Of a stretch of DNA of 64,000 nt, positions 1 to 64,000 are shown in pieces. Location of the stretch: positions 186,001 through 250,000 of the forward strand of contig VXMF01000048.1 of the NCBI GenBank assembly GCA_009841225.1, written 5' to 3'. The notes beneath the pieces are model-generated. The model did not search any database. It was not told the origin of the DNA and was given only the letters and a program-made list of their open reading frames with translations. Numbering within the stretch: position 1 is the first letter of the stretch; the number at the start of each line of letters is the position of its first letter. Both the position numbers and the translations under genes were made by a program. The DNA is from Terriglobia bacterium (GTDB lineage: Bacteria; Acidobacteriota; Terriglobia; Bryobacterales; UBA6623).

Positions 1-71
1 CCGCGGATTCCAACTGGTTCGCCTGGGCGGACAGCGAGGGCCGCTATCAGCTGAAGAGGGTGCGGCGGTGA
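1..71 (+). CDS. 3' end of an unidentified protein (partial)
   Basis: An open frame enters from the left edge and ends at TGA 69-71, giving the last 22 residues (ending in YQLKRVRR). Its stop overlaps the GTG start of the next gene in a GTGA arrangement, typical of translational coupling, so it is probably the upstream member of the same operon. Too little is present to name a family. Confidence 0.5.
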   Translation, partial: ADSNWFAWADSEGRYQLKRVRR

Positions 72-2839
72 GTGCCTCCCGAGCAACGCTGCCCTTGTTC
101 TTGGTCGGGCTCGTTGCAAGCGCCGGGCTGGCGGAGGAAACCGTATACTCCGGGCCGCAGCCGGGAGAAGCGCTCCCGGGCTTCGAAGCTCTTGCCGTCA
201 ACGGGCCGCACTCCGGAAGGGTGCATGACTTCGTCAGCGAGTATGGAGACGCTCCGATCCTGCTCGTCTTCGCGCACTACATCGACCGCAACGTATACGG
301 GGTCTTGTGGCCGTGCGACCGTTACGGGGCCGAAAGAAGCGTGGCCGGCCTGAGGACATTGTTTGTCTTTCTGGCACCGGACCGCGTGTCCGGCGAGCGG
401 CGCATGCAGCAGGTCAAGAGGTCGCTAACCTTGGAGGTTCCCGCGGCCGTGTCGATCGACGGCGTGGAGGGGCCAGGGGCCTACGGGCTCAACCGGCAGG
501 TGGGTATCACCGCCATCATCGCCAAGGATCAGCGGGTGGTCGCCAATATTACGCTGGTGCAGCCGGGACTGGTCGACGCCCCCAGGATCATCGCGGAAGC
601 GGCCAAGCTGGTTGGCGGTCATGTGCCGACGGGCGAGGAACTCGGCGATCACGGGCCACGGTACAGGATGAGGAGTGGCGTCCGGATACCGTATGAGGGC
701 CCGTTCTCGGAGTCGCGGAGCGGGTTCATCCAGGAATCGGAAGATGTTCCTGATTTCGTGACGCAGGTGCAGCCCAAGATGGTCAAGGCAGGCTGTTTCT
801 CCGGCGGGTGCCACGGTGCTGCGGCCGGCAAGGGGGGATTCAACCTCTCGCTGCTGGGCTACGATCCGGAACTGGACTACGAGTCGATTGTCCGACAGTA
901 CTGGGGCAGGCGAGTGAATTTCGTGCGCCCGAGCGAGAGCTTGGTGCTTCAGAAGCCGACGTTTCAGGTGGTCCACGAGGGGGGCATGCGCTTCTCGCCC
1001 AACTCAGAGACCTACCGCGACCTGTTGGCGTGGATTGAAGGGGGAGCGCCGTTTCGGTCTGTGAACCCTAGGCAGATCACGAAGCTTGAGGTCGAGCCCG
1101 CCTCCCGCACCGTGAAGCGGCCCGGCACAGAGGGGCGGTTGAAGGTGATGGCGAGCTTTTCGGACGGGAATAGAGAGGACGTCACGGCTTACGCCCTCTA
1201 CATGTCGAACGACGACGCCGTTGCATCGATTGATCAAGACGGAAAGTTCACGGTCAACGCGCTGGGCGAGACCAGCCTCACCGCCCGCTACATGGGTCTG
1301 TTCGCGAACATGCGGGTCGGCATCCCCTTCGGTGGGGACCTTGAGACGATCGCTCGCCGACTTGAGGGGCAGTCGTCGTTCATCGACGAGCTGGTCGGAC
1401 GGAACCTGCTCCGCCTCGAGATCGAGCCCTCAGGAACCTGCACGGATGCCGAGTTCGCTCGGCGCGCCTATCTGGATATCGTCGGCACTCTTCCCACTGT
1501 CGCCGAGGCCCGGGCCTTTCTGGCCGATGGAAGGAGCGACAAGCGGGGCCGGTTGGTCGAGGAGCTGTTGACGCGGCCGGAGTTCGGCCAGTACTGGTCA
1601 CTGTGGCTGCTGGACGTGTTGCGCGTCAACGGGCGCACCATCGGGGCGGAGAACCTGGCGGTCTTCGCCGACTGGATCCGGAATGGTCTGGACGACGACA
1701 GGTCCCTGGGCACGATGGTCCGGGAGATTCTGACGGCCGTTGGCAACGGAACTGAAATAGCTGCAGCCAATTTCCTGCGGCGAGGAACCGATCCGAAGCT
1801 GCAGATGGAGCTTACGACCGAAGCCCTGATGGGCTCCCGTTCCCGGTGCGCCCAGTGCCATAATCACCCGTTCGACAGCTGGACGCAAACGCAGTACCAC
1901 CAGATGGCCGCGTTCTTCGTGCGGGTAACTAAGACGGAAAAGGGCATCGCCCTGGTCGATCACGGCGAGATCGAGCATCCAAAGACTGGCGAGATCGTCG
2001 TCCCTGGGTTTCCGGATGGCAAGCCGGCGAAACTGGAGGGCGACGGGGATCGCCGGACGGCGCTCGCCAGCTGGATGGCCTCCCCCGAGAACCGCTATTT
2101 CGCCCGGTCCATTGCCAACAGGATCTGGGCCCGGCTCATGGGGCGCGGCATTGTCGAGCCGGTTGATTTCCTCAGCGCCAGCAACCCGCCCACCAACCCG
2201 GAACTGCTGGACACGCTCGAAGCGTTCTTCAAGGGAGCCCAGGGCAACCGGGACAGGCCGTACTCGGTCAAGGCGCTCATCAGTGAGATCGTTCTCAGCC
2301 GCGCCTATCAGCGAAGCGCAACGGCCAGCGCCAACAACCAGCGCGATGACAGGTTCTACTCCCGGGCTCTGGCGCGGCCGCTCGCTGCCTACGCGTTCGT
2401 CGACGCCGTCTCTCAGGTGACGGGGATAAATGAGGCCTTTGCTGACTTGCCCCCGACAACCCGCGCGATGGACGTGCCCGATGCCAGCGTGGAATCGTAC
2501 CTGCTCGATGTCTGCGGCCGCTGCCGCCGGGAGGGATCGTGCGACGAGGCCAACTCGGCTGCCGGCGGAGTGCGTCAGGCACTGCACCTGATCAACGGCC
2601 CGGCGATCAACTCCAAGATCAGCGCGCCCGGAAGTAGGTTGGCCCGCCTTCTGGCAGATAGCGCGTTGCCATCGGCCATCGCCGAAGAGTTCTACTACGC
2701 GGCCCTGAGCCGTCCCCCGACTGATGACGAGCGAGAGTTTTGGCTCTCCGAGGTGAGCCTCTCCGAAGGCGCCCGGTCGGTTTACGAAGATCTGGTGTGG
2801 GCTCTGCTAAACACACGAGAATTCGTCTTCAACAGGTGA
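68..2839 (+). CDS. Redoxin-like + DUF1549/DUF1553 cytochrome-type secreted protein
   Basis: A 923-residue exported protein with a signal peptide at about 1-22. Residues about 28-190 form a redoxin/thioredoxin-like region without a CxxC pair. A planctomycete-type cytochrome segment follows with CFSGGCH (C243, C248, H249), then an Ig-like BIG2 stretch (about 340-420), DUF1549 (about 430-640) containing CAQCH (C594, C597, H598), and DUF1553 to the C-terminus. The family is thought to bind haem in the periplasm, and its substrate is unknown. The GTG start is supported by the signal peptide and the 4-nt overlap with the preceding gene. The unusual part is the N-terminal redoxin domain, which recurs as a separate gene immediately downstream. 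Confidence 0.85.
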   Translation: MSASRATLPLFLVGLVASAGLAEETVYSGPQPGEALPGFEALAVNGPHSGRVHDFVSEYGDAPILLVFAHYIDRNVYGVLWPCDRYGAERSVAGLRTLFVFLAPDRVSGERRMQQVKRSLTLEVPAAVSIDGVEGPGAYGLNRQVGITAIIAKDQRVVANITLVQPGLVDAPRIIAEAAKLVGGHVPTGEELGDHGPRYRMRSGVRIPYEGPFSESRSGFIQESEDVPDFVTQVQPKMVKAGCFSGGCHGAAAGKGGFNLSLLGYDPELDYESIVRQYWGRRVNFVRPSESLVLQKPTFQVVHEGGMRFSPNSETYRDLLAWIEGGAPFRSVNPRQITKLEVEPASRTVKRPGTEGRLKVMASFSDGNREDVTAYALYMSNDDAVASIDQDGKFTVNALGETSLTARYMGLFANMRVGIPFGGDLETIARRLEGQSSFIDELVGRNLLRLEIEPSGTCTDAEFARRAYLDIVGTLPTVAEARAFLADGRSDKRGRLVEELLTRPEFGQYWSLWLLDVLRVNGRTIGAENLAVFADWIRNGLDDDRSLGTMVREILTAVGNGTEIAAANFLRRGTDPKLQMELTTEALMGSRSRCAQCHNHPFDSWTQTQYHQMAAFFVRVTKTEKGIALVDHGEIEHPKTGEIVVPGFPDGKPAKLEGDGDRRTALASWMASPENRYFARSIANRIWARLMGRGIVEPVDFLSASNPPTNPELLDTLEAFFKGAQGNRDRPYSVKALISEIVLSRAYQRSATASANNQRDDRFYSRALARPLAAYAFVDAVSQVTGINEAFADLPPTTRAMDVPDASVESYLLDVCGRCRREGSCDEANSAAGGVRQALHLINGPAINSKISAPGSRLARLLADSALPSAIAEEFYYAALSRPPTDDEREFWLSEVSLSEGARSVYEDLVWALLNTREFVFNR

Positions 2840-2843
2840 CCTC

Positions 2844-3521
2844 ATGCATGCACACTCAGAAGCACGCATTCGCGCCGGGACACTCTGCGCGGTTCTTCTG
2901 GGAGCGGCTACGCTCCTCCCATCCCAAGAGGTGCGGTACTCAGGGCCTCAGAGCGGCGAGCCGCTAGACTCCTTCTCTGTCTTGGCTGTCAACGGGCCCG
3001 AGGCTGGGACGGAAGTCGACTTCGTCTCGCGCTGGGGGGATGACCCGATACTGCTGATCTTCCTGCATCAGCTGGACCGCAACATCGCCGCGTTGCTCCG
3101 CCCCTGCGAATGGTTCGCCCGGGACCGCGCCGAGGCCGGATTGAAGTCACTGATCGTATTCCTGCACGACGACAAGGTCTTCGGCGAGCGGCGAATGCAG
3201 GCCGTGGTGAAATCCATGGGCATTCAGATTCCAGTCGGGGTGTCTTTAGAAGGCCTTGAGGGGCCGGGATCTTACGGCCTCAATAAGAGCGTGGCGATCA
3301 CAATCTTGGTGGCCAACGACCGCGAGGTAACTGACAATTATGCGATCGTGCAGCCGGGCGTGGTCGACGCTCCTAAGATCTTGAATGCCGTCTCGGCCCA
3401 TGTTGGGGGTGATGTCGAGAAGCTGATGGCGAGAGTCCATGACGCGGATCGGAGAGCCATGATGGCCCGTCGGGCAAGGGCGAGGCAGGCCGAACAACCC
3501 AAGTCCAACGACAGCAACTGA
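2844..3521 (+). CDS. Secreted redoxin-like protein, paralog of the upstream N-terminal domain
   Basis: A 225-residue protein with a signal peptide (about 1-28). Residues about 30-195 match the first 200 residues of the preceding gene: both have a YSGPQ.GE.L opening, LAVNGP, DDPILLIF-type and GERRMQ motifs, and QPG.VDAPKI near the end. There is no CxxC, so classical disulfide chemistry is unlikely. The C-terminus is an Arg/Ala-rich tail. It starts 4 nt after the previous stop, so the two form an operon. It may act as a subunit or regulator of the fused protein; the function is unknown. Confidence 0.8.
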   Translation: MHAHSEARIRAGTLCAVLLGAATLLPSQEVRYSGPQSGEPLDSFSVLAVNGPEAGTEVDFVSRWGDDPILLIFLHQLDRNIAALLRPCEWFARDRAEAGLKSLIVFLHDDKVFGERRMQAVVKSMGIQIPVGVSLEGLEGPGSYGLNKSVAITILVANDREVTDNYAIVQPGVVDAPKILNAVSAHVGGDVEKLMARVHDADRRAMMARRARARQAEQPKSNDSN

Positions 3522-3910
3522 TCCGACGCTCTTCGGGCCTGACGAGGCTTGGCGGAAGGGGGTTCTGTGCACAGCCTCGAGCCTACGTAGAGCCGGGTAA
3601 GCTGACCGGGACCGCTGCTGCCGAGGTTCCCGTCCTGCTGAGCGAGATCGAGGAACAGCGCTAAGTCCAGCACCGCGGCACCGCTGGGATCGAGTCGCGG
3701 CAGCGGAACGCATGTGGACGCGGCTAGTCAGCCGCCAAAGGCGGTGATGGCATTGGACACTCGTATGACGCCGCTCCGCGCTCGGGTTAGCGGAATTGGC
3801 GGGGGCCCAGCTTGGTCAGGCGAGCCTACGATTCGAGATTCGCACGCGACAGTCGAACAGGGCAGGGTTGCGTGCAGTCCGGCGTCGGTGGAGGAGAGAG
3901 CGGGCAAGGA
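3522..3910. other. Intergenic region, no supported gene
   Basis: About 390 bases between the redoxin-like gene and the sulfatase. Short open frames exist in several phases, but none has a convincing start, ribosome site or recognisable product. A TACACT -10-like box lies at its right end, next to the sulfatase start. Confidence 0.5.
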
Positions 3911-3916
3911 TACACT
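3911..3916 (+). promoter_or_regulatory. -10 box for the sulfatase, leaderless arrangement
   Basis: TACACT ends 5 nt before GTG 3922 and 8 nt before ATG 3925, so transcription would start on or beside the start codon. No -35 match is visible. Confidence 0.35.
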
Positions 3917-3921
3917 TGTAG

Positions 3922-5376
3922 GTGATGTCTGGACTTACGAGGCGAGATTTCCTGGCAGGTTCAACAGGGGCGGTTGCGGCCTCCTGCGGCAACGAATCCA
4001 CTAAGCCCAGAGCCGTTCCCAACATCCTCCTAGTCGTGCCCGACCAGCTCCGCTACGACTGGACGAGCCTGAACCCCGCGATCGGCGTGCGCACCCCTCA
4101 CCTTGAAGCGCTCGCCGCCCGGGGAGTCAATTTCGTGAACAGTTACTGCGCCTCTCCGCTGTGCGCGCCGTCGCGGGCATGCCTAGCCGGGGGCAGGGAA
4201 TACGACCGCTGCGGAGTGCCCGATAACAGCCTGAACTACCCGCTGGACCAGACCACCTACTACACGCTGCTGCGGCAAGCGGGCTATCACGTGATGGGGT
4301 GCGGCAAGTTTGACTTGCACAAGCCCGAGCCGAGCTGGGGCGTGGAGGGGCAGCATCTGCTTCCGGAATGGGGGTTCTCCGCTGGAATAGACAGTGCCGG
4401 CAAGTGGGATGCGATCCGCTGGGGAATGGATGATCCGTGCGATCCCTACACTGCCCACCTGCATGCCACCGACCGTGCCGAGACGCATCATGAAGATTTT
4501 CTCAAGCGGCGCGAGATCGGCACGTTTGCAGCGACCTTCCCGACGCCGCTGCCGGAAGAGTCCTACTGCGATAACTGGATAGCAGCCCAGGGCGTGCGCC
4601 TGCTCCGGGAAGCTCCGCGCGATCAGCCATGGCACTTGGTTGTCAACTTCGCAGGGCCGCATGAGCCGGTGGACATCACGACGAGCATGGATAACCTCTA
4701 CCGCGATGTCGATTTTCCGCAGCCGTTCAAGAATACGGAGTTCACGACCGAGAAGCATATCGAGATCCGCCGCAATTATGCCGCGATGATCGAGAACATT
4801 GACGCGTGGATGGGAAGGCTACTGGCCGAAGTCGAAGCACGCGGCGAGCTTGAGAACACTTTGGTGGTCTTCACCAGCGACCACGGTGAGATGTTGGGTG
4901 ACCACGACCTGTGGATGAAGCGCCTGCCGCACCAAGCCTCGGTGGGTGTTCCGCTGGTAGTGGCTGGGCCTGGCGTGCAGGGCGGCGTTTCCACAGCAGC
5001 CCTCGCCAGCGTGATGGACCTTGCAGCGACCTTCCTCGACTACGCCGGACTCGACACCCCGTCTGAGATGGACAGCCGTTCGTTGCGGCCGGTGCTGGAG
5101 GGTGGGTCAGGCGATCACCGTGAATTCCTCCTGAGTGGCATGGATCCCTGGCGGTGCGTCACTGATGGAAGGCTGAAATTGGTTCGCGGCTATCCAGGTG
5201 GCAAGGCGCAGGGCGGCAGCGGCATCCCGGTCTATCCGGAAGGCGACTCGGCGGCCGCGCCGCTGCTGTTCGACGTACTGGAAGACCCGTTCGAGAACAG
5301 CAACTTGGCCGACAGCGCGCCCAGCGATGTGGCGCGCTTGACCACCGAGCTGCACCGGCTCATTGGCGTTGCATGA
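3922..5376 (+). CDS. Tat-exported sulfatase (Cys-type)
   Basis: A 484-residue alkaline-phosphatase-superfamily sulfatase that hydrolyses sulfate esters, probably on a polysaccharide or small sulfated substrate. The N-terminus has a twin-arginine signal (TRRDFLAGS). The metal-binding start is VVPDQLRYD, and the core CAPSR (C81) fits the CxPxR motif that a formylglycine-generating enzyme modifies. TSDHGEMLGDH supplies later metal ligands. The start may be GTG 3922 or ATG 3925. The stop overlaps the ferredoxin start (ATGA), so both are probably translated together. The substrate cannot be read from the sequence. No maturase gene is visible in the window. Confidence 0.9.
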   Translation: MMSGLTRRDFLAGSTGAVAASCGNESTKPRAVPNILLVVPDQLRYDWTSLNPAIGVRTPHLEALAARGVNFVNSYCASPLCAPSRACLAGGREYDRCGVPDNSLNYPLDQTTYYTLLRQAGYHVMGCGKFDLHKPEPSWGVEGQHLLPEWGFSAGIDSAGKWDAIRWGMDDPCDPYTAHLHATDRAETHHEDFLKRREIGTFAATFPTPLPEESYCDNWIAAQGVRLLREAPRDQPWHLVVNFAGPHEPVDITTSMDNLYRDVDFPQPFKNTEFTTEKHIEIRRNYAAMIENIDAWMGRLLAEVEARGELENTLVVFTSDHGEMLGDHDLWMKRLPHQASVGVPLVVAGPGVQGGVSTAALASVMDLAATFLDYAGLDTPSEMDSRSLRPVLEGGSGDHREFLLSGMDPWRCVTDGRLKLVRGYPGGKAQGGSGIPVYPEGDSAAAPLLFDVLEDPFENSNLADSAPSDVARLTTELHRLIGVA

Positions 5377-5756
5377 TGGCCGAGCCGCTCCGCATTCCAA
5401 CCGGTTCGTACTCTAGGCACATCCTGTTGTGTGCGGATCAGTCCAACCCGAAGTGCGCTCCTCGGAACGTTACTGTCCGCGCTTGGCAGAGGCTCAAGGA
5501 CCGGCTCAGAGAAATCGGCTTGGCCCAGGGTGACGGCTGCGTGTATCGCTCGAAGGTGAACTGTCTGCGCGTTTGCGAGAAGGGCCCTATTGCCGTGGTC
5601 TACCCAGACGGCACTTGGTACCACTCGGCGAGTGGGGAAGTCTTGGAGCGCATTCTCGTGGAACACCTGCGTGACGGCAAGCCCGTAGAGGAGTACATCT
5701 TCGCTCGGAATCCGCTGCCGCAGTTGGCGAATCAGGCCTCGCGCCATTCTGAGTGA
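5373..5756 (+). CDS. Thioredoxin-like [2Fe-2S] ferredoxin
   Basis: A 127-residue cytoplasmic ferredoxin of the thioredoxin fold. C20, C28, C64 and C68 (CxxxxxxxC and NCLRVC) are placed as the four ligands of one [2Fe-2S] cluster, followed by the typical GPIAVVYPDGTWY segment. It overlaps the sulfatase stop by 4 nt. ATG 5376 is an alternative start. The electron partner is not evident; coupling to a secreted sulfatase is unusual and may be only positional. Confidence 0.88.
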   Translation: MMAEPLRIPTGSYSRHILLCADQSNPKCAPRNVTVRAWQRLKDRLREIGLAQGDGCVYRSKVNCLRVCEKGPIAVVYPDGTWYHSASGEVLERILVEHLRDGKPVEEYIFARNPLPQLANQASRHSE

Positions 5757-5833
5757 GCGCCGATCTGCCAAACCAGCGAGACGCTCGCTTCGTTTGGTTC
5801 GCGGTCTAACCGGATGGAATCCGAGATCTCGTG

Positions 5834-5862
5834 TTGACTCAGTCGGCCATGCTTGCAATACT
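5834..5862 (+). promoter_or_regulatory. Sigma-70-type promoter, leaderless start
   Basis: TTGACT (5834-5839), a 17-nt spacer and AATACT (5857-5862), followed 6 nt later by ATG 5869. This geometry places transcription initiation at the start codon. No Shine-Dalgarno sequence is present. Confidence 0.5.
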
Positions 5863-5868
5863 CTCGCC

Positions 5869-6957
5869 ATGCGACGCCTTCAATTTGCACTAGTACTCGC
5901 TCTTGCCGTTCCGGCACTGGTCTGGTCCGACTCTGGCGAAGTCAAGCGGTACCTCTACCTCAGCATGCCGGACGGCGCCCAGAAAGAAGGGCGCTCCAAC
6001 GCCGGGATTCTCGTGTTTGACATCGACAACGGGCACAAGTTCGTCCGGCGTATTGACATGCCTATCTTCGAGGAGGGGCTGCGCGGTTTTGCCGGGAACC
6101 TCGCCAAGCACAGCGTCTACTACTCCTCGACCAACCACCGACTCGGCCGCTTCGACATCGAAAGCGAGAAGACTGTCTGGGAAAAGGTCTACGACGCAGG
6201 CTGCGACCGTTCCTCGGTAACGCTGGACGGTAAGAAGATCTACGTCCCCACCGGCTGGTGGTACAAGGGCGAGGACAGCGGGTTGCTCGTTGTCAACGGC
6301 GAGACTGGCGAAATCATCAAGCGAATCACGGTCGGGCCGGCGGCCCACAACAGCATCGTCAACCTAACCGGAACGAAGCTCTATCTCGGCACCACCACCA
6401 TGCTCTCGGTGTTTGACACTCAAACAGAAGAGCTCTTGATGCAAGTCAAGGATGTCGGCGAGCGCGGGGTCTTCCCGTTTACGATCGACAGCCGCGAGCG
6501 CTACGCCTATGTCTGCCTAGGCAATCACGTCGGCTTTGATGTTGTGGAACTAAAGACGGGGAATATCATCCACCGCGTGTTTGCGGGAGACGAAAAGATT
6601 CCGAACCGCACCCACGGAGCTGGTCTCACGCCTGACGAGAGCGAGCTCTGGATCAGTGACCAAAAAGGCAAGAAGTTGTTCATCTTCGACGCGACCAAGA
6701 TGCCGCCGGCGCCAAAGGGGCACGTGGAACTCTCGCAAGGCGGGCATGGCTGGGTGGCGTTCAGCTTGGACGGTGCCTACGCGTGGAGCCACACGCCCGA
6801 TGTCTTCGACGCCAAGACGAAGAAACTGGTGGCCACATTGCGTGACGGCAGCGGGACTCCGGTCAGCGGCTCCAAGTTCATGGAAGTCCATATGCGCGAC
6901 GGCAAGGTAGTGAGGATTGGTCACGAGTTCGGATTGGGGCGCAAACACTCCGACTAG
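5869..6957 (+). CDS. Secreted YVTN/YncE-like beta-propeller protein
   Basis: A 362-residue protein with a cleavable signal peptide (MRRLQFALVLALAVPALVWS). The body has repeated beta-propeller strands such as GILVFDIDNG, RFDIESEK, GLLVVNGETGEIIKRI and LFIFDATK, typical of the YVTN or PQQ-like seven-bladed fold. It probably binds a ligand or partner rather than catalyses. ATG 5869 is preferred over an upstream in-frame GTG 5794 because of the signal peptide and the promoter just before it. Its stop overlaps that of the convergent cytochrome gene within CTAG 6954-6957. Confidence 0.8.
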   Translation: MRRLQFALVLALAVPALVWSDSGEVKRYLYLSMPDGAQKEGRSNAGILVFDIDNGHKFVRRIDMPIFEEGLRGFAGNLAKHSVYYSSTNHRLGRFDIESEKTVWEKVYDAGCDRSSVTLDGKKIYVPTGWWYKGEDSGLLVVNGETGEIIKRITVGPAAHNSIVNLTGTKLYLGTTTMLSVFDTQTEELLMQVKDVGERGVFPFTIDSRERYAYVCLGNHVGFDVVELKTGNIIHRVFAGDEKIPNRTHGAGLTPDESELWISDQKGKKLFIFDATKMPPAPKGHVELSQGGHGWVAFSLDGAYAWSHTPDVFDAKTKKLVATLRDGSGTPVSGSKFMEVHMRDGKVVRIGHEFGLGRKHSD

Positions 6958-7439
6958 CGCAGCTCTAGCAGTTCGTCAGCATGCCAGTAGGCTGTCCTGC
7001 CGGTATGCTCGTCACGTATCCGCTTGACTTCGGCGGGTGTAACGCGCGGTTTGGCGGCACCGAAACGGGAGCGGGTGTAGGTTGCCAGTGCTGCCACATC
7101 GGCATCGGAAAGGGTCCTGCCGAATCCGGGCATCTCGCGGTCGTAGACCCGCCCGGCTAGTTCGATCCGACCGGTGATTCCGTGGAGCAGGATACGCACC
7201 AAGCGCTCGCTTGGCCCGACCACCCAAGGTGAGTCTTCCAGGGGAGGGGCTTCGCCCATGCCTTGGTCATCGTATTGATGGCAGGCCGAGCAGTGGCTCT
7301 CGAAGAGTCGCTCGCCACGGTTCGGCGCGCTCACAACCTGCTGCTGGGCGATGGAGTGCCAGGCAACTGCCAATAGGAGCGGAAGCGCTTTGGCGCACAG
7401 TCGCCGCGTCGCCTTGGCTGCAGCGCGAAGCGAACTCAA
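6954..7439 (-). CDS. Periplasmic monohaem c-type cytochrome
   Basis: A 161-residue class I cytochrome c with an N-terminal signal segment ending near SIAQQ. CSACH binds haem, and MPGFG supplies the probable distal Met ligand. The open frame extends upstream through dsbD, but the signal peptide and a GGAG 9 nt upstream support TTG 7439 as the start, 17 nt after the dsbD stop. It probably shuttles electrons in the periplasm. Pairing with dsbD suggests shared expression for thiol and haem-protein maturation. Confidence 0.78.
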   Translation of the reverse strand: MSSLRAAAKATRRLCAKALPLLLAVAWHSIAQQQVVSAPNRGERLFESHCSACHQYDDQGMGEAPPLEDSPWVVGPSERLVRILLHGITGRIELAGRVYDREMPGFGRTLSDADVAALATYTRSRFGAAKPRVTPAEVKRIRDEHTGRTAYWHADELLELR

Positions 7440-7456
7440 TGCTGCCTGCTCCAGTC

Positions 7457-9379
7457 CTACCCGGCACTCATCAAAAACTCGCGAAACTCTTGCACGTCGC
7501 GTGTCTGGCCAGAGAACGTGGCTGCCAAGGATCCGTCTGGCAGAATGAGCGCATAGAAGGGAATGCTGGATGAGCGGAAGCGTTCGATTTGGTACGCCTG
7601 ATTCTTCTCGCTGGCCTCGTCGAAGCCATCGGTGTACAACTCGACCAGCACGAAGTCGCGAATCAACTCGTCGACTTCCGGCTTGGTGAACATGTTGGCT
7701 TTCATCCACTTGCAATTTGAGCAAGCGTAGCCGGTAAAGCTGACCAAGAGGGGCTGGCTGGCGTTGCGCGCAGAGGCCGCGGCACCCTCGTAGTCGTCCT
7801 TGATCCAAGCAAGCGAGCCATCGCCGCCCGCGCCCAATCCGGTTCCGCTGGCCTCCGGGATGTGCGCTTCTAACTCGCCCAGCGAGCCGCCAAACATGCC
7901 GGGTAACAGGCTAAGGGCGAGCGCCAAGAACGCCGCGCCAAACCCGAATCGAACAAGTCCGACGGACTGTGCTGGTGCGTCGTCTCCAAGGTGGAGCACC
8001 CCCCACAGATACAGGGCCGCCGCAACGAAGAGTACTATCCAGATCGCCAGGAACCGTTCACGCGAGAGGACGTCCCAGCCGAGGACTTGATCGACGTTTC
8101 CAAGATATTTCAGGCCAACGGCGAGGATCAGGATCCCGGCTGTCCGCTTGGAGAGAGCCAGCCAGCCTCCGCTTCGCGGCAGCCTGTTCACCAAGGCCGG
8201 GAACATTGCCAGCACGAAGAACGGCGCCGAGAGGCCGGTCGCGAATAGCGTCATGCCGAGCATGGGATAGACGCTGCTACCTTCCGCGACGGAACCAGCC
8301 AAGAGCGAGCCGATGAACGGGCCAGTGCATGCGAACGACGCCAGAGTGAACACTAGGCTGAGCATCAACGTGGCCACGACGCCCGTCCCGTCAGAGTGCT
8401 TGCTCGCAGCCGTGGTCCAGCCGCTGGGAACAGTGATTTCGAACGCGCCGAGCATGCTGAGCGCGAAGAAGAGCATCACTGCGGCGATCAGTAGGTTTGC
8501 CCATGCGTTGGAACCAATTTGGCTGAGGCCGAAAGGTCCCAAGGTAGCGCTCAGCACACCTCCCAAGGCCGTGAACAACACGATCACTCCTAGGCAGAAC
8601 GTTCCCGCTTGGCGCAACACTGCGCCCCACGGACGGTTCGCGTCACTCATGAACGAGCCCATGTAGATCGGGATCATGGGAAAGACGCATGGAGTCAGGA
8701 TTGCCACGAATCCGAAGCCAAGTGCTAGCAGGGAGAAACCTAACAACCCCTGATTAGATGCTTCAAACACCTCGCCCGCTGCTTCAGTCGTCGCAACGCT
8801 GTCTGTGTCGCGAGATCGGGGACGTCCCACCGGGTTGACCTGAACGGGCTGATAGCCTGCTGGCAGGGTCACCGCTGATACCTCGGCGGCCGGGTTGACC
8901 CTGATGACCGCGGTTGCGCTCTTGCGCTTCGGTGCCAGGCACTGCCGATCGTCGCAAGCCCCGTACCGGACCAAGGCCTCGACGGTGTGTTCTCCTGATA
9001 TGTTCTCGGCTAGGTCGATCTCGACCAAGATCACAGCCTCGTCGGTGTACCACTCAACTTCAGCCTGAAAGTTCGGGTCGAAGACAATCTCGGGATCCGG
9101 CTGGTGCGCGCGCCATCCGGTGATCGCGTCGGATTCGGCCATGCCCACAGCCAGAGGGATGCCTTCTGGGGTCGTAGTTGAATAGAAGTGCCAACTGTCC
9201 TCGATCTCCGCGGTCAGCCGTGCCAGCGCAGTCGCGCCCGGTGGGTACTCCTCTGCAGTGAGTTCGAGACGCCACTGCACGGGATCGTAGACCTGGCCGG
9301 CGGCCGGCACGCCCGGCAGTAGCGCCTGGGCTAGAGCTAGCGCGACGAGCACGCACGGCGTGAGCAGGCGGGAGTTCAT
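7457..9379 (-). CDS. dsbD: Thiol:disulfide interchange protein DsbD
   Basis: A 640-residue inner-membrane protein that moves reducing power from cytoplasmic thioredoxin to periplasmic thiols. It has a signal peptide, an N-terminal DsbD-alpha-like domain (about 30-190), a membrane domain of about eight helices with its redox cysteines in TPCVFPMIP and FACTGPF, and a C-terminal thioredoxin-like domain with ACSNCKWMK. ATG 9379 is chosen because the signal peptide starts there; TTG 9391 is possible. It precedes the cytochrome gene and probably follows the small gene and MFS gene in one minus-strand run. Confidence 0.92.
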   Translation of the reverse strand: MNSRLLTPCVLVALALAQALLPGVPAAGQVYDPVQWRLELTAEEYPPGATALARLTAEIEDSWHFYSTTTPEGIPLAVGMAESDAITGWRAHQPDPEIVFDPNFQAEVEWYTDEAVILVEIDLAENISGEHTVEALVRYGACDDRQCLAPKRKSATAVIRVNPAAEVSAVTLPAGYQPVQVNPVGRPRSRDTDSVATTEAAGEVFEASNQGLLGFSLLALGFGFVAILTPCVFPMIPIYMGSFMSDANRPWGAVLRQAGTFCLGVIVLFTALGGVLSATLGPFGLSQIGSNAWANLLIAAVMLFFALSMLGAFEITVPSGWTTAASKHSDGTGVVATLMLSLVFTLASFACTGPFIGSLLAGSVAEGSSVYPMLGMTLFATGLSAPFFVLAMFPALVNRLPRSGGWLALSKRTAGILILAVGLKYLGNVDQVLGWDVLSRERFLAIWIVLFVAAALYLWGVLHLGDDAPAQSVGLVRFGFGAAFLALALSLLPGMFGGSLGELEAHIPEASGTGLGAGGDGSLAWIKDDYEGAAASARNASQPLLVSFTGYACSNCKWMKANMFTKPEVDELIRDFVLVELYTDGFDEASEKNQAYQIERFRSSSIPFYALILPDGSLAATFSGQTRDVQEFREFLMSAG

Positions 9380-9464
9380 GGTTGGGCCCAAAGCGCGGCT
9401 TCGGCTGTGGTCATCGAGGTGTTGATGCTGCCGAGCGCTGGGATAGGAGGCTTCTGACTTCAGT

Positions 9465-9770
9465 CTAACTCTCCGGCGACGAATCCCCGGCTGGGTCGCA
9501 TCGCTGTCGTCGCGAGCGGCGAAACGCGAGGAAATCCTGCAACACCCGACGATACTCGTCGATTCCCACGTCGCGGTCGCAGCAGACCATCATCAATGAT
9601 CCGTCGCTCCGGAAGTTCCCGTCCCACTCCCGGAGCGCTGCATCGTCGCAATCGGGATCCAAACGATCGAGCTTGCTCTCGCTCATCGCATCGAAGTAGG
9701 CGCGCAGGTTCACGTCGGTCTCATCCGGTGGTACGGCATAAGGTGCGTCCTCAAACGCTGGGCTGGGCAT
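9465..9770 (-). CDS. Small acidic protein of unknown function
   Basis: A 101-residue, Asp/Glu-rich protein without signal peptide or membrane segment. It has a CC pair (MVCCDRD) and a basic tail. Its ATG lies inside the end of the MFS gene (20-nt overlap), consistent with translational coupling. No family is recognised. The balanced composition and fit in the minus-strand gene run support it being real. Confidence 0.55.
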   Translation of the reverse strand: MPSPAFEDAPYAVPPDETDVNLRAYFDAMSESKLDRLDPDCDDAALREWDGNFRSDGSLMMVCCDRDVGIDEYRRVLQDFLAFRRSRRQRCDPAGDSSPES

Positions 9771-11010
9771 CGGAGATTTTCAAGCGACGGTCCGGTTCGA
9801 TCAGTAGCCAGAGCAATGCGCTGGCCACATAGTACGCCGATGACACCAGCAGGGGCGGCTGCCAGCTCCCGGTGCGGTCGACCATCAAGCCGATGAGCCA
9901 CGGTGCTAACGCGCCGCCAATCTGACCTAGCGAGTTCATGGTCCCGGAAACGACGCCGGCGGCGGAGCCGCCTATGTCTAGGCAAGTGGCCCAAGTTACC
10001 GCCAGAATCAGTTCGGCCGAGCCGAAGCTGAGACCGAGGAAGACCAGCGACAGCGTGTTGTCGCTCGCAGTAGCAGCGAGCGCTAGGAACACACCGGCCG
10101 CGAGCAAGCCCGCCATCGCCGGGATCCTTCGCGCCGCGCGGATGCCGAGGCTGGGCACCAGCCTGTCACTGACCCATCCCCCGAGCAGGTTTGCCGCCGC
10201 GCCAGAAAGGAGCACGGCGGCCGCCATCGGGCCGATCTCGGGAAGATCGAGCCCGCGCGCACGCTCCAGATAGGTGGGTAGCCATTGGATGTAGAAGTAC
10301 AGCCCCCACGTGTAGCCCGAGTACATTCCGCACAGCGCCCATACATTTCGGTTCGTTAGCAGCGCGCCCCAGTGGATCTTCGGCCCATGGCTTGCAGCGG
10401 AGCGGTTATCTCGTATCAGAGCGAGTTCCGCCTCATCCACTGCGGCGTGGCTCTCCGGAGTGTCTCGGAACCACGCGCCCCATCCGATCGCCCATGCGAT
10501 GCCGAGAACCGCGAAGATCCAATACACGCTGCGCCAGCCGTGAGCGGCCATAAGCGCGATCACGACCCACGAGGTCATGGCGAAGCCGATTCGACTGCCG
10601 AACATCACGATCGACTGGGCGCGGCCGAGTTCGTGCCGCGGGAACCAGCGTGCGATTGCCGAGGTCGATCCCGGAAACGCTCCGGCCTCTCCGCAGCCGA
10701 ACAAGAAGCGGATGGCCACGAGCACCACAAAGTTCCATGCCGCGCCTGTCAGGGCGGTGAAGGCCGACCACCAGATCACGATCCTTGTCAGCATCAACCG
10801 CGCACCATAGCGGTCGGCGAGCCAGCCGCCCGGGATTTCGAACAGCACGTAGCCCAGGACGAAGAACGAGCCTGCCATTCCAATCTGCTCAAGCGAAAGG
10901 CCCAACTCACTCGCCATGGCGCTGGCCGTCGTGCTGAAGCACACCCTGTCCAAGTACGTGATGAGCATCAGCACGAACAGATACCCCAGCACTTTCTGAC
11001 GCACGGGCAC
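9751..11010 (-). CDS. MFS transporter, anion:cation symporter-like
   Basis: A protein of about 419 residues with twelve predicted membrane helices. After the first helix comes the motif LITYLDRVCFS. GGWLADRYGARLML matches the conserved MFS loop 2-3, and GCGEAGAFPGSTSAIARWFP is characteristic of the ACS family that imports hexuronates, galactarate and similar organic anions. The start is uncertain: GTG 11010 or 11004 gives a normal N-terminus, and an upstream start at 11103 would add an atypical leader. It could supply sugar acids to the catabolic genes elsewhere in the window. Confidence 0.85.
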   Translation of the reverse strand: MPVRQKVLGYLFVLMLITYLDRVCFSTTASAMASELGLSLEQIGMAGSFFVLGYVLFEIPGGWLADRYGARLMLTRIVIWWSAFTALTGAAWNFVVLVAIRFLFGCGEAGAFPGSTSAIARWFPRHELGRAQSIVMFGSRIGFAMTSWVVIALMAAHGWRSVYWIFAVLGIAWAIGWGAWFRDTPESHAAVDEAELALIRDNRSAASHGPKIHWGALLTNRNVWALCGMYSGYTWGLYFYIQWLPTYLERARGLDLPEIGPMAAAVLLSGAAANLLGGWVSDRLVPSLGIRAARRIPAMAGLLAAGVFLALAATASDNTLSLVFLGLSFGSAELILAVTWATCLDIGGSAAGVVSGTMNSLGQIGGALAPWLIGLMVDRTGSWQPPLLVSSAYYVASALLWLLIEPDRRLKISDAQPSV

Positions 11011-11186
11011 GATCTGCCAGCTTACGACACCCGCCACACGCGTGATACGGACCAATGCCACCGGACGTCGGCTGCTTGGGAAGGGGCAGCCCGACCCTAG
11101 CAATCACGCAGGGCTACGCGGCAGTGCCAGCACGAGTCCCGGACGTCCGTTGTGCCGGGCCGTTCCCGCGAAGAGAGCGCTGCGCG

Positions 11187-13685
11187 TCAGAGATTACCGA
11201 GCTTGTCCACGTAGTGCCGGCGGGCTTGCTCGACCATGTCTTGCGCGGCTTCCCTGTTCTCTTGTGAACCGAAATTGTTCCGCTCTACCAAGTAGCCCCA
11301 GAACCGGTCGATCCAGCGGATTGCCATCTCCAGATCCTCGCGGACCAAGACCGGCTTAGAGCCAGCCGTCACATACACGGCGCTGGAATGCGCGAGCGCC
11401 CGAGTTGTCAGTCCCGGTGCTGCTGGACCGTAAACGCGCGCGGCAAACCAGCTCGAATCGGTGACCCGGACCTCCTTCTCTAGGCGAAACCGGTCGTCCC
11501 CGCCGGCGTCGGCGCTTTCCACTACCTGGCCGTTCTGGATGAACTCCACCCGCTCGATCGGCGTGCGCGACATCACGTCTGCCCGCAAGGTCGCTCGATA
11601 GGTTGTCCCTGGCGCGAACCTGATTTCCTCGCCGACACCGCTGCCATTGACCTCGAAGGTCAGCAGCGGGCCCGTGGTCGCAAACGAGCGCCCCTCTCTG
11701 TACCGGTCGATCCAACGATCCCAGCTCATCGCGCCGCCCACATGGACGTACTGCCGGCTGCCACCCGGAATCCGGTTGATCCCCCGCCAGTTCGTGAACG
11801 CGTCCGTGCCGGCGCCCGCGGCGATGCGGAAGCCGCAATTCAGCAGCGTGTACCAGAGTTCGTAGGCGGCGTCGGCATACGGGAGGATGTCGAGCGTGTC
11901 GAGGGCGCCTAGGGCGGCAGTCACGACGCTCTCCTTCGCGCCCAGATTGGTGTCGAACACATCGCGCGTGGGTCCGCCGATCGGGTGCATGTACGTCACC
12001 AGCCCACCTTGGCCGCGAGCCTCGATCGCAGCCATCGTGTTGAGCGGGAAGTCGTACGGAGAGTCGCTGCCGATCACGCTCGTATACGAGGGAGGGACGA
12101 GCTTCTTGATGTTGAGGAAGCCCATGTGCCCGAGCGGGTCGCTGTTGCGGTACTCCTGGCCCCAATACAGGAGACGCCGCTCGGTCGAGAGCGGGCTCAG
12201 CTCCCCGGTGAAGAACTCCTTGTCGTGCACGAACGCGCCCTGCGCGTTCGCGACGATCATGTTCGCCGCGTTGAGGTCCATCGCCTTGAGCCAGGCGAGC
12301 GACTGCAGGGGCCGCTGGTAGTAGCTGCCAAGGTAGTTCGCATGAAAGTGGTTCTCGCCCGAATACCAGCCCCGTTGGTTCCAGTTCGTCCACCGATCCA
12401 ACTGCAGAGAGACCTCGGTCGTGTTGCCCGAACTCACGTCGACCGTCGTGCTCGCGATCCGGTATTCGTTCCCCTTGACAGCAGTGAGCCGCAACCGTCC
12501 CGCCGGCAGGTCGAACTCCGAGGCGCCGAGTGTGACGAAGAATGCGTCGCGCCGCGGCAAGCGGCCCGCTTCCCGTGACTCGGGCGTCCCAAGCGGGAAA
12601 TAGAAGATCGGCTCGCCGCGAGGTGCGTATCCCTTGCCATCGGACGCCTCGACATAGAGGCGCGCCGCGGTCGGCTTGCCGAATTCGTCGAGCACCTTGA
12701 CATGGACACGTCCCGCCGGAGTACGGAACTTGAGGCCGTCAATGACAACGTGCCGGGCGTCGCCGCCCTCGCTTGGCAAGGTGAAGAGGTCAATGTTGCC
12801 TAGCTGGTTCGAAGCGAATGCAATCCGCGATCCGTCCGGTGACACATCCGGACTAAGTTCGTGGCGTGGTGTGCTGGTCAGCGCAACCGGCTCGCCGCCG
12901 CTCCGCGGCACGCGATAGAGCTCGAAATTACCGCGACCATTGATCACGTCCGCGGAGTAAACAGCGCTGCCATCGGGGAGGGCGCCGATGCCGTCGAGGA
13001 CGACGATATGTTCCGGCAGGTACCGCGTGAGCGGGAGTTGTACGGTGAACCCCTCTCGATGCGAGGGCAGCGACCAGACTTGTGGTGCGCCAGTCCGCAC
13101 TCCGGTGAACACGATCTCGTCCGGTGCGCTGGAAACCTCGACCCACGGGCCCGCGGGTCCACGCTGCGGCCGCGTGTGCAGTGGCGTGGCCTGGCCCGAA
13201 GCCGCATCTACCTCGTACACCAGGGCCCCGGCGTTCGGAACCAGCAGCGGACAGTACAGCAGCTTCCCGTCGGGCGACCAGTCCGGCGTGCCGCTCGTCG
13301 CGTACGGAAGCCGGAGGACGCGCTCAGCACCCGTTGCAACGCTCGAGATGATCAGGGAGCCCCGGATCTTTGCAAAGCGCCCCCTGGGGTTCTCGCCCTT
13401 CACGAACGCAATCGAATTGCCGTCCGGAGACCATGCTGGATGGTCGTGGTACCCCTCCGAAGATGTGACTTGGGTCGCGGTCCCGCCCTCAGCCGGAGTA
13501 GTCCAGATGCTGCCGAACAGCGAGAACGCGAGCCGCTCGCCGTCCGGAGACCAGGCAGGTTCCGTCGCGCCCCACGGTAGCGATTCCCCGGCGGCGGTTT
13601 CGGAACCCTGGGGGTCGGACTTGACCACAACCAGGGCAAGTGCTGCCAGCAGTGAGAGCACCACCGGGCGTGCCAAGGGGGCCAT
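11187..13685 (-). CDS. TolB-like propeller fused to CehA/McbA-type metallohydrolase
   Basis: An 832-residue exported protein. After a signal peptide (1-23), residues about 35-330 contain PD40/TolB propeller repeats (AWSPDGERLAFS, AWSPDGNSIAFV, DWSPDGKLLYC, DVSPDGSRIAFAS). A carbohydrate-binding-like beta region follows, then a PHP-like metallohydrolase with the metal motif GENHFHANYLG (about 440-700). CehA and McbA themselves are carbaryl hydrolases, but the wider family has mostly unknown substrates. TCTAAT lies 6 nt before the ATG, a leaderless arrangement. A paralog lacking the propeller is at 26708-28957. Confidence 0.85.
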   Translation of the reverse strand: MAPLARPVVLSLLAALALVVVKSDPQGSETAAGESLPWGATEPAWSPDGERLAFSLFGSIWTTPAEGGTATQVTSSEGYHDHPAWSPDGNSIAFVKGENPRGRFAKIRGSLIISSVATGAERVLRLPYATSGTPDWSPDGKLLYCPLLVPNAGALVYEVDAASGQATPLHTRPQRGPAGPWVEVSSAPDEIVFTGVRTGAPQVWSLPSHREGFTVQLPLTRYLPEHIVVLDGIGALPDGSAVYSADVINGRGNFELYRVPRSGGEPVALTSTPRHELSPDVSPDGSRIAFASNQLGNIDLFTLPSEGGDARHVVIDGLKFRTPAGRVHVKVLDEFGKPTAARLYVEASDGKGYAPRGEPIFYFPLGTPESREAGRLPRRDAFFVTLGASEFDLPAGRLRLTAVKGNEYRIASTTVDVSSGNTTEVSLQLDRWTNWNQRGWYSGENHFHANYLGSYYQRPLQSLAWLKAMDLNAANMIVANAQGAFVHDKEFFTGELSPLSTERRLLYWGQEYRNSDPLGHMGFLNIKKLVPPSYTSVIGSDSPYDFPLNTMAAIEARGQGGLVTYMHPIGGPTRDVFDTNLGAKESVVTAALGALDTLDILPYADAAYELWYTLLNCGFRIAAGAGTDAFTNWRGINRIPGGSRQYVHVGGAMSWDRWIDRYREGRSFATTGPLLTFEVNGSGVGEEIRFAPGTTYRATLRADVMSRTPIERVEFIQNGQVVESADAGGDDRFRLEKEVRVTDSSWFAARVYGPAAPGLTTRALAHSSAVYVTAGSKPVLVREDLEMAIRWIDRFWGYLVERNNFGSQENREAAQDMVEQARRHYVDKLGNL

Positions 13686-13691
13686 CGCCAG

Positions 13692-13697
13692 ATTAGA
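13692..13697 (-). promoter_or_regulatory. -10 box, leaderless start of the CehA/TolB fusion
   Basis: On the minus strand TCTAAT (five of six matches to TATAAT) ends 6 nt before ATG 13685. No good -35 is present. Confidence 0.35.
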
Positions 13698-13829
13698 GTA
13701 CTAGACAGGACGGATGAATGCCGTGGGCCGAGCGTGCCGTTCCACTCGCCTCGGGCGTCTCTCGGTCAATCGACAGGGTGTTCCTTGGCGTCGGCATCGC
13801 TCTTGGCTGCCCTCGCCGCGTTGTTGGAC

Positions 13830-14735
13830 TCAAAGTTGCCTCACGCGGATTCGCCGCCAGCGACAGACGCTGCCCGGTAGCCAGCGCTCCACTCCCAGGC
13901 GATCGCCTTGTCCGCTGTTGTGGACTTCCAGTGCGATATGACCGGCTCGGCCGAGGAGCGTCGCCACGGCCTCGGCATCGTAGCCGTCCGCTTTCATCGT
14001 CGCGGTGTCTACCGAAGCCATCTTCTCGCCGTTGATCCACGACGTTAGCGTTGGCAAGCGCCCTTCGCATCGGACGCGGATCTCGTTCCAGTCGCCGAAA
14101 CGCCATGTATCGAAGAACGCTTCGGACCCAGCTGACCAAGTAGCCTCGCTCTTGCCTGGATCGGGCTGAGGACTCAGGTCTTGGTAGGAGACCGGTGCCA
14201 TGCCGACTACGTTTCCTCTTGAGTCCTTCTTTGCGTTGAAGCCGAACTGGCGGGTGTTGAATCCGCCAATGCCGTTGCCGTAGAACGAGCCGATGTTGCC
14301 TCCCTCGCGGTGGTCTACGAGGACTTGAAAGCCTTGGCTTCCAAGGCCAGTCGCGCGGATCATGACTCCAGTGTCTACTCCCCAATCAGGGTTCGCCTCG
14401 AGGCTGAGCTCGAAATCGGCGAACTTCTCATCAGTGATCAGGTAGCCCCCAACGCCGGATCCGGGCGGCTCTTGTCCGCCCGCGATGGCTCCGTCGACGA
14501 CTTTCCAGTCGCCCTTGCTCCGAAGGGCCTTCTGGTACTGCGGGGAGTCCTGTCTAGGAGCCCGCCCGCCCGGAATCCTAGACACAGGCAGCCGATGAAT
14601 CGCGCGCCAGCCGTCAAGAGTCTTGCCGTCGAACAAGGGTCGCCAACTGGTTTCGGCGGAGGCAGATCTGAGAGGCAAAGCGCAGGCAGAGCTGGCGAGA
14701 AAGCCCCTTCTCGTCAGGGCGATGTTCTCTATCAT
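13830..14735 (-). CDS. DUF1080 (3-keto-disaccharide hydrolase-like) exported protein
   Basis: A 301-residue protein with a Tat-type signal (LTRRGFLASSACALPL). The rest is a DUF1080 concanavalin-like jelly roll: PLFDGKTLDGWR at the start, then GYLITDEKFADFELSLE, GVMIRATG and WNEIRVRCEG. Characterised members hydrolyse 3-keto-glycosides. It is the last gene of an operon with DUF1501 and DUF1549/DUF1553, 12 nt after the DUF1501 stop; this combination recurs in Acidobacteriota and Planctomycetota. Confidence 0.88.
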   Translation of the reverse strand: MIENIALTRRGFLASSACALPLRSASAETSWRPLFDGKTLDGWRAIHRLPVSRIPGGRAPRQDSPQYQKALRSKGDWKVVDGAIAGGQEPPGSGVGGYLITDEKFADFELSLEANPDWGVDTGVMIRATGLGSQGFQVLVDHREGGNIGSFYGNGIGGFNTRQFGFNAKKDSRGNVVGMAPVSYQDLSPQPDPGKSEATWSAGSEAFFDTWRFGDWNEIRVRCEGRLPTLTSWINGEKMASVDTATMKADGYDAEAVATLLGRAGHIALEVHNSGQGDRLGVERWLPGSVCRWRRIRVRQL

Positions 14736-14747
14736 GGCTATGCGATC

Positions 14748-16142
14748 CTACGCCAGCAGCTCTTCGACGACCCGTCCGTGGACGTCGGTGAGCCGGAAGT
14801 CTCGCCCTTGGTGCTTGAACGTCAGCTTCGTGTGGTCCATGCCTATCAGATGGAGTGCGGTAGCGTGGAGATCGTGAACATGCACGGGGTTCTCCGCCGG
14901 CTCGAACCCGAAGTCATCGGTCACCCCATAGGTCAGACCCGCACGGATGCCACCGCCGGCCAGGATCAGTGAGAACCCGTCCTTGTGGTGATCGCGCCCG
15001 GGGTCTTGCGTGAAGCCCTGCGGGGAAATGGCCTGGACCATCGGCGTACGGCCGAACTCCCCTGTCCAGATCACTAGGGTTTCGTCAAGCAAGCCCCGCT
15101 GCTTCAAGTCATCGATCAAAGCGCTAGTCGGGCGGTCCATGTTGCGGCAGGAGCGCGGCAGCCCGCCTGGCCGATAGATTCCGGTGTGGTGGTCCCACCC
15201 GGCCATCATGACCTGCACGAATCGCACGCCGCGCTCGACCATCCTGCGCGCGAGCAGGCACATGTTGGCGTAGCTAGCTCCGCCCGCCTTTGCGCCGTAG
15301 GCATCGAGCACGTGCTGCGGCTCGTCCTCGACGCGCATCAGCTCTGGGCCTGACGCCTGCAGCCGGAACGCCATCTCGTACTGTGCGATCCGAGTGGCGA
15401 TTTCCGGATCCGCATAGCGCTCGCGAGCGAGTCGGTTCAGGGCGGACACCCCGTCGATCACTTGGCTCTGGCGGTCCCGACCCACTCCGTCCGGGTTGGC
15501 GAGGTAGTGGACCGGTTCCGCCCCGGAGCGGAACTTGACGCCTTGGTGGATGCTGGGCAAGAAGCCGCTTCCCCAGGCGCTGTTGCCAGCCGTGTTGGGT
15601 CCGGTTGCCATCACGACGTAGGTCGGCAGGCTATCGCTGAGCGAGCCCAGGCCGTAAGAGACCCACGAGCCGAACGTGGGCCTTCCCAAGCGCCCGAAGC
15701 CTGTATGGAGGAACAGCTCGCCGGCACCATGGTTGAACTCGTCGGTCTGCATCGAGCGGACAACGGTCAGATCATCTGCCCGCTCAGCCAAATGGGGCAC
15801 CAGCTCGGAGAACCAAGCGCCGGATTCGCCGTGCTGTGCGAACTGGTACGGCGAGGCCAGAGCGCCCGCGCCCTTGGGCACAAAGGCGAACTGCTTGCCC
15901 CTCAAGATGCTGTCGGGCATGGGCTTGCCCTCGAATTTCGCAAGCGCAGGCTTAGGGTCGAGTAGGTCGACCTGCGAAGGGCCGCCGAGCATGTGCAAGA
16001 AGATGATGTGCTTAGCCCTAGGCGCGAAGTGCGGCGCAACGGCCGCACTGTCGTCCGTCGCGAGCAATGACTGCAGGGCGATCGAGCCGAGGCCGGCGGC
16101 CCCGGCTCGCAAGAATGCTCGACGTTGAAGCTCCATCGCCAT
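14748..16142 (-). CDS. DUF1501 domain protein, Tat-exported
   Basis: A 464-residue member of the DUF1501 family, sulfatase/alkaline-phosphatase-like in fold, with a twin-arginine signal (LQRRAFLRAGAAGLGS). IIFLHMLGGPSQVDLLDPKP is the family signature at about 44-63, and VIWTGEFGRTPM and DHHKDGFSLILAGGGI are later conserved blocks. The start codon overlaps the preceding stop by one base (TGATG). It is routinely paired with DUF1549/DUF1553 proteins; the biochemical role is unknown. Confidence 0.9.
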   Translation of the reverse strand: MAMELQRRAFLRAGAAGLGSIALQSLLATDDSAAVAPHFAPRAKHIIFLHMLGGPSQVDLLDPKPALAKFEGKPMPDSILRGKQFAFVPKGAGALASPYQFAQHGESGAWFSELVPHLAERADDLTVVRSMQTDEFNHGAGELFLHTGFGRLGRPTFGSWVSYGLGSLSDSLPTYVVMATGPNTAGNSAWGSGFLPSIHQGVKFRSGAEPVHYLANPDGVGRDRQSQVIDGVSALNRLARERYADPEIATRIAQYEMAFRLQASGPELMRVEDEPQHVLDAYGAKAGGASYANMCLLARRMVERGVRFVQVMMAGWDHHTGIYRPGGLPRSCRNMDRPTSALIDDLKQRGLLDETLVIWTGEFGRTPMVQAISPQGFTQDPGRDHHKDGFSLILAGGGIRAGLTYGVTDDFGFEPAENPVHVHDLHATALHLIGMDHTKLTFKHQGRDFRLTDVHGRVVEELLA

Positions 16143-18625
16143 CAGCTCTTCGAAATGGTTTCGTCCAAGTTCAGCAGGACTCGCGCCAGCGAAACCCAGG
16201 CCTCGGACTCGTTCTCCGACATTCCTCGGAACTCGTTGAGTAGACGAGTGAGCTCCTCAAGCTCGATCGCGCTCGGCACCCGGGTCACTGCACGCCGAAA
16301 GGCGTAGACGAGCCGATCCCCGTCAGACTCCGCCGGCAAGCCCGTGACGATCCTTGCCAGGGCGTCAGCGGCCTCGAGGTAGGCCGGGTCGTTCAGCAGC
16401 GTGAGGGCCTGAAGCGGAGAGTTGGTGCGGGCTCGCATCGCGACGCAATCCGCTCGAGGAGAAGCGTCAAATGTCGCGAAGCTGGGATAAGGCGCTCCCC
16501 GGCGAAGGATCGTGTAGATCCCGCGACGGTGCCTGTCCGCCCCCTCCGACGTTGGGTAATTGGGGTCCTCTACGGAGCTGATCTCCTTCCAAAGCCCGTC
16601 CGGCTGCGGCGGATGGACGGGGGGGCCGCCCATCTTGGGCGACAACAGGCCGCTTACCGCGAGCAGCGAATCCCGGATCGCTTCAGCCGGCAGGCGGAAA
16701 CGCGGCCCCGAAGCCAGAAGCGTGTTGTCGGGATCCCGCTCCAGGAGCTCGGCTGATCCGCGCGAGCTTTGTCGATAAGTCGCCGAAGTCACGATCAAGC
16801 GAACGATGTCCTTGATCGACCAGCCTCCCTCGACGAATTCCACCGCAAGCCAGTCGAGCAGCTGCGGGTGAGTCGGAGCGTCACCCCTCCGGCCGAAGTC
16901 CTCAGCCGAAGCGACGATCCCGCGACCGAACACCTCAGCCCAAAGCCGATTGACGGTCACGCGCGCCGCTAGCGGGTTGTCCGGCGAGGTGATCCACTTC
17001 GCCAATCCCAGACGGTTTCGCGGCAGACCTGGGTCAAGCGCGTGCAACGCGGCAGGCGTTCCGGGCTCGACCGCCTTGCCGTGGGCGCCGATCTGGCCAC
17101 GCGTGAGCAGATGGGTCTGGACCGGGCCTGGCTTGTCGGCCATGATCAGCGTCGTCGTCCGTGCCAGGGCTTTCATGCGTTTTGCAAGCGTCTCAAGCTC
17201 TTTGCGCGGCTCGGCAACCTCAGGTCGCGTCTCGAGGAAGGCGTCCCGAATTGCGTTGTGATCCGACTCCGTCCGCTCAGCTATCGGCTTCGCTAGAGCG
17301 CTGGAAACGTTCGGTCGTAAGTCACGATTGGTTGCCTGCTGCTCCACCCACTCGGGCAGGTCCGCGATCGCCTCGAACTCGGCTTGGTTGATCACCATCT
17401 TGAGGTATTCGTGCTGAGCCTTTACAGCGGAGTATCGCGATCGCCGCCCCGCGGAGACAGGCAACTCGATCTGCGCGCCGACGTAGTACTTCCGCGTGTT
17501 GCCGTCGCCGCGCAACACAGTCTCGTCGACGCCGCGGTCAAAGTAAGCGTAGAAGCGATAGTATTCCTCGATCGTGAAAGGGTCGTACTTGTGGGTGTGG
17601 CACTGCGCGCAGCCCAGCGTGGCCCCCAGCCACACTGTCGCGGTCGTGTTGACTCGGTCGACCAGCATGGCGTTGCGAACCTCGTCGATCTTCGATCCGC
17701 CCGACCCGTTCATCGGTGTGTTGCGGTTAAATCCCGTCGCAATCAGCTGATCTAAGGAAGGCTCTTCGAGTAGATCTCCGGCCAGTTGCTCGATCGTGAA
17801 CTGGTCAAACGGCATATCGTCGTTGAACGCTCGAATGACCCAGTCTCGGTAGGGCCAAATCTCGCGCAGGTCGTCGTGCTGATACCCGTTAGAGTCGGCA
17901 TAGCGAGCGAGGTCGAGCCAGTGCCGCGCCCAGTGCTCGCCGTATTGCGGCAACGCGAGCAACTCTTCCGCCTTTGCCCGGTAAGCCTTGTCAGTTGGAC
18001 TTGCGAGGAAATCGTCGATCTGCTCGGGCAGTGGGGGAATCCCGGTCAGGTCAAGATACAGTCGCCGCATCAACACCGCGGGATCGGCTCGACCGGAAGG
18101 CTCAAGTCCCTCGGCGTCGAGCTTGTTCAGGATGAAGCGGTCGATCGGGTTGCGCACCCATGCCGCGTCCGACACGGGAGGCAGTTGCGGCCGTTCGGGT
18201 CTTTCGTAGGCCCAGTGGCGCTCGTACCTTGCGCCCGCCAATATCCACTCTTCCAACAGCTTGATTTGCCCTTCCGCCAGATGGTCTCCTCCGAGAGGCA
18301 TCCTGCGTGCTGGATCGTCCGCCTTGATCCGCGCGATCAGCTCGCTCGCCTCCGGAGCACCCGGGGCGATCGCCCTCCTGCCTTCCCGCTCCTCAACGGC
18401 CCCGGCGTATTCGTCGAGTCGAAGCCCGCTTGCCCGGGCTTCCTCGTCGGGGCCGTGACAACGAAAACATCTCTCGGAGAGAATTGGCCGAATGTCGCGG
18501 GTGAAGTCGACATCGGCTGCGGCGCCCGGCAGAGCCGAGGGAGCCAAGAGCACTGCCAGCGAAACTGTCCCGAAAAACGGGCAACCCCGACTGGATCCTC
18601 TACCTCGCTCAGTTCTGGGCCACAC
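16142..18625 (-). CDS. Planctomycete cytochrome c + DUF1549/DUF1553 protein
   Basis: An 827-residue exported protein with a signal peptide, then the planctomycete cytochrome C domain (DFTRDIRPILSERCFRCHG, a CFRCH haem site), DUF1549 (about 145-350) with CAQCHTHKYDPF, and DUF1553 to the C-terminus. Unlike the gene at 68-2839 it has no redoxin domain and has a CxxCH rather than a CxxxxCH first site. GTG 18625 is the start; a GGAGG-like sequence lies upstream. It is the first gene of the DUF1549-DUF1501-DUF1080 operon. Confidence 0.9.
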   Translation of the reverse strand: MWPRTERGRGSSRGCPFFGTVSLAVLLAPSALPGAAADVDFTRDIRPILSERCFRCHGPDEEARASGLRLDEYAGAVEEREGRRAIAPGAPEASELIARIKADDPARRMPLGGDHLAEGQIKLLEEWILAGARYERHWAYERPERPQLPPVSDAAWVRNPIDRFILNKLDAEGLEPSGRADPAVLMRRLYLDLTGIPPLPEQIDDFLASPTDKAYRAKAEELLALPQYGEHWARHWLDLARYADSNGYQHDDLREIWPYRDWVIRAFNDDMPFDQFTIEQLAGDLLEEPSLDQLIATGFNRNTPMNGSGGSKIDEVRNAMLVDRVNTTATVWLGATLGCAQCHTHKYDPFTIEEYYRFYAYFDRGVDETVLRGDGNTRKYYVGAQIELPVSAGRRSRYSAVKAQHEYLKMVINQAEFEAIADLPEWVEQQATNRDLRPNVSSALAKPIAERTESDHNAIRDAFLETRPEVAEPRKELETLAKRMKALARTTTLIMADKPGPVQTHLLTRGQIGAHGKAVEPGTPAALHALDPGLPRNRLGLAKWITSPDNPLAARVTVNRLWAEVFGRGIVASAEDFGRRGDAPTHPQLLDWLAVEFVEGGWSIKDIVRLIVTSATYRQSSRGSAELLERDPDNTLLASGPRFRLPAEAIRDSLLAVSGLLSPKMGGPPVHPPQPDGLWKEISSVEDPNYPTSEGADRHRRGIYTILRRGAPYPSFATFDASPRADCVAMRARTNSPLQALTLLNDPAYLEAADALARIVTGLPAESDGDRLVYAFRRAVTRVPSAIELEELTRLLNEFRGMSENESEAWVSLARVLLNLDETISKS

Positions 18626-18808
18626 AGCCAGTCGGCGCCTCCTGGGCTTCGGCTAGCGGGCATCGTCGCGGTTTGCGAACCCGCTGACCGAATCAGCACT
18701 TATATCGTAGTCTGCGTGCTCATAGTCGGGCCACTCTTCCTAGCCCGCCCTCTTGGGTCGGGAAGCAGGCGTCGAGCCAACCTAGGGGCTATTCGTCCGT
18801 GCGCTTCT

Positions 18809-18987
18809 TCAGCAAGGGAATCGCTGTTCCATGACACGGCGGTATGCGGCTTTGGTCTCGATGTAGGAACGGTGAAGCTCAGCAATCGATGGTTCGTCGA
18901 CGGGTTCGCGAACCGACTCAAGGACCCGTTGATTCGCGCTGCGGACCGTTTCCCGGTCGGTCTCTCGACCTCGGGGATGTCGTTCAT
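18809..18987 (-). pseudogene. Frameshifted small gene (about 59 codons if repaired)
   Basis: On the minus strand a TACAAT box (19007-19012), an AAGGGA ribosome site (18993-18998) and ATG 18987 are correctly spaced. The frame begins MNDIPEVE. After GAGAGA (18961-18966) the protein-like sequence continues in another frame (TDRETVRSANQRVLES to EQRFPC, stop at 18809). Removing one GA would give a single frame of about 59 residues. This could be a slippage mutation, a sequencing or assembly error, or a chance match. The family is unknown. Confidence 0.4.
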
Positions 18988-18992
18988 GTTCG

Positions 18993-19012
18993 TCCCTTGT
19001 GGTGCGATTGTA
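18993..19012 (-). promoter_or_regulatory. -10 box and ribosome site of the broken small gene
   Basis: TACAAT at 19007-19012 and AAGGGA at 18993-18998, five bases before ATG 18987 on the minus strand. The rest of the 18626-19122 intergenic space shows nothing else supportable. Confidence 0.4.
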
Positions 19013-19122
19013 GCCCGACACTCGAGCCAGCCCTCTAGGAATCGCTAGGCGGCGAGTAGCTCCGGAATTGGATCAGTTGCAGGACTGGGACCGCGCCGCA
19101 CCCGACGTGGAGAATCCCGCAC

Positions 19123-20604
19123 CTAAGGCCGAGCACGATCGCCGCGCCCCAGCGACTCAGGGCTCAAGGGGTCGGTTGGATCCCACTCGACCTTGTACCG
19201 TAACATGCGCCTCTGTCTCTGTCTGGCCGGATCGAATTCCGGGTTCGGGGCCGGCAGCGACGCGCCGACGGAATCTCTCCAGGCGGCCAGGTCCTCGCGC
19301 ATCGACCGAGCCCGTCGAGAATCGGTTTCCGCCAAGTCCGTCGTCTCGGCGGGATCCGTCTCGAGATTGTAGAGTTCGACGTGCGAGTCCTCGAAAAACT
19401 CGAGAAGCTTCCAGGGGCCCTCTCGAATCGCGCCCATCGGGGTCGATCCAGAATTGGAATAGTGCGGGTAGTGCCAGAACAGCACGGGCCGGTCGATGGT
19501 TCCAGACCCTTCGAGGAGAGGAACTAGGCTGACTCCGTCGACCGTGTGGCCCGGGACGTCCGCGGCACCCGCCATTTCGAGAATCGTGGGATAGAAGTCA
19601 ACGCTTGTCACAGGTGTGTCTTCGACCGACCCGGGTCGGACGGATTCTGGCCAGCGTACGATCAACGGCTCCCGGATTCCTCCCTCCCAGAGGTATCCCT
19701 TGCCGGATCGAAAGCCCCCGTTGAACGCTCGCTGCCTCACGCCGCCGTTGTCAGAGAAGAAGAAAACCGCTGTGTTTTCCGCGAGTCCAAGCTGTTCCAG
19801 CTTGGCCATCAGGCGCTGGACCGAGCGGTCCACTCCCTCGACCATCGCGGCGTAGACTGCGTTATTCCGTCCGCTCGGATCGTTGCGGCCAGCATAGGCG
19901 TCGATGAATTCGGGCTTCGCCTGGATCGGAGCGTGAACCGAGAAGTAGGACATGTACAGGAAGAACGGGGTGTCTTGGTTCCGCTCGATGAAGCGCTCGG
20001 CGGCGTCGGTGAGAAGGTCGGTGATGTAATCCCCATCCTGCGCGCCAGGCACGGAGATCTGGTACGGGGCAAACATCGAGGCGGTGCTCACATGTTCCGA
20101 CGCGAAGGTCTCGCCGAATCCTCGCCGGGCAGGGTGGTAGTCCCCCCCACCCAGGTGCCATTTGCCGACACACGCCGTCGAGTACCCCGCGTTGGCCAGG
20201 GGCTCGGCAAGGATCGCCTCGTCGAGCGGCAGCCCGATCGGCAGTTCCGCCTGCAGCACCCTCGCGTAGGGCAGGACATTGCCGGGCAGGTATTGGGTAA
20301 CGCCCGTGCGGGCTGGCCAGCGTCCGGTCAGGATGCTCGCCCGTGTCGGCGAGCAATTCGGAGCGGCGGCGTACGCATTCGTAAAGCGGAGGCCCTCCGC
20401 CGCGAGCCGATCGATGTTCGGGGTGCGATGGTATGTGTTTCCGTAGGCTCCGATATCCGCATAGCCCATGTCGTCTAGAAGCAGAAAGATGATGTTGGGC
20501 CGACTGCTGTCAGAGTTCGGGGGCTGGGCGGGCGAGCACGAAGCGAAGCCTGCTAGCACCAAGGCGGCGACGAGCGAGGACAATGGCTTGAGTGTCGAGG
20601 ACAT
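19123..20604 (-). CDS. Sulfatase, arylsulfatase A-like, probable lipoprotein
   Basis: A 493-residue sulfatase with a signal sequence ending FASC (C23), a possible lipoprotein site. Metal-binding IIFLLLDDMGYADIG is followed by CSPTRASILTG, which fits the CxPxR formylglycine motif, and later by FSDNGG. The order and length match arylsulfatase-type enzymes such as those acting on sulfated polysaccharides. Only 20% or so of residues seem shared with the sulfatase at 3922-5376, so the substrate probably differs. TAGGCT with a TGC extension ends 6 nt before the ATG, another leaderless candidate. Confidence 0.9.
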   Translation of the reverse strand: MSSTLKPLSSLVAALVLAGFASCSPAQPPNSDSSRPNIIFLLLDDMGYADIGAYGNTYHRTPNIDRLAAEGLRFTNAYAAAPNCSPTRASILTGRWPARTGVTQYLPGNVLPYARVLQAELPIGLPLDEAILAEPLANAGYSTACVGKWHLGGGDYHPARRGFGETFASEHVSTASMFAPYQISVPGAQDGDYITDLLTDAAERFIERNQDTPFFLYMSYFSVHAPIQAKPEFIDAYAGRNDPSGRNNAVYAAMVEGVDRSVQRLMAKLEQLGLAENTAVFFFSDNGGVRQRAFNGGFRSGKGYLWEGGIREPLIVRWPESVRPGSVEDTPVTSVDFYPTILEMAGAADVPGHTVDGVSLVPLLEGSGTIDRPVLFWHYPHYSNSGSTPMGAIREGPWKLLEFFEDSHVELYNLETDPAETTDLAETDSRRARSMREDLAAWRDSVGASLPAPNPEFDPARQRQRRMLRYKVEWDPTDPLSPESLGRGDRARP

Positions 20605-20610
20605 GGCAAG

Positions 20611-20619
20611 AGCCTAGCA
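20611..20619 (-). promoter_or_regulatory. Extended -10 box, leaderless start of the second sulfatase
   Basis: TGC followed by TAGGCT on the minus strand ends 6 nt before ATG 20604. The hexamer matches only TAnnnT, so support is modest. Confidence 0.3.
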
Positions 20620-20862
20620 GGCTGTGACAAGCTCTTGGCTCAGCTCGGCGTCGATAGTGAAGGCGCCGGGCTGGCCGTGGTCACAGGCCCGCCGCCGGTG
20701 GGATCCGTGGAGCGACGGAGGCGATTTTCGCATCTCGGGCCGTTCGACGACGGCATCGCCGTCACTCCGAGCTCAGTAGATTGGTGAAAACAGAATATCG
20801 AATTAATGTTTCGAGACGCTACTGCCCCTATCCCTTTCGGCACTCAGGCCTGTCGCCCGCCT

Positions 20863-21558
20863 CTATTGGATTTCGGGCATTTCCGTCATCCTGCCCTTGT
20901 CCAGATAACGGCTCTCCTTGGCGAACTGGCGGGCTCGCGGATCATGGGTCACCATGATGATCGTCTTGTCGTGATTGGCGTTCAACGTCTTGAGGATGGT
21001 CAGCACGTCCGTGGCGGACTGCGCATCCAACTCGCCGGTGGGCTCGTCGGCCAAGATGATGGAGGGATCGGTCACAATCGCCCTGGCGATCGCGACTCGC
21101 TGCTCCTGTCCCCCTGACAATTGCTGCGGGCGGTGACCCAGCCGATCCCCAAGGCCCACGATCTCTAGCGCGCTACGCGCTCGCTCGCGGCGCTCCTTCT
21201 TGGACAGGTGGGTGAGCAGCAGCGGCAATTCGACGTTTTCAGCCGCTGTCATCACCGGCACTAGGTTGAAGCTCTGGAAGATGTAGCCGATGTTCTGGCT
21301 TCGCCACCGCGCCAGGCTGCGGTCGTCCATCTCGCCGATGGCAGACCCGAGCACCTCGACCGTGCCATCCGTAGGGCGATCGATTCCAGCGACTAGGTGC
21401 AGCAGCGTGGACTTGCCCGAACCCGACGGTCCCATCAGGCAGAAGAACTGGCCGGCCCGGATGTCCAGCGTGATGTGATCCAATGCGCGCACGGAGTAGT
21501 CAGCGCGCTGATACTCCTTGAGAACGCCCTTCAGGGAAACAGCGATACCAGCGCTCAT
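20863..21558 (-). CDS. ABC transporter ATPase, LolD/MacB type
   Basis: A 231-residue ATPase. Walker A is [11 protein letters not shown], the signature is [13 protein letters not shown], Walker B is [12 protein letters not shown], and the switch His is in VTHDPRA. It would energise the two FtsX/MacB-type permeases of the same operon. Its ATG overlaps the stop of the adaptor gene (ATGA at 21555-21558), so it is translated last. The complex probably exports a compound or lipoprotein through mechanotransmission, as in MacAB. Confidence 0.93.
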
Positions 21559-22919
21559 GCTTCTGTCATCCTCCGGACGTCGTCGCCGTCCTCAAGCTCG
21601 TCCGGCGGCGACAGGATCACATCCTCGCCGCCGCTGAGACCTTGTTCGATCTCGACGCCCGCCGCGGTCGTGCGCATGACGCGCACAGGCCTGCGCACGG
21701 CTTTGCCTTCTACATACAGGAACACGCTGTTGCCGTCCACCAGGGCCTCGGCCGGGATGCTCACCCGGGCGCTCGAGACGCCCTGCTCGCCTCCTCGCTC
21801 CCCCTCGCCCGGCGCTAGGAACGCCACATTCGCATTCATTTCTGGGCGGATCAGCCTGTCAGGCTCGAGAACTTGGACCTTGACCTGGACCGTGGCCTTC
21901 TGTCGATCCGCTTCCGGGGAGATCTCGACAACCGCGCCGGCATAGTCGCGGTCCTTGTAGGCGTCGGTGGCGACGATGGCCCGCTGGTCCATGAAGACTC
22001 TCGCGAAGTCGTTCTGGCTGATATCCAGCTCGATCTGGATATCGTTCAGGTCGGCCATGGCTACCACGTAACCCTTCGCTCCGCGCTCGCCCACGAAGCC
22101 AGTGGTGACGAGTTCGCCGACCTCGACGTTGCGCTCCAGCACCGTGCCTGTGACAGGCGCCCGAATCACCGTGGCATCGACCAGCGTGCGGTTGTAGGCT
22201 ACGCTCCCCTCGGCGCGCTTCACCTCGGCCCTGGCCGAGTCGATGTCCTCTTGGCGCGGTCCGAGCCTGAGCAATTCCAGAGTCTTCGTGAGCGACTCGA
22301 CGCGGCTAACCAGCCCGTTGCGGCGGAATTGCGCCTGGTCGAATTCCGCGCTTGCGATCAGCTCCTGTTTGTGAAGCTCTGTCGCACGCTTGAACTCGAT
22401 CTCAGCCTCCTGTAGCTGCGCTTGGGCTTCCAGCAGGTCCGCTGCCGCCCGGTCGATCTCTTCCGGGCGGGAACCCGCTTCCAGTTCCTGAAGGCGTGCC
22501 TTGGCTGCCTGTAGCGTGCCAACCGATTCCGTCAGGCGGGCCTGGTACTCATCATCCTCGAGCCGGACGATCGCGTCTCCGGCGTTGACGTGGTCACCCT
22601 TTTCGACGCCCATCCAGCGGACGCGCCCGACGACTTTGGATGCAACCTCGATCCTGTAGTGCGGGATTACGTAACCGGCTGCCTGCAGAACAATTGCTTC
22701 GCCCGAAGCACCGCTTCGCGGCGCGAGTACGCGGAACGTCTCGATTTCCGGGGCTGCGAACAGCGCGACGGCGATGCGCCAGGCGGCAAGCGCACCGAAG
22801 AGGACCACGCCGCCCACGATCCATGCGGTGGCAGCCCTAGACCGCCGCCTCCGGTCTTGATTTGAGCGGTCGATCTTGAGGCCTTCTAGGGCCTGGTCAA
22901 ATGAGCGCTGGTCAGGCAT
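21555..22919 (-). CDS. HlyD/MacA-type periplasmic adaptor
   Basis: A 454-residue membrane-fusion protein. One membrane helix lies at about 30-52, followed by a biotinyl-lipoyl half (VVGRVRWMGVEKGDHVNAGD), a long coiled coil (about 120-235, rich in Ala, Glu and Leu), the second lipoyl half (APVTGTVLERNVEVGELV) and beta-barrel domains. It bridges the ABC permeases with an outer-membrane channel, which is not encoded here. It sits 9 nt after one permease and overlaps the ATPase start. Confidence 0.9.
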   Translation of the reverse strand: MPDQRSFDQALEGLKIDRSNQDRRRRSRAATAWIVGGVVLFGALAAWRIAVALFAAPEIETFRVLAPRSGASGEAIVLQAAGYVIPHYRIEVASKVVGRVRWMGVEKGDHVNAGDAIVRLEDDEYQARLTESVGTLQAAKARLQELEAGSRPEEIDRAAADLLEAQAQLQEAEIEFKRATELHKQELIASAEFDQAQFRRNGLVSRVESLTKTLELLRLGPRQEDIDSARAEVKRAEGSVAYNRTLVDATVIRAPVTGTVLERNVEVGELVTTGFVGERGAKGYVVAMADLNDIQIELDISQNDFARVFMDQRAIVATDAYKDRDYAGAVVEISPEADRQKATVQVKVQVLEPDRLIRPEMNANVAFLAPGEGERGGEQGVSSARVSIPAEALVDGNSVFLYVEGKAVRRPVRVMRTTAAGVEIEQGLSGGEDVILSPPDELEDGDDVRRMTEA

Positions 22920-22928
22920 GGAGCACGG

Positions 22929-24095
22929 CTAGCGGTCGCCCAGCGACTGCAGGACCTCCCTTCTGGCGGCGAGCCAAGCCGGCAGCAGACCGCCCATGAC
23001 GCCCATCGTCGCTGCAAAGATGAGGCCGCCGACGACGTAGTCCAAGGTCAGCCGGAACTGAAACGTCGTCTCGGCAAAGGTCATGAAATTGCCGATCCGG
23101 CCCTCGAGCCCGTTCAAGGGCAGAACCAGCACGCAACCCAGCAGGCCGCCTAAGAGCGAGAGCAAAACTGATTCCAGCATGAAGCTGGTAAGGATGCTAG
23201 TTCGAGAGAATCCCAATAGGCGTAGGATTCCGATCTCGGCTGCTCGATTCGCCACTGCCGCGAACATCGTGTTCATCGCGGCGAAGCAGCTTCCAATGGC
23301 CATGATCACCGCCACGAACATACCTAGATAGCGGACCGGATCGGCAGATACCATCTGCTTTGCGTAGTATTCGCTCTCGCGTTCGGCTTCGAGTCCTAGA
23401 CGCTGGTCGTCCCCTACCAGGTTCTGCAGGGCTGACGCAGCCGCGCCGTCCTTGGCGCGTATCAGAACGCTACTCAGTGAGCCACCCCTGCCTAGATCTG
23501 TGCCAGCCAAGTTAGCGTCGACCCATATTTCGCTGTTGAACGCTGACTGGCCCGCCGAAAAGACCCCTACCACCTCCCAATCGCCACGACCGTAGAGGAT
23601 CTCTTCGCCAATGTCCGTGCCGGCCCGCTTGCCGTGCACCCCTCGCCCGACGACCATCTCGCGCTTGCCTGGCGTGAACCAGCGCCCATCGATCAATTCG
23701 ACATCGTGCCTGAGCTTGATGCCCATGGAGGAGAGGCCCCGCACGCTGACGTTGGCCTGAGAGGTCGGATCGTCGCGCAGCGGCAGTTGTACGACCGATA
23801 TGACCTCGTGGGATGCCATCGGCTCCCCGTCGAGCTCGGCGATCCCGGGGCTGAATTTGATGACGTCAAAGTCCTCTTTCGAGACGACGCTCACCAGTTC
23901 CGCGGTCGAGCCCTGTCTCATCACGATCAGGTGCTGCGGATCGCCGCCGGCTACCAACGAGGTCCGCAAGCCCTCGACCAAAGTTCCGACACCGAGCATG
24001 ACCGCAACCGTCAGGCCGACGCCAAGCGCGGTCATGATGGTCGTCGTCTTGCGAACCAACAGGTTCCTGACGTTGTAGGTGATCGGGATCAGCAT
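22929..24095 (-). CDS. ABC transporter permease, FtsX/MacB family
   Basis: A protein of about 388 residues with one N-terminal helix, a large periplasmic domain (about 45-265) and three C-terminal helices including AAMNTMFAAVANRAAEIGILRLLG, the FtsX/MacB core. ATG 24095 is chosen because MLIPITYNVRNLLVRKTTT is the usual permease N-terminus; the longer frame adds an atypical leader that overlaps the upstream gene. It is paralogous to the next permease and probably forms a heterodimer with it. Confidence 0.9.
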   Translation of the reverse strand: MLIPITYNVRNLLVRKTTTIMTALGVGLTVAVMLGVGTLVEGLRTSLVAGGDPQHLIVMRQGSTAELVSVVSKEDFDVIKFSPGIAELDGEPMASHEVISVVQLPLRDDPTSQANVSVRGLSSMGIKLRHDVELIDGRWFTPGKREMVVGRGVHGKRAGTDIGEEILYGRGDWEVVGVFSAGQSAFNSEIWVDANLAGTDLGRGGSLSSVLIRAKDGAAASALQNLVGDDQRLGLEAERESEYYAKQMVSADPVRYLGMFVAVIMAIGSCFAAMNTMFAAVANRAAEIGILRLLGFSRTSILTSFMLESVLLSLLGGLLGCVLVLPLNGLEGRIGNFMTFAETTFQFRLTLDYVVGGLIFAATMGVMGGLLPAWLAARREVLQSLGDR

Positions 24096-24109
24096 TGCCA
24101 ACCTACCCG

Positions 24110-25258
24110 CTACCCGGTATGACGCAAGGCGTCCACGATGTTTGCGCGTGCCGCGATCGTGGCGGGTATCACCGAACTGCCCACGCTGAGAAGAATCGCC
24201 GTCGCGAAACACGCCAGAACGCCCCAAGCCGGAAGCCTGAATCCCGTGATGAACTGCACTGCCACCTCGGACAACGCCTGGTTCACGAAAACCGTAATCA
24301 AGGTTCCTAGCGCGCCACCCACAAGAGAGATCAGCAGCGCTTCACTGAGCACGATGCCCAGCACGGAGCCGGGCTGGAAGCCGAGGGTCTTGAGAACGCC
24401 GATCTCCCGGGTTCGCTCTCTGACGGACATCGCCACCGTGTTGGCGGTGACCATCAGCATGCTGAACATGATGGCGCAAGCGATGGATAGCAGGAACAGC
24501 TTGATGTTGCCCAGCTGATTGATGAAGCTGAGCTGGAACGCAGCCTCGGTCTCGGTCTTCGTCGGCACGGGCGAATTGCGGAACATGTCGTCGACGGCCG
24601 CAGCCACTCGCGAGGCGTCCGCGGCTGAGCGCAGCTTGATGGCAAAGACCCCGACCTCGGATCCGCGCTCGGGCCCCATGGCCTCTTCCAAATACTTGAA
24701 GTGGAAAAAGGCCTGCATGTCATCTGGGCCCTCGAAGATGGCCCTGACCGTGAGTTCCGGATCGAATGGGTAGATGTCCCCCTGGATCGTGATTCGCTGC
24801 CCGATCTCGAAGCCAAGCTTGTCAGCGACGGTCTTCCCAACAGCGAGCCCCTGGCGGTCGCGCTTGAACGCCTCGATTTGCTCGGGCGGAGCCTTGAACT
24901 CGGGATATATCTCAAAGATGGCTTCTTGATCGACTGCAAAGCGCGGGAACATGTGCTCCGGCCGCTGGTCGATGTACGTGCCGCCGAACCAGTTCATCGG
25001 ACAGATCCTGGCGACACCGTCGGTCTCGGCAATACGCGCCCCGTAGTAATACGGCATCACTTGAGTCAGCGAGACCCGATGGCGCGTTATCAGCCGGAGA
25101 GCGGACTCTTCTCGGACTTCGTTGTCGAAGAAGACGGCGTAGACGGAGATCAGCGAGCCGATCAAGAAGACCGAGATGGCCGTGCTCAGCACGGTCAGCA
25201 CCGTCCTACGGCGATTCCGGCGCAAATTCTTTAGGACGAGGTATAGCTGCTTGCCCAT
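24110..25258 (-). CDS. ABC transporter permease, FtsX/MacB family
   Basis: A 382-residue permease that begins the four-gene export operon. The N-terminus YLVLKNLRRNRRRTVLTVLS leads into the first helix. A periplasmic domain (about 45-255) and three C-terminal helices with MSVRERTREIGVLKTLGF follow. Together with the second permease, the adaptor and the ATPase it forms a MacAB-like machine in which the two permease copies have diverged. Confidence 0.9.
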   Translation of the reverse strand: MGKQLYLVLKNLRRNRRRTVLTVLSTAISVFLIGSLISVYAVFFDNEVREESALRLITRHRVSLTQVMPYYYGARIAETDGVARICPMNWFGGTYIDQRPEHMFPRFAVDQEAIFEIYPEFKAPPEQIEAFKRDRQGLAVGKTVADKLGFEIGQRITIQGDIYPFDPELTVRAIFEGPDDMQAFFHFKYLEEAMGPERGSEVGVFAIKLRSAADASRVAAAVDDMFRNSPVPTKTETEAAFQLSFINQLGNIKLFLLSIACAIMFSMLMVTANTVAMSVRERTREIGVLKTLGFQPGSVLGIVLSEALLISLVGGALGTLITVFVNQALSEVAVQFITGFRLPAWGVLACFATAILLSVGSSVIPATIAARANIVDALRHTG

Positions 25259-25650
25259 GGCGAGTCGATATGAACCGGGCAGCCGGTTAGGCGAATCGGA
25301 CGGACAACCGCTCTAATCGATCGACCGCCGCCAAGCTGCGGACGGGGCGCGGATATCTGCACTCATTGTGGCACGGACGATGGCGACTTACAATTCCGGG
25401 GAGTCCTCGACTATGGTGCAATCCTCGGCGCACTTCTCCAGCCTGGGGAACACAAAGGGGCCGTTGCCACCGCTGGCCTGCAGAGCGCCGGCACGGAAGC
25501 TGTCCAAGTTCAGGAATCTCAAGTCCTGCCGGATCCCTTCGCGGCGCTGACTTGGAGGTGCTCTCATACACAGGCAAGCGGTTTAGAGCACTCACCGTGG
25601 GCGAGAGTAACGCATAGGCCATTGCTGGCCAGGTGTGGCCACGCTTACCC
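25259..25650. other. Intergenic region, no supported gene
   Basis: About 390 bases between the divergent ABC operon and the VapBC operon. Several short frames exist on both strands, but none shows a ribosome site or a recognisable domain. The control region of vapBC begins at its right edge. Confidence 0.5.
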
Positions 25651-25713
25651 AATAATCTACAGCGGTCGGCCAAATGATACAATGTAGATTCTAATCCCTA
25701 CGTATTGAATACG
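25651..25713 (+). promoter_or_regulatory. vapBC promoter with inverted-repeat operator candidates
   Basis: The -10 box TACAAT (25678-25683) is flanked by a 7-bp inverted repeat, AATCTAC (25654-25660) and GTAGATT (25684-25690). A second perfect palindrome, CGTATT-G-AATACG (25701-25713), ends two bases before the vapB ATG. Such repeats are typical binding sites for autoregulating VapBC complexes. No clear -35 is present. Confidence 0.5.
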
Positions 25714-25715
25714 CC

Positions 25716-25970
25716 ATGGCTCTGAACATTCGTAACGCCGAGACGGAGCAACTCGCCGAAGCTCTGGCGAGGCTGACGGGTGAGACAAAGACGCGCGCGG
25801 TCACGGTAGCGTTGCGAGACCGACTGAATAGGCTCCAGCGGGACCGGTCCGGTCGCAGCCTCGCGCAGGAACTGGAGGAAATCGCAGACCATTGCTCATC
25901 TCTTCCAGTCCTGGATTGCCGCGATACGGACGAGATCCTCGGATACGACGAGATTGGCCTGCCGTCCTGA
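25716..25970 (+). CDS. vapB: Antitoxin, VapB/Rv0623-like
   Basis: An 84-residue antitoxin. The N-terminal part (MALNIRNAETEQLAEALARLTGETKTRAV) is the DNA-binding region typical of the Rv0623-type VapB family, and the acidic C-terminus (DTDEILGYDEIGLPS) is the usual segment that wraps the toxin. It overlaps the toxin start by one base (TGATG), so the pair is translationally coupled. It presumably neutralises VapC and represses the operon through the palindromes just upstream. Confidence 0.85.
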   Translation: MALNIRNAETEQLAEALARLTGETKTRAVTVALRDRLNRLQRDRSGRSLAQELEEIADHCSSLPVLDCRDTDEILGYDEIGLPS

Positions 25971-26371
25971 TGGTGATTGACACTTCGGCATTGGTTGCCA
26001 TTCTCCGAAGCGAGCCCGAGCGCAGGGAATTCGTTCTTGCGATCGAGCAAGCGGAACACCGGGTCCTGTCGGCAGTCTCATTCGTCGAGACCTCGATCGT
26101 CATCGGCTCCCGCTACGGGCCTGAAGGACTGCGTGACCTCGACCTCTTTATCGGCAAGGCCCGCATCGAGATCGTTGCGGTGGAGGAGGAGCAGGCTCAG
26201 ATTGCCCGTCGAGCTCACATGCAATACGGCAGGGGGCACCATCCTGCACGGCTAAACCTAGGCGACTGCTTTTCCTATGCCCTGGCGAAAGTGATGGACG
26301 AACCCTTGCTGTGCAAAGGCGGCGACTTCGTTCGCACGGACATCGCCACCCATCTCCGCTCGACCAGCTGA
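25970..26371 (+). CDS. vapC: Toxin, PIN-domain ribonuclease VapC
   Basis: A 133-residue PIN-domain RNase. The acidic active-site residues appear in MVIDTSALVAIL (first Asp), SFVETS (Glu), LNLGDCFSYALA (third acid) and GGDFVRTDI (fourth). Members cut tRNA or rRNA to slow growth, but the specific target cannot be predicted. The start ATG 25970 is fixed by the VIDTSA motif and by overlap with the vapB stop. Confidence 0.88.
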   Translation: MVIDTSALVAILRSEPERREFVLAIEQAEHRVLSAVSFVETSIVIGSRYGPEGLRDLDLFIGKARIEIVAVEEEQAQIARRAHMQYGRGHHPARLNLGDCFSYALAKVMDEPLLCKGGDFVRTDIATHLRSTS

Positions 26372-26707
26372 CGACAGCGGTCGAGGAGGAACTCTCGCAC
26401 ACCCGAGCACCTGCGACCGGCGATCATGCCGGCTGCTACGGCGGGTTCGCTTCCGAACAGGGCGATATTGCCGAGTCCCATCCCAGCGCGGGCTAGATCA
26501 AGTAACCTGCTCGCTGTTTGCGGATCGCGGACATCGGTCCGTCTCCCTGCATTGCCGGCGCCACGCGGAATGGCCCGCTCCACAGGCGGAACAACTCCCC
26601 GCGAGGGGCCACGGTTTGGCTTCTGCCGGCATCGTGCGGAGCTGGCCTCATAGTGAGATTCTGGAACGGCTCGGGGTTATCCTAGGTCAGCGCCGGGGGT
26701 GCACATC
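26372..26707. other. Intergenic region between vapC and the CehA gene
   Basis: About 335 bases without a supported gene. A TATCCT -10-like box (26678-26683) lies before the CehA gene. A minus-strand open frame here has a stretch resembling an exported-protein N-terminus (RAGMGLGNIALFG) but no intact gene. Confidence 0.45.
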
Positions 26708-28957
26708 ATGTTTCGCTCAGTTCTCTTCGGCATTGCGTTCGGTGTTATGGCACCGCTCGCGCTTTGGTCGCAGGCCGAGATTGCGCTCCAGCCGCTTGCA
26801 CAGCACACGCGTCGGCTCGAGCAAGCGTTGGTCTACTTGGGCCAGCCGCTTGAGGCTAATGCCGCCGAGGCGATCAGCAAAGCGGTAGGACTGCCTGACG
26901 AGTCCGCAGCTGTTCGCGAAATCCAGCGGGTCTTGGACGAACTGGTCTTGGTCCATGTCGAGATCAACCCGGAGAGCCGCGTCAAGGTACGGCAGGGTGC
27001 CGCAGTGGCGTCATTGGTCGAGCAGGGGACGCGCCTGTTTCTGGTCAAGGTGCACAACGAAGCAGGCGTAACGGCACCCCTGCGTGTGTTCAGCCCCAAC
27101 AGCGGGCCTACCTCGTTGCGCTCCCGAGGGGAGCACGAGCCGGCCATGGAACTCGGACGGCAGGAGGTGCGCGAGCGCTGGGCCGAGATCTCGATTTACT
27201 CCGACCCGCCCATGGCGCCGCGATTGACCGGCCTGCCGATCGAATACGAGATCTTGCAGGTCTACAGCCGCGACCGCGGGCAGCGCTCAGCCAAGATCGC
27301 GATGGACGTGGGACAGGGCAGCCAGGACATCGGCTTTCGCAATGACGTCCTGATCGCGTTCAACATCGCGCCGAGCCGTTCGGTCCCCCTGCGCGTGCGC
27401 AGCGAAAACGGCGAGTCCGGCGTGGCGTCGTTCCTCTTCAAGGATAGGCAGGGCAGGGTGTACCCCAATCCTTCGAAGCGCCTCGAGCCGGACTTCCCGT
27501 TCCAGCAGCATGTCTATCGCTTCGATGGAGAAGACATCCGACTGCCGGACGGCTACTACACGGTGGAGTATGGCGGTGGCCCCGAGTTCCGCACCCGCAC
27601 CAAGGAGTTCCCGGTGTCCGGTGACAGTCCGGCGGAGATCTCGGTTCAGCTCGAGCGCTGGATCGATCCGTCGAAGTACGGTTGGTGGTCCGGAGACCAC
27701 CACGTCCACGCTTCGGGTTGCGCCCACTACAAGAACCCGACCGAAGGCGTAGGGCCGATGGCCATGCTGCGTCAAATCCTCGGAGAGAACCTGAACATCG
27801 GCGCGGTCCTGACCTGGGGGCCCTCTTGGTACTTCCAGAAGCAGTTCTTTTCGAGCATGGACCACCCCCTCTCACGCGACGAGCGCGTCATGCACTACGA
27901 CGTTGAGGTTTCAGGGTTTCCGTCCAGCCACGCCGGGCACTTGGTGCTGCTCGGCCTGAGCGAAGACGACTACCCCGGCACTACGCGAATCGAAGAATGG
28001 CCTTCTTGGGACCTGCCGGTCTTGCAGTGGGCCAAGGCGCAAGGCGCTGTGACCGGTTTCTCGCATTCCGGCTGGGGCCTCCAGATCAGTGCCGAGGAGC
28101 TTCCCTCGCACGAGATGCCGGGATTCGATGGCATCGGCGCGAACGAGTACATCGTGGACGTGACGCACCCGAACACCATCGACTTTCTCTCCGCTGTGGA
28201 CACACCTTACTTCTGGGAGATGAACATCTGGTACCACGCGCTCAACGTGGGCTTCCGGACGCGCATCTCCGGCGAGACTGACTTTCCCTGCATCTATCAG
28301 GAGCGGGTTGGCCTCGGACGCAGCTACGTGAAGCTGGAAGAACTCTCGTACGCCGGGTGGGTTGAAGGCATTCGCCGCGGCGCGGCGTACGTCAGCGACG
28401 GCAAGAGCCACTTGATGGATTTTGAAGTGGGCGGCGTAGCCCTGGGTTCGGGAGAGCCGGACCTCGCTGTTCGAGCCAACGAAGCAGTGACCGTACGTCT
28501 GAAGGCGGCAGCAATGCTGGGCCGGCATCCTGATCCTCGCTTTGACGGGCTCGCAGCCGACGCGAAGCCGTACTGGGATGTCGAACGAGCGCGTGTGCCC
28601 GGCAGTCGCAACGTCCCGGTGGAACTAGTAGTGAACGGTCGCGTGGCCGGGCGGTCGGAAATTTTCGCTGACGGGACGATCCACGACTTGGAATTCTCGG
28701 TCCAGCTGCCGCGCAGTGCGTGGGTGGCAGCGCGAATCCCTATGTCATCGCACACCAACCCGATTTTCGTCGCGGTCGATGGCGAGCCAATCCGGGCTTC
28801 GCGTCGAAGCGCCGAATGGTGCCTAGCCGCAGTCGATCAGTGCTGGTCCCAGAAAGCGCCGCTCACACGTGCCAGCGAGCGCCAGGATGCGCTGGCCGCA
28901 TACGACCACGCTCGGCGGACTTACCGGCGCTTGATCGAGGAATCGCCCATTCCCTAA
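26708..28957 (+). CDS. Secreted CehA/McbA-type metallohydrolase
   Basis: A protein of about 749 residues with a signal peptide (MFRSVLFGIAFGVMAPLALWSQA). A mostly beta N-terminal half (to about 310) is followed by the PHP-like metallohydrolase, with metal motif GDHHVHASGCAHY at about 325 and the conserved later blocks GFSHSGWG and GETDFPCIYQERVG. It lacks the TolB propeller of its paralog at 11187-13685. ATG 26708 is preferred over GTG 26699 because the signal peptide starts there. The last 20 codons have a decayed copy at 30860-30928. Confidence 0.83.
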   Translation: MFRSVLFGIAFGVMAPLALWSQAEIALQPLAQHTRRLEQALVYLGQPLEANAAEAISKAVGLPDESAAVREIQRVLDELVLVHVEINPESRVKVRQGAAVASLVEQGTRLFLVKVHNEAGVTAPLRVFSPNSGPTSLRSRGEHEPAMELGRQEVRERWAEISIYSDPPMAPRLTGLPIEYEILQVYSRDRGQRSAKIAMDVGQGSQDIGFRNDVLIAFNIAPSRSVPLRVRSENGESGVASFLFKDRQGRVYPNPSKRLEPDFPFQQHVYRFDGEDIRLPDGYYTVEYGGGPEFRTRTKEFPVSGDSPAEISVQLERWIDPSKYGWWSGDHHVHASGCAHYKNPTEGVGPMAMLRQILGENLNIGAVLTWGPSWYFQKQFFSSMDHPLSRDERVMHYDVEVSGFPSSHAGHLVLLGLSEDDYPGTTRIEEWPSWDLPVLQWAKAQGAVTGFSHSGWGLQISAEELPSHEMPGFDGIGANEYIVDVTHPNTIDFLSAVDTPYFWEMNIWYHALNVGFRTRISGETDFPCIYQERVGLGRSYVKLEELSYAGWVEGIRRGAAYVSDGKSHLMDFEVGGVALGSGEPDLAVRANEAVTVRLKAAAMLGRHPDPRFDGLAADAKPYWDVERARVPGSRNVPVELVVNGRVAGRSEIFADGTIHDLEFSVQLPRSAWVAARIPMSSHTNPIFVAVDGEPIRASRRSAEWCLAAVDQCWSQKAPLTRASERQDALAAYDHARRTYRRLIEESPIP

Positions 28958-28964
28958 GGTCTTC
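28896..28964 (+). repeat. Direct repeat, copy A (3' end of CehA gene)
   Basis: These 69 bases, covering the last 20 codons of the CehA gene and its stop, align without gaps to 30860-30928 with 54 of 69 positions identical by eye. The two copies are in the same orientation and bracket the agarase-like gene. Confidence 0.7.
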
Positions 28965-29334
28965 CTCCAGCTGGTGATAGCCCGCGGAGGGCTTGCAGCA
29001 CTCGAGATCTCGCGGCGGCCTGCTTGCAGTTGTTAGCGTCTTTGTTATAGCTTTCCTTAAGCAAGAAATGCCTGCCCGGGACGTGAACGACAACGCGGAG
29101 TCTCTTGGCGACACATGCCACGCGCCCACAGGCGAGCGCAGCTCCGGCTCCCATTGCCCGGGAGCGAGCATCGACCTGCGTCTGGCGAATCAGACTCGAG
29201 CGGGCCTCGGGCATCCAATCCCGTTTCCGGAATTGCAGCCGTGCCATTGCAGTCGCCGAATCGGAGTGCAGCCACCGGCACAGCGCTTCGCGGCCCGGCT
29301 ATGCTCGCTTGCGGTTGGTGTCAGGGCGCAATCC
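28965..29334. other. Intergenic region, no supported gene
   Basis: About 370 bases after the CehA gene up to the end of the agarase-like gene. No intact gene, hairpin with T-tract or repeat beyond the edge of repeat A was recognised. Confidence 0.45.
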
Positions 29335-30774
29335 TCAGAGGTCGCCGGAAGCGATGCCATAGATCTCGGCCGTACACCTGGTAAGCGTTTCCTTCAGTGC
29401 GGGATACGGCTCGCCGTAGCCGTCGAGCAGGCCAGAATGCTGGCGCTCCCGCTTGCCTGTCACCCGATTTGACGCGTCGATCAAGCCGCAGTAGTGCCAA
29501 CCGACGAAATCTGGTCGGGCGAAAGCGCTCCGGAAGAACTCCGAGGTCCAGTCCGCACGCTCGGCGAGACTATCGGCAACGGGCCCGTAGGGCCGTGGCA
29601 TGGTCTCGGTGATCATGGTGAACGCCGAGTCTCCATTGATCAGCGGCTTGTCGACAAGCTTTGACCAGCGGTCCAGCCCGGGCTGCTGCACCTCGTATCG
29701 CCCGTACATCTGGTAGAAGACGATGTCCGTAATACGGCTTGTGACGGGCAGAACGGTGTCTAGCGAATCGGTGTTCGCGTTGATCTTGTCCCCTACGAAG
29801 AGGTGATTGGGATCGTGGCGCGTGATCGCATCCCGGGCCGTCTGGTAGTACCGAGCCACAACGCGCTTGAGGAACTCGATATTGTCTCGGGTCTCGTTTC
29901 CGTTCGATAAGTCTGTTCCGGGACGCCATTGTTCGGCGGATGCGAGTGCTTCGAACGAGTCGAATTGCGTGCCGTACGTCGCATTGAAGTCGTCGATGCC
30001 TCCACGGTAGAGCTCTCTAACGGTCTCGACGTAGGCTGTCTTCCCGGGGCTCCGCGGGCCTAGGTTCCGGAGGCGACGCGGCCAGCCGATCCTTGAGGGC
30101 CGCCGCGCTCCGCCGATTACGTCTGGGCGCTCGCGGCAGTCCTCTTCTGTCAGAAGTGGGCAGTCCGTCATGGCGTAGCCGACAAGGAACGGGTCGTCTC
30201 TAGCTGGGGCGGCGAGTTCTCTTGCCAACCGGTCGCAACGGCGGCCGAAATCATCATCGAAGACGTCCAGAAAATTCTCGTCGGGGATTTCCGTCCTCCA
30301 GTGAGGGATGTCCACGAAGCTGATCGGCTGCATGTACGGCATAGCCGGTTTCGGGTTGTTCAACACCGGCAGCCCCGTGTGGACTCCAACGGTGTTGAAT
30401 CCGTACTCGCGGCATGTCTTGAGAAACCACGTCCTTAAGGCTGTTTGAAACTCAGGCCCCCTCAGCTGGCTCAGTCCCAGCCGGGCTTCCCATGCATCAC
30501 GGTTGAATTCCTGGTTCCACCAATTCGGATGCAAGTGGTTGATTCCGAAGCTAAGAAATGCGTTGCCTTCAGGGGTTACAAGCCACCACCGGTCATCCTT
30601 CTCGACCCGGAAGAATCCGGTGGCTTGGAAGCGCTTGCCTGTCCATCCGCCGAATCGGTCGCGGCTGTCGGTGGTAGCGGTGCCTTGAGCGGCCATGTGC
30701 TCGACGAATGGATCGAACGCGAGAGCCGTTAGGGCGTTGCGAATGAAGTGGCGCCGGTTCAACGCGCCTGACAT
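29335..30774 (-). CDS. Agarase-like glycoside hydrolase, Tat-exported
   Basis: A 479-residue protein with a Tat signal (LNRRHFIRNALTALAF). WWLVTPEGNAFLSFGINHLH near residue 65-85 is the hallmark of agarase-type (GH50-like) TIM-barrel enzymes, followed by YGFNTVGVHTG, a central DPFLVGYAMTDCPL region and the C-terminal GWHYCGLID. It may cut galactans or other sulfated polysaccharides, fitting the sulfatases nearby, but the exact substrate is not determined. It sits between two direct repeats in opposite orientation to its flanking CehA sequence. Confidence 0.75.
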   Translation of the reverse strand: MSGALNRRHFIRNALTALAFDPFVEHMAAQGTATTDSRDRFGGWTGKRFQATGFFRVEKDDRWWLVTPEGNAFLSFGINHLHPNWWNQEFNRDAWEARLGLSQLRGPEFQTALRTWFLKTCREYGFNTVGVHTGLPVLNNPKPAMPYMQPISFVDIPHWRTEIPDENFLDVFDDDFGRRCDRLARELAAPARDDPFLVGYAMTDCPLLTEEDCRERPDVIGGARRPSRIGWPRRLRNLGPRSPGKTAYVETVRELYRGGIDDFNATYGTQFDSFEALASAEQWRPGTDLSNGNETRDNIEFLKRVVARYYQTARDAITRHDPNHLFVGDKINANTDSLDTVLPVTSRITDIVFYQMYGRYEVQQPGLDRWSKLVDKPLINGDSAFTMITETMPRPYGPVADSLAERADWTSEFFRSAFARPDFVGWHYCGLIDASNRVTGKRERQHSGLLDGYGEPYPALKETLTRCTAEIYGIASGDL

Positions 30775-30859
30775 TCTCGCAGGGAAGCCAGCTATTCGGC
30801 AATTCAGAAATGTTGCGGAACAGGAACGCGGGAGGCATGAAGGTGGGAGGACGGCTGGG

Positions 30860-30928
30860 GCCGCATACGACCGCGCTTGGCGAACCGACTAACGCCTGAT
30901 CGCGGAATCCCCCATCTCCTGAGGCCTT
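30860..30928 (+). pseudogene. Decayed fragment of a second CehA-gene 3' end (repeat copy B)
   Basis: This piece matches 28896-28964 at 54 of 69 positions without gaps. It reads AAYDRAWRTD, an in-frame TAA, then RLIAESPIS and a stop, against AAYDHARRTYRRLIEESPIP in the intact gene. Similarity fades upstream. It is therefore the remnant of a CehA-family gene in the same orientation, on the far side of the agarase-like gene. Confidence 0.7.
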
Positions 30929-30955
30929 GCTCGGAAGCTATTGCTTGGATTCCGC

Positions 30956-31714
30956 TTAACGCGCAGTCGCGCCCCCGTCAATCACCATCGTTTGGCCGGT
31001 GACCCACGTAGACTCATCCGATGCCAAGTACAGTGCGATGCCGCCGATGTCGCTGGTCTCTCCGAGCCGCTGGATCGGCTGATTTGGAGGATACGGGGCG
31101 TCTTCGTCCAAGTTCTTCCAAAAGAACGAGCTGAAGTCGGTTCGCACCAAGCCTGGTGCGATGGCGTTGACGCGTACTCCGCTCGGCCCCCATTCGTTGG
31201 CCCAGGTGCGGGTCATCATGATCAGGCCCGACTTGGTGAAGCTGTACAGCAGTCCCTCCCTCTGGGGCCGCAGGCCCGCGATGGAAGCCACGTTGATGAC
31301 GGACCCGCCCCCCTTTTCCATCATCTTGGGCACGACCAAGCGCAGGAAGCGCACTGCCGACAGGACATTGATCTCGACCATCTTGAGCACTGCGGCGTCA
31401 GTCACGTTGAGCGACGGGCCTTGTTCGAGGTTGGTCGCTCCGTTGTTGACCATGACATCGATCGTGCCGAACCGTTTCTCGGTGGCGGCAACTGCGGCCT
31501 CGATCTGATCCGCCTTGCCGATATTGCAGGGGACTACGTCAATGCGGCCGGGAAGCGACGAGAACTCCTCGGCGGTCTGTTGGAGATTCTCCAACTTGCG
31601 GCTGGCGATCATCACGTCGGCGCCTGCTTCGACAAAGCGTCGCGCGATATCCTTGCCGATTCCCCGGCCACCGCCGGTGACTAGAGCAACTTTGCCTTCT
31701 AGGCTGAAACCCAT
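30956..31714 (-). CDS. Short-chain dehydrogenase/reductase
   Basis: A 252-residue classical SDR using NAD(P). Cofactor motif [12 protein letters not shown] in place of the usual NNAG, catalytic Ser in ASIAG and YSFTK for the Tyr-Lys pair, and the C-terminal [11 protein letters not shown]. It has an excellent ribosome site (AAAGGAGG, 12 nt before the ATG). It diverges from a phosphotransferase gene often found with SDR and acyl-CoA dehydrogenase genes, which hints at lipid or ketone metabolism; the substrate is open. Confidence 0.93.
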
Positions 31715-31835
31715 TTTCTCGCTATCCTCCTTTGCTGGGAATCCAACACAGTATCACGCATGGGCAACGAGCCGCGCGCAGCCCGGCCGCCTGCTGTGCG
31801 CCAGCGGCAGGATGGCCTGGGATGTGCCCTTCCGC

Positions 31836-31841
31836 TACAAT
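31836..31841 (+). promoter_or_regulatory. -10 box for the phosphotransferase gene
   Basis: TACAAT with a weak -35 (TGGCCT, 31813-31818) at 17-nt spacing. Transcription would start about 15 nt before GTG 31863. Confidence 0.4.
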
Positions 31842-31862
31842 CGCTGAACCGCGCAAGCCGCC

Positions 31863-32939
31863 GTGACGAGCCCGGAACCGATCACCACCCCGGTCCGTGA
31901 TGCCCACCGCTTCGACGAGCGGTCGCTTGAGGACTATTTGGCCGCCCAGCTGGCAGGCTTTGAGCGTCCATGCGTGATCCGCCAATTCGAGGGTGGCCAG
32001 TCCAATCCCACGTTCTTGCTCGAATCGAACGAGAAGCGCTTCGTCCTGCGGAAGAAGCCGCCCGGCCAGCTGCTGCCCTCCGCTCATGCGGTCGAGCGTG
32101 AGTTCCGCGTCATGCAGGCCTTGGCCGACTCAGCGGTTCCGGTTTGCTCGATGCTACTGATCTGCGAGGACAGCAACATCATCGGGACACCATTCATCGT
32201 GATGGAGCACGTGCCCGGCCGCGTCTTCCACGACCCGACACTGCCTGGTCTGTCGCGGAGCGATCGATCGGCGGTGTACGCGCATTCTTGTGAGGTGTTG
32301 GCCGCCCTGCACGCGGTGCAGCCGAATGATGTCGGCCTAGAGCGCTTCGGGAAGCCCGGCAACTACTATGCCCGGCAGATCAGCCGCTGGTCACGCCAGT
32401 ACCAAGCCTCTGAGACCGAGACGATCCCGGCCATGGACCACCTGGCGGACTGGTTGCCCCGGAGCATTCCGGACTTCGAGGAAACCCGGATCGTTCATGG
32501 TGACTACAGGCTGGGAAACATGATCCTGCACCCTACCGAGCCCCGCATCGTAGCGGTGCTGGATTGGGAACTGTCCACGCTCGGAGACCCGCTGGCAGAC
32601 TTGGCTTACAACTTGATGACGTATTACCTCCCCAGTCGTCGCCACCATACCTTGAAGGCCAACGTGCCCCATCAGACTGGGATTCCGTCCCACGAGGAAC
32701 AACTAGAGCGATATTGCGAGCTTAGCGGGCGTGATGCGAAGAAACACTGGAACTTCTACTTGGCCTTCTCGATGTACCGGTCGGCAGCGATCGGCCAGGG
32801 CGTTTACAAGCGAGGCCTGGATGGCAACGCCAGTTCAGCCACTGCGCTGGACCTGGGGCGCGAGGTAGCGTCCACCGCAGAGATTGCGTGGTCAGTCGCG
32901 TGTAACGAGCATCCAGGCGGAGCGCAAGCCGCGGGCTGA
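31863..32939 (+). CDS. Phosphotransferase family protein (ACAD10/11-like APH)
   Basis: A 358-residue aminoglycoside-phosphotransferase-fold protein. The N-lobe carries FEGGQSNPTFLLESNEKRFVLRKKPPG with the ATP-binding Lys. Brenner's motif is HGDYRLGNMILHP and the metal site LDWELSTLGDP. This is the form of the fold linked in animals to ACAD10/11 and in bacteria to hydroxyacyl-CoA degradation, rather than antibiotic resistance. The GTG start has no clear ribosome site. It is transcribed away from the SDR gene. Confidence 0.9.
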   Translation: MTSPEPITTPVRDAHRFDERSLEDYLAAQLAGFERPCVIRQFEGGQSNPTFLLESNEKRFVLRKKPPGQLLPSAHAVEREFRVMQALADSAVPVCSMLLICEDSNIIGTPFIVMEHVPGRVFHDPTLPGLSRSDRSAVYAHSCEVLAALHAVQPNDVGLERFGKPGNYYARQISRWSRQYQASETETIPAMDHLADWLPRSIPDFEETRIVHGDYRLGNMILHPTEPRIVAVLDWELSTLGDPLADLAYNLMTYYLPSRRHHTLKANVPHQTGIPSHEEQLERYCELSGRDAKKHWNFYLAFSMYRSAAIGQGVYKRGLDGNASSATALDLGREVASTAEIAWSVACNEHPGGAQAAG

Positions 32940-33020
32940 CCGACCCTCACACCGCCACCCTTCCGCGCCTGCGCGAGCGCGCCGCTACCGCTCCAGCAAT
33001 GCGCGATGTCTGCGCTCTTC

Positions 33021-34001
33021 CTACGTCCGGCCATCGAAGTTGATGTGATACACCGGTGCGTCGCGTCCAAAGTCCTCGGGCACCCCGTGCGTCGCCACGT
33101 CGATCCAAGCTCCGTCGAAATGCTTCCAGGCGGCTTCCTCGGGCTCGTCGGTATGGCTGACCGGAAGCGACAGCGTCTCGCACGGGCACTTGAGGTGGGA
33201 GATGATCGCAAGCACCGTCTCGGGAGGCACGACGATATCTCGGCGGCCGTATCCGGCCAACGTGGGGCACTCAATGAGGGGCGCGAAGTTCATCGAATCG
33301 AAGTAGCTGAGAGTGTGCATGACGCGATCCCGATCATGGGGCCGGGCCTCGAGATAGCGGCGCACTTCAACGGCACTGCCATGGACCACTAGCTTGAGAC
33401 GCCCCTCATGCCATCCAAACGTTGGCACTCCAATGGCAAGTACGTTTGCCGCGCGCGTGACCGCCTGGGACATCAGCGCCAAGGCGCCCGAGAAGCTGAA
33501 GCCATGGAAGATTGTCCGCCGGGTTCTGTCGCCGAACATCTCCGCGCCAACCTGGCTCGCCCGGATGTAGTCGCAGACCGCGCCGCGCAGTACGTACTGT
33601 CGGGAGTCGTCGATTCCGGTCAGCATCCAGCCCCAATCGGAGCGAGTCGGCAGGGCAGCCAGCGACTCTCCGAAGCCCCTGACATCGAACCCCACGACGT
33701 TGAAGCCGCTGAGCGCCCACAGCCATTGCTCCGCAACCCGCCCGCCGTAGCCGTGGGCGTGGATCACAAGTGGGCGCGCGGCGTTGTCTCTCCAAGAGAT
33801 CGAGTAGCCCCGCAACTTCACCCGTCCAAGCGACGAGAAGCGTAGCTTGTGGCCTTGCAGCTGGCGGTAGACCGGATAGCTGAACGACTCGGCTTCGATG
33901 TCTGCAGGCGTGGCCCGCAATTCCTCCAAGGCTTCGCTCCAGAAGTCGCCGAACCCTACCGGGGTGGTCAGCGCCGGGCGTGCTGGGGATTGCGTGTCCA
34001 T
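33021..34001 (-). CDS. Acetyl-xylan-esterase-like alpha/beta hydrolase
   Basis: A 326-residue alpha/beta hydrolase resembling the acetylxylan esterase/cephalosporin-C deacetylase family, with FGDFWSEALEEL at the start, HAHGYGG as oxyanion region and GFDVRGFG. The nucleophile elbow is HGFSFSG, so S169 lies in GxSxS rather than GxSxG. The acid is in YGRRDIVVPPE and the His in VSHTDEPE. No signal peptide is seen, so it would act in the cytoplasm on imported deacetylatable sugars, if active. Confidence 0.8.
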   Translation of the reverse strand: MDTQSPARPALTTPVGFGDFWSEALEELRATPADIEAESFSYPVYRQLQGHKLRFSSLGRVKLRGYSISWRDNAARPLVIHAHGYGGRVAEQWLWALSGFNVVGFDVRGFGESLAALPTRSDWGWMLTGIDDSRQYVLRGAVCDYIRASQVGAEMFGDRTRRTIFHGFSFSGALALMSQAVTRAANVLAIGVPTFGWHEGRLKLVVHGSAVEVRRYLEARPHDRDRVMHTLSYFDSMNFAPLIECPTLAGYGRRDIVVPPETVLAIISHLKCPCETLSLPVSHTDEPEEAAWKHFDGAWIDVATHGVPEDFGRDAPVYHINFDGRT

Positions 34002-34093
34002 GCGAGCGGACTGACCCGGAAATCCGGTTGGCGGGCCACGATCGTCAAAGATTCATTTGATCGGCCCCATAACGGGAAGCCGAATTCCCCTGC

Positions 34094-34105
34094 AATGCTA
34101 GCATT
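34094..34105 (+). promoter_or_regulatory. Palindrome over a -10 box upstream of cNMP/acyltransferase gene
   Basis: AATGCTAGCATT is a perfect 12-bp palindrome and contains TAGCAT, a TAnnnT box (34099-34104), about 66 nt before the ATG. It could be an operator; the evidence is only sequence symmetry. Confidence 0.3.
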
Positions 34106-34170
34106 CGGGTGCGTCAAGGCGGCCCGGGCTAGCCGCGCACCCCATCGTTAGGGGCGGGACGCAAGCGCTC

Positions 34171-35655
34171 ATGCAGGCACCGCTCGACTTGCTGCGGGAC
34201 TCGGCGTTCTTCGACGTTTTCGAGGACGAGGATCTGGTGGCGCTCGCCAGCGAAGCCCAGCGCATGAATTTCCGCAAGGGCGATCGCATCGTGGAGGAGG
34301 GGGAGCCCTCGGAGCGCCTCTATATCTTGGTTTCCGGGACCGTCGAACTCTCGCTGCTCGCACCGCATAGCCCGGACGAGATGGATCCTCGTCTTGACGC
34401 GTCTCACGAGAGCATAACGATCCACCGGATCAACGAGCCAGGGGCGCTCATCGGGTGGTCCGCTATGGTTGAGCCCCATCGCTGCCGCGCGACCGCCACC
34501 GCCCTCGAGCTAACGCGAGTAGTAGCGTTCGACCGCGAACTTGTCGAGGCGCAGTGCCGGCAGCGGCCTCGCTTCGGAATCGTTTTCATCAGACGCATCC
34601 TGTGGGCTTTAGGGGACCGGCTCGGCAGCAGCCGAGCGCAGCTGGCTTCGCGAAAGCACTCACCAGAAGCCGACCAAGTCCGCCTCTTGCTGGCAAAGAG
34701 TGGCGGAATGCTCGGCGTCAACTCGCCGCTGTACAAGATCCCGATCTACTTGGAGAGTCGGCTAACGGCCGCAGATGCCTTCGAGATCTTAGACAGTCTG
34801 GTGCGAGCGGACGACCGCGCGGAGCGGGAACTGGCTCTCGAGTGCCGGCGGCTGGCCGCTGGAGCAGAGCGCGAGGCCCAGGTCTTTCGCCAGTTGCAGA
34901 GAATCTACGACACGGTTGCGAAAGCGCCGGACGCCAACACTTCCGAAGAGGTTCGGCAAACCTGCTGCGACGAGTTCCGCAAGCTGTACAACTTCACCGA
35001 CTACCGAATCGAGGGCTGGGAGAACCTGCCTGCGGATGCGGGATTCGTGGTGGTGATGAATCACCTATCGAATCACCCGGAGAACACGTTGCCCAACGAG
35101 TTCCAACTCACGTTGGACACGCACTTCGTCAGCGCAATGATCTTGTACGAGCGCTACAGCGCGGCGCCAGTGCGAGTAGTGCGCCAGTCCGAGCCCGACG
35201 AGGAAGGGCACAGGAGGTACTTCGACCGGCTGGGCTACATCACGGTGACTTCCGGGTCAGTGTCTGCGACGGGCGAGCAGACACGTGACGACTTGCGGCG
35301 GGTGCGCGAGCGGTTCCTCGAGGATGCTCGGGAAGTCCTTGCCGACGGGCGGAATCTCGTGATCTGCCCGGAAGGCGGTTCGACCAAGACCGAGTCGTCG
35401 CCGATGCCGTTCCGGGCGGGTGCCTTCAGAGTTGTGCGCAGTACCGCGCCCGAACCTCTGATGGTCCCCATCGCCGTGGCCAACTTCGACAAGCAGATCG
35501 CCAGGACTCGCTTGGCGGCGAAGATCTTCCCGCCGATCCGACTCTCGGACTCTGTTTCGCCAACCGCTGCCGATGCAGTGCTCTATGAGTTCATCAACCG
35601 GTTCAGGGACCGGTACCGCGGCTTCGTGCGCCAGGCCGCCGAACTTGCCGCGTAG
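34171..35655 (+). CDS. Cyclic-nucleotide-binding domain fused to PlsC-like acyltransferase
   Basis: A 494-residue protein. Residues about 5-130 are a CRP/cNMP-type beta barrel (FRKGDRIVEEGEPSERLYILVSGTVEL, ALIGWSAMV). An alpha-helical linker follows, then a glycerolipid acyltransferase domain (about 270-475). Block III CPEGGSTKT (from C399) and PFRAGAF are good. Block I is MNHLSNHPEN: N297-H298 is present but the Asp expected five residues after the His is replaced by Pro303. It may be a ligand-regulated acyltransferase, or a pseudoenzyme if the motif change inactivates it. Confidence 0.82.
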   Translation: MQAPLDLLRDSAFFDVFEDEDLVALASEAQRMNFRKGDRIVEEGEPSERLYILVSGTVELSLLAPHSPDEMDPRLDASHESITIHRINEPGALIGWSAMVEPHRCRATATALELTRVVAFDRELVEAQCRQRPRFGIVFIRRILWALGDRLGSSRAQLASRKHSPEADQVRLLLAKSGGMLGVNSPLYKIPIYLESRLTAADAFEILDSLVRADDRAERELALECRRLAAGAEREAQVFRQLQRIYDTVAKAPDANTSEEVRQTCCDEFRKLYNFTDYRIEGWENLPADAGFVVVMNHLSNHPENTLPNEFQLTLDTHFVSAMILYERYSAAPVRVVRQSEPDEEGHRRYFDRLGYITVTSGSVSATGEQTRDDLRRVRERFLEDAREVLADGRNLVICPEGGSTKTESSPMPFRAGAFRVVRSTAPEPLMVPIAVANFDKQIARTRLAAKIFPPIRLSDSVSPTAADAVLYEFINRFRDRYRGFVRQAAELAA

Positions 35656-35875
35656 TTCTGCGACCGCGCGGATCCGGCCGAAAGTGCGCCCGCTTGTCCT
35701 ACCCCAGCTAGTCGCTGCGAATCGATCTGCCCAGATCCCTCCCGGGTAGCCAGTGCGCCACGCACCGAGCCCCCCCGCTCGGACGGTCATGTCCTCTCGC
35801 GGCGAGGCCAGCCTCTCGCAGTTGCTGCGACACCGCCGACCTGATCGCGAAACCCAGCCCTAGGCTGTTCTGGCA

Positions 35876-35881
35876 TAGACT
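35876..35881 (+). promoter_or_regulatory. -10 box for the rhomboid gene
   Basis: TAGACT ends 13 nt before ATG 35895; a GGAG lies directly against the ATG. The implied leader is very short. Confidence 0.35.
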
Positions 35882-35894
35882 CAAGGGAGCGGAG

Positions 35895-36686
35895 ATGCGC
35901 TACACGTACCGCCAATCTCGGATGTCGTCAGGCTTCGGCATGATGCCCCCGACACCGCGCGCCATCAAGCAGTTGCTGTGGGCGAACTTTGGTGCGTGGT
36001 TCGTGTTTGCAGTTGCCTTAGCGATCGGGATCGGCCCGATCATCGGACTGTTCCGGTGGCTGAGCCTCACCCCGGACATGTTCGTGCGCGGCGCCCTCTG
36101 GCAACCCGCCAGCTACATGTTCCTGCACGATCCCGGTGGGCTCTGGCATGTGGGCCTCAACTTGTTCGCCCTGTGGATGTTCGGCGGGACCTTGGCGCGT
36201 GACTGGGGCGGCCGGCGATTCTTGCACTTCTATTTCGCCTGCGGCGCTGGAGCGGCCCTCGTGGACGTGATCATTCGCCTCGTCACGGGCTCGGGCGGCG
36301 TGGCGACGGTTGGGGCTTCGGGTGCGGTACTGGCTGTAGTCACCGCTTTCGCGGTTACATACCCCAACACGCCAATCCTGATCTCATTCATCTTGCCGGT
36401 CCCAGCTTGGGTGGTGGCGGTGGCCTATGCCGCGATCAATCTTCTGGGTGCGGTCCAGGATTTCTCGCACGGCGGAAATCCGACCGGGACGGCCTTCACT
36501 GTCCACTTGGCGGGCATGGCACTGGGATACTACTTCGTCCGGCGCCGGGCCGGGCTGCCCGAGCTGTCGCTGCCATCGTGGAATCCGCAGGCACGCTACC
36601 GCGAGTGGCAACTCAGGCAGGCGCGCAAGAAGTTCGAGGTCTATATGCGAGACCGAGACAAGGGCAACGGACCGAGAGTGCAATGA
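35895..36686 (+). CDS. Rhomboid family intramembrane serine protease
   Basis: A 263-residue membrane protease with six predicted helices. HVGLNLFALWMFGG has the conserved His and Asn of helix 2, GASGA carries the catalytic Ser and TVHLAGMALGY the catalytic His. The helices end near 215 and a basic tail of about 50 residues follows (SWNPQARYREWQLRQARKK). Rhomboids cleave helices in the membrane; the substrate is unknown. Rhomboid in Providencia activates TatA, and here tatA follows directly, although no TatA N-terminal extension long enough for that mechanism is clear. Confidence 0.92.
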   Translation: MRYTYRQSRMSSGFGMMPPTPRAIKQLLWANFGAWFVFAVALAIGIGPIIGLFRWLSLTPDMFVRGALWQPASYMFLHDPGGLWHVGLNLFALWMFGGTLARDWGGRRFLHFYFACGAGAALVDVIIRLVTGSGGVATVGASGAVLAVVTAFAVTYPNTPILISFILPVPAWVVAVAYAAINLLGAVQDFSHGGNPTGTAFTVHLAGMALGYYFVRRRAGLPELSLPSWNPQARYREWQLRQARKKFEVYMRDRDKGNGPRVQ

Positions 36687-36756
36687 ATCCGGGACACAGC
36701 TGCGACTGCGCCAGCTGGATGGGAGTCGGAACATCTCGGCGCGCCCGATGGTCTGC

Positions 36757-36762
36757 TAAACT
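36757..36762 (+). promoter_or_regulatory. -10 box for tatA
   Basis: TAAACT, 14 nt before ATG 36777. No -35 match is visible. Confidence 0.35.
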
Positions 36763-36776
36763 GGGGGCACAACGAT

Positions 36777-36998
36777 ATGGCACACCTTGAACCAACCATG
36801 GCTCTCTTCGTGGGGCCGCTTGGCATGCAAGAGCTGCTCATCATCCTGATGATCGCTCTGATCATCTTCGGCGGCAAGAAGATCCCGGAGCTTGCGAAGG
36901 GGCTGGGGCAGGGCATCCGCGAGTTCAAGACCTCGCTCAAGGCCGGCGAGGAAGAGGGCCAAGGCACAAGCCAAGCGGGCGCGGCCAAGGACAGCTAG
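36777..36998 (+). CDS. tatA: Sec-independent protein translocase subunit TatA
   Basis: A protein of 73 residues, or 66 if it starts at ATG 36798. One membrane helix (ELLIILMIALIIF) is followed by the FGGKKIPELAKGLGQGI hinge and amphipathic helix, and a Glu/Gln-rich tail, all diagnostic of TatA/E. The first seven residues (MAHLEPT) from ATG 36777 may be a leader extension. It forms the Tat pore that would export the many RR-signal proteins in the window. No tatC is present here. Confidence 0.92.
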   Translation: MAHLEPTMALFVGPLGMQELLIILMIALIIFGGKKIPELAKGLGQGIREFKTSLKAGEEEGQGTSQAGAAKDS

Positions 36999-37093
36999 CT
37001 CGACCTTTCGCACGCCGTGGGCGAGTCGCGTTCGCGTCGTAGCCACGCAGTCCCCCCATACCCTCGTTTCGCGTCGCAACGCACCGAGCGCCG

Positions 37094-37122
37094 TGAACTC
37101 TGGAACCAACCTAGGCTAGAAT
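37094..37122 (+). promoter_or_regulatory. Promoter candidate upstream of trmFO
   Basis: TGAACT (37094-37099), 17-nt spacer and TAGAAT (37117-37122). About 90 nt of leader would precede the trmFO ATG. Confidence 0.35.
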
Positions 37123-37219
37123 GTTTTCAACAGCGAGCCGGTCGTGAACCGCGCCATGTGTCGGCGAGTGGCCGCAGTTGGCCGTGGGTTCGCTGCAGGT
37201 TAGCGATTCCGGTGCCGCG

Positions 37220-38569
37220 ATGCCGCGCCCAATCCATGTAGTCGGAGCAGGGCTGGCGGGCTCCGAGGCTGCCGTCCAGATCGCCCGCCATGGCGTGCCG
37301 TGCGTGCTGCACGAGATGCGCCCGGGCAAGCGGACGCCGGCTCACCAGACCGACGCCTTGGGCGAGCTGGTCTGCAGCAACTCCCTCAAGACCGAGACAC
37401 AGGGCAGCGCACCGTGGCTTCTGAAAGAGGAGTTGCGCCGCATGGGTGCGATGTCGATGCGAGTCGCGGCCGAGGTGCGGATTCCGGGCGGGACCGCCCT
37501 GACGGTCGATCGCAGCTTGTTCGCCCGGGGTGTCACCGATGCGGTGGAATCGGAGCCGCTGATCAAGATCGAGCGCGGGGAGGTTACCGACCTCGCCGCT
37601 GACAGCGACAAGATCTGGATCATTGCTACGGGGCCTCTGACGAGCGACGCCTTGGCGGAGGCGATCGCCGAGCGCACGGGCAACGACCGCCTGTACTTCT
37701 ACGACGCGATCAGCCCGATCGTCGACGCGGAAACGATCGATATGTCAGTTGCCTATCGCGGTTCGCGGTACGGGCACTCCATCGATGGCAGCGCTGACTA
37801 CGTGAACTGCCCGTTCGCCAAAGAGCAGTACGAGCAGTTCCTGGCCTCCCTGCTGGCCGCCGAGCAGCACCGTTCCAGCGATTTCGACAATCCCAACTAC
37901 TTCGAGGGCTGCTTGCCGCTTGAAGAGATTGCTCGACGGGGGCCCGACACGCTGCGTTTCGGGCCAATGAAGCCCGTTGGCTTGCGCGACCCAAGAACCG
38001 GGCGGGGCGCTTACGCCGTCGTGCAGCTCCGCCAAGAGGACGCCCGGGCCGGCTCATACAACATTGTCGGATTTCAAAACCATCTCAAGTACGGCGAGCA
38101 GAAGCGCCTGTTTCGCATGATTCCCGGCTTGGAGCGCGCCGAGTTCTTGCGCTTCGGGCAAATTCATCGCAACACATATATCAACGCGCCAGCCTTGCTG
38201 CTACCGACACTGCAGTGGAGGCAGCACGCCAACATCCTGTTCGCGGGGCAGATCTCGGGCGTAGAGGGATATGTGGAGTCCATAGCGACGGGCCTGATGG
38301 CCGGTTGGAACGCTGTTCGCTTGTCCCTCGGGCAAGCCGTGCTGGAATGGCCGCCCGCCACGGCCCACGGATCACTCTGCCGCTACATTTCCGGGGCTGA
38401 CCCGAACAACTACCAGCCGGCAAACATCACATTCGACCTGCTGCCGCCACCTTCAGCAGAGCTGAAACGGAAGTTTCGAAGACAGAAGCGGGAGCGGCGC
38501 CGGGAGCAGTGCGCGCTGGGGCTGGCCGCGCTCGACGAGTTTCTCAATGTCCAGCAAGCAGCAGCCTGA
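37220..38569 (+). CDS. trmFO: tRNA (uracil-54-C5)-methyltransferase, folate/FAD-dependent
   Basis: A 449-residue enzyme that makes 5-methyluridine at position 54 of tRNA with methylenetetrahydrofolate and FADH2. VVGAGLAGSEAAVQIARHG is the FAD-binding site, and ALGELVCSNSLKTE and the C-terminal GQISGVEGYVESIATGLMAG are family signatures. ATG 37220 gives the standard N-terminus; an upstream in-frame start at 37178 adds 14 atypical residues. Its end overlaps xerC by 23 nt, and trmFO-xerC adjacency is common in Firmicutes and other bacteria. Confidence 0.95.
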   Translation: MPRPIHVVGAGLAGSEAAVQIARHGVPCVLHEMRPGKRTPAHQTDALGELVCSNSLKTETQGSAPWLLKEELRRMGAMSMRVAAEVRIPGGTALTVDRSLFARGVTDAVESEPLIKIERGEVTDLAADSDKIWIIATGPLTSDALAEAIAERTGNDRLYFYDAISPIVDAETIDMSVAYRGSRYGHSIDGSADYVNCPFAKEQYEQFLASLLAAEQHRSSDFDNPNYFEGCLPLEEIARRGPDTLRFGPMKPVGLRDPRTGRGAYAVVQLRQEDARAGSYNIVGFQNHLKYGEQKRLFRMIPGLERAEFLRFGQIHRNTYINAPALLLPTLQWRQHANILFAGQISGVEGYVESIATGLMAGWNAVRLSLGQAVLEWPPATAHGSLCRYISGADPNNYQPANITFDLLPPPSAELKRKFRRQKRERRREQCALGLAALDEFLNVQQAAA

Positions 38570-39491
38570 CGACAGCATCTCGGCAGCGGCGACGCGGTTC
38601 TTGGCGTCATTGCGGGCGCGCAACGCATCGAAAAACACGATTGCAAGCTACGGCAGGGACCTAGGCGTGTTCGTCAGCCATTTCAGTTCGGACCCGGGGC
38701 AGGCCCCATCGGTGGGACGAGTCACGCGGCTAATGATTCGCGAGTTCATGGCCGAGGGCCGGTCGAAGGGTCTGTCACCGGCGACTCTGGCGCGCCGGTT
38801 GGCGGCCCTGAGGGGGTTCTTCGACTACTTGGTTCTCGAGGAGGGCTTTCCCAACAATCCGGCCCGCAGCCTCGCTGCTCCCAAGATCTCCCAGAAACTG
38901 CCTCCGGTCATGAGCGCTGAGGACACCAACCAAATAATCAACGCCGTGCAGTTTGACAGCGAGCGAGACCGCTTTGAGGGCAAGGTCGTCCGCGACCGCC
39001 TGATCTTTGAACTGCTCTACGGTGCGGGGCTGCGTGTCAGCGAGCTCGTCGGCTTGAACCTGAACGACATCGACAGGGCCGAGCGCTGGATCGAAGTCAG
39101 GGGCAAGGGGCGCAAGGAACGCCAAGTGCCGTACGGAGCGCGAGCTGACGAAGCGCTGGAACGCTATTTGAAGGTGCGGGAGAGTCTCGAGGCCCCGCGC
39201 ACGGAGAAGGCCTTGTTCTTGCACCGCTGGGGAGGGAAGCTCCGGCGCCTGACGACTCGCAGCGTCGGCTTGATCGTCAAGAAATACGCACGCTTGCTGA
39301 GTGGCGACCCATCCCTGCATCCGCACTCGTTGCGGCACGCCTTCGCCACGCACTTGCTCTCAGAGGGAGCGGACCTGCGCGCAATCCAGGAGCTATTGGG
39401 CCACGCCAGCCTGTCGACCACGCAGAAGTACACCCAACTGTCCATGAGCGAGTTGATGAAGGTCTACGACGCGGCGCACCCGAAGGCCTAG
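38547..39491 (+). CDS. xerC: Tyrosine recombinase XerC/XerD
   Basis: A 314-residue site-specific recombinase, probably resolving chromosome dimers at dif. The N-terminal core-binding domain (about 10-100) is followed by the catalytic domain with Arg in GAGLRVSEL, Lys in KGRKERQVP, HPHSLRHAFATHL (His-Arg), LGHASLSTTQKY (His and nucleophile Tyr). It starts inside trmFO, so the two are coupled. XerC or XerD cannot be separated by sequence alone. No neighbouring mobile element supports an integrase role. Confidence 0.93.
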   Translation: MSSKQQPDDSISAAATRFLASLRARNASKNTIASYGRDLGVFVSHFSSDPGQAPSVGRVTRLMIREFMAEGRSKGLSPATLARRLAALRGFFDYLVLEEGFPNNPARSLAAPKISQKLPPVMSAEDTNQIINAVQFDSERDRFEGKVVRDRLIFELLYGAGLRVSELVGLNLNDIDRAERWIEVRGKGRKERQVPYGARADEALERYLKVRESLEAPRTEKALFLHRWGGKLRRLTTRSVGLIVKKYARLLSGDPSLHPHSLRHAFATHLLSEGADLRAIQELLGHASLSTTQKYTQLSMSELMKVYDAAHPKA

Positions 39492-39582
39492 CCTCGGCGC
39501 CAAGTTTTCCATTCCGCGCTAAAGTGGGGTGGTCAGCAGCCGGCTGGAGCGTCCGCCGAGAGCGCAAGGATTCATCGCGACA

Positions 39583-41022
39583 ATGCCGAAACGGACGCTC
39601 TTCCTCAACCCGCCGTCCTACGAGAACTTCGATGGCGGCGCCAGTTCCCGCTGGCCCGCCACGCGCGAGATTGAATCGTACTGGTACCCGGTCTGGCTGT
39701 GCTACCCGGCTGGGATGTTGGGGGACAGCACGGTTGTCGACGCGCCTCCGCACAAGCTCAAGCCCGCCGACGTGACAGCCTTGGCGAACTCGTACGAGTT
39801 CATGGTCCTGTTCACCTCGACTCCCGGGTTCGCCAACGACTGCGTCCTGGCGGAGTCGATGAAGGCTCTAAACCCCGACCTCGAGATCTGCTTTGTCGGA
39901 CCTCACGTCGGCTCTCGCCCTGCCGAGAGCTTGCAGGCGTGTCTGGCCATAGACTTCGTGATTCGCAAGGAGTTTGACTTCCAAGTCGTTGATTTCGCGA
40001 ACGGTAAGCCCTTCCGCGAGCTCGGAGGGGTCAGCTATCGAAATCATGCAGGCGAGGTAGTGCACAACCCGGATGTGCCCTTGGTCGAGGACTTGGACGC
40101 GCTGCCCTGGGTGACACCTGTCTACAAGCGCTGCCTGGATGTGGAGCGCTATAACGTCCCCTTTCTCAAGCATCCGTACGTGTCGTTCTACACCGAGCGC
40201 GGCTGTCCCGCTCTGTGCACGTTCTGCCTGTGGCCGCAGACCATCTCGGGCCATCGCTGGCGCACGCGCTCGGCGGATGACGTGGCTGCCGAGGCGCGCT
40301 GGACGCTCGACAACTTCCCGGACGTCAACGAGATATTTTTCGATGACGACACCTTCAACATCCGCAAGGACCGCGTTCTGGAGCTGTGCGAGAAGCTCAA
40401 GCCGCTCGATTTCACTTGGTCCTGCACCTCCCGTGTCAATGTCGATTACGAGACTCTGAAGGCCATGAAAGACGCAGGTTGCCGACTGCTGATCGTTGGC
40501 TACGAGTCCGGCGATCCGCAAATCCTGAAGAACATCAAGAAGGGAGCCACCGTCGAGCGAGCTCTCAAGTTCACCCGGGATGCCCACAAGGTCGGGCTGA
40601 CGATCCACGGCGACTTCATTGTCGGCTTGCCGGGTGAGACACGGGAGACAATCCAGCGCTCCTTGGAGTTTGCCAAGCGGCTCGACACGGAAACGATCCA
40701 AGTCTCCGTGGCGCACCCCTATCCGGGCACGTCGTTTTTCGACGAGGCCATGGCCAACGGCTGGCTTACCGACGGCTCCATGACCGATGCAGCGGGCCAC
40801 CAGCTGCCAAACATTCGCTATCCAGACTTGGACCAGAAGGAGATCTTGCGGTGGGTCGAGCGCTTCTATGACGAGTACTACTTCCGTCCGAGGGCGGCGT
40901 GGCGCATTGTCAGGAAGGCGATGTTTGATACCAAGGAGCGCCGCCGGCTGGCGAAAGAAGCCCGCGAATACTTGGCTCTGCGAGCCAAGCGCAAGGAATA
41001 CGCTCTCGACACCCACCCATAG
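39583..41022 (+). CDS. hpnJ: Hopanoid-associated radical SAM protein HpnJ
   Basis: A 479-residue B12-binding radical SAM enzyme. An N-terminal Rossmann-like cobalamin domain (about 1-150) precedes CPALCTFC, the CxxxCxxC [4Fe-4S] motif at about 206-213, and the SAM barrel with EIFFDDDTFN and GDFIVGLPGET. The family acts in hopanoid side-chain biosynthesis (HpnJ is the cyclisation step of the bacteriohopanetetrol cyclitol ether path). ATG 39583 follows an AAGGA. No other hpn gene is seen here, so the rest of the pathway must lie elsewhere. Confidence 0.9.
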   Translation: MPKRTLFLNPPSYENFDGGASSRWPATREIESYWYPVWLCYPAGMLGDSTVVDAPPHKLKPADVTALANSYEFMVLFTSTPGFANDCVLAESMKALNPDLEICFVGPHVGSRPAESLQACLAIDFVIRKEFDFQVVDFANGKPFRELGGVSYRNHAGEVVHNPDVPLVEDLDALPWVTPVYKRCLDVERYNVPFLKHPYVSFYTERGCPALCTFCLWPQTISGHRWRTRSADDVAAEARWTLDNFPDVNEIFFDDDTFNIRKDRVLELCEKLKPLDFTWSCTSRVNVDYETLKAMKDAGCRLLIVGYESGDPQILKNIKKGATVERALKFTRDAHKVGLTIHGDFIVGLPGETRETIQRSLEFAKRLDTETIQVSVAHPYPGTSFFDEAMANGWLTDGSMTDAAGHQLPNIRYPDLDQKEILRWVERFYDEYYFRPRAAWRIVRKAMFDTKERRRLAKEAREYLALRAKRKEYALDTHP

Positions 41023-41151
41023 CTGGTGGCGCGACCCCGCGATTGAATTGCCAGCTCGGCTGTGCCGGGCCGCTATCCGGCCATAGATTTCCACAACAGT
41101 GTTGGAAAACTGCGATTCGAACTGTGGAAATCCTGTATGCAAAGGTTCGAA

Positions 41152-41180
41152 ATCTGTGTCTAACGCACAGATAAATCTGT
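41152..41180. repeat. Overlapping inverted repeats in an AT-rich patch
   Basis: ATCTGTG (41152-41158) and CACAGAT (41166-41172) form a 7-bp inverted repeat. ACAGAT-AA-ATCTGT (41167-41180) is a further perfect palindrome sharing the right arm. The patch TAAATCTGTACTTATAT that follows is much richer in A and T than its surroundings. Confidence 0.5.
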
Positions 41181-41451
41181 ACTTATATGCCCGCCGGGCG
41201 AAGCTGTGAAAATCTCGCACGATTGCTGGCGGGCGGTTGGCGCAGCGGACGCTCGCTGCAGGTCTCCGCGGCGAATCCGGGCCGGTGCGGGCAGCTCCCG
41301 GCATGTGCCCCCGTTCTCACGTGGATGGAATGCGTAGGCCCCGCTACTAGCCCGGTGGTTGTGCGTCAGGATTTCCACACATCCGGCGAGATTTGTGTGA
41401 AGTGGTGTGGAAATCCTGTGTGAAGCTGTTGGAAATGACGCTATAACCTCC

Positions 41452-41465
41452 GTATTTGGAAATAC
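41452..41465. repeat. Palindrome in the repeat array
   Basis: GTATTT-GG-AAATAC is perfect with 6-bp arms, and lies between the last two TGTGGAAAT copies. Confidence 0.45.
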
Positions 41466-41521
41466 TTCAGGCGCAGATCTAATTCGGTGTGGAAATCTCC
41501 GCGATCGTCGGCGGGAAAGCG

Positions 41522-43384
41522 CTATCCGGCGTCGGAGCCTCTTGACGCGAAACGGTCGATCAGGAACATCACCGCTGCCAGGGCCGCCAGCGATAGCCAC
41601 AAGCTGTCGACCAGGGTCACGGGGATCTCAATGCCGGTGAGCAGAGTCTTGGGAATCGCGATCAGTATGCCCGCGATCGCCTCTCCGGCGATCAGTCCGG
41701 AAGCGATCAGCAGGCCGTTGTGCCGCGCTCCCTCGGAGCGCTTCTGGAGGCGCTGTGAGATCAAGCCCCCGAGGAAAATAGGCACCATCAGCGAGAGCGG
41801 CAGGTAGATGCCAACTGCGACGGGCATTACATGCGCGCGAAAGCGGCTGCCGGAGCGCTGCAGGAAGCCGTCGAACAGGACGATGCCGACCGCGATCAGC
41901 GCCCCGATCCAGACCATGTTCCAGGGGATGCTGGAGTCTCCGAACAACCCCTCCGCGATCGATGCGAACAGGGTGGCTTGCGGTGCCAGCAGGGCATTGG
42001 GTTCGCCCGTGCCGATGCCGTATGCCTTGTGCAGCAGCGTCAAGACCGGGGCAATGGTGAAGACGGGCACGAGAATGCCGATCAGCTGGCCTGTCTGCTG
42101 AAGGCGCGGAGTTGCCCCTACCAACTGGCCGGTCTTGAGGTCTTGCGACGTGTCACCGGCGGTTGCGGCGGCGCAGCACACGATGCTGGCCACGCCTAGC
42201 GCGCCTAGAATTCCCGCGCTGCCAGTCATGCCTAGGATCAGCAGAATGACCGAGGAGAACATCAGGGCGCAGATTGTCGTGCCCGAAATGGGATTGTTGG
42301 ACGATCCCACCAAGCCGCAAATGTAGCTTGAAACTGCCACAAAAAAGAGCGAGCTGACGAGCATCACGATCCCTGCAGTCAACGCGACCTGCAGAGAACC
42401 GGTGACGGATTGGTACAGCACGAACGTACCGAGGGCGACCACTGCGAAGCCTGCGCCGACCAAGGAGTTAGGCAGGTCTTGATCGGTGCGTTCGATCGAT
42501 TGGCCGCTTCTTCCAACGCCGCCAAGCAGGTGGCGCACCGCCTTCGCGATTCCGCCGCGGATATTCCACATCGATGCCAGCCCGCCTACGATCATGGCCC
42601 CCACGCCCATGTAGCGAATCTGGCTGCTCCACAGCGCCCACGCCGCGTCCAGGGCGGACTGTTCGGTCAGGGGGTTTAACCAATAGAAGATCGGAATAGC
42701 GAACAGCCAGGCGATCACGCTTCCCGCCAAGGCGGCGATGCCAATCTCGACACCGACGATCACGCCGACTCCCAGTAGCGCGACCGAGACGTCCGTGCCG
42801 CCATAGAGCACGGTGCCCGCCACCCTCCACGCGGCCTCTGCCGTACTGCGAAAGACCGCGACCAAGCCTACGAGCGATTTGAACACCAATCCACCGCCAA
42901 GAGCGGACAGGATCGTGCGCATGGGGCTTCCGCCCGACTCTCCTGCCTCGAGCACTTGGGCGCAGGCCACGCCCTCCGGGTAGATCAGCTCCTTGTCCTC
43001 GACGATCAGGACCCGCCGCAAGGGGACCATGAAGAGCACGCCGAGCAGGCCGCCCAGCAAGCCGATCAGGGAGACCTTCCAAAAGGAAAACTCCAACCAA
43101 ACCCCGGTGATCAGCATGGCGGGCACGGTGAAGATGATCCCCGCTGCTACGGCCTCTCCAGCCGAGGCGATGGTCTGCACGATGTTGTTCTCTCGGATCG
43201 TGCCACGCCTCAGCAGCCCGCGCAGGATGCCCATCGAAACGATAGCCGCCGGTATGCTGCCGGTAACGGTCATCCCCGCATACAGCCCGAGATAGGTGTT
43301 TGCCGCCGTGAGTACCGTGCCGATCAGCAGTCCGATGACGATGGCCCGAATAGTGAGTTCGCGCGCTGGATGGGACGGAAGCAT
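41522..43384 (-). CDS. OPT/YSL family oligopeptide transporter
   Basis: A protein of about 620 residues with about 14-16 membrane helices. NTYLGLYAGMTVTGSIPAAI near the N-terminus is the OPT signature, and later blocks include YPEGVACAQVLEAGE and SYICGLVGSSNNPISG. OPT proteins import oligopeptides or metal-chelate complexes with protons. ATG 43384 is preferred because the preceding stretch to 43426 resembles non-coding sequence. It lies alone in opposite orientation to hpnJ, across the repeat array. Confidence 0.9.
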   Translation of the reverse strand: MLPSHPARELTIRAIVIGLLIGTVLTAANTYLGLYAGMTVTGSIPAAIVSMGILRGLLRRGTIRENNIVQTIASAGEAVAAGIIFTVPAMLITGVWLEFSFWKVSLIGLLGGLLGVLFMVPLRRVLIVEDKELIYPEGVACAQVLEAGESGGSPMRTILSALGGGLVFKSLVGLVAVFRSTAEAAWRVAGTVLYGGTDVSVALLGVGVIVGVEIGIAALAGSVIAWLFAIPIFYWLNPLTEQSALDAAWALWSSQIRYMGVGAMIVGGLASMWNIRGGIAKAVRHLLGGVGRSGQSIERTDQDLPNSLVGAGFAVVALGTFVLYQSVTGSLQVALTAGIVMLVSSLFFVAVSSYICGLVGSSNNPISGTTICALMFSSVILLILGMTGSAGILGALGVASIVCCAAATAGDTSQDLKTGQLVGATPRLQQTGQLIGILVPVFTIAPVLTLLHKAYGIGTGEPNALLAPQATLFASIAEGLFGDSSIPWNMVWIGALIAVGIVLFDGFLQRSGSRFRAHVMPVAVGIYLPLSLMVPIFLGGLISQRLQKRSEGARHNGLLIASGLIAGEAIAGILIAIPKTLLTGIEIPVTLVDSLWLSLAALAAVMFLIDRFASRGSDAG

Positions 43385-43550
43385 CTGTGATCGCAAATAG
43401 CTCGGATAAAGGGCGTACCATATCACAGCGGCCCGCCCGTGCGGTCAGGCCGTGCGTCTCGCGTCAGAAAGTGAAGGGGCCTCTAGGCTGGACTCTGCGC
43501 CCTTGGCTCGGCCCGGGTTAGGCGTGTGGCACTGCTGGCCCGTGGCTAGG

Positions 43551-44432
43551 CTATTCCAATCCGAGAGAGCGCTTTTGGGCGTCCAGCCACTCTTCGTATT
43601 CCCTCTTCAGCGCTTCGTCCGTTGGGCTTGGATACAGTTCGCTCGCCGTGTAACGCCCTGTAGCCAGCTTGCCCTTGGTCCAGATGTCGTGCAGTTCCGT
43701 CAGCTTTGCTTGCTTGACGGCGCTCTCGACAACGTGTGGCGGGACGAACGTTAGCCCTTCGCGGTCACCTACTACCAAGTCACCCGGCATGACAGTGGCC
43801 GTGCCGATCCGTACTGGTACGTTGATGCCCATGAGCATAACGTCTCGGAGCGCCGAGACGTGGAATCCCCGGACATATACCGGGATGTTCAGGGCATGGA
43901 CCCCGTCCAGATCGCGGATTGCTCCGTCAATGACGAAGCCCTGTCCTGTCGCAGCATGTATTGCCGTCGCGAGGTTGTCGCCGGCGAAGGTTCCGCCTTC
44001 AATCTTGCCGAAGAGATCGACGACGAGCACGTCGCCGGGCCGCAGCGCGTCGATCACTCGCTGGTTGCCGTTGCGACCCAGCTTCCGGGCTGCTGCGTCT
44101 TCTTCGATGATCTGGTCCAGATCGGGCCGTACCGGCATGAAGACAGCGGTGACGGCCCGTCCGAGCAGCTTCTTCTCGGGATGGACGATCTGCCAGCCCC
44201 CTGACCACTGGTAGTGATAGCCGGCTCGCCGCAACGGTCCCCAAAGCATCTCGGAGCTCGCGTTGGCCAGCGAATCGATCAGGGTTTGTGGCACCTTCGG
44301 ACGACCGTCGTCGAAGCGTTCGAACGGATTCAAGCGGGTGTACTTGACAAGTTGAGCCTTGTCGAATCCGCCAACCTGAGCAGCGACGGGACCGGCTAGC
44401 GTCAAGGCGAGGAGAATTCGGAGGATTCGCAT
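43551..44432 (-). CDS. Secreted RraA/HMG aldolase-like protein
   Basis: A protein of about 293 residues with a signal peptide (MRILRILLALTLAGPVAAQ). The RraA/dimethylmenaquinone-methyltransferase-like fold spans about 70-280, with GDVLVVDLFGKIEGGTFAGD, IDGAIRDLDGV (the Arg-Asp of the family active site) and PGDLVVGDREGLTFVP. Family members with HMG/CHA aldolase activity need Mg. A signal peptide is unusual for this mostly cytoplasmic family. It diverges from the 2-hydroxyacid dehydrogenase gene; the long frame upstream is antisense to that gene. Confidence 0.8.
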   Translation of the reverse strand: MRILRILLALTLAGPVAAQVGGFDKAQLVKYTRLNPFERFDDGRPKVPQTLIDSLANASSEMLWGPLRRAGYHYQWSGGWQIVHPEKKLLGRAVTAVFMPVRPDLDQIIEEDAAARKLGRNGNQRVIDALRPGDVLVVDLFGKIEGGTFAGDNLATAIHAATGQGFVIDGAIRDLDGVHALNIPVYVRGFHVSALRDVMLMGINVPVRIGTATVMPGDLVVGDREGLTFVPPHVVESAVKQAKLTELHDIWTKGKLATGRYTASELYPSPTDEALKREYEEWLDAQKRSLGLE

Positions 44433-44519
44433 CGCAGTGACTCTAACACGTTGTCTCGCCCAATGGGGGCCGAGAGCGGGCGGAGCAGGGAACTGCCCGT
44501 CGGGCCGGTCGGGCGGCGT

Positions 44520-44554
44520 GACTTGTTTTTTTGCGGAGTACAATTGGCAGTTCT
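44520..44554 (+). promoter_or_regulatory. Promoter with motif GACTTGTTTTTTTG, TACAAT and GTTCT (copy 1)
   Basis: GACTTGTTTTTTTG (44520-44533), GTACAATTG (44538-44546; -10 TACAAT at 44539-44544) and GTTCT (44550-44554). The same three parts occur at 58978-59008. ATG 44559 follows TACAAT by 14 nt, with no ribosome site, so the leader is very short. Confidence 0.5.
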
Positions 44555-44558
44555 GCAA

Positions 44559-45599
44559 ATGAGTGATCTGTTTCGTGTGGGGATCGATCCCGGCTGGAAG
44601 GGTGCCTTTGAGTCTCTCTTGAGTTCGCACGTGCGAGATGTCTTCGATTCGCGGCCTGACATCGAATGGGAGATCATGGCACCTCCCGTCGGTGGCGCCG
44701 CCAGTCCCGAGGTCATCGATCAATACGATGGCTTGGTGATCCTGGGCATGCCCTTTAGCGCGCACAGCTTCGAGGGAGTCAAGCGGTTGGCATGCATCTC
44801 GCGCTGGGGAGTGGGCTTCGACATGATCGACATCGCGGCTGCCGGGGCCGCTGATGTAATGGTTGCGCTGACGCCCGAAGCGATCAAGCGGTCTGTCGCC
44901 GAGTCGCAGATTGCGCTGATCTTCGCGTTGGCGAAGTGCCTGCCTGCTCTGGACAGGCGCACGCGGGCGGGCATCTGGCGCACCGACCTGCCGATTGACG
45001 GCATTGACGTCAAGGGGCGGGCTCTGTCGTCGGTCGGCCTCGGTCGGATCGGTGCGGAAATGTTCAGGATGGCGCGCGGAATCGGATTTGGCCGGCTGTT
45101 GGCCTACGATCCCTATTGCTCGGAGTCCCTTGCGCGCGACGTCGGTGTAGACCTGGTCAGCTTGGAGACCGTCATGTCCGAGGGCGACTTCGTAACTGTG
45201 AACGCGTTTCTGAACGCAGAAACGCGCGGAATGATCGGCGCTGCCGAATTGGCGCTGATGAAGCCGAGCGCGTATTTTGTCAATACCGCCCGCGGGCCCA
45301 TCGTCGACGAATCCGCACTGGTGCAAGTCCTGCGGGACCGGCGCATTGCGGGCGCGGGCCTCGATGTGTTCGAAAAGGAACCGCCGGCCGAAGACAACCC
45401 GCTGCTTGCGATGGACAACGTCATCTTGTCCCCGCACAGCATGGCTTGGACGCAGGAGGGCATGGCTGGGAACAGCCGCGATGCCTGTCGAAACATCGCC
45501 AGCGTGGCTTCGGGCGAAGTGCCGCCGTGCCTGGCAGATCCGGCGGTCGCTAACCAAGAGGGCGTGCAAGCCAAGCTGGCTCGCTGGAGGAAGTCATGA
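44559..45599 (+). CDS. D-2-hydroxyacid dehydrogenase
   Basis: A 346-residue NAD-dependent oxidoreductase of the PGDH/formate-dehydrogenase-like family. SVGLGRIGAEMFRMA is the NAD site. The catalytic triad is Arg in NTARGPIVDES, Glu in DVFEKEP and His in LSPHSMAW. It probably oxidises or reduces a sugar-acid-derived 2-hydroxy acid, since the next gene is an HpaI aldolase whose ATG overlaps its stop (ATGA). The start is placed at ATG 44559 after the promoter; the frame upstream is not protein-like. Confidence 0.9.
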   Translation: MSDLFRVGIDPGWKGAFESLLSSHVRDVFDSRPDIEWEIMAPPVGGAASPEVIDQYDGLVILGMPFSAHSFEGVKRLACISRWGVGFDMIDIAAAGAADVMVALTPEAIKRSVAESQIALIFALAKCLPALDRRTRAGIWRTDLPIDGIDVKGRALSSVGLGRIGAEMFRMARGIGFGRLLAYDPYCSESLARDVGVDLVSLETVMSEGDFVTVNAFLNAETRGMIGAAELALMKPSAYFVNTARGPIVDESALVQVLRDRRIAGAGLDVFEKEPPAEDNPLLAMDNVILSPHSMAWTQEGMAGNSRDACRNIASVASGEVPPCLADPAVANQEGVQAKLARWRKS

Positions 45600-46381
45600 A
45601 GCCTAACCGAGCCCGCCAGGCTGCCTCGCGGCCCGGAAGCTATGCCGTCGGGCACATGGTGATGGAGTTCTGTACTCCAGGCATCGCCAAGATCTGCGAA
45701 GCAGCGGGCTTGGACTTCGTGCTCATCGACATGGAGCACGGCCCGCTCGAGATTCCGCAGGTCGCTAGCATGATCGCGTGGTTCAAGGCCACTGGGATCA
45801 GCCCGTTCGTGCGAGTCCCGGCGTCGGAGTACCACTTCGTGGCACGCGTCATGGATGCGGGGGCGCAGGGCATCATGGCACCCAACGTGCGGACAGCCGA
45901 ACAGGCACGTCTGCTCAACGATGCAATGCGATATGCGCCGGAAGGCAACCGCGGCCTCGGGCTAGGGACTTCGCACAATGACTTCGTGCGGCCGGATTCT
46001 GTCGCCTACATGGCCCAGGCGAACCGCGAGAACCTACTGATCTGCCAGATTGAGAGCACGCAGGCACTGGAGAACCTCGACGAGATCGCAGACGTGGACG
46101 GCGTTGATTGCCTGTGGGTGGGCCACATGGACCTCACGCAATCGATGGGCATTGTCGGCCAGTTTGACCATCCGGACTTTCTTGCGGCGTTGGCGAGCGT
46201 GGCACGAGCCGCGCGCACGCGCGGAAAGTTCGCGGGGATTCAGCCCGGCTCTCTGGAACAGGCAGTGGACTGGCTGGCGATCGGCTACAACCTGATCTCG
46301 TACAGCACGGATATCGGGGTGTACGGGGCGGCGCTCGCCTCGGAGGTCGCCGAGGTGCGCGCGCACGGGCGCTTGGCGTGA
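45596..46381 (+). CDS. HpcH/HpaI family 2-keto-3-deoxy-sugar-acid aldolase
   Basis: A 261-residue class II (metal-dependent) aldolase. The metal-binding Glu/Asp pair is in VLIDMEHGP and in ICQIESTQALENL, with the catalytic His nearby; RVMDAGAQGIMAPNV is the conserved core. It probably splits a 2-keto-3-deoxy acid to pyruvate or similar and an aldehyde. Coupling with the 2-hydroxyacid dehydrogenase supports a sugar-acid degradation operon. Confidence 0.9.
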   Translation: MKPNRARQAASRPGSYAVGHMVMEFCTPGIAKICEAAGLDFVLIDMEHGPLEIPQVASMIAWFKATGISPFVRVPASEYHFVARVMDAGAQGIMAPNVRTAEQARLLNDAMRYAPEGNRGLGLGTSHNDFVRPDSVAYMAQANRENLLICQIESTQALENLDEIADVDGVDCLWVGHMDLTQSMGIVGQFDHPDFLAALASVARAARTRGKFAGIQPGSLEQAVDWLAIGYNLISYSTDIGVYGAALASEVAEVRAHGRLA

Positions 46382-46542
46382 ACAGCCGGTGATGGGCTGG
46401 AGACTGATCAGGGGACCGCAGGGACCCCGACACGCTGAGCCCCGGCCAGAGGGCGGCGGCGCCTAGCTCTACCGGCAAAGCAGCTTCCCATCCCCTGGCT
46501 CGGCGGGGAGTCGGTGGAATAGATCGGCCCGCACTCGCACTG

Positions 46543-46551
46543 TGCCATGAT
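46543..46551 (+). promoter_or_regulatory. Extended -10, leaderless start of the MsbA-like gene
   Basis: TGC then CATGAT (46546-46551), with GTG 46558 exactly 6 nt later. No -35 match is seen. Confidence 0.35.
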
Positions 46552-46557
46552 GAACCC

Positions 46558-48369
46558 GTGGGCGACCTAGCGCGGCTGTTCGGCTACGTCCGCCCCTACT
46601 CCGCGCACATCGCCGTCGCCGTGGTGCTGATGGCGGTGGTGGGGGCCAGCTACGGCCTGTTTGCGCTACTGCTGGAGCCGTTGCTGGATCGGTTCCTGAG
46701 TGCCGAGCCGGTGACTGCGCCCGTCGAGCTGTTCAGAGTGCCGTTCTTCGACGCGGCGATCATGTTGGACGACCTCTTGCCGGCAGGTGTTTCCGGCGCC
46801 TTCGGGGTGTTCTGCTGGGTATTCCTGGCGGTCTCCGTGGCCAAGGGGCTGTGCGACTACACGGCTAGCTGCCTGGTGAACCATGCGGGCTACTCAGCGG
46901 TGCGTGATATCCGAAACGAGATGTACGGCGTTGTGCTGGGCCAGTCGCCGGCCTTCTTCCAGACCAAGCATACCGGGGAGCTGATCTCTTCCCTGGTCAG
47001 CGACATCGAAAGGATCCAGTCTGCCTGCTCGCACTTCCTGGCCGACCTAATGCGGCAGCTCTTCACGACACTCGCGTTGCTCTTTGTCTTGCTACAGCAC
47101 GATCCGATCCTGACGATTGGTTGCCTCGTCGTGCTGCCGCTGGTGTTGCTTCCGGCCTCGCAGATCGGCCGCCGGCTGCGAAAGACTTCCACCAAGACCC
47201 AGGAGCATTTGGCGCAATTGGTCAAGATCATGCAGGAGACGATCTCGGGCAATCGTATCGTCAAGGCGTTCGCCATGGAGGACTCCGAGGTCCGCCGCTT
47301 TCGCGAGCGTGCCGACCAGTGGTTCGCAGCTAGCATGCGGATGGTCAAGCAGCAGGCGATCGTATCTCCCCTGATCGAGGTGCTCGGGGCAGGCATGATC
47401 CTTTGTCTCTTGGTTTATGTGCGTGGCCGGATCTTGGCAGGCGAGCTGACCGCCGGCCAGGTGGTGAGCTTCATCGTTGCCCTCGTGATGCTCCTGCAGC
47501 CCATCAAGCGCCTGATCGGAATCCACAACATCTTCCAGCAAGCTCTTGGGGCCGTGCAGCGGGCCTTTGCCTATATGGATCACCCGCACGACATACGAGA
47601 TGCTCCCGAGGCAAAGCCCTTGCCCCCGATCCGGGAAGCGATCGAGTTTGACAGCGTGCGATTCTCGTACCCCGGCCACCCGGACGAGCCCGCGTTGGAT
47701 GAGGTTAGCCTGACCGTCCGCGCCAGAGACGTCGTGGCCTTGGTCGGACTCAGCGGGGCAGGGAAGACAACCTTGATGAGCCTGTTGCCAAGATTCTTCG
47801 ATCCGACCGCCGGGGCGGTCCGGATCGACGGCAGGGACCTCCGCTCGGTCACGGTGGAGTCTATCCGCAATCAGGTGGCCATCGTCACGCAAGAAACGTT
47901 CCTGTTCGACGACACGATCTTCAACAACATCGCCTACGGGCAAGCGGACATCGACCCGGAAAGCGTCCGCGCCGCAGCCACGGCGGCCTATGCCGCGGAG
48001 TTCATCGAGCAAATGCCCGAGGGCTACGAGACCAAGCTCGGCGAGCGCGGGCATAGACTCAGCGGCGGGCAGCGCCAGAGGATCGCTATCGCGCGGGCGT
48101 TGCTCAAAGACGCTCCGATCCTATTGCTCGACGAGGCCACTTCGCACTTGGACAGCGAGGCCGAGACCCTTGTCCAGCGGGCGCTGTCGAATCTGATTCA
48201 CGGCCGGACTGTCATCGTGAGCGCGCACCGCCTGTCGACCATCCGCTCTGCCGACGAGATTCTCGTGATCGACGGCGGTCGCATCGTCGATCGCGGCACC
48301 CACGGTTCCCTGCTGGAGACATGCGGCCTGTACCGCAGGCTCGTCGAGCTGCAGGCCGTGGGGGCGTAA
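46558..48369 (+). CDS. MsbA-like ABC exporter (fused permease-ATPase)
   Basis: A 603-residue half-transporter. Six membrane helices occupy about 1-320. The nucleotide-binding domain has Walker A GLSGAGKTTL, signature LSGGQRQRIAIARALL, Walker B ILLLDEATSHLD and switch His SAHRLSTI. Members flip lipid A, lipids or drugs; the position before gmk does not decide which. The GTG start gives the normal N-terminus; ATG 46550 in another phase stops at once. Confidence 0.92.
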   Translation: MGDLARLFGYVRPYSAHIAVAVVLMAVVGASYGLFALLLEPLLDRFLSAEPVTAPVELFRVPFFDAAIMLDDLLPAGVSGAFGVFCWVFLAVSVAKGLCDYTASCLVNHAGYSAVRDIRNEMYGVVLGQSPAFFQTKHTGELISSLVSDIERIQSACSHFLADLMRQLFTTLALLFVLLQHDPILTIGCLVVLPLVLLPASQIGRRLRKTSTKTQEHLAQLVKIMQETISGNRIVKAFAMEDSEVRRFRERADQWFAASMRMVKQQAIVSPLIEVLGAGMILCLLVYVRGRILAGELTAGQVVSFIVALVMLLQPIKRLIGIHNIFQQALGAVQRAFAYMDHPHDIRDAPEAKPLPPIREAIEFDSVRFSYPGHPDEPALDEVSLTVRARDVVALVGLSGAGKTTLMSLLPRFFDPTAGAVRIDGRDLRSVTVESIRNQVAIVTQETFLFDDTIFNNIAYGQADIDPESVRAAATAAYAAEFIEQMPEGYETKLGERGHRLSGGQRQRIAIARALLKDAPILLLDEATSHLDSEAETLVQRALSNLIHGRTVIVSAHRLSTIRSADEILVIDGGRIVDRGTHGSLLETCGLYRRLVELQAVGA

Positions 48370-48488
48370 ACCGCGAGTTGGGTGCGACGACTGGCTTCGC
48401 CCGGGCATCGTCTGTTGGAGCATGCCGGCCGGGCTCTGTCGCCGTGCAGACCCGCGTGCGGGCGTGCCTCGGAAATGCGGGAGCGCGC

Positions 48489-48494
48489 TAAACT
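48489..48494 (+). promoter_or_regulatory. -10 box upstream of gmk
   Basis: TAAACT about 80 nt before gmk ATG 48574. No convincing -35 is visible. Confidence 0.3.
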
Positions 48495-48573
48495 AGTTGT
48501 CCGGCTTGGTTTCGCTCGGCGGCTTGCGGACGCCGCCAGACCTCGGGCCGGTTGCACGGCCGCTTCGCTGCCC

Positions 48574-49200
48574 ATGCCAATCGTACTGGTGATCTCAGGC
48601 CCGTCCGGGACAGGCAAGAGCACCTTGGTGAAGCGGCTGATCGCTAGAGAGCGCAATCTGGAGTTTGCCGTTTCGGTCACCTCACGCCCGCCGCGACGCC
48701 AGGAAGTTGCGGGCCGCTCTTACCGTTTCGTGTCTCAGGAACGCTTTCGCAGCATGGCTGAGGAGGGCGCATTCCTTGAATGGGCGGCCGTGTTTGGAAA
48801 CCTGTACGGCACGCCCAAGGCAGCCCTGGAAGAGGCGGCTGCGCGCGGGTGCGACATTTTGCTGGACATTGACGTGCAGGGTGCGGCACAATTAATGGAG
48901 AAGCTACCGGAAGCTGCCACGGTCTTCGTTCTTCCGCCTTCGCGCCGCGCCTTGGAGGAGCGGTTGCGGACGCGGTCCTCGGAAAAGGAACAGGAGATCG
49001 AACGGCGCTTGGGTGAAGCAGCGGGGGAAGTGGGTCGATTTCCGGCCTACCAGTACGTCATCGTCAACGACGATGTCGAATCAACAGTGGAGGCCTTGCG
49101 TACGATTCTTGCTGCCGAGCGTAGCAAGCGCGAGCGCATGGCCGGCCGAATCCAGCCGATCTTGATGGAATTCGGCATTGATCCGGAGGAACCCGAATGA
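48574..49200 (+). CDS. gmk: Guanylate kinase
   Basis: A 208-residue GMP kinase. The P-loop is GPSGTGKST, followed by the GMP-binding VTSRPPRRQEV and YRFVSQERF, and then ILLDIDVQGAAQLM for the nucleotide fold. ATG 48574 gives the standard N-terminus (MPIVLVISG); the frame before it is not protein-like. The stop overlaps the rpoZ start (ATGA). The gmk-rpoZ pair is a widespread arrangement. Confidence 0.96.
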   Translation: MPIVLVISGPSGTGKSTLVKRLIARERNLEFAVSVTSRPPRRQEVAGRSYRFVSQERFRSMAEEGAFLEWAAVFGNLYGTPKAALEEAAARGCDILLDIDVQGAAQLMEKLPEAATVFVLPPSRRALEERLRTRSSEKEQEIERRLGEAAGEVGRFPAYQYVIVNDDVESTVEALRTILAAERSKRERMAGRIQPILMEFGIDPEEPE

Positions 49201-49619
49201 GCGACTCGCATCAGAAACTCTTTGAGGGCTACGAGAAGGGACCCGACCAAAAGTGGACGATCCCGAATGACGATCAGAGCGGCGTATACCGCTTTATCTT
49301 GGCCGCCGCCCGTCGTGCGCGCCAGCTCCAGAGCGGCCAGCGGCCCCTGATCAACACCACCCTGCGCAAGCCCACGAAGATTGCGATGGAAGAAATCCGC
49401 ACTGGCGCCGTGGCCGTGGAGATCGTCCCCGAGGGCCAGCCATGGCCGCCTCAACCTGCTGTCGATAGCGACGACGGCGTGGGCGCCGATGCCCTCGGCC
49501 CCTTGCCCGAGGGCCTGGACGCAGTCCCCGCTGAGCAGGACGCCGACGCGGATGCGTGGTCTGACCCGTTGAAATCGGAAGAAGGCGCCGAGATGCCGGT
49601 CGCCTTCAGGCCCGAGTAG
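49197..49619 (+). CDS. rpoZ: RNA polymerase omega subunit
   Basis: A 140-residue protein. YRFILAAARRARQLQSG and KPTKIAMEEIRTGAV carry the omega fold (about 30-75), which helps assemble beta-prime into RNA polymerase. The C-terminal half (about 80-140) is rich in acidic residues and Pro and is longer than the usual 70-100 residues of omega. It overlaps the gmk stop, a common pairing. Confidence 0.9.
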   Translation: MSDSHQKLFEGYEKGPDQKWTIPNDDQSGVYRFILAAARRARQLQSGQRPLINTTLRKPTKIAMEEIRTGAVAVEIVPEGQPWPPQPAVDSDDGVGADALGPLPEGLDAVPAEQDADADAWSDPLKSEEGAEMPVAFRPE

Positions 49620-49759
49620 TCCAGACATCGACGACTTACGCTTTGTCCGCAGCTGCGATCCGACCGCCCTTGACGGTCCCTTGGCGTGCGGTAGTGCAGT
49701 CGTGCCTCCGGTTCCGAAGGGCAGGCGCCCTTGAAGCGGCCGGATCCGCGAGAGTGTCC

Positions 49760-50833
49760 GTGACGCGAATTCTCGCAGTTGTCAGTAGCCTGCTCTGCGC
49801 AGGGGCTGTCGCCCAAGAGCTGCGCGTCGAAGACTGGGAACCGCGCTCGACACTTGTTGTCGAGCAGCATCCGGTCCCGCGGGCGAAGTTCCCCGCCATC
49901 GATGTACATAGCCACCACGGCGGTTCCACCTCGCCGGCGCGGCTCGATCAGATCGTCGCCGAAATGGACGCGCTCAACTTGGCGGTGCTAGTGAACCTTA
50001 GCGGCGGGCACGGCGACCGGCTCCGCGACACCGTCGGGACGTTCCGTTCGAAGCATGCCAAGCGCTTCGCGGTGTTCGCCAACCCGGACTTCAGCGGCAT
50101 CGGCAGTCCCGGATGGCCCCAGCGTGCGGCACGGCAACTCGAGGAGGATGTTCGGGCTGGCGCGCAAGGGCTGAAGATCTTTAAGAACTTCGGCATGAGC
50201 GTTCGCGACCGCGCGGGCAAGCGAGTGCCGGTCGACGATCCGGCCATGGACCCGTTGTTCCAGGCGTGCGCCCGGCTGAACATCCCAGTGCTCATTCATG
50301 TTGCCGACCCGGCGGAATTCTGGGCGGAACACGACCGCCACAACGAACGCTGGCTGGAGCTGAAGCTACGCCCGCGGCGCAAGCGCACAGCGCCGCCCAG
50401 CTTTCAGGACCTGATCGATGAACGCGACCGCATGCTGGAGCGCCATCCGGATGTCAACTTCATCTTGGCCCACATGGGATGGCATGGCCACGACCTCAAG
50501 CGCTTGGCAGAACTCCTTGACACGCACCCGAACGTGCATGTTGATCTTGCGGCTGTGCTATACGAGTTGGGCCGCATCCCGTTCAGCGGGCCGGAGTTCC
50601 TGAATCGCTACAAGGACCGTGTACTGTTTGGCAAGGACTCCTACGCTCCGGCCGAGTTCCCGTACTATTGGCGCGTGCTGGAAACACGGGACGAGTACTT
50701 CGAGTACTATCGCCGCTACCACGCCCACTGGCGCATGTACGGCCTCGGCCTGCCCGACGAGACGCTGCGACACATCTACTGGAAGAACGCCTTGCGGCTG
50801 ATCCCCGGCATTGACGCGACCTTGTTCGACTAG
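49760..50833 (+). CDS. Amidohydrolase_2-type secreted hydrolase
   Basis: A protein of about 357 residues with a signal peptide (MTRILAVVSSLLCAGAVAQ), then an amidohydrolase/TIM-related domain. FPAIDVHSHHG has the first metal-binding HxH, LLIHVADP and ILAHMGWHG carry later His residues, and GKDSYAP the terminal Asp. It may hydrolyse or decarboxylate a carboxylic acid; the substrate is not clear. GTG 49760 follows GAGAG by 5 nt; GTG 49754 is the alternative. Confidence 0.78.
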   Translation: MTRILAVVSSLLCAGAVAQELRVEDWEPRSTLVVEQHPVPRAKFPAIDVHSHHGGSTSPARLDQIVAEMDALNLAVLVNLSGGHGDRLRDTVGTFRSKHAKRFAVFANPDFSGIGSPGWPQRAARQLEEDVRAGAQGLKIFKNFGMSVRDRAGKRVPVDDPAMDPLFQACARLNIPVLIHVADPAEFWAEHDRHNERWLELKLRPRRKRTAPPSFQDLIDERDRMLERHPDVNFILAHMGWHGHDLKRLAELLDTHPNVHVDLAAVLYELGRIPFSGPEFLNRYKDRVLFGKDSYAPAEFPYYWRVLETRDEYFEYYRRYHAHWRMYGLGLPDETLRHIYWKNALRLIPGIDATLFD

Positions 50834-50843
50834 CGCCGGCGCG

Positions 50844-52940
50844 TCAGCGCGCGCCCAGTGCCTTCCGGGCGAGTGCCTCAACCAAGTCGACTACCGCTTC
50901 GGCGTCTCGCAAGTCGGCGGTCTCCACGGCAGAGTGCGCGTAGCGCAGCGGAAAGCCAATCGGCACGTTGACGGTCTCCAGCGAGCGGAAGACCGAACCG
51001 TCGTTCCCTCCAGCAGTGACGCCCAACTGGAGCGGGATCTTGTGCTGGCGGGCTAGGGCGGCAACGCGGGCGATCTCAGCGGTAGGTGTGAGTCCACTCT
51101 CATCGAATGCGCGCAGCACCGCGCCGCTCCCTAAGCGCGCATTGGCCATGCGCTTCGATTCGAGTGGGCTGTCTGAGGTCACAAACGTGTCAATAGGAAA
51201 GACGCGAGCCGGAGACGTCGTCTTGGCATAGTGCCGCGCTCCCAAGCGGCCGACCTCCTCGCCGACGCTAAATACGAAATCCACTGCCCCGCGCGCTCGC
51301 CGGGCCGGACCTTCAAGCCGTTTCAGGGCTTCGATCAACGTGGCGCAACCAAGCCGGTCGTCCAACGACCGGGCACTGACACGGTTGCCGAGTAGCCTTC
51401 GGAAGCGCTTGAGCACGGTTGCTGTATCTCCCTCGCTGACGCCCGCTTTCGTTACCGCCTCGCGAGAGGACAGGCCTAGCTCCAGACTGCGCCGGCCGGT
51501 CATCACGCCGTTGATGCTGCCTCGGCTTCCGTGGACCAACATCGGCTGCCACGCGAACAGACGCAGATCACCTCCGCCCTTTGGAGACAGCGCTAGGCTG
51601 CCGTCGGATGAGATCGCGCTCACGCCGAATCCGATCTCATCCAAATGAGCGATGAATGCGGCCTCTGGCTGCTCACCGCTGCCGATCCTGACGATCAGGT
51701 TACCTCCGTCGTCGATGCGCATGGCCTGCTTTGCGTAGGACGGCAAGAGGCTCTGGAGCAGCGTCCTCACGGGCTCTTCCTTACCGCTCACGCCCGGCAC
51801 CTCCACGAGCTGCTCAATCATCTGTGCCAACGAACCGCTCTCGCGCGGTGTTGCTGCAGCACCGGCCGGGGCGGGAGGGCGTTGCTCTCCGCGCAGTTCC
51901 AAACGTGCGCCAACCAAGTGGCAGAGTAGGCGCGCGATCTCGGACAGGTCGCTCTGGCGGACCGCCGCCGAGGGAGTGCCGCTGTTCTGCGCAGGAGGCC
52001 AAACGATGGCGTAAGAGTGCTCGTCCTGCCACGGAACCCCGTCGCCGAAGGGTCCGAAGGCGAAGCCGTGCGGGGGCTTGCGCTCGATCTCGATCCCTTC
52101 GCGGCCGGCAAGATCGGCGATCTCTTGCACCAATGCGTCTGACTGGCCGCGCACCGCGGCGATTCCGGCGCTTGCACCGCCGTTCGGACGCAGGAGCACG
52201 ACCCGTTCGAAGTCCAGCGACTGTAACAGCCTGACTAGGCCCGCGTTGTGCGGGTAGCGCTGCGTGACGAACGCCACCGCGACCGTGCCTTCCGACTCAG
52301 CTTCAGTCACGCGGCGGGCGACTTCCAGCAGGACGGCGGCGCCGCTCCGGCTTGAGATCCAGGGTGCCGCGATCCACCCGCCCCCAATCGGCGCGACGCG
52401 CTTTTCGAGCGTGACGCGGTCGAGGACGTTCAGGCCGGCGGAGTGGGCCTCGTTAGCGCTAGACGCGCCCACATCAATATACAAGTCGTCCGTTTCGGTG
52501 CGCCGATAGGACGCCCGGGATCCGAAATGAACGGAGGGAGCCGAGACCACCCCTGGCAAGGCCCTCCCCGTCACGGTCGATATCCGCACGTACTGGCCGA
52601 GGAAATAGTCTCCAAGTCCAGCTCCAAACGGAGCGTCTGCAAGGGGCTGCAGGCGCAGGTAACCATCCGATTGGATCGCCGATACCGCGTAGCCGGGCTC
52701 GTCAACCCCCGCGGCCAAGAGCGTGCGTGGCGTCCCCTTCCCGAAATGCGCCACGAGCATTCCGTTGCTGCCTCTCCAATGGGTTCCACCTACTCGGCTC
52801 GCGATGAAATCGATGACCCTGCTCTCGTCACCCGACGTTGCATCCAAGCCCGCCAACTCAATCAGGTCCGATGCTGGAGCCAGGGCAGCGGCAAGCACGC
52901 TGGCAAGTACCGAGCGCAGGGTTAGACTGGGAAGCCGCAC
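50844..52940 (-). CDS. Tandem M42-peptidase protein with degenerate N-terminal half
   Basis: A protein of about 698 residues. A signal peptide precedes two M42 aminopeptidase-like modules. The C-terminal one (about 370-695) has the family metal and catalytic residues: H432 (IAHLDEIG), D527 (SLDDRLG), E561-E562 (GEEVG), D590 (TSDSP) and H669 (RYAHS). The N-terminal one (about 28-345) repeats the fold (VDEPGYAVSAIQSDG against LDEIGFGVSAISSDG) but has Gly78 where the His would be, no DD, and no EE. It thus looks like a pseudo-peptidase. The 53042 start would add a leader not resembling a signal peptide. Confidence 0.82.
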   Translation of the reverse strand: MRLPSLTLRSVLASVLAAALAPASDLIELAGLDATSGDESRVIDFIASRVGGTHWRGSNGMLVAHFGKGTPRTLLAAGVDEPGYAVSAIQSDGYLRLQPLADAPFGAGLGDYFLGQYVRISTVTGRALPGVVSAPSVHFGSRASYRRTETDDLYIDVGASSANEAHSAGLNVLDRVTLEKRVAPIGGGWIAAPWISSRSGAAVLLEVARRVTEAESEGTVAVAFVTQRYPHNAGLVRLLQSLDFERVVLLRPNGGASAGIAAVRGQSDALVQEIADLAGREGIEIERKPPHGFAFGPFGDGVPWQDEHSYAIVWPPAQNSGTPSAAVRQSDLSEIARLLCHLVGARLELRGEQRPPAPAGAAATPRESGSLAQMIEQLVEVPGVSGKEEPVRTLLQSLLPSYAKQAMRIDDGGNLIVRIGSGEQPEAAFIAHLDEIGFGVSAISSDGSLALSPKGGGDLRLFAWQPMLVHGSRGSINGVMTGRRSLELGLSSREAVTKAGVSEGDTATVLKRFRRLLGNRVSARSLDDRLGCATLIEALKRLEGPARRARGAVDFVFSVGEEVGRLGARHYAKTTSPARVFPIDTFVTSDSPLESKRMANARLGSGAVLRAFDESGLTPTAEIARVAALARQHKIPLQLGVTAGGNDGSVFRSLETVNVPIGFPLRYAHSAVETADLRDAEAVVDLVEALARKALGAR

Positions 52941-53053
52941 TACGCGCCCGAATCCCGCTCCATGCCACTTCGATGGGACCAGCGCCGCGGGGTGGGGAAG
53001 CTCACGCCCCCGCCCTGCGAATGCTTGGATGCGTCCCGCCACTGCCCTACGCC

Positions 53054-53365
53054 TCAGTCGCCGAGACGAGCGAGGGCTTCCTCAAGTTCGGAGCGCGCAT
53101 GCGCGTCGCCGGTCCGATGCGACGCCGCGATACCGCGCACGTAGATTTCACGGGCCTTGCCGGCGCGCTGCAGCCGCTCTAAGGTCTTTCCAGCGTGATA
53201 GTAAGCAGCCTGATAGTCAGGATCTTCTTCAAGTAGGCGCCCGAATTCCTCAAGGGCCTTGCCGTCTTCCCCGCGCTTGACGAACTCGTGCGCTAGGCCA
53301 TAGCGCGCGAACTGGTTCGATGGGTCCACCTCGAGCATGGCTCGGAGAGCAACGATGCGATCCAT
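53054..53365 (-). CDS. Small TPR-repeat protein
   Basis: A protein of about 103 residues. Two to three tetratricopeptide helices are visible: PSNQFARYGLAHEFVKRGED, GKALEEFGRLLEEDPDYQAA and AYYHAGKTLERLQRAGKARE. TPR scaffolds bind other proteins. ATG 53365 is the likely start; ATG 53377 is possible. It is transcribed away from the unknown gene starting at 53389, only 23 nt apart. Confidence 0.75.
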   Translation of the reverse strand: MDRIVALRAMLEVDPSNQFARYGLAHEFVKRGEDGKALEEFGRLLEEDPDYQAAYYHAGKTLERLQRAGKAREIYVRGIAASHRTGDAHARSELEEALARLGD

Positions 53366-53388
53366 GGCAGATGTCATCCAGCATAGCA

Positions 53389-53808
53389 ATGCGGCTGGTT
53401 CTCGCCGACGTACACTGGGATGGCTTGGCGTGTCCGTGCTTCGAACCAACCGCTAGGTTGCCTTGGTCTGCGTGGCCCGGAAAGTTCCGCCCGCCATTGG
53501 GTGTCCCCCGTGAGGGTGTCTGCCGGGCCGATGCCGCGCGCCCGTACCGGCCGGCTGGGCAACTGCTGGTGACCGGCTGCAACATGGGCTATGCCCGCGA
53601 TCGGTGCGAGCGCGTGCCTGCTGACGCCCCGGATGCTGCTCGCTTCGTTTATGCCGGCCCCGGCATCGTGCGCTGGGTGCTGGAGACGGATCACCGTCCG
53701 GTCGCGTACGGAGTTTCCGAGCAGGGCTCGTCGGCGGGGCAGGGGACAGTCCTCGACATCCAAGTGAACGCCTACCGGAGCGCGTTCGAGGAGCCAGACT
53801 CACGCTAG
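53389..53808 (+). CDS. Unknown conserved-looking protein with five Cys
   Basis: A protein of about 139 residues. No family is recognised. It contains CPC, a lone Cys, and CNMGYARDRC, which could bind a metal or form disulfides. It shows a regular, amphipathic composition (LLVTGCNMGYARDRCERV, GIVRWVLETDHRPVAYGV). No signal peptide or membrane helix. It diverges from the TPR gene over a very short interval. Confidence 0.5.
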   Translation: MRLVLADVHWDGLACPCFEPTARLPWSAWPGKFRPPLGVPREGVCRADAARPYRPAGQLLVTGCNMGYARDRCERVPADAPDAARFVYAGPGIVRWVLETDHRPVAYGVSEQGSSAGQGTVLDIQVNAYRSAFEEPDSR

Positions 53809-53861
53809 GCGGCCGCGCGCCCGGAGCGCGGAGTAGGGGCCCAAGAGGCCGGGGGAGACAG

Positions 53862-53890
53862 TTGCGGTCCGGGTCTGTTCCCGATACACT
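53862..53890 (+). promoter_or_regulatory. Sigma-70-type promoter of the Gfo/Idh/MocA gene
   Basis: TTGCGG (53862-53867), 17-nt spacer and TACACT (53885-53890), followed by a leader with GGAGAG before ATG 53922. Confidence 0.5.
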
Positions 53891-53921
53891 CGGCATAGGA
53901 GCAAGCCTCCCGGAGAGACCC

Positions 53922-55349
53922 ATGGCAGAAAGCGAAACCAAGCAAGCACAGATGGATCGGCGCGATTTTGCGAAGGGCGCGGCCGCATTGGGCATGGCCG
54001 CGGCCGCCGTCAGCAACGGACCATTGGTGCGCAAGGCGAAGGGGGCCGACAGGGTCGTCAAGTACGCCATGATCGGGCCCGGCAGCCGGGGACGGCGGCT
54101 GCTCGAGCGCCACTTGGTGCACATGGAGCACGGCGAGTGCGTCGCGCTGTGTGACATTTACCAGAAGAACCTAGACCGGGCGCTGAAGGTCTTCGACGGC
54201 AAGCCGGCAGCTTACACCGACTACAACGAGTTGCTCCAGGACGACTCGATCGAGGCCATATTAATCACGGTTCCGCTATTCCTGCACTACCCGGTCATGA
54301 AGGCCGCGCTAGAGGCTGGCAAGCACGTCTTCTGCGAGAAGTCGCTGGTCTTCACGCCCGCGGAAGTCCACGGCCTGAGGGCTCTGCACGAGGCGCACCC
54401 GGATCAGATCATCCAGGTCGGCCTGCAGCGGCGCTACAGCAAGCTGTACCAGCGCGCCAAGGATCTCATCGATAGCGGGGCGATCGGGGAGGTGACGCAC
54501 ATCCAAGCCCAGTGGCACCGCAACACGAACTGGCGCCGCAAGGCCGCGGCCGAATTCGAGGACCAGTTCAACTGGCGCCTGTACCGCAGGTACTCTGGCG
54601 GGTTGTGTGCGGAGCTGATGTCCCACCAAGTCGACGTGGCCGACTGGATTCTCGACCAGCACCCGAAGTCGGTGATGGGCGTGGGAGGTCTCGACTACTG
54701 GAAGGACGGGCGCGACATCTACGACAACATCCAGCTCGTGTTCGAGTACCCGGGCGGCCAGAAGCTGCAGTACAGCTCGATCATGACCAACCGCCACATC
54801 GCCGGTCGGCGCGTGCCGGGCGACGGCTGCCGGGAGACGATTCTGGGGACCGACGGAGCGATCGAGCTCACGCTGATTCCCTACGGCGACGGCATGCTGT
54901 ATCCGGACGTGATGAAGGTCAAGATGGAAGATCAGGCCAAGCAGAAGAATGATGGCGAGAACTGGGTGGCCGGCGCCACCGTGGGCATGGACACCGCGGA
55001 GCAGGGCGATGGGTTCCCGATCGATCCCGAGGCCGTAGACCCCAACCAGGTCAGCTTCATCGAGAAAGAGATCTTCTTCGCCAAGACGTGGGCCTACCAC
55101 AAGGGGATTCTCCGACCTGAGGAGGATATTGATCCTGAGTACGCCGAGCTTTCCAGCTTCCTGACGGATGTTGCGACGGGCTCGCGGCCGAGGGCCGACA
55201 TCGATGTCGGCCTGCAAGACTCGGTGGCCGTCATGCTGGCGAACCTGGCCATGGACGAGCAGCGCAAGGTCCACTTCGCTGAGATCGAGCAGATGGGGCG
55301 GGAGGATGTCGAATTGACGTCGGCTGGCGCCCCGAGCCGTGGCGACTAG
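53922..55349 (+). CDS. Tat-exported Gfo/Idh/MocA oxidoreductase
   Basis: A protein of about 475 residues. A twin-arginine signal (MDRRDFAKGAAALGM) precedes the Rossmann fold (IGPGSRGRRLLERH, with cofactor motif GxGxxG altered to GPGSRG) and the C-terminal beta-sheet domain. HVFCEKSLVFTPAEV carries the conserved EK dyad, and GGLCAELMSHQVDVADWIL the catalytic His. These NAD(P)-dependent enzymes oxidise sugars or similar compounds. ATG 53922 follows a GGAGAG. A long frame with an earlier start is not supported. Confidence 0.9.
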   Translation: MAESETKQAQMDRRDFAKGAAALGMAAAAVSNGPLVRKAKGADRVVKYAMIGPGSRGRRLLERHLVHMEHGECVALCDIYQKNLDRALKVFDGKPAAYTDYNELLQDDSIEAILITVPLFLHYPVMKAALEAGKHVFCEKSLVFTPAEVHGLRALHEAHPDQIIQVGLQRRYSKLYQRAKDLIDSGAIGEVTHIQAQWHRNTNWRRKAAAEFEDQFNWRLYRRYSGGLCAELMSHQVDVADWILDQHPKSVMGVGGLDYWKDGRDIYDNIQLVFEYPGGQKLQYSSIMTNRHIAGRRVPGDGCRETILGTDGAIELTLIPYGDGMLYPDVMKVKMEDQAKQKNDGENWVAGATVGMDTAEQGDGFPIDPEAVDPNQVSFIEKEIFFAKTWAYHKGILRPEEDIDPEYAELSSFLTDVATGSRPRADIDVGLQDSVAVMLANLAMDEQRKVHFAEIEQMGREDVELTSAGAPSRGD

Positions 55350-55370
55350 CTCGCTGCCGGAGTTAGGCCG

Positions 55371-55718
55371 CTAGCCCGGATTCGACTGCTTCGGCTTTGG
55401 TCCCGGCGGCGGTGCCATGATCGTCAGTACGACAAGGTTTGCCGGGCCCGCGTTCGCGAGCGAGTGTGGCTCGCCCTCTCGGGCCAACACGAGGTCTCCG
55501 CTTTCGATGCGCTCGGTCCGCTCGCCGACGGTCACGTCGCCGCAGCCCTCGAGAACCAAGTAGAGCTTGTCCTGCCCGGCATGGGAGTGCAGCTGGTGGA
55601 CCTGCCCAGGCAGGAAGCAATTCAGCCCGGAGAACACCTGCGCGCCGGAGAGCAGGTCGGCCTTGGCCATCTTGAGGCCGGAGAAGACCGCCCGCTCGGC
55701 GATCCGGCGGACGATCAT
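55371..55718 (-). CDS. Small cupin protein
   Basis: A protein of about 115 residues forming a single cupin barrel. HQLHSHAGQDKLYLVLEG is the metal-binding cupin motif 1 (His-x-His, Glu), and LAREGEPHSLANAG motif 2. Its role is unknown. Its start overlaps the stop of the Spy-like gene (ATGA), so it is the last gene of the operon that includes the ECF sigma factor at 56611-57288. Confidence 0.82.
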   Translation of the reverse strand: MIVRRIAERAVFSGLKMAKADLLSGAQVFSGLNCFLPGQVHQLHSHAGQDKLYLVLEGCGDVTVGERTERIESGDLVLAREGEPHSLANAGPANLVVLTIMAPPPGPKPKQSNPG

Positions 55719-56077
55719 CGGCCTTCGTTCGCCACCTGGATGAGCTGGTTGAAGAGCTGGTTTTGCTCGGGCGTGAGGTACTGGACGATGCGCTGGTGCG
55801 CCTCGAGCTGATTCCACTTCAGTTCGCCCAGCAGTTCGGCCTCTTGCATGATCACGTCGTCGAGGATGGCCCGGATCTGTTCCATCTGACTCGGGTTGAG
55901 CGACAGCTCCTCGGCCAAGTCCTGCAGCGTCGCTTCGATGCGGAACTCCGTGCTCCGCTCTTCCTCGAACGCCTCCATCAGGCTCGAACTGAGCAGGCCA
56001 GTCGCGAAGCCGCTGAAGAAAATCAGGGCAAGCACGCCAGCTGCCTTGCCGACCGAGCCTGCCGCGAAGCCTTGCAC
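55715..56077 (-). CDS. Spy/CpxP-like membrane-anchored periplasmic protein
   Basis: A 120-residue protein. One N-terminal membrane helix (AAGVLALIFFSGFATGLLSSSL) is followed by an extracytoplasmic helical domain with the two LxxxQ-type motifs of the Spy/CpxP/ZraP family (LSLNPSQMEQIRAIL and YLTPEQNQLFNQLI). These bind unfolded proteins or sense envelope stress. It overlaps the anti-sigma gene by one base and the cupin gene by four, within the ECF operon. Confidence 0.72.
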   Translation of the reverse strand: MQGFAAGSVGKAAGVLALIFFSGFATGLLSSSLMEAFEEERSTEFRIEATLQDLAEELSLNPSQMEQIRAILDDVIMQEAELLGELKWNQLEAHQRIVQYLTPEQNQLFNQLIQVANEGR

Positions 56078-56574
56078 TACCGTCCCGCGCCCCCCGAGTA
56101 CATCACGACCGCCAGCATCGTGCTGCGGTTCAGGTCAATATCGCAACCGAGCCGGACATTGCAGTAGTCCGCGCTCTCCGGAGGCTCGGCCAGAACGCTC
56201 TGGGCGATGTTCTGCACTTGGGGTTTGGCTGCAGCTTGGTATGTGCTGGCCCCGAAGAGCACCAACAGCCAAGCGCCGCAAGCGAGAACGAGGCGGCGGG
56301 CGATGAGCGGCTGGAAGAAGATGTCCCAGAACGGGGGCTGGCGCTGGGATTGAATTTCGCGCAGGATCTTGCGGTGGAAGCCAGGCGCCGGCCCCAGGCT
56401 ACTGTCGGGCGGCATGTCGAAGCTGCAAAACAGCCCTGAGAGTCCCGCCATCTCCTCGATCACTTGGCGATCGCCCGGGTTTCGGGCCAGGCGTTCCTCG
56501 TACTCGCGGCGCCCCTGATCTCCGAGCTGGCCGGCTAGGTACGCCTCTAGGTTCTCCTCTAGGTACTTGTCCAT
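56077..56574 (-). CDS. Anti-sigma-factor-like membrane protein
   Basis: A 165-residue single-pass membrane protein (helix about 95-115, ARRLVLACGAWLLVLFG). The N-terminal part (LEENLEAYLAGQLGDQGRREYEERL) resembles anti-sigma domains, yet lacks the HxxxCxxC zinc motif. It directly follows an ECF sigma gene, so it probably binds and holds it at the membrane. The C-terminal segment is extracytoplasmic and contains two Cys. Confidence 0.7.
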   Translation of the reverse strand: MDKYLEENLEAYLAGQLGDQGRREYEERLARNPGDRQVIEEMAGLSGLFCSFDMPPDSSLGPAPGFHRKILREIQSQRQPPFWDIFFQPLIARRLVLACGAWLLVLFGASTYQAAAKPQVQNIAQSVLAEPPESADYCNVRLGCDIDLNRSTMLAVVMYSGGAGR

Positions 56575-56610
56575 CCCCGTGTCCCCCTCGGCTCGTTCCT
56601 GCCGCGCATT

Positions 56611-57288
56611 TTACACGACTTCGCCAGGCGCTTCCGCGCGGAGTTGCTCGGCTGCCTTGACAAGTTTCTTGCGGGCTCGGAAAAGCTTCACCTTGATGGT
56701 GTTCTCGTTGATCCCAGTCTTCGCTGCCAGCTCGTCCACCGTCAGTCCTTCGACTTCCTTCTGGAACAGCAACATGCGCTCCTCTTCGGAGACGTGCTCC
56801 AGCAGCTTGAGCAAGTAGTCGCGCCGCGACGCCTGCTCCTCGGCGCCCGGAGCGGTGTCGGCCGCGCGGGCCGAACTTTCGACGATCTCGTCGACGTCTT
56901 CACCCAAGTCGCCCTCGTAGACCACGCGGCGACTCTTGATCCTGCGCAGGTAGTCGTAGGTCTCGTTCATCGCGATCTTGTAGATCCACGTCGACAGAGA
57001 CGATCGCATGTCGAACTTCTTCAGGGCGAAGAAGACTTTGGTGAACACCTGTTGGGCTACGTCCTCGGCGTCGATGCTCCGTCGAACCATCCTCAGGGCG
57101 AGGCTGTACACCATGTTCTGGTGCTGCTGGACGATGAGGGCGAACGCTTCCTCGTCACCACCCTTGGCGCGGCGCACGACTTCGGCTTCTGAAGCGGTCT
57201 CGTACGGCACGAAGCGATCTGAACGCACTCCGCCGAGGCAAGTCACCGGATTGCGCTGTCCTGCGAGCAAACCTGTCATTCCCGCCAT
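56611..57288 (-). CDS. ECF RNA polymerase sigma factor (RpoE-like)
   Basis: A protein of about 225 residues. Region 2 includes LIVQQHQNMVYSLALRMV, DAEDVAQQVFTKVFF and STWIYKIAMNETYDYLR. Region 4 ends in GLTVDELAAKTGINENTIKVKLFRARKKL. It is the activator of an envelope-stress type regulon and is paired with the anti-sigma gene downstream. ATG 57288 is used; ATG 57279 is a second option. Three more genes follow, separated by a 36-nt gap and then overlaps. Confidence 0.88.
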   Translation of the reverse strand: MAGMTGLLAGQRNPVTCLGGVRSDRFVPYETASEAEVVRRAKGGDEEAFALIVQQHQNMVYSLALRMVRRSIDAEDVAQQVFTKVFFALKKFDMRSSLSTWIYKIAMNETYDYLRRIKSRRVVYEGDLGEDVDEIVESSARAADTAPGAEEQASRRDYLLKLLEHVSEEERMLLFQKEVEGLTVDELAAKTGINENTIKVKLFRARKKLVKAAEQLRAEAPGEVV

Positions 57289-57466
57289 GTGAGTTGGTTG
57301 GACGCACGGCCGGCGCAACAGGTTGCAGATTGGATGCAAGAAATTGAGTTTATCTCTATGGGGCTCATCTGCAAAATTGCCCCTCGCCAGAAGGCAGCTT
57401 CGCAGTCGCGCCGTGCAGCGGCTGTCCGCCGCTGCCAGAGTGGCCCGCGAGATCGCGAGGCGCGGG

Positions 57467-58138
57467 CTACGCGGCGCTCTCCACGCGTTGGAACAGGACC
57501 ACCCTGCTGCTGCGAATCGGCTGGCCGAACAGGGTCGCGGGCCGGAACTTGCTGGTCAGCAGCGTGTTGGCCAATTGCCGGTGGGCGCGACCGTCTAGTG
57601 GCCCCTGCGTGACGATCATGTAGTCATACACTCCGCCGTGGGCGTCGATGTAGGCCACCACCGCGATCTCGTCCGCCACCGGATACGGCGAGGGCAGCGT
57701 CATCATTGGGGCACTCACGACCGGGCTGGCCAAGAAACGCAGCGGCACGTCGTCGGCATGGGCCACTGGCTCCATCCAGACCGCCGATAGCAGCATCGGC
57801 ACCAAGATGAGAGCCATTAGCAAGCCGCCCAGTACAGGCACCGTGATCGGCCGCAGCCAGTTGCCGAACCGGACCTGTCGCCGCCTCCAAGACATCAGCG
57901 GCCGATCGCGCATGAGGGCCTCGACCGACAGGGCGCTTAGGATGCGCAGTTCCAAGCTGCTAGGCGGTGCCGCGACTGGAAGTGCGGCCAGCAAGCCGCC
58001 AATTGTCTCCTCGCGCTCGTTCTGCGCGTGGCATTTCGGGCAGCGAGCCAAATGCCACCGGACGAATAGCGTCTCGGTCAACCCGAGAGTGCATTCCCGG
58101 TACCGATCAAGTCGGCGTGAAATCCAACCACATGTCAT
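57467..58138 (-). CDS. Zinc-binding anti-sigma domain fused to TonB-like C-terminal domain
   Basis: A protein of about 223 residues. The N-terminal CTLGLTETLFVRWHLARCPKCHA has the HxxxCxxC zinc motif of anti-sigma factors. One membrane helix follows (ITVPVLGGLLMALILVPMLLSA), then an extracytoplasmic part. Its last 60 residues (AVVAYIDAHGGVYDYMIVTQ and SKFRPATLFGQPIRSSRVVL) look like the beta-alpha-beta fold of the TonB C-terminus. An anti-sigma factor tied to a TonB-type sensing domain suggests a signal from the outer membrane. Confidence 0.72.
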   Translation of the reverse strand: MTCGWISRRLDRYRECTLGLTETLFVRWHLARCPKCHAQNEREETIGGLLAALPVAAPPSSLELRILSALSVEALMRDRPLMSWRRRQVRFGNWLRPITVPVLGGLLMALILVPMLLSAVWMEPVAHADDVPLRFLASPVVSAPMMTLPSPYPVADEIAVVAYIDAHGGVYDYMIVTQGPLDGRAHRQLANTLLTSKFRPATLFGQPIRSSRVVLFQRVESAA

Positions 58139-58142
58139 TGCT

Positions 58143-58790
58143 CTACTCCAACTGCCATCTAGCGCTCCGCGGCGCGATCGATGGCGCATAGCGCAGCAGG
58201 TGGCGTTTCAGAGCCTCCCGGCCGCGCAGGATCCTAGACTTCACCGTGCCTAACGGCACTCCCAGCGTGTCTGCGATTTCGCCGTAGCTGAAGCCCTCGA
58301 TGTCGCGCAGCACGACGGCCTCGCGGAAGCGCGGATCGAGGGCTTGCAGGGCACCGTTGAGAATGTCGCGGCGCTCCCGGTCGGTGGTGTGCTCGAACGG
58401 AGTCACGGCCTCGGACCGGAACGAGTCCGAGAACTCGTGCGCCTGGTCATGCACCGAGGACTCGCTGACCTCCCAGCCTCGATGCCGCGAGAACCAGCGC
58501 CGCTTGTTAGAAGCTTCGTTGGTCGCGATGCGATAAAGCCAAGTCTTGAACGTGGACGAGCCGCGAAAGCCGTCGACCCTCCGGAAGACCTTGACGAAGA
58601 CCTCTTGGGTCACATCCTCGGCATCGGCCTGATTGTCGATCAGCCTGCAGACGTAGCTGTAAACCGGGCGCTGGTAGCGGCGCAACAGCAGCTCGTAGCT
58701 TTGGGGCTTTCGCGCCTTGAGGCCACGGACCAAGTCCGCGTCGAGATCGGACTCGGCGGGGGCGCACGGAAGCATCGTCTTGTGGGACAC
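58143..58790 (-). CDS. ECF RNA polymerase sigma factor
   Basis: A 215-residue sigma factor. Region 2: LLRRYQRPVYSYVCRLIDN, AEDVTQEVFVKVFRRV and TFKTWLYRIATNEASNK. Region 4: FSYGEIADTLGVPLGTVKSR. The downstream gene is its probable zinc-binding anti-sigma factor, 4 nt away. It forms the first of two sigma/anti-sigma modules in the same orientation. Confidence 0.9.
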   Translation of the reverse strand: MSHKTMLPCAPAESDLDADLVRGLKARKPQSYELLLRRYQRPVYSYVCRLIDNQADAEDVTQEVFVKVFRRVDGFRGSSTFKTWLYRIATNEASNKRRWFSRHRGWEVSESSVHDQAHEFSDSFRSEAVTPFEHTTDRERRDILNGALQALDPRFREAVVLRDIEGFSYGEIADTLGVPLGTVKSRILRGREALKRHLLRYAPSIAPRSARWQLE

Positions 58791-58969
58791 GGTCGTGGGC
58801 GTGCCGATTTAGGCTAGCAGGTGATTTCGCGTCGAGCCATCTCGCGGCAGCTCTCGCCTGATCAGACACCGATAGGCGGGGAATAGTTCCCGGCGTGTTC
58901 GTTGCAGTGCCGTCTCGAGTAGCGGACGGCATGATCGCGGTCTGGGGCTCTGGCGGCCTGCGGAAGGTG
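58791..58969. other. Intergenic region before the CoA-transferase promoter
   Basis: About 180 bases upstream of the ECF gene on the minus strand and the CoA-transferase promoter on the plus strand. The sigma factor promoter was not identified with confidence. Confidence 0.4.
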
Positions 58970-59008
58970 CTGACAGGGACTGGTTTTTTTGGTACAATTG
59001 ATTGTTCT
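58970..59008 (+). promoter_or_regulatory. Promoter with motif GACTGGTTTTTTTG, TACAAT and GTTCT (copy 2)
   Basis: CTGACA (58970-58975), 17-nt spacer and TACAAT (58993-58998). Inside it GACTGGTTTTTTTG (58978-58991), GTACAATTG (58992-59000) and GTTCT (59004-59008) repeat the elements at 44520-44554. Transcription would begin about 180 nt before the ATG at 59188. Confidence 0.55.
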
Positions 59009-59187
59009 AGATCCTCTTGGATTCGTAGGCGGACGCATTGCGGACTGCCGGAATCCTGCTGGTACAAGAATCACTCCTCGCATCCCCGCGTGCGCGGCGC
59101 TCTACAAGCATCCGCGCCTGCCACGACGGAGTATTGGTGGATGAGGTCGAGTTCTTGACTCAGCCACAGGCGTCCACCAAACCTCCG
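59009..59187 (+). other. 5' leader of the CoA-transferase gene
   Basis: About 180 nt between the likely transcription start and ATG 59188. An in-frame TTG 59038 could give a longer protein, but its first 50 residues (to PPM) look unlike the Lys/Ala-rich tail that follows. No riboswitch-like structure was recognised. Confidence 0.35.
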
Positions 59188-60972
59188 ATGGCAAGCGAAT
59201 CAGGAAAGGGCGGTAGCGAAGCCAAGACCTCCGCCAAGAAGGCCGCCGCGAAGAAGCCTGCGGCGAAGGAGTCCGCCAGCACCAAGCAGGGCGCAGCCGC
59301 CCGCAAGACTGGCGCCAAGCGGCCGTCGACAACCGCTCCGAAGGCGGCTGCCAAGAAACAGGCGGTTTCTCCGAGCTCCTCCAGCAGCGCCGCCACAGCG
59401 CCGCCCGAGGAAAAATCCACTGGAAAGAAGACGAGCGCAACGCGCAAGAAGGCGTCTTCGGACATCAAGACCGCCGCCAAGTCCGCCGCGGCCGGCACGA
59501 TCGAGGCGACGGGGGAAGCTCCGGCCGGCACGAAGGCCAAGGCAAGGCCCAAGAAGGCGGCAAAGGAGTCCGTCGCGACTGACAAGCCCGAGCCCGCGAA
59601 AGCGACCAAGCGGAAGGAGTCCGCCGCCCCGAAGGCGCAGAAGACCACCAAGCGAGCCCCCTTGCCGGGCCCAGAGATCAAGCGGGCTCCGAAAAAGTCC
59701 ATCGAAAAGACGACAACTCACGAGAAGCTCGAATCTGCCGAGCAAAAGGAAGTCGAGGAAGGGCGCCGGCCGTTGGACGGAATCCGGGTCCTTGACCTGA
59801 GCCGACTCCTTCCAGGGCCGTACGCAAGCCACATCCTGGCCAGCTTCGGCGCGGACGTGATCAAGGTGGAGAGGCCGGGAGAGGGGGACTACATGCGCGA
59901 GTACCTCCCCCAGACTCAAGGCTTTAACGCGACTTTCCTCACGATCAATCGAGGGAAGCGTAGTATCTCGCTCGACTTGCGGAAGCCGGAGGGCAAGGAG
60001 GTCTTCCGCGCCTTGGTGGAGCGTTCCGACGTCGTCCTAGATGGATTCCGTCCCGGCGTGATGGACAGGCTGGGTCTGGGTTACCAAGTCCTTAGTGAAG
60101 TCAATCCCAAGATCATCTACGCGGCGCTGACCGGATACGGCCAGACCGGCCCGAATGCCCAGCAGGCCGGCCATGACCTGAACTATCTGGCGCTGTCCGG
60201 CATGCTTGACCTGCTCGGGGATGCCGAGGGCGTGCCGCTGGTGCCCGGGATCCAGATCGCCGACGTGGCAGCCGGAGCGCTGCCCACTGTGATCGGGATC
60301 CTGCTCGCCCTTCAACACCGCAACAAGAGCAAGGCCGGGCAACTGGTCGATGTCTCGATGTTCGACTCCTTGCTCGGCCTGATGCCGGTGCAGGTCGCCA
60401 ACTACACGGCGACCAAGCGGCGGCCGAAGCGCGGCCACGAGCGTCTATTCGGGCGTTACGCCTGTTACAACATTTATCCCGTCCGTAACGGACGGTTCAT
60501 GGTGGTCGCAGCGCTGGAACCTAGGTTCTGGGCTGCGCTGTGCAAGGCGATTGACCGTGAGGACCTGATTCAGGACCAGTACGTAGAAGGTCATGCGCAA
60601 GACATCTTGATCGCCGAGCTGACGCGAATTTTCCAGAAGAAGCAGGTCGACGAGTGGATGGAGATCTTCGCTGACGTTGACGCATGCGTCACAGAAGTGC
60701 GGGAGATCTCCAGGTCTGTCCAAGACGACCATGTGGCTCAGCGCGGCTTGATCACGCCAATTCGCGGAAAGGATGGAGAGGTCTACGAGCAGCTAGGGGT
60801 GTTTCCGAAGCTATCCGAGGCCCCTGGGTATATTGCAGGCGACGCCCCTCGGCGCGGCCAGCACACGCGCCAAATCCTGAGGTCTCTCAAGTATCAGGCG
60901 AAGCAGATTGACGAGATGGTGGCTACCAAGGTCGTCGAGGAATCCGCGGGCAATAGCGGCAGCAAAGGCTAG
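59188..60972 (+). CDS. CaiB/BaiF CoA-transferase with Lys/Ala-rich N-terminal tail
   Basis: A protein of about 594 residues. The first about 190 are low complexity, dominated by Lys, Ala, Ser, Thr and Pro with AKKAAAKKPAAKES-like repeats resembling histone-H1 or HC1 tails. A family III CoA-transferase follows (about 192-570): DGIRVLDLSRLLPGPYAS, ADVIKVERPGEGD, the catalytic Asp in GHDLNYLALSG, and VDVSMFDSLL. It would move CoA between acids. The tail is absent from the usual about 400-residue family members and may mediate nucleic acid or surface binding. Confidence 0.85.
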   Translation: MASESGKGGSEAKTSAKKAAAKKPAAKESASTKQGAAARKTGAKRPSTTAPKAAAKKQAVSPSSSSSAATAPPEEKSTGKKTSATRKKASSDIKTAAKSAAAGTIEATGEAPAGTKAKARPKKAAKESVATDKPEPAKATKRKESAAPKAQKTTKRAPLPGPEIKRAPKKSIEKTTTHEKLESAEQKEVEEGRRPLDGIRVLDLSRLLPGPYASHILASFGADVIKVERPGEGDYMREYLPQTQGFNATFLTINRGKRSISLDLRKPEGKEVFRALVERSDVVLDGFRPGVMDRLGLGYQVLSEVNPKIIYAALTGYGQTGPNAQQAGHDLNYLALSGMLDLLGDAEGVPLVPGIQIADVAAGALPTVIGILLALQHRNKSKAGQLVDVSMFDSLLGLMPVQVANYTATKRRPKRGHERLFGRYACYNIYPVRNGRFMVVAALEPRFWAALCKAIDREDLIQDQYVEGHAQDILIAELTRIFQKKQVDEWMEIFADVDACVTEVREISRSVQDDHVAQRGLITPIRGKDGEVYEQLGVFPKLSEAPGYIAGDAPRRGQHTRQILRSLKYQAKQIDEMVATKVVEESAGNSGSKG

Positions 60973-60975
60973 CCC

Positions 60976-61013
60976 CTCCGTTCTGGAAAGCTTGGGGCCC
61001 GGACGGAGTTGTT
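60976..61013 (+). terminator. Hairpin with short T-run, probable terminator
   Basis: CTCCGTTCTGG (60976-60986) pairs with CCCGGACGGAG (60998-61008), ten pairs around one mismatch, followed by TTGTT. It lies between the stop codons of the convergent CoA-transferase and aminotransferase genes. Confidence 0.45.
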
Positions 61014-61017
61014 CCCA

Positions 61018-62325
61018 CTAGCTGGCCTGCAGTGCGCGGAGCGCCGGGCGAAACGCGGCGATGAACGCGTCTACGTCCTCCGTGGAGATATTGAGCGGCG
61101 GGCTGATTCGGATCACGTTTCCGTAGAGCCCACCCTTGCCGACGAGCAAGCCTCGCTCCCGAGCCTCTTCCATCAGCCGGTCGGTGTGGCGCGTCGCCGG
61201 CTCCTTCGTGTTGCGATCACAGACGAGTTCCAGAGCTTGCATCAACCCGACTCCGCGGACATCGCCGATCAAGGGAAACTCAGCTTGAAGTTCTGCTAAC
61301 TGTTTCGCGAGATAAGTGCCTACGTGCGCGGAGTTTGTCAACAGGTCTTGCTCGGCGATGAAGTCGACCACTGCCGCGGCCGCCGCAGTGGTGACCGGGT
61401 TTCCGCCAAAGGTTGACAGCGTGAGGAAGCGCATCGAATCGGCGATTTCGGGGCGGGCCAAAGTGGCACCGATGGGCAGGCCGTTTCCCAAACCCTTGGC
61501 CAGCGTAACGACGTCCGGCACCACATCGTAGTTCTCGATTCCGAACCACCTGCCGGTCCGGCCGCAGGCAGCCTGCACCTCGTCGCAAACGAAGATCCCG
61601 CCATGCTCGCGCACTATGTCCGTCACGATCTTGAAATACTCCTTGGGCGGGGTAATGAAGCCGCCGATTCCTTGGATCGGCTCGGCGATGAAGCCCGCCA
61701 CGCTCCCCGAGGTTGATGTCTCGATCAACTCCTTTACATCTGTCGCGCAGGCGATGTCGCAGGACGGATAGGTCTTACCGAACGGACAGCGGTAGCAGTA
61801 TGCGTTGTGTGCGTGGACGACTCCGGCGTCCGGCGGCCCAGGCCCCCTCCACACGCTCTGGCCGGTCAGCGCCCGGCCGCTGGAGGTTCTGCCGTGGTAG
61901 CTATGACGGAGCGCGACAATCTCCGTGTTTCCGGTATAGCAGCGGGCGAGCTGGATTGCGGTCTCGTTCGCTTCAGAGCCACTGTTGGTAAAGAAAGACT
62001 TGGTCAGTTGCCCGTCGGGTGAGATCTTAGCGAGCCTCGCGGCGAGGTTGATCTGCGGTCGGGTAGGGAAGAGCGTCGAGACATGATGCAGACGGTCGAC
62101 CTGTTGGTGTATCGCCGCGTTGACGCGGTCGTTCAGATGACCAACGCTGATGGTGACGATGCCGCCGAAGAAGTCGAGGTATTGCTTGCCATCCGAGTCC
62201 CAAACGTATTGATCCTTGGCTCGTTCGATGACCAGCGGGCGGTCAAAGAAATGGAACACCGCCGGGAACAAGTACTGCTTCCCGGCGAGGATCAGTTCGT
62301 CGCGGTCGTTGCGATTCGGCGGCAC
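61018..62325 (-). CDS. Class III aminotransferase (AGXT2/4-aminobutyrate-like)
   Basis: A protein of about 435 residues. The PLP site shows CDEVQAACGRTG (Asp) and VTLAKGLGNGLPIGATLARP (catalytic Lys), with SGSEANETAIQLARCYTG and VALRHSYHGRT in front. It uses an omega-amino acid or similar donor with a keto acid acceptor; AGXT2-type enzymes transfer from alanine to glyoxylate. The start is assigned to GTG 62325, where a CACAAT box lies 6 nt upstream; the longer frame to 62406 is not protein-like. Confidence 0.9.
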   Translation of the reverse strand: MPPNRNDRDELILAGKQYLFPAVFHFFDRPLVIERAKDQYVWDSDGKQYLDFFGGIVTISVGHLNDRVNAAIHQQVDRLHHVSTLFPTRPQINLAARLAKISPDGQLTKSFFTNSGSEANETAIQLARCYTGNTEIVALRHSYHGRTSSGRALTGQSVWRGPGPPDAGVVHAHNAYCYRCPFGKTYPSCDIACATDVKELIETSTSGSVAGFIAEPIQGIGGFITPPKEYFKIVTDIVREHGGIFVCDEVQAACGRTGRWFGIENYDVVPDVVTLAKGLGNGLPIGATLARPEIADSMRFLTLSTFGGNPVTTAAAAAVVDFIAEQDLLTNSAHVGTYLAKQLAELQAEFPLIGDVRGVGLMQALELVCDRNTKEPATRHTDRLMEEARERGLLVGKGGLYGNVIRISPPLNISTEDVDAFIAAFRPALRALQAS

Positions 62326-62331
62326 CCTTGC

Positions 62332-62337
62332 ATTGTG
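62332..62337 (-). promoter_or_regulatory. -10 box, leaderless start of the aminotransferase
   Basis: On the minus strand CACAAT ends 6 nt before GTG 62325. No -35 is visible. Confidence 0.35.
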
Positions 62338-62461
62338 CCGTATCGCGCCGGCCTGGGAACGCTCGGATGGGACGGGCGCGACACGGGCGAGCCGAGGGGC
62401 AGCCAACCGGGCCGCATTGCCCGCGCGCGCGGGGCAGCCTGAGTGTTCGGACGCAGAAGGC

Positions 62462-63121
62462 TCAGCGCCCCAAGACCGTTGCCAGCAAGCCGGGCTCGTC
62501 GGTAATGATGCCGTCGACGTTGAGTGCCAAGAGGCGGCGCATTTCGGACTCGCTGTTGACCGTCCAGGCCAGCACCTTGAGATCCTCGTCGTGGACTTCC
62601 TCGATGAAGTTGCGCGAGGCGAGCCGGAACTGCGGGATCACGAAGTCGATCGGGCTGTTGAAGCGGGTCTCTTCGTCTTGGGTGCGGTTGAAGATAAAAC
62701 CGAGCTGGATGTCGGGCAGCAAGTCATGCACCTTGTTCAACATCTTTGTGTGAAAGCCGCTGATCATGGTCTTGCTGATGTCGGCGTGTGCCTGAATCAA
62801 CTCGATCGCTTGCTCTTCGAAGCCCGGTTCCTTGAGTTCGATGTCGAGAAAAGCCCGGCCCGAAAAGCGCTTGAGCACTTCTTCGAAGAGGGGAATCTCG
62901 TAACCGTCTCCCAAATCACGGAACTCTGCATACGGAGTCGATGGCACGGAGCGGCGCCCCGAGACCGAGCTATGCACGACGACCAACTTGCCGTCGCCGG
63001 ACCGGCGCACGTCCAGCTCGACGCCATCGGCACCCTGGGAGAGCGCATGCTCGAAGCTCGGCACGGTGTTTTCCTTGTGTCCCTTGGCACCGCGGTGTCC
63101 GATGATGGTGGCTTGTTGCAT
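62462..63121 (-). CDS. Glycerophosphodiester phosphodiesterase
   Basis: A 219-residue GDPD-type TIM barrel. HRGAKGHKENTVPSF and GVELDVRRSGDGKLVVVHS hold the catalytic His, Glu and Asp, and AFLDIELKEPG the later Glu. The usual His-Asp after the beta strand is HS here (the Asp is replaced by Ser), so the second His is present but its partner is not. No signal peptide: it would act in the cytoplasm, hydrolysing deacylated phospholipids to glycerol-3-phosphate. Confidence 0.88.
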   Translation of the reverse strand: MQQATIIGHRGAKGHKENTVPSFEHALSQGADGVELDVRRSGDGKLVVVHSSVSGRRSVPSTPYAEFRDLGDGYEIPLFEEVLKRFSGRAFLDIELKEPGFEEQAIELIQAHADISKTMISGFHTKMLNKVHDLLPDIQLGFIFNRTQDEETRFNSPIDFVIPQFRLASRNFIEEVHDEDLKVLAWTVNSESEMRRLLALNVDGIITDEPGLLATVLGR

Positions 63122-63244
63122 GAGCTTGCTTCCTGGGATTCTGCCAGCCGCAAGGCGCGGCTGCGCTGCGGCGACCGGTTAGAGAGAAATGCGAGGGCAG
63201 GCGTGCCCAGATGGCCGACAGCGGAAGAGCATCACAGAAGAAGG

Positions 63245-63250
63245 TATTAT
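63245..63250 (-). promoter_or_regulatory. -10 box within a palindrome upstream of GDPD
   Basis: GGTATTATACC (63243-63253) is an 11-bp palindrome. On the minus strand it contains a perfect TATAAT about 124 nt before ATG 63121. No matching -35 is found. Confidence 0.4.
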
Positions 63251-63335
63251 ACCCCCGCTTGTGCAACTCGACCCCAGAGCGGAAAAGAATTTCCCGCGGA
63301 GCGGCGGTGAGCGCCGCTAGGCAAGCTTGGGCCGA

Positions 63336-63364
63336 TGGAAATGTCAGGTCGAATCGGCTAGAGT
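63336..63364 (+). promoter_or_regulatory. Promoter, leaderless start of the dehydratase gene
   Basis: TGGAAA (63336-63341), 17-nt spacer and TAGAGT (63359-63364), with ATG 63373 just 8 nt later. No ribosome site. Confidence 0.45.
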
Positions 63365-63372
63365 AACTGCCA

Positions 63373-64000
63373 ATGGCAGACCACCTCCAACGCCGATCTG
63401 TATTGCAAGGTGCAGCAGCGGGCATCGCTGCGGGCGCAGCTCTGGCACAGTCCGGATCTGCCGCGCCGGTCCCGTTCTCCGACGGACTCAAGATCACCAA
63501 ACTGGAAACGTTCTTGGTCAAGCCGCGCTGGCTGTTTCTGAAGATGCACACCGATGCCGGCCTGGTCGGTCTAGGCGAGCCCATAGTGGAGGGCCGGGCG
63601 AAGACCTGTGCCGAGGCCATTCGCGAGATGGAGCCGTACCTGCTGGGCAAGGACCCGCGGCGGGTGCAGCATCACTGGCAGGCCCTTTATCGACACGCGT
63701 TCTATCGCGGCGGCCCGGTGCTGACCAGCGCGCTGAGCGGCATCGAGCAGGCGATGTGGGACATCGCCGGGCAGGCTGCCGGGTTGCCGGTGTACGCCAT
63801 GTTGGGAGGTCCGACTCGGGACAGGGTGCGCCTGTACAAGGGCGGCACATCGCCGGACACGATCCGGGACGACATGGCACAGGGCTTCACCGCGTTCAAG
63901 GTCGGGCCGTACAAGGAGCGCCCGGCCCGGATTGTCGAGAACAGAGCCTTCGTTGACAAGGTGGCCGAGTCGTTTCGAGCGTTGCGAGAGGCCGGCGGGG
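63373..64000 (+). CDS. Enolase-superfamily dehydratase, galactonate dehydratase-like (partial)
   Basis: The gene runs off the right end; 209 codons are present. The N-terminal Tat-type signal (RRSVLQGAAAGIAAGAALAQ) is followed by the mandelate-racemase/DgoD N-domain: KITKLETFLVKPRWLFLKM, GLVGLGEPIVEGRAKT and FYRGGPVLTSALSGIEQAMW. The catalytic KxK and metal-binding residues lie beyond the edge. A Tat signal on this usually cytoplasmic family is uncommon. It probably dehydrates a sugar acid, matching the aldolase and dehydrogenase elsewhere in the window. Confidence 0.82.
   Translation, partial: MADHLQRRSVLQGAAAGIAAGAALAQSGSAAPVPFSDGLKITKLETFLVKPRWLFLKMHTDAGLVGLGEPIVEGRAKTCAEAIREMEPYLLGKDPRRVQHHWQALYRHAFYRGGPVLTSALSGIEQAMWDIAGQAAGLPVYAMLGGPTRDRVRLYKGGTSPDTIRDDMAQGFTAFKVGPYKERPARIVENRAFVDKVAESFRALREAGG

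Follow-up and report, generated by a model that had tools for sequence, protein, structure and literature searches.

We found that the 3' end of cehA occurs twice in the window (the whole stretch of 64,000 nucleotides that was analysed), on either side of a single gene resembling exo-beta-agarases of family GH50. This arrangement is very probably an insertion with long target duplication, in which a segment of about 1.9 kb would have been relocated within the chromosome and joined into the end of cehA without Ku and without a transposase. Two related genomes carry the empty site, the target is duplicated around the segment, the insertion in all six species that share it goes back to one ancestral event, the second copy has decayed neutrally, and cehA itself is intact. 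The features of the locus, in window coordinates, are as follows.

26699-28957, plus strand: cehA, the intact target gene, encoding a CehA/McbA family metallohydrolase (NCBIfam NF038032, 265.1 bits with a cut-off of 80; open reading frame)
28878-28967, plus strand: copy 1 of the duplicated target (repeat alignment and six-species consensus)
28968-30842, no strand: inserted segment of about 1.9 kb, not present in G009 or G007 (comparison with the empty sites)
29335-30774, minus strand: GH50-like (exo-beta-agarase-like) gene, 479 aa, the sole clear gene of the insert (profile and structure matches)
30843-30932, plus strand: copy 2, the original cehA 3' end, non-coding and decaying, with an in-frame stop (alignments, spacing and tree)
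30956-31714, minus strand: SDR oxidoreductase gene, which adjoins cehA in the empty sites (PF13561)

The original prediction, that the 3' end of cehA recurs in the same orientation beyond the agarase-like gene, was borne out by the window alignment, in which 28894-28967 and 30859-30932 were identical at 58 of 74 positions with a spacing of 1965. The coordinates first given for the repeat were one base out of register (an offset of 1964), and the identity first counted as 54 of 69 bases was 53/69 at the offset of 1965, as against 17/69 at 1964. A chance similarity of the two copies was rejected on three grounds. The next best ungapped match of the 74-mer in the window reached 35/74 on the plus strand and 36/74 on the minus strand; in a search of the whole own genome (G000; 5.74 Mb in 58 contigs) with a 151-base query, copy 2 was the sole other match of low E-value (1.2e-10, the next being 0.116); and when the two copies of each of the six genomes were aligned with each other, the scores (26 to 43) lay above every one of 300 shuffles per genome, the maxima of which were 16 to 20. 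In a general self-comparison at E < 1e-3 the repeat was detected in the window, in G005 (35 bp) and in G010 (89 bp); in G001 and G003 it was more decayed, was missed at this threshold and was visible in the focused alignment only.

In the six-species consensus the similarity of the copies widened to 70/90 positions and then stopped, which in window terms corresponds to about 28878-28967 and 30843-30932. Copy 1 so defined holds the last 77 nt of the cehA coding sequence, the stop codon and 10 nt beyond. Its well-matched core in the window is 28894-28967, and the additional 16 bp (28878-28893) are seen in the six-species consensus only, having decayed in the window itself (62/90 over the 90-bp span). 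The stop noted earlier inside the reading frame of the second copy was confirmed, with copy 2 reading AAYDRAWRTD*RLIAESPIS*, and so was the presence of a single clear gene, on the opposite strand, between the repeats. The five other open reading frames of the insert gave no Pfam match, and most of them overlap the agarase-like gene or cehA. We also looked, as had been suggested, for other remnants of cehA between 30774 and 30860; the six-species consensus showed none from the agarase start up to a point about 16 bp before the core.

The locus was then compared among 11 congeneric genomes, the own genome included; one collection scan for cehA relatives covered the best 80 of 178 loci. The order cehA, agarase-like gene (minus strand), tail copy and SDR gene (minus strand) was found in 6/11 genomes, namely in the window, G005, G003, G010, G001 and, over two contigs, G006. 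The proposal that relatives might hold the same locus free of the agarase gene proved correct for G009 and G007, where both flanks could be read, a single copy of the target is present and cehA lies directly beside the SDR gene. In these empty sites the last cehA codon is 40 nt (G009) and 45 nt (G007) from the last SDR codon, and in the window the last cehA codon of copy 2 is 39 nt from it. Since this spacing is kept, copy 2 is the original end of cehA in its original place, displaced from its gene by the insertion. The empty state was read in 2/5 congeners outside the six-species clade; G004 and G008 have cehA with no SDR neighbour in the flanks read, and in G002 the cehA match ends at residue 679 near a contig edge, so that these three genomes are uninformative on the empty state.

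The six copy-2 sequences formed one group in the tree (support 99.6/99), within which G003, G006 and G001 (97.6/99) and the window sequence and G010 (92.6/92) were joined, the placement of G005 being unsupported (0/38); in the cehA tree the six species were grouped at 100/100. In seven columns the six copies 1 and the six copies 2 had no base in common. Over 25 codons, the variable columns at codon positions 1, 2 and 3 numbered 3, 2 and 15 in copy 1 and 16, 15 and 15 in copy 2, and the six species shared a mean pairwise identity of 86.4% in copy 1 and 71.3% in copy 2. In the window the two copies differ by 22%. Copy 1 is thus constrained as a coding sequence and copy 2 is not, and the data establish one old insertion event in the ancestor of the six species, followed by neutral decay of copy 2.

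According to our model, a segment of about 1.9 kb, made up of one GH50-like gene and its flanks, would have been joined into the last 80 bp or so of cehA in the ancestor of the six species. About 90 bp of the target (the cehA tail, its stop codon and about 10 bp beyond) would have been left on both sides, and the displaced original tail beside the SDR gene then decayed neutrally; the final anatomy requires that the target segment was used twice. cehA stayed whole because the duplication reaches past its stop codon. The joining may have proceeded through widely staggered nicks and fill-in around a captured fragment, or else through template switching, in which a replication fork would have switched to the donor gene and returned about 90 bp behind its exit point; both routes would work without Ku and without a transposase. 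Ku (PF02735) was detected in 0/11 genomes, with a positive control in B. subtilis, and therefore classical bacterial end joining (Ku/LigD) is unlikely in the present species. No recombinase (transposase or integrase) was recognised in the insert by inspection of its open reading frames and by Pfam search, and terminal inverted repeats, sought in the window down to 10 nt, did not rise above the shuffle level. Insertion of a DDE transposon or IS element was rejected, as there was neither a transposase nor terminal inverted repeats and the duplication is of about 90 bp instead of a short fixed one.

The 479-aa product of the inserted gene had no Pfam or NCBIfam match. A 10-member profile of the protein, compared with the PDB, matched the beta-agarase 4bq2 (E 1.3e-20) and also 4bq4, 6xj9, 5z6p and 5t3b, and Foldseek matched a model of moderate quality (mean pLDDT 61.3) to these structures as well, 4bq2 with E 2.5e-18. 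In the structural alignments the protein was 15-19% identical to solved GH50 agarases. The designation "agarase-like" thus appears fair at the level of the family, with the substrate putative. Of 396 genomes sampled across the phylum, 12 matched the agarase at E <= 1e-40; apart from the own genome, these were 11 members of a single other genus, with identities of 46-48%. In the literature we found nothing uniting Bryobacterales, sponge and agarase.

Identity to the agarase-like gene of the window was 86-91% within the six-species clade and, outside it, 76% in G004, 74% in G009, 72% in G007 and 50% in G008. In these four genomes the relatives stand at other loci, and in G002 a piece of the gene was found at a contig end. 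The agarase tree joined the window sequence with G005 and G010 (90/93) and G004 with G007 and G009 (89/100), the rest of that fork being open; it was compatible with the cehA tree but weaker, with most forks weak and the six species not resolved as one group. Because identity falls with kinship, the gene trees are compatible and the gene occupies other loci in sister species, we infer that the segment moved to cehA from elsewhere in the same chromosome. The simplest reading is that the gene was inherited within the genus and changed place several times, with a visible duplication at cehA; a transfer from an unsampled congener is possible. No donor scar of the gene was identified in the six species.

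The agarase gene of G009 is flanked by a TonB gene and a FAH gene; in G007, G005 and G008 the aligned parts of these two genes are separated by 53, 64 and 105 nt, respectively. In G000 and G010 the gap between the two genes is filled by about 1 kb of other sequence, which in both (L217 in G000:C25 and L227 in G010) includes, by eye, a RelE/HigB-type toxin-like gene; in G004 a TonB gene beside the FAH gene was not found. At the G009 agarase site no target duplication was visible, the scores being at the shuffle level, so that moves of the agarase gene do not all leave such a mark. In the 16-kb stretches around the agarase genes of G004, G007 and G009 there were no direct repeats at E < 1e-3, a weak negative, as this test also misses the decayed repeat of G001 and G003. 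In G008 (L148) we noticed a 59-bp direct repeat (3615-3673 and 7384-7442, 47/59 identical), which ends 6 bp before the start codon of the agarase-like gene. The approximately 3.7 kb between its copies, upstream of the agarase gene, are missing in G002; the junction between the two genomes is not clean, with about 218 bp of G002 unmatched.

Direct-repeat pairs (spacing 300-9000, E <= 1e-5) were surveyed in 1.469 Mb of the own genome; of the 49 pairs obtained, ten had one copy that was less than 60% coding. One pair proved to be a second insertion with long target duplication; it lies at 38637-38720 and 42729-42811 of G000:C23 (L260, L261; also L281, L282), is 84 bp long and 89% identical, extends over the end of a sulfatase gene and has a single TonB-type gene between its copies. 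The same insertion was found with longer duplicates in G010 (221/276 aligned columns) and G005 (329/404). The sulfatase site is empty in G001 and G003, where the immediate downstream marker was read. In G009 and G007 the sulfatase gene and a marker gene further downstream were found with no TonB gene between them, and in G008 and G002 the sulfatase gene had no TonB gene in the stretch read; in G006 the contig ends too early, and in G004 the sulfatase had no match at E <= 1e-120. Orthologues of the TonB gene (84-97%) are present on contigs other than that of the sulfatase in G001, G002, G003, G006, G007 and G008, about 98 kb from the sulfatase in G009 and, with a stop, in G004. In G000, G010 and G005 no other TonB copy above 58% was found.

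Several other histories could account for the anatomy at cehA. One is integration driven by homology (Campbell-type or homology-facilitated illegitimate recombination), in which the resident cehA tail would have recombined with a DNA circle or a transferred fragment on which the agarase gene already had a cehA 3' end beside it. It would produce the same final anatomy, a circle route has been proposed for Arabidopsis transposed genes with flanking repeats in the part of PMC2869330 that deals with them, and the 22% divergence of the copies in the window could partly predate the event. However, neither copy matched the agarase surroundings (L145-L148) of G004, G007, G009 and G008 at E <= 1e-3, cehA and the agarase gene are adjacent in the six species only, among the 11 congeners, and the unconstrained evolution of copy 2 within the clade can explain the divergence. 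We consider this history unlikely. A tandem duplication of cehA, with decay of the second copy and insertion or capture of the agarase gene between the two, was one of the two readings offered at first, the other being an insertion that duplicated its target at the 3' end of a gene. Copy 2 does consist of cehA sequence, in unchanged orientation and interrupted by a stop, but a single cehA match at E <= 1e-50 was obtained in each of the 11 genomes, even the six-species consensus shows no similarity further than about 16 bp upstream of the 74-bp core, the empty sites hold one cehA, the native junction of cehA with the SDR gene lies beyond copy 2, and an extra insertion would still be required. 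Tandem duplication was therefore abandoned as very improbable, and the insertion reading, with its empty sites and its kept spacing, was retained.

A site-specific recombinase or transposon that targets and restores gene 3' ends, and was since lost, would agree with the position of both verified cases at gene 3' ends and with their intact target genes. Against it stand the lack of a recognised recombinase in the insert, terminal inverted repeats at shuffle level in the window, duplication lengths that are far apart (about 90 bp at cehA and 276 bp at the sulfatase in G010) and targets that are unrelated genes; moreover, the location at 3' ends is accounted for by selection that keeps the target gene intact, and we regard the lost recombinase as extremely improbable. 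Since an insertion spares a gene only if the duplication passes its stop (or start) codon, the occurrence of both cases at 3' ends needs no targeting. A dedicated route of the genus, which would move single metabolic genes into 3' ends and duplicate ninety to several hundred bp so that the target survives, is in our opinion a doubtful proposition.

Long target duplications range in length from tens to hundreds of bp. The term "insertion with long target duplication" was introduced for H. pylori by Nobusato, Uchiyama, Ohashi and Kobayashi 2000 (Gene 259:99-108), as cited in the relevant passages of PMC1643837, PMC3031569, PMC3154945 and PMC4978471. In the portion of PMC1643837 concerned with such insertions, they are described as often associated with restriction-modification genes in comparisons of Helicobacter pylori, and a passage of PMC3031569 gives the lengths of the duplications as long and variable. 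As in those cases, the gene at cehA is present compared with a relative without it, a long direct target duplication lies on both sides, and the length varies (about 90 bp here; 276 bp in G010 and 404 columns in G005 at the second locus). Unlike them, the insertions described here occur in Bryobacterales and carry a GH50-like gene (TonB at the second locus) and no restriction-modification cargo; as that same passage of PMC1643837 calls the association "frequent", we treat such cargo as typical and not as defining. The present event also differs from the described long target duplications in its age, which allows its decay to be traced across six species.

Integrative elements that enter gene 3' ends restore the end of their target and leave a fragment of the old end on the far side. 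The cehA locus resembles them in both respects, but no integrase was recognised here and the length of the duplication differs between the loci. In Arabidopsis, according to the section of PMC2869330 on transposed genes, non-transposon genes have moved and are flanked by host-derived direct repeats that are single at the empty orthologous site, and all of this applies to cehA as well; in contrast to the plant, for which a circle and homologous reinsertion were proposed in that section, no donor homology was seen here. The cehA case is a new instance of insertion with long target duplication, with another kind of cargo and an unusually clear series of fossils.

The relocation of a gene without a transposon is a step in genome evolution of which little normally remains visible. 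Here, the same fossil at different stages of decay in six species, together with two empty sites, makes both the duplicated extent and the neutral decay directly readable. The results suggest that restriction genes are not the only cargo of long target duplications. They also hold a warning for annotation, since a tail of this kind is not necessarily a pseudogene left by a second cehA.

The survey gave three further pairs in the own genome with a gene's 3' end inside one of the copies.

C52, 28063-28247 and 31747-31933 (L302): 187-bp repeat, 82% identical
C25, 89332-89576 and 97302-97758 (L315): 3' end of a sulfatase gene, in two collinear pieces
C34, 16719-16857 and 22248-22368: one copy includes a gene's 3' end

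The C52 repeat takes in the 3' end of what is, by eye, a CCA-adding enzyme-like gene, and the pair brackets a sulfatase gene and one further open reading frame. Between the C25 copies lie about 8 kb that include genes judged by eye to be AbiE-like and encode a 1703-aa protein; we take the bracketed genes to resemble an AbiE toxin-antitoxin pair and a large helicase. A 253-bp, 82% identical pair at 248746-248998 and 257459-257708 of G000:C23 (L292) is a decayed piece of the interior of a gene, on the far side of genes that by eye resemble type I-E cas genes.

Pairs with one copy under 60% coding numbered 10 in 1.46 Mb of the own genome compared with 14 in 0.79 Mb from outside the genus (L019-L088), gene calls being crude (length of the open reading frame and GC3). 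The congeners outside the clade gave 3 in 0.29 Mb and the clade relatives 3 in 0.25 Mb, these fragments having been fetched around these very genes and forming no random sample. Cutting into 14-kb chunks for this comparison lost two pairs of the 49-pair survey, the sulfatase pair among them, and gained two. The idea that the own genome is unusually rich in such repeats was not supported, and because the pairs are no denser here than in other bacterial fragments, the cehA case is not evidence of a special system.

Upstream of cehA, at 25892-26371 of the window, we noticed by eye a PIN-domain-like open reading frame, the counterpart of which in G010 (L157, 5494-5969) matches in two reading frames, suggesting a frameshift. 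In L019, a short sequence just after cehA (8248-8458), with ends that by eye match in inverted orientation, is found again at 2262-2432 and looks like a small non-autonomous element.

Follow-up and report, generated by a model that had tools for sequence, protein, structure and literature searches.

The array and its flanking genes

The window, i.e., the whole 64-kb stretch of DNA that was analysed, belongs to the 5.74-Mb genome of a Terriglobia bacterium (G000; other G numbers denote comparison genomes). The locus has named relatives, at 95% protein identity, in MAGs of Bryobacterales (Acidobacteriota). A 499-bp intergenic gap (41023–41521) lies in it between two genes that, as reported in a preliminary description of the window, converge, with stops at 41022 and 41522. 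The left-flank gene (39529–41022, plus strand) encodes a B12-binding, HpnJ-like radical SAM protein (Pfam PF04055, with PF02310 under the cut-off) and is found across the order; the right-flank gene (41522–43426, minus strand) encodes an OPT family oligopeptide transporter (PF03169). Because both flanking genes end at the array described below, the region is not a promoter region, and regulation of their transcription by the array was considered and rejected. A XerC/XerD-type tyrosine recombinase gene (38547–39491, plus strand; PF00589, PF02899) is also nearby, 1.6 kb away from the array and some 26 kb from a dif-like site; the linkage may be coincidental.

The gap had been described as holding five exact copies of TGTGGAAAT, and these are present at 41087 (-), 41123 (+), 41371 (-), 41406 (+) and 41488 (+), three of them (41123, 41371 and 41406) extended to TGTGGAAATCCTG, as claimed. 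Dinucleotide shuffling predicts 0.13 copies across the 64-kb window; all those observed are inside the gap. A sixth, degenerate site, TGTGAAAAT, lies at 41205, where four aligned relatives have an intact TGTGGAAA. The six sites make up a duplicated module, with the copies offset by ~284 bp; in each, a minus-strand site is followed by plus-strand sites at +35 to +36 and at +117 to +118. In module 1, box I is site 1 (41087–41095, minus strand; TGTGGAAAT, which is ATTTCCACA on the plus strand), with site 2 (41123–41131, plus; TGTGGAAATCCTG) at +36 and site 3, the degenerate one (41205–41213, plus), at +118. In module 2, box I is site 4 (41371–41379, minus; TGTGGAAATCCTG), with site 5 (41406–41414, plus; TGTGGAAATCCTG) at +35 and site 6 (41488–41496, plus; TGTGGAAAT) at +117. 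Module 1 has a weaker GTTGGAAA element at +14, and another follows site 5 by about 21 bp. The first is a degenerate box, GTTGGAAAA (41101–41109, plus; 8 of 10 positions invariant among relatives), that lies 5 bp past box I as in E. coli DARS, and the second is a weak box-like site, TGTTGGAAA (41427–41435, plus; 9 of 10 invariant). Also present, as described, is a 23-bp tandem repeat of 1.9 copies (41394–41436). Of the AT-rich palindromes claimed earlier, ACAGATAAATCTGT exists at 41167–41180 but is without conservation in relatives.

The density of the 9-mer across the genome had been proposed as a check. The 5.74-Mb genome has 20 copies of TGTGGAAAT, and the 15 outside the array are scattered, the closest other pair being 751 bp apart. 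When the genome was searched for places with at least three copies of the core TGTGGAAA within 1 kb, the array was the only one in G000, and the homologous gap was the only one in the congener G004. Besides the dnaA-dnaN gap, the array is the only cluster of the motif in the genome.

Conservation and DnaA-box identity

Comparison with related genomes, also proposed earlier, found the same gap, its position kept, in all 11 genus members. For the five species in which the whole gap was available, 46 of the 48 positions in the six 8-bp cores are invariant, versus 193 of 437 (44%) other gap positions (Fisher p = 2.7e-13); seven of eight core positions are invariant at site 1, and all eight at sites 2, 4, 5 and 6. 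All five more distant congeners have DnaA boxes within the homologous gap, which is just ~130–170 bp long in G008 and G002. The boxes are TTTTCCACA/TGTGGAAAA in G004, G007, G008 and G009, with TTTTCCACA facing TGTGGAA-type boxes, and TTATCCACA in G002.

The exact TTTTCCACA or TTATCCACA of these congeners bears out the resemblance to a DnaA box noted in the preliminary description. In the window's own clade the sites are mostly ATTTCCACA, with a conserved flanking base, and not the textbook box: the G000 boxes match the TTWTNCACA-type consensus at eight of nine positions, departing from it at position 1, and the congeners' boxes match it exactly. In the general sense of the term, i.e., boxes of the TTWTNCACA type or of the type in the host's oriC, the array is a DnaA-box cluster.

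The recognition helix of DnaA reads KDHSTV in the six genomes with ATTTCCACA array boxes and KHHTTV in G004, G009 and G038, KDHSTV being limited to exactly the clade with ATTTCCACA rather than TTTTCCACA array boxes. The oriC boxes differ likewise, TGTGGAA in the KDHSTV clade and mostly TGTGGAT in G004 and G009. This covariation of box and helix fits DnaA reading both the array and oriC, but it is a single evolutionary event. The KDHSTV helix, shared by the dnaA genes of G000 and five sister genomes, in itself alters the part of DnaA that contacts the bases. Judging from the box sequence and its covariation with the recognition helix, we think that DnaA probably binds the array; if it does, a role in controlling initiation is likely.

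Position relative to oriC and the terminus

The preliminary description read the array as a possible origin or iteron-like locus, which the analysis does not support. The array is not the replication origin: the oriC of the chromosome is in the dnaA-dnaN gap, and parS is found close to dnaA. In G000, dnaA is on a different contig and is followed by two dnaN-type genes, and TGTGGAA boxes, with the same core as the array boxes, are clustered in the dnaA-dnaN gap. A DnaA-box cluster elsewhere had been named in advance as counting against an origin at the array. Sites matching parS (TGTTTCACGTGAAACA, up to two mismatches) are within about 3–22 kb of dnaA in all six genomes searched, and because the canonical parS lies there, the earlier suggestion that the array is a ParB-type partition site is not supported. 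Neither was the predicted skew extremum found, there being no strand-skew reversal at the array on its own contig in G000. Of the features of an oriC, then, the array has the DnaA-box cluster and lacks linkage to dnaA/dnaN or parS and a skew extremum. The two tandem dnaN-type (sliding clamp) genes downstream of dnaA in G000 (contig C29, L024:3070-4296 and 4530-5669) encode proteins with 35% identity over 396 aligned positions.

The array is a terminus-proximal locus, 23–33 kb from a dif-like site. The scan for dif used a general consensus based on E. coli dif, and the assignment rests on sequence and position. The 28-bp dif-like sequence, ACTTCAGATAACATAGATTATGTTAACT in G009, has its core at one place in 10 of the 11 genus members, plus a second, weaker place in G008, and control matches were 0. 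In G009 the dif-like site is 49% of the chromosome away from dnaA. Between array and dif there are 23.7 kb in G000 and ~24 kb in each of G010 and G006; the interval is wider in G007 (27 kb) and G009 (33 kb). These are all five genomes with both on one contig; in G000 the dif-like site, at contig position 250740, is 740 bp past the window end. In four other genera (G014, G013, G012, G040), no DnaA-box cluster was found in ~17–60 kb on each side of dif, and therefore the dif-proximal location looks genus-specific.

Most of the genomes are drafts; G009 is assembled as one contig of 6.19 Mb, with 3.0 Mb between dnaA (4.876 Mb) and the array (1.880 Mb). Skew was taken at 4-fold sites, with genes of each strand measured separately; the T/A skew changes sign near 1.70–1.80 Mb and near 4.87–5.0 Mb, with noise and with a block of opposite sign near 5.77–6.10 Mb. 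An AT-skew jump at exactly 1.88 Mb proved to be local composition and vanished in the gene-controlled analysis, where the switch is at ~1.70–1.80 Mb. An origin near the array, taken from sampled gene orientation in G009, was overturned by the gene-controlled 4-fold-site skew together with parS and dif. With the origin assumed at dnaA, about 64% of sampled genes (crude gene calls) on the arm running from 5.0 Mb through 0 to 1.8 Mb are lagging-strand, and replication would meet the only 23S rRNA gene found (minus strand, 4.963 Mb) head-on. Both the lagging-strand gene excess and the head-on rRNA gene are unusual.

Box spacing and the E. coli DARS cores

The cores of E. coli DARS1 and DARS2 were measured from MG1655 with the same script as the congener gaps. 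In both, the boxes lie at 0(>), +14(<) and +26(<), which leaves 5 bp between boxes I and II and 3 bp between boxes II and III. The spacing is 0, +14, +25 in G008 and G002; 0, +14, +37 in G004; and 0, +14, +35, +56 in G009. The opposed pair of boxes I and II, 5 bp apart, is present in G004, G009, G008 and G002. A box III at +35 to +37, about one helical turn past the E. coli position, is found in G004, G007 and G009. In G000 itself the spacing is 0, degenerate +14, +36: box II is the degenerate GTTGGAAAA, where G004 and G009 have TGTGGAAAA / TGTGCAAAA, and there is no box at +26. Like a DARS, the element is off-origin, intergenic and conserved in position, in 11 genus members as to the gap and in five as to the 23–33 kb from dif. 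In DARS, boxes I and II are opposed, driving the head-to-head contact that frees ADP (PMC8682772). Since the window's copy is without the full DARS core, position and descent make it DARS-like rather than a proven DARS.

The inverted pair of boxes I and II with a 5-bp spacer was found in 18 of 399 genomes of the class, versus 1 for a reversed-pattern control; the same-genus members among these matches are not independent. Outside the genus, the pair is joined by a third box at exactly +26 in eight genomes from four genera (G025, G328, G061, G110, G074, G046, G054 and G080); the probability that a random 9-mer would score equally well there is P = 0.0014. None of these eight exactly DARS-spaced elements adjoins dnaA or dnaN. 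In two genera the triplets are just downstream of HflX-type GTPase genes (G025:C195:17417-17439 and G328:C716:77-99), and the box III position of the G328 element is occupied by TGTTGGAAA, the weak site past site 5 in the window. In the other six genomes (two genera, another family) the triplet TTWTCAACA-5-TGTGGAAAA-3-TGTG... is kept. Some of the class-wide pair matches are probably not DARS, i.e., four f11 matches near mraZ-like and rsmH-like genes and several others without a third box. The f11 matches, in four genomes, are a TTTTCCACN-N5-NGTGGAAAA palindrome upstream of a cell-division gene cluster (mraZ-like, rsmH-like), probably a different regulatory site.

Interpretation and alternatives

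The array is real and conserved, is distinct from the origin, lies at a terminus-proximal locus, and has DnaA-box sequence in the congeners. We give roughly even chances to the view that, ~24 kb from dif, it acts in the terminus region as a DARS-like regulatory element bound by DnaA. DnaA would bind the ordered, opposed boxes to form a nucleoprotein complex, and that complex would alter the amount or nucleotide state of the DnaA available at oriC. In the DARS-type version, opposed ADP-DnaA molecules would meet head to head, ADP would be released, and the apo-DnaA would reload with ATP. Since the array is close to dif, it would be copied just as a round ends, and DnaA-reactivating capacity would then go up only once replication was almost complete. 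In the ancestral layout a 5-bp spacer parts box I from an opposed box II and a third box follows, as in the E. coli DARS core or nearly so, which makes DARS-type action the most likely kind; on this geometry, DARS-type reactivation is our best single guess. Reactivation rather than titration or hydrolysis, and the coupling to the cell cycle, are things that we only infer.

A DnaA-box cluster might instead merely titrate DnaA or promote ATP hydrolysis, as datA and the B. subtilis and Streptomyces clusters do, without reactivating it. This is unlikely, though well worth considering, given that dense, conserved boxes outside oriC are what such a site would have, that the window's copy is without the exact three-box DARS core and its duplicated module raises capacity, and that off-origin clusters are reported to repress initiation in B. 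subtilis and Streptomyces (PMC5742627, PMC5295017). It sits poorly with the opposed pair of boxes I and II in the congeners, two of which have a third box at +25, features that E. coli datA did not have in the same scan, and with the reduced function of E. coli and B. subtilis clusters when moved from near oriC to the terminus (PMC5010248). A wider proposal is speculative and rather doubtful: that DARS-type elements occur across Acidobacteriota and are not confined to proteobacteria, that with the element beside dif here terminus duplication would itself increase DnaA-reactivating capacity and license the next initiation, and that boxes and helix changed together in one clade.

We consider it quite improbable that another protein, e.g., a MatP-like terminus organiser or a fork-arrest factor, happens to recognise TGTGGAAA. 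An array 23–33 kb from dif would suit such a protein, as would the clade's mostly ATTTCCACA sites with their conserved flanking base. But the congeners have exact TTTTCCACA and TTATCCACA in the homologous gaps, and the TGTGGAA core is common to array and oriC boxes of the same genomes; further, there is a single cluster and not terminus-wide sites. Fork traps (Ter/Tus, RTP) are polar sites, with one orientation per arm, spread across the terminus. The earlier suggestion of a fork trap keeps a small chance, since the locus is terminus-proximal, but box orientation and homology argue against it: both orientations occur within one 410-bp cluster, the sole such cluster in the genome. An RNA-level element, such as a bidirectional terminator hairpin between the convergent genes, is very unlikely. 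Stems could form between sites 1 and 2 and between sites 4 and 5, which are inverted pairs, but there is no compensatory change, site 2 reading ...AAACC with site 1 GATTT... in G001, G003 and G006, and sites 3 and 6 are conserved without a pairing partner. These uncompensated changes and the equal conservation of partnerless sites indicate that the conserved unit is the DNA site, not an RNA stem; an Rfam search of the array gave no match. Least credible, to the point of near exclusion, is a chromosomal or secondary origin in the gap. An origin would fit the density of DnaA-like boxes, the non-coding gap and its AT-rich patches, as well as the sampled gene orientation in G009, which points near the array if genes follow replication. 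Against it, the genomes checked have dnaA, parS and a box cluster of the oriC type grouped at another locus, the dif-like site is 23–33 kb away, skew does not reverse at the array in G000, relatives do not share the AT-rich patch, and the gap is only ~130–170 bp in G008 and G002.

Outside the E. coli and Bacillus models, it is unclear how slow-growing bacteria tie the completion of one replication round to the start of the next. If the DARS-like reading is true, the array would offer a naturally occurring DnaA control site in a terminus position, and exact DARS spacing in four Acidobacteriota genera, with a dif-side cluster in a fifth, would suggest that DNA-driven recharging of DnaA is older or arose multiple times. 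In the open-access literature we found no paper on DnaA-box clusters near dif or on DARS in Acidobacteriota.

Comparison with known systems

The array is best fitted by the off-origin DnaA-box control sites, i.e., datA, DARS and the B. subtilis clusters, none of which the preliminary description had named. The oriC in the dnaA-dnaN gap shares the TGTGGAA core within the same genome, but it is a separate locus, with other box spacing, linked to parS and dnaA. datA has DnaA boxes around an IHF site and promotes hydrolysis of DnaA-ATP. Like the array, E. coli datA lies between genes and away from oriC and is a cluster of about five DnaA boxes; unlike it, datA has other box spacing in the same scan and is near oriC (PMC5010248). 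The DnaA-box clusters (DBCs) of B. subtilis and Streptomyces coelicolor are likewise chromosomal and outside oriC. However, the B. subtilis DBCs are oriC-proximal (PMC5295017, PMC5010248), whereas the array, with its ordered module, is near dif.

E. coli DARS1 and DARS2 are, like the array, non-coding, off-origin DnaA-box clusters, and their boxes I and II are opposed and 5 bp apart, as in the congeners. Their third box is at +26, compared with +25 in G008 and G002 and +35 to +37 in most congeners, and in G000 box II is degenerate and the module duplicated. Published accounts place conservation of the DARS2 core specifically among the gamma-proteobacterial relatives of E. coli (PMC4245941) or among beta- and gamma-proteobacteria close to E. 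coli (PMC5742627), and Fis, which E. coli DARS2 requires, occurs only in the gamma-proteobacterial relatives of E. coli (PMC4245941). The E. coli sites are mid-replichore, whereas the present array is in an Acidobacteriota genus and 23–33 kb from dif. E. coli DARS2 works less well when shifted to the terminus (PMC5010248); the terminus is therefore not the known optimum, and a dif-proximal site would be a different strategy.
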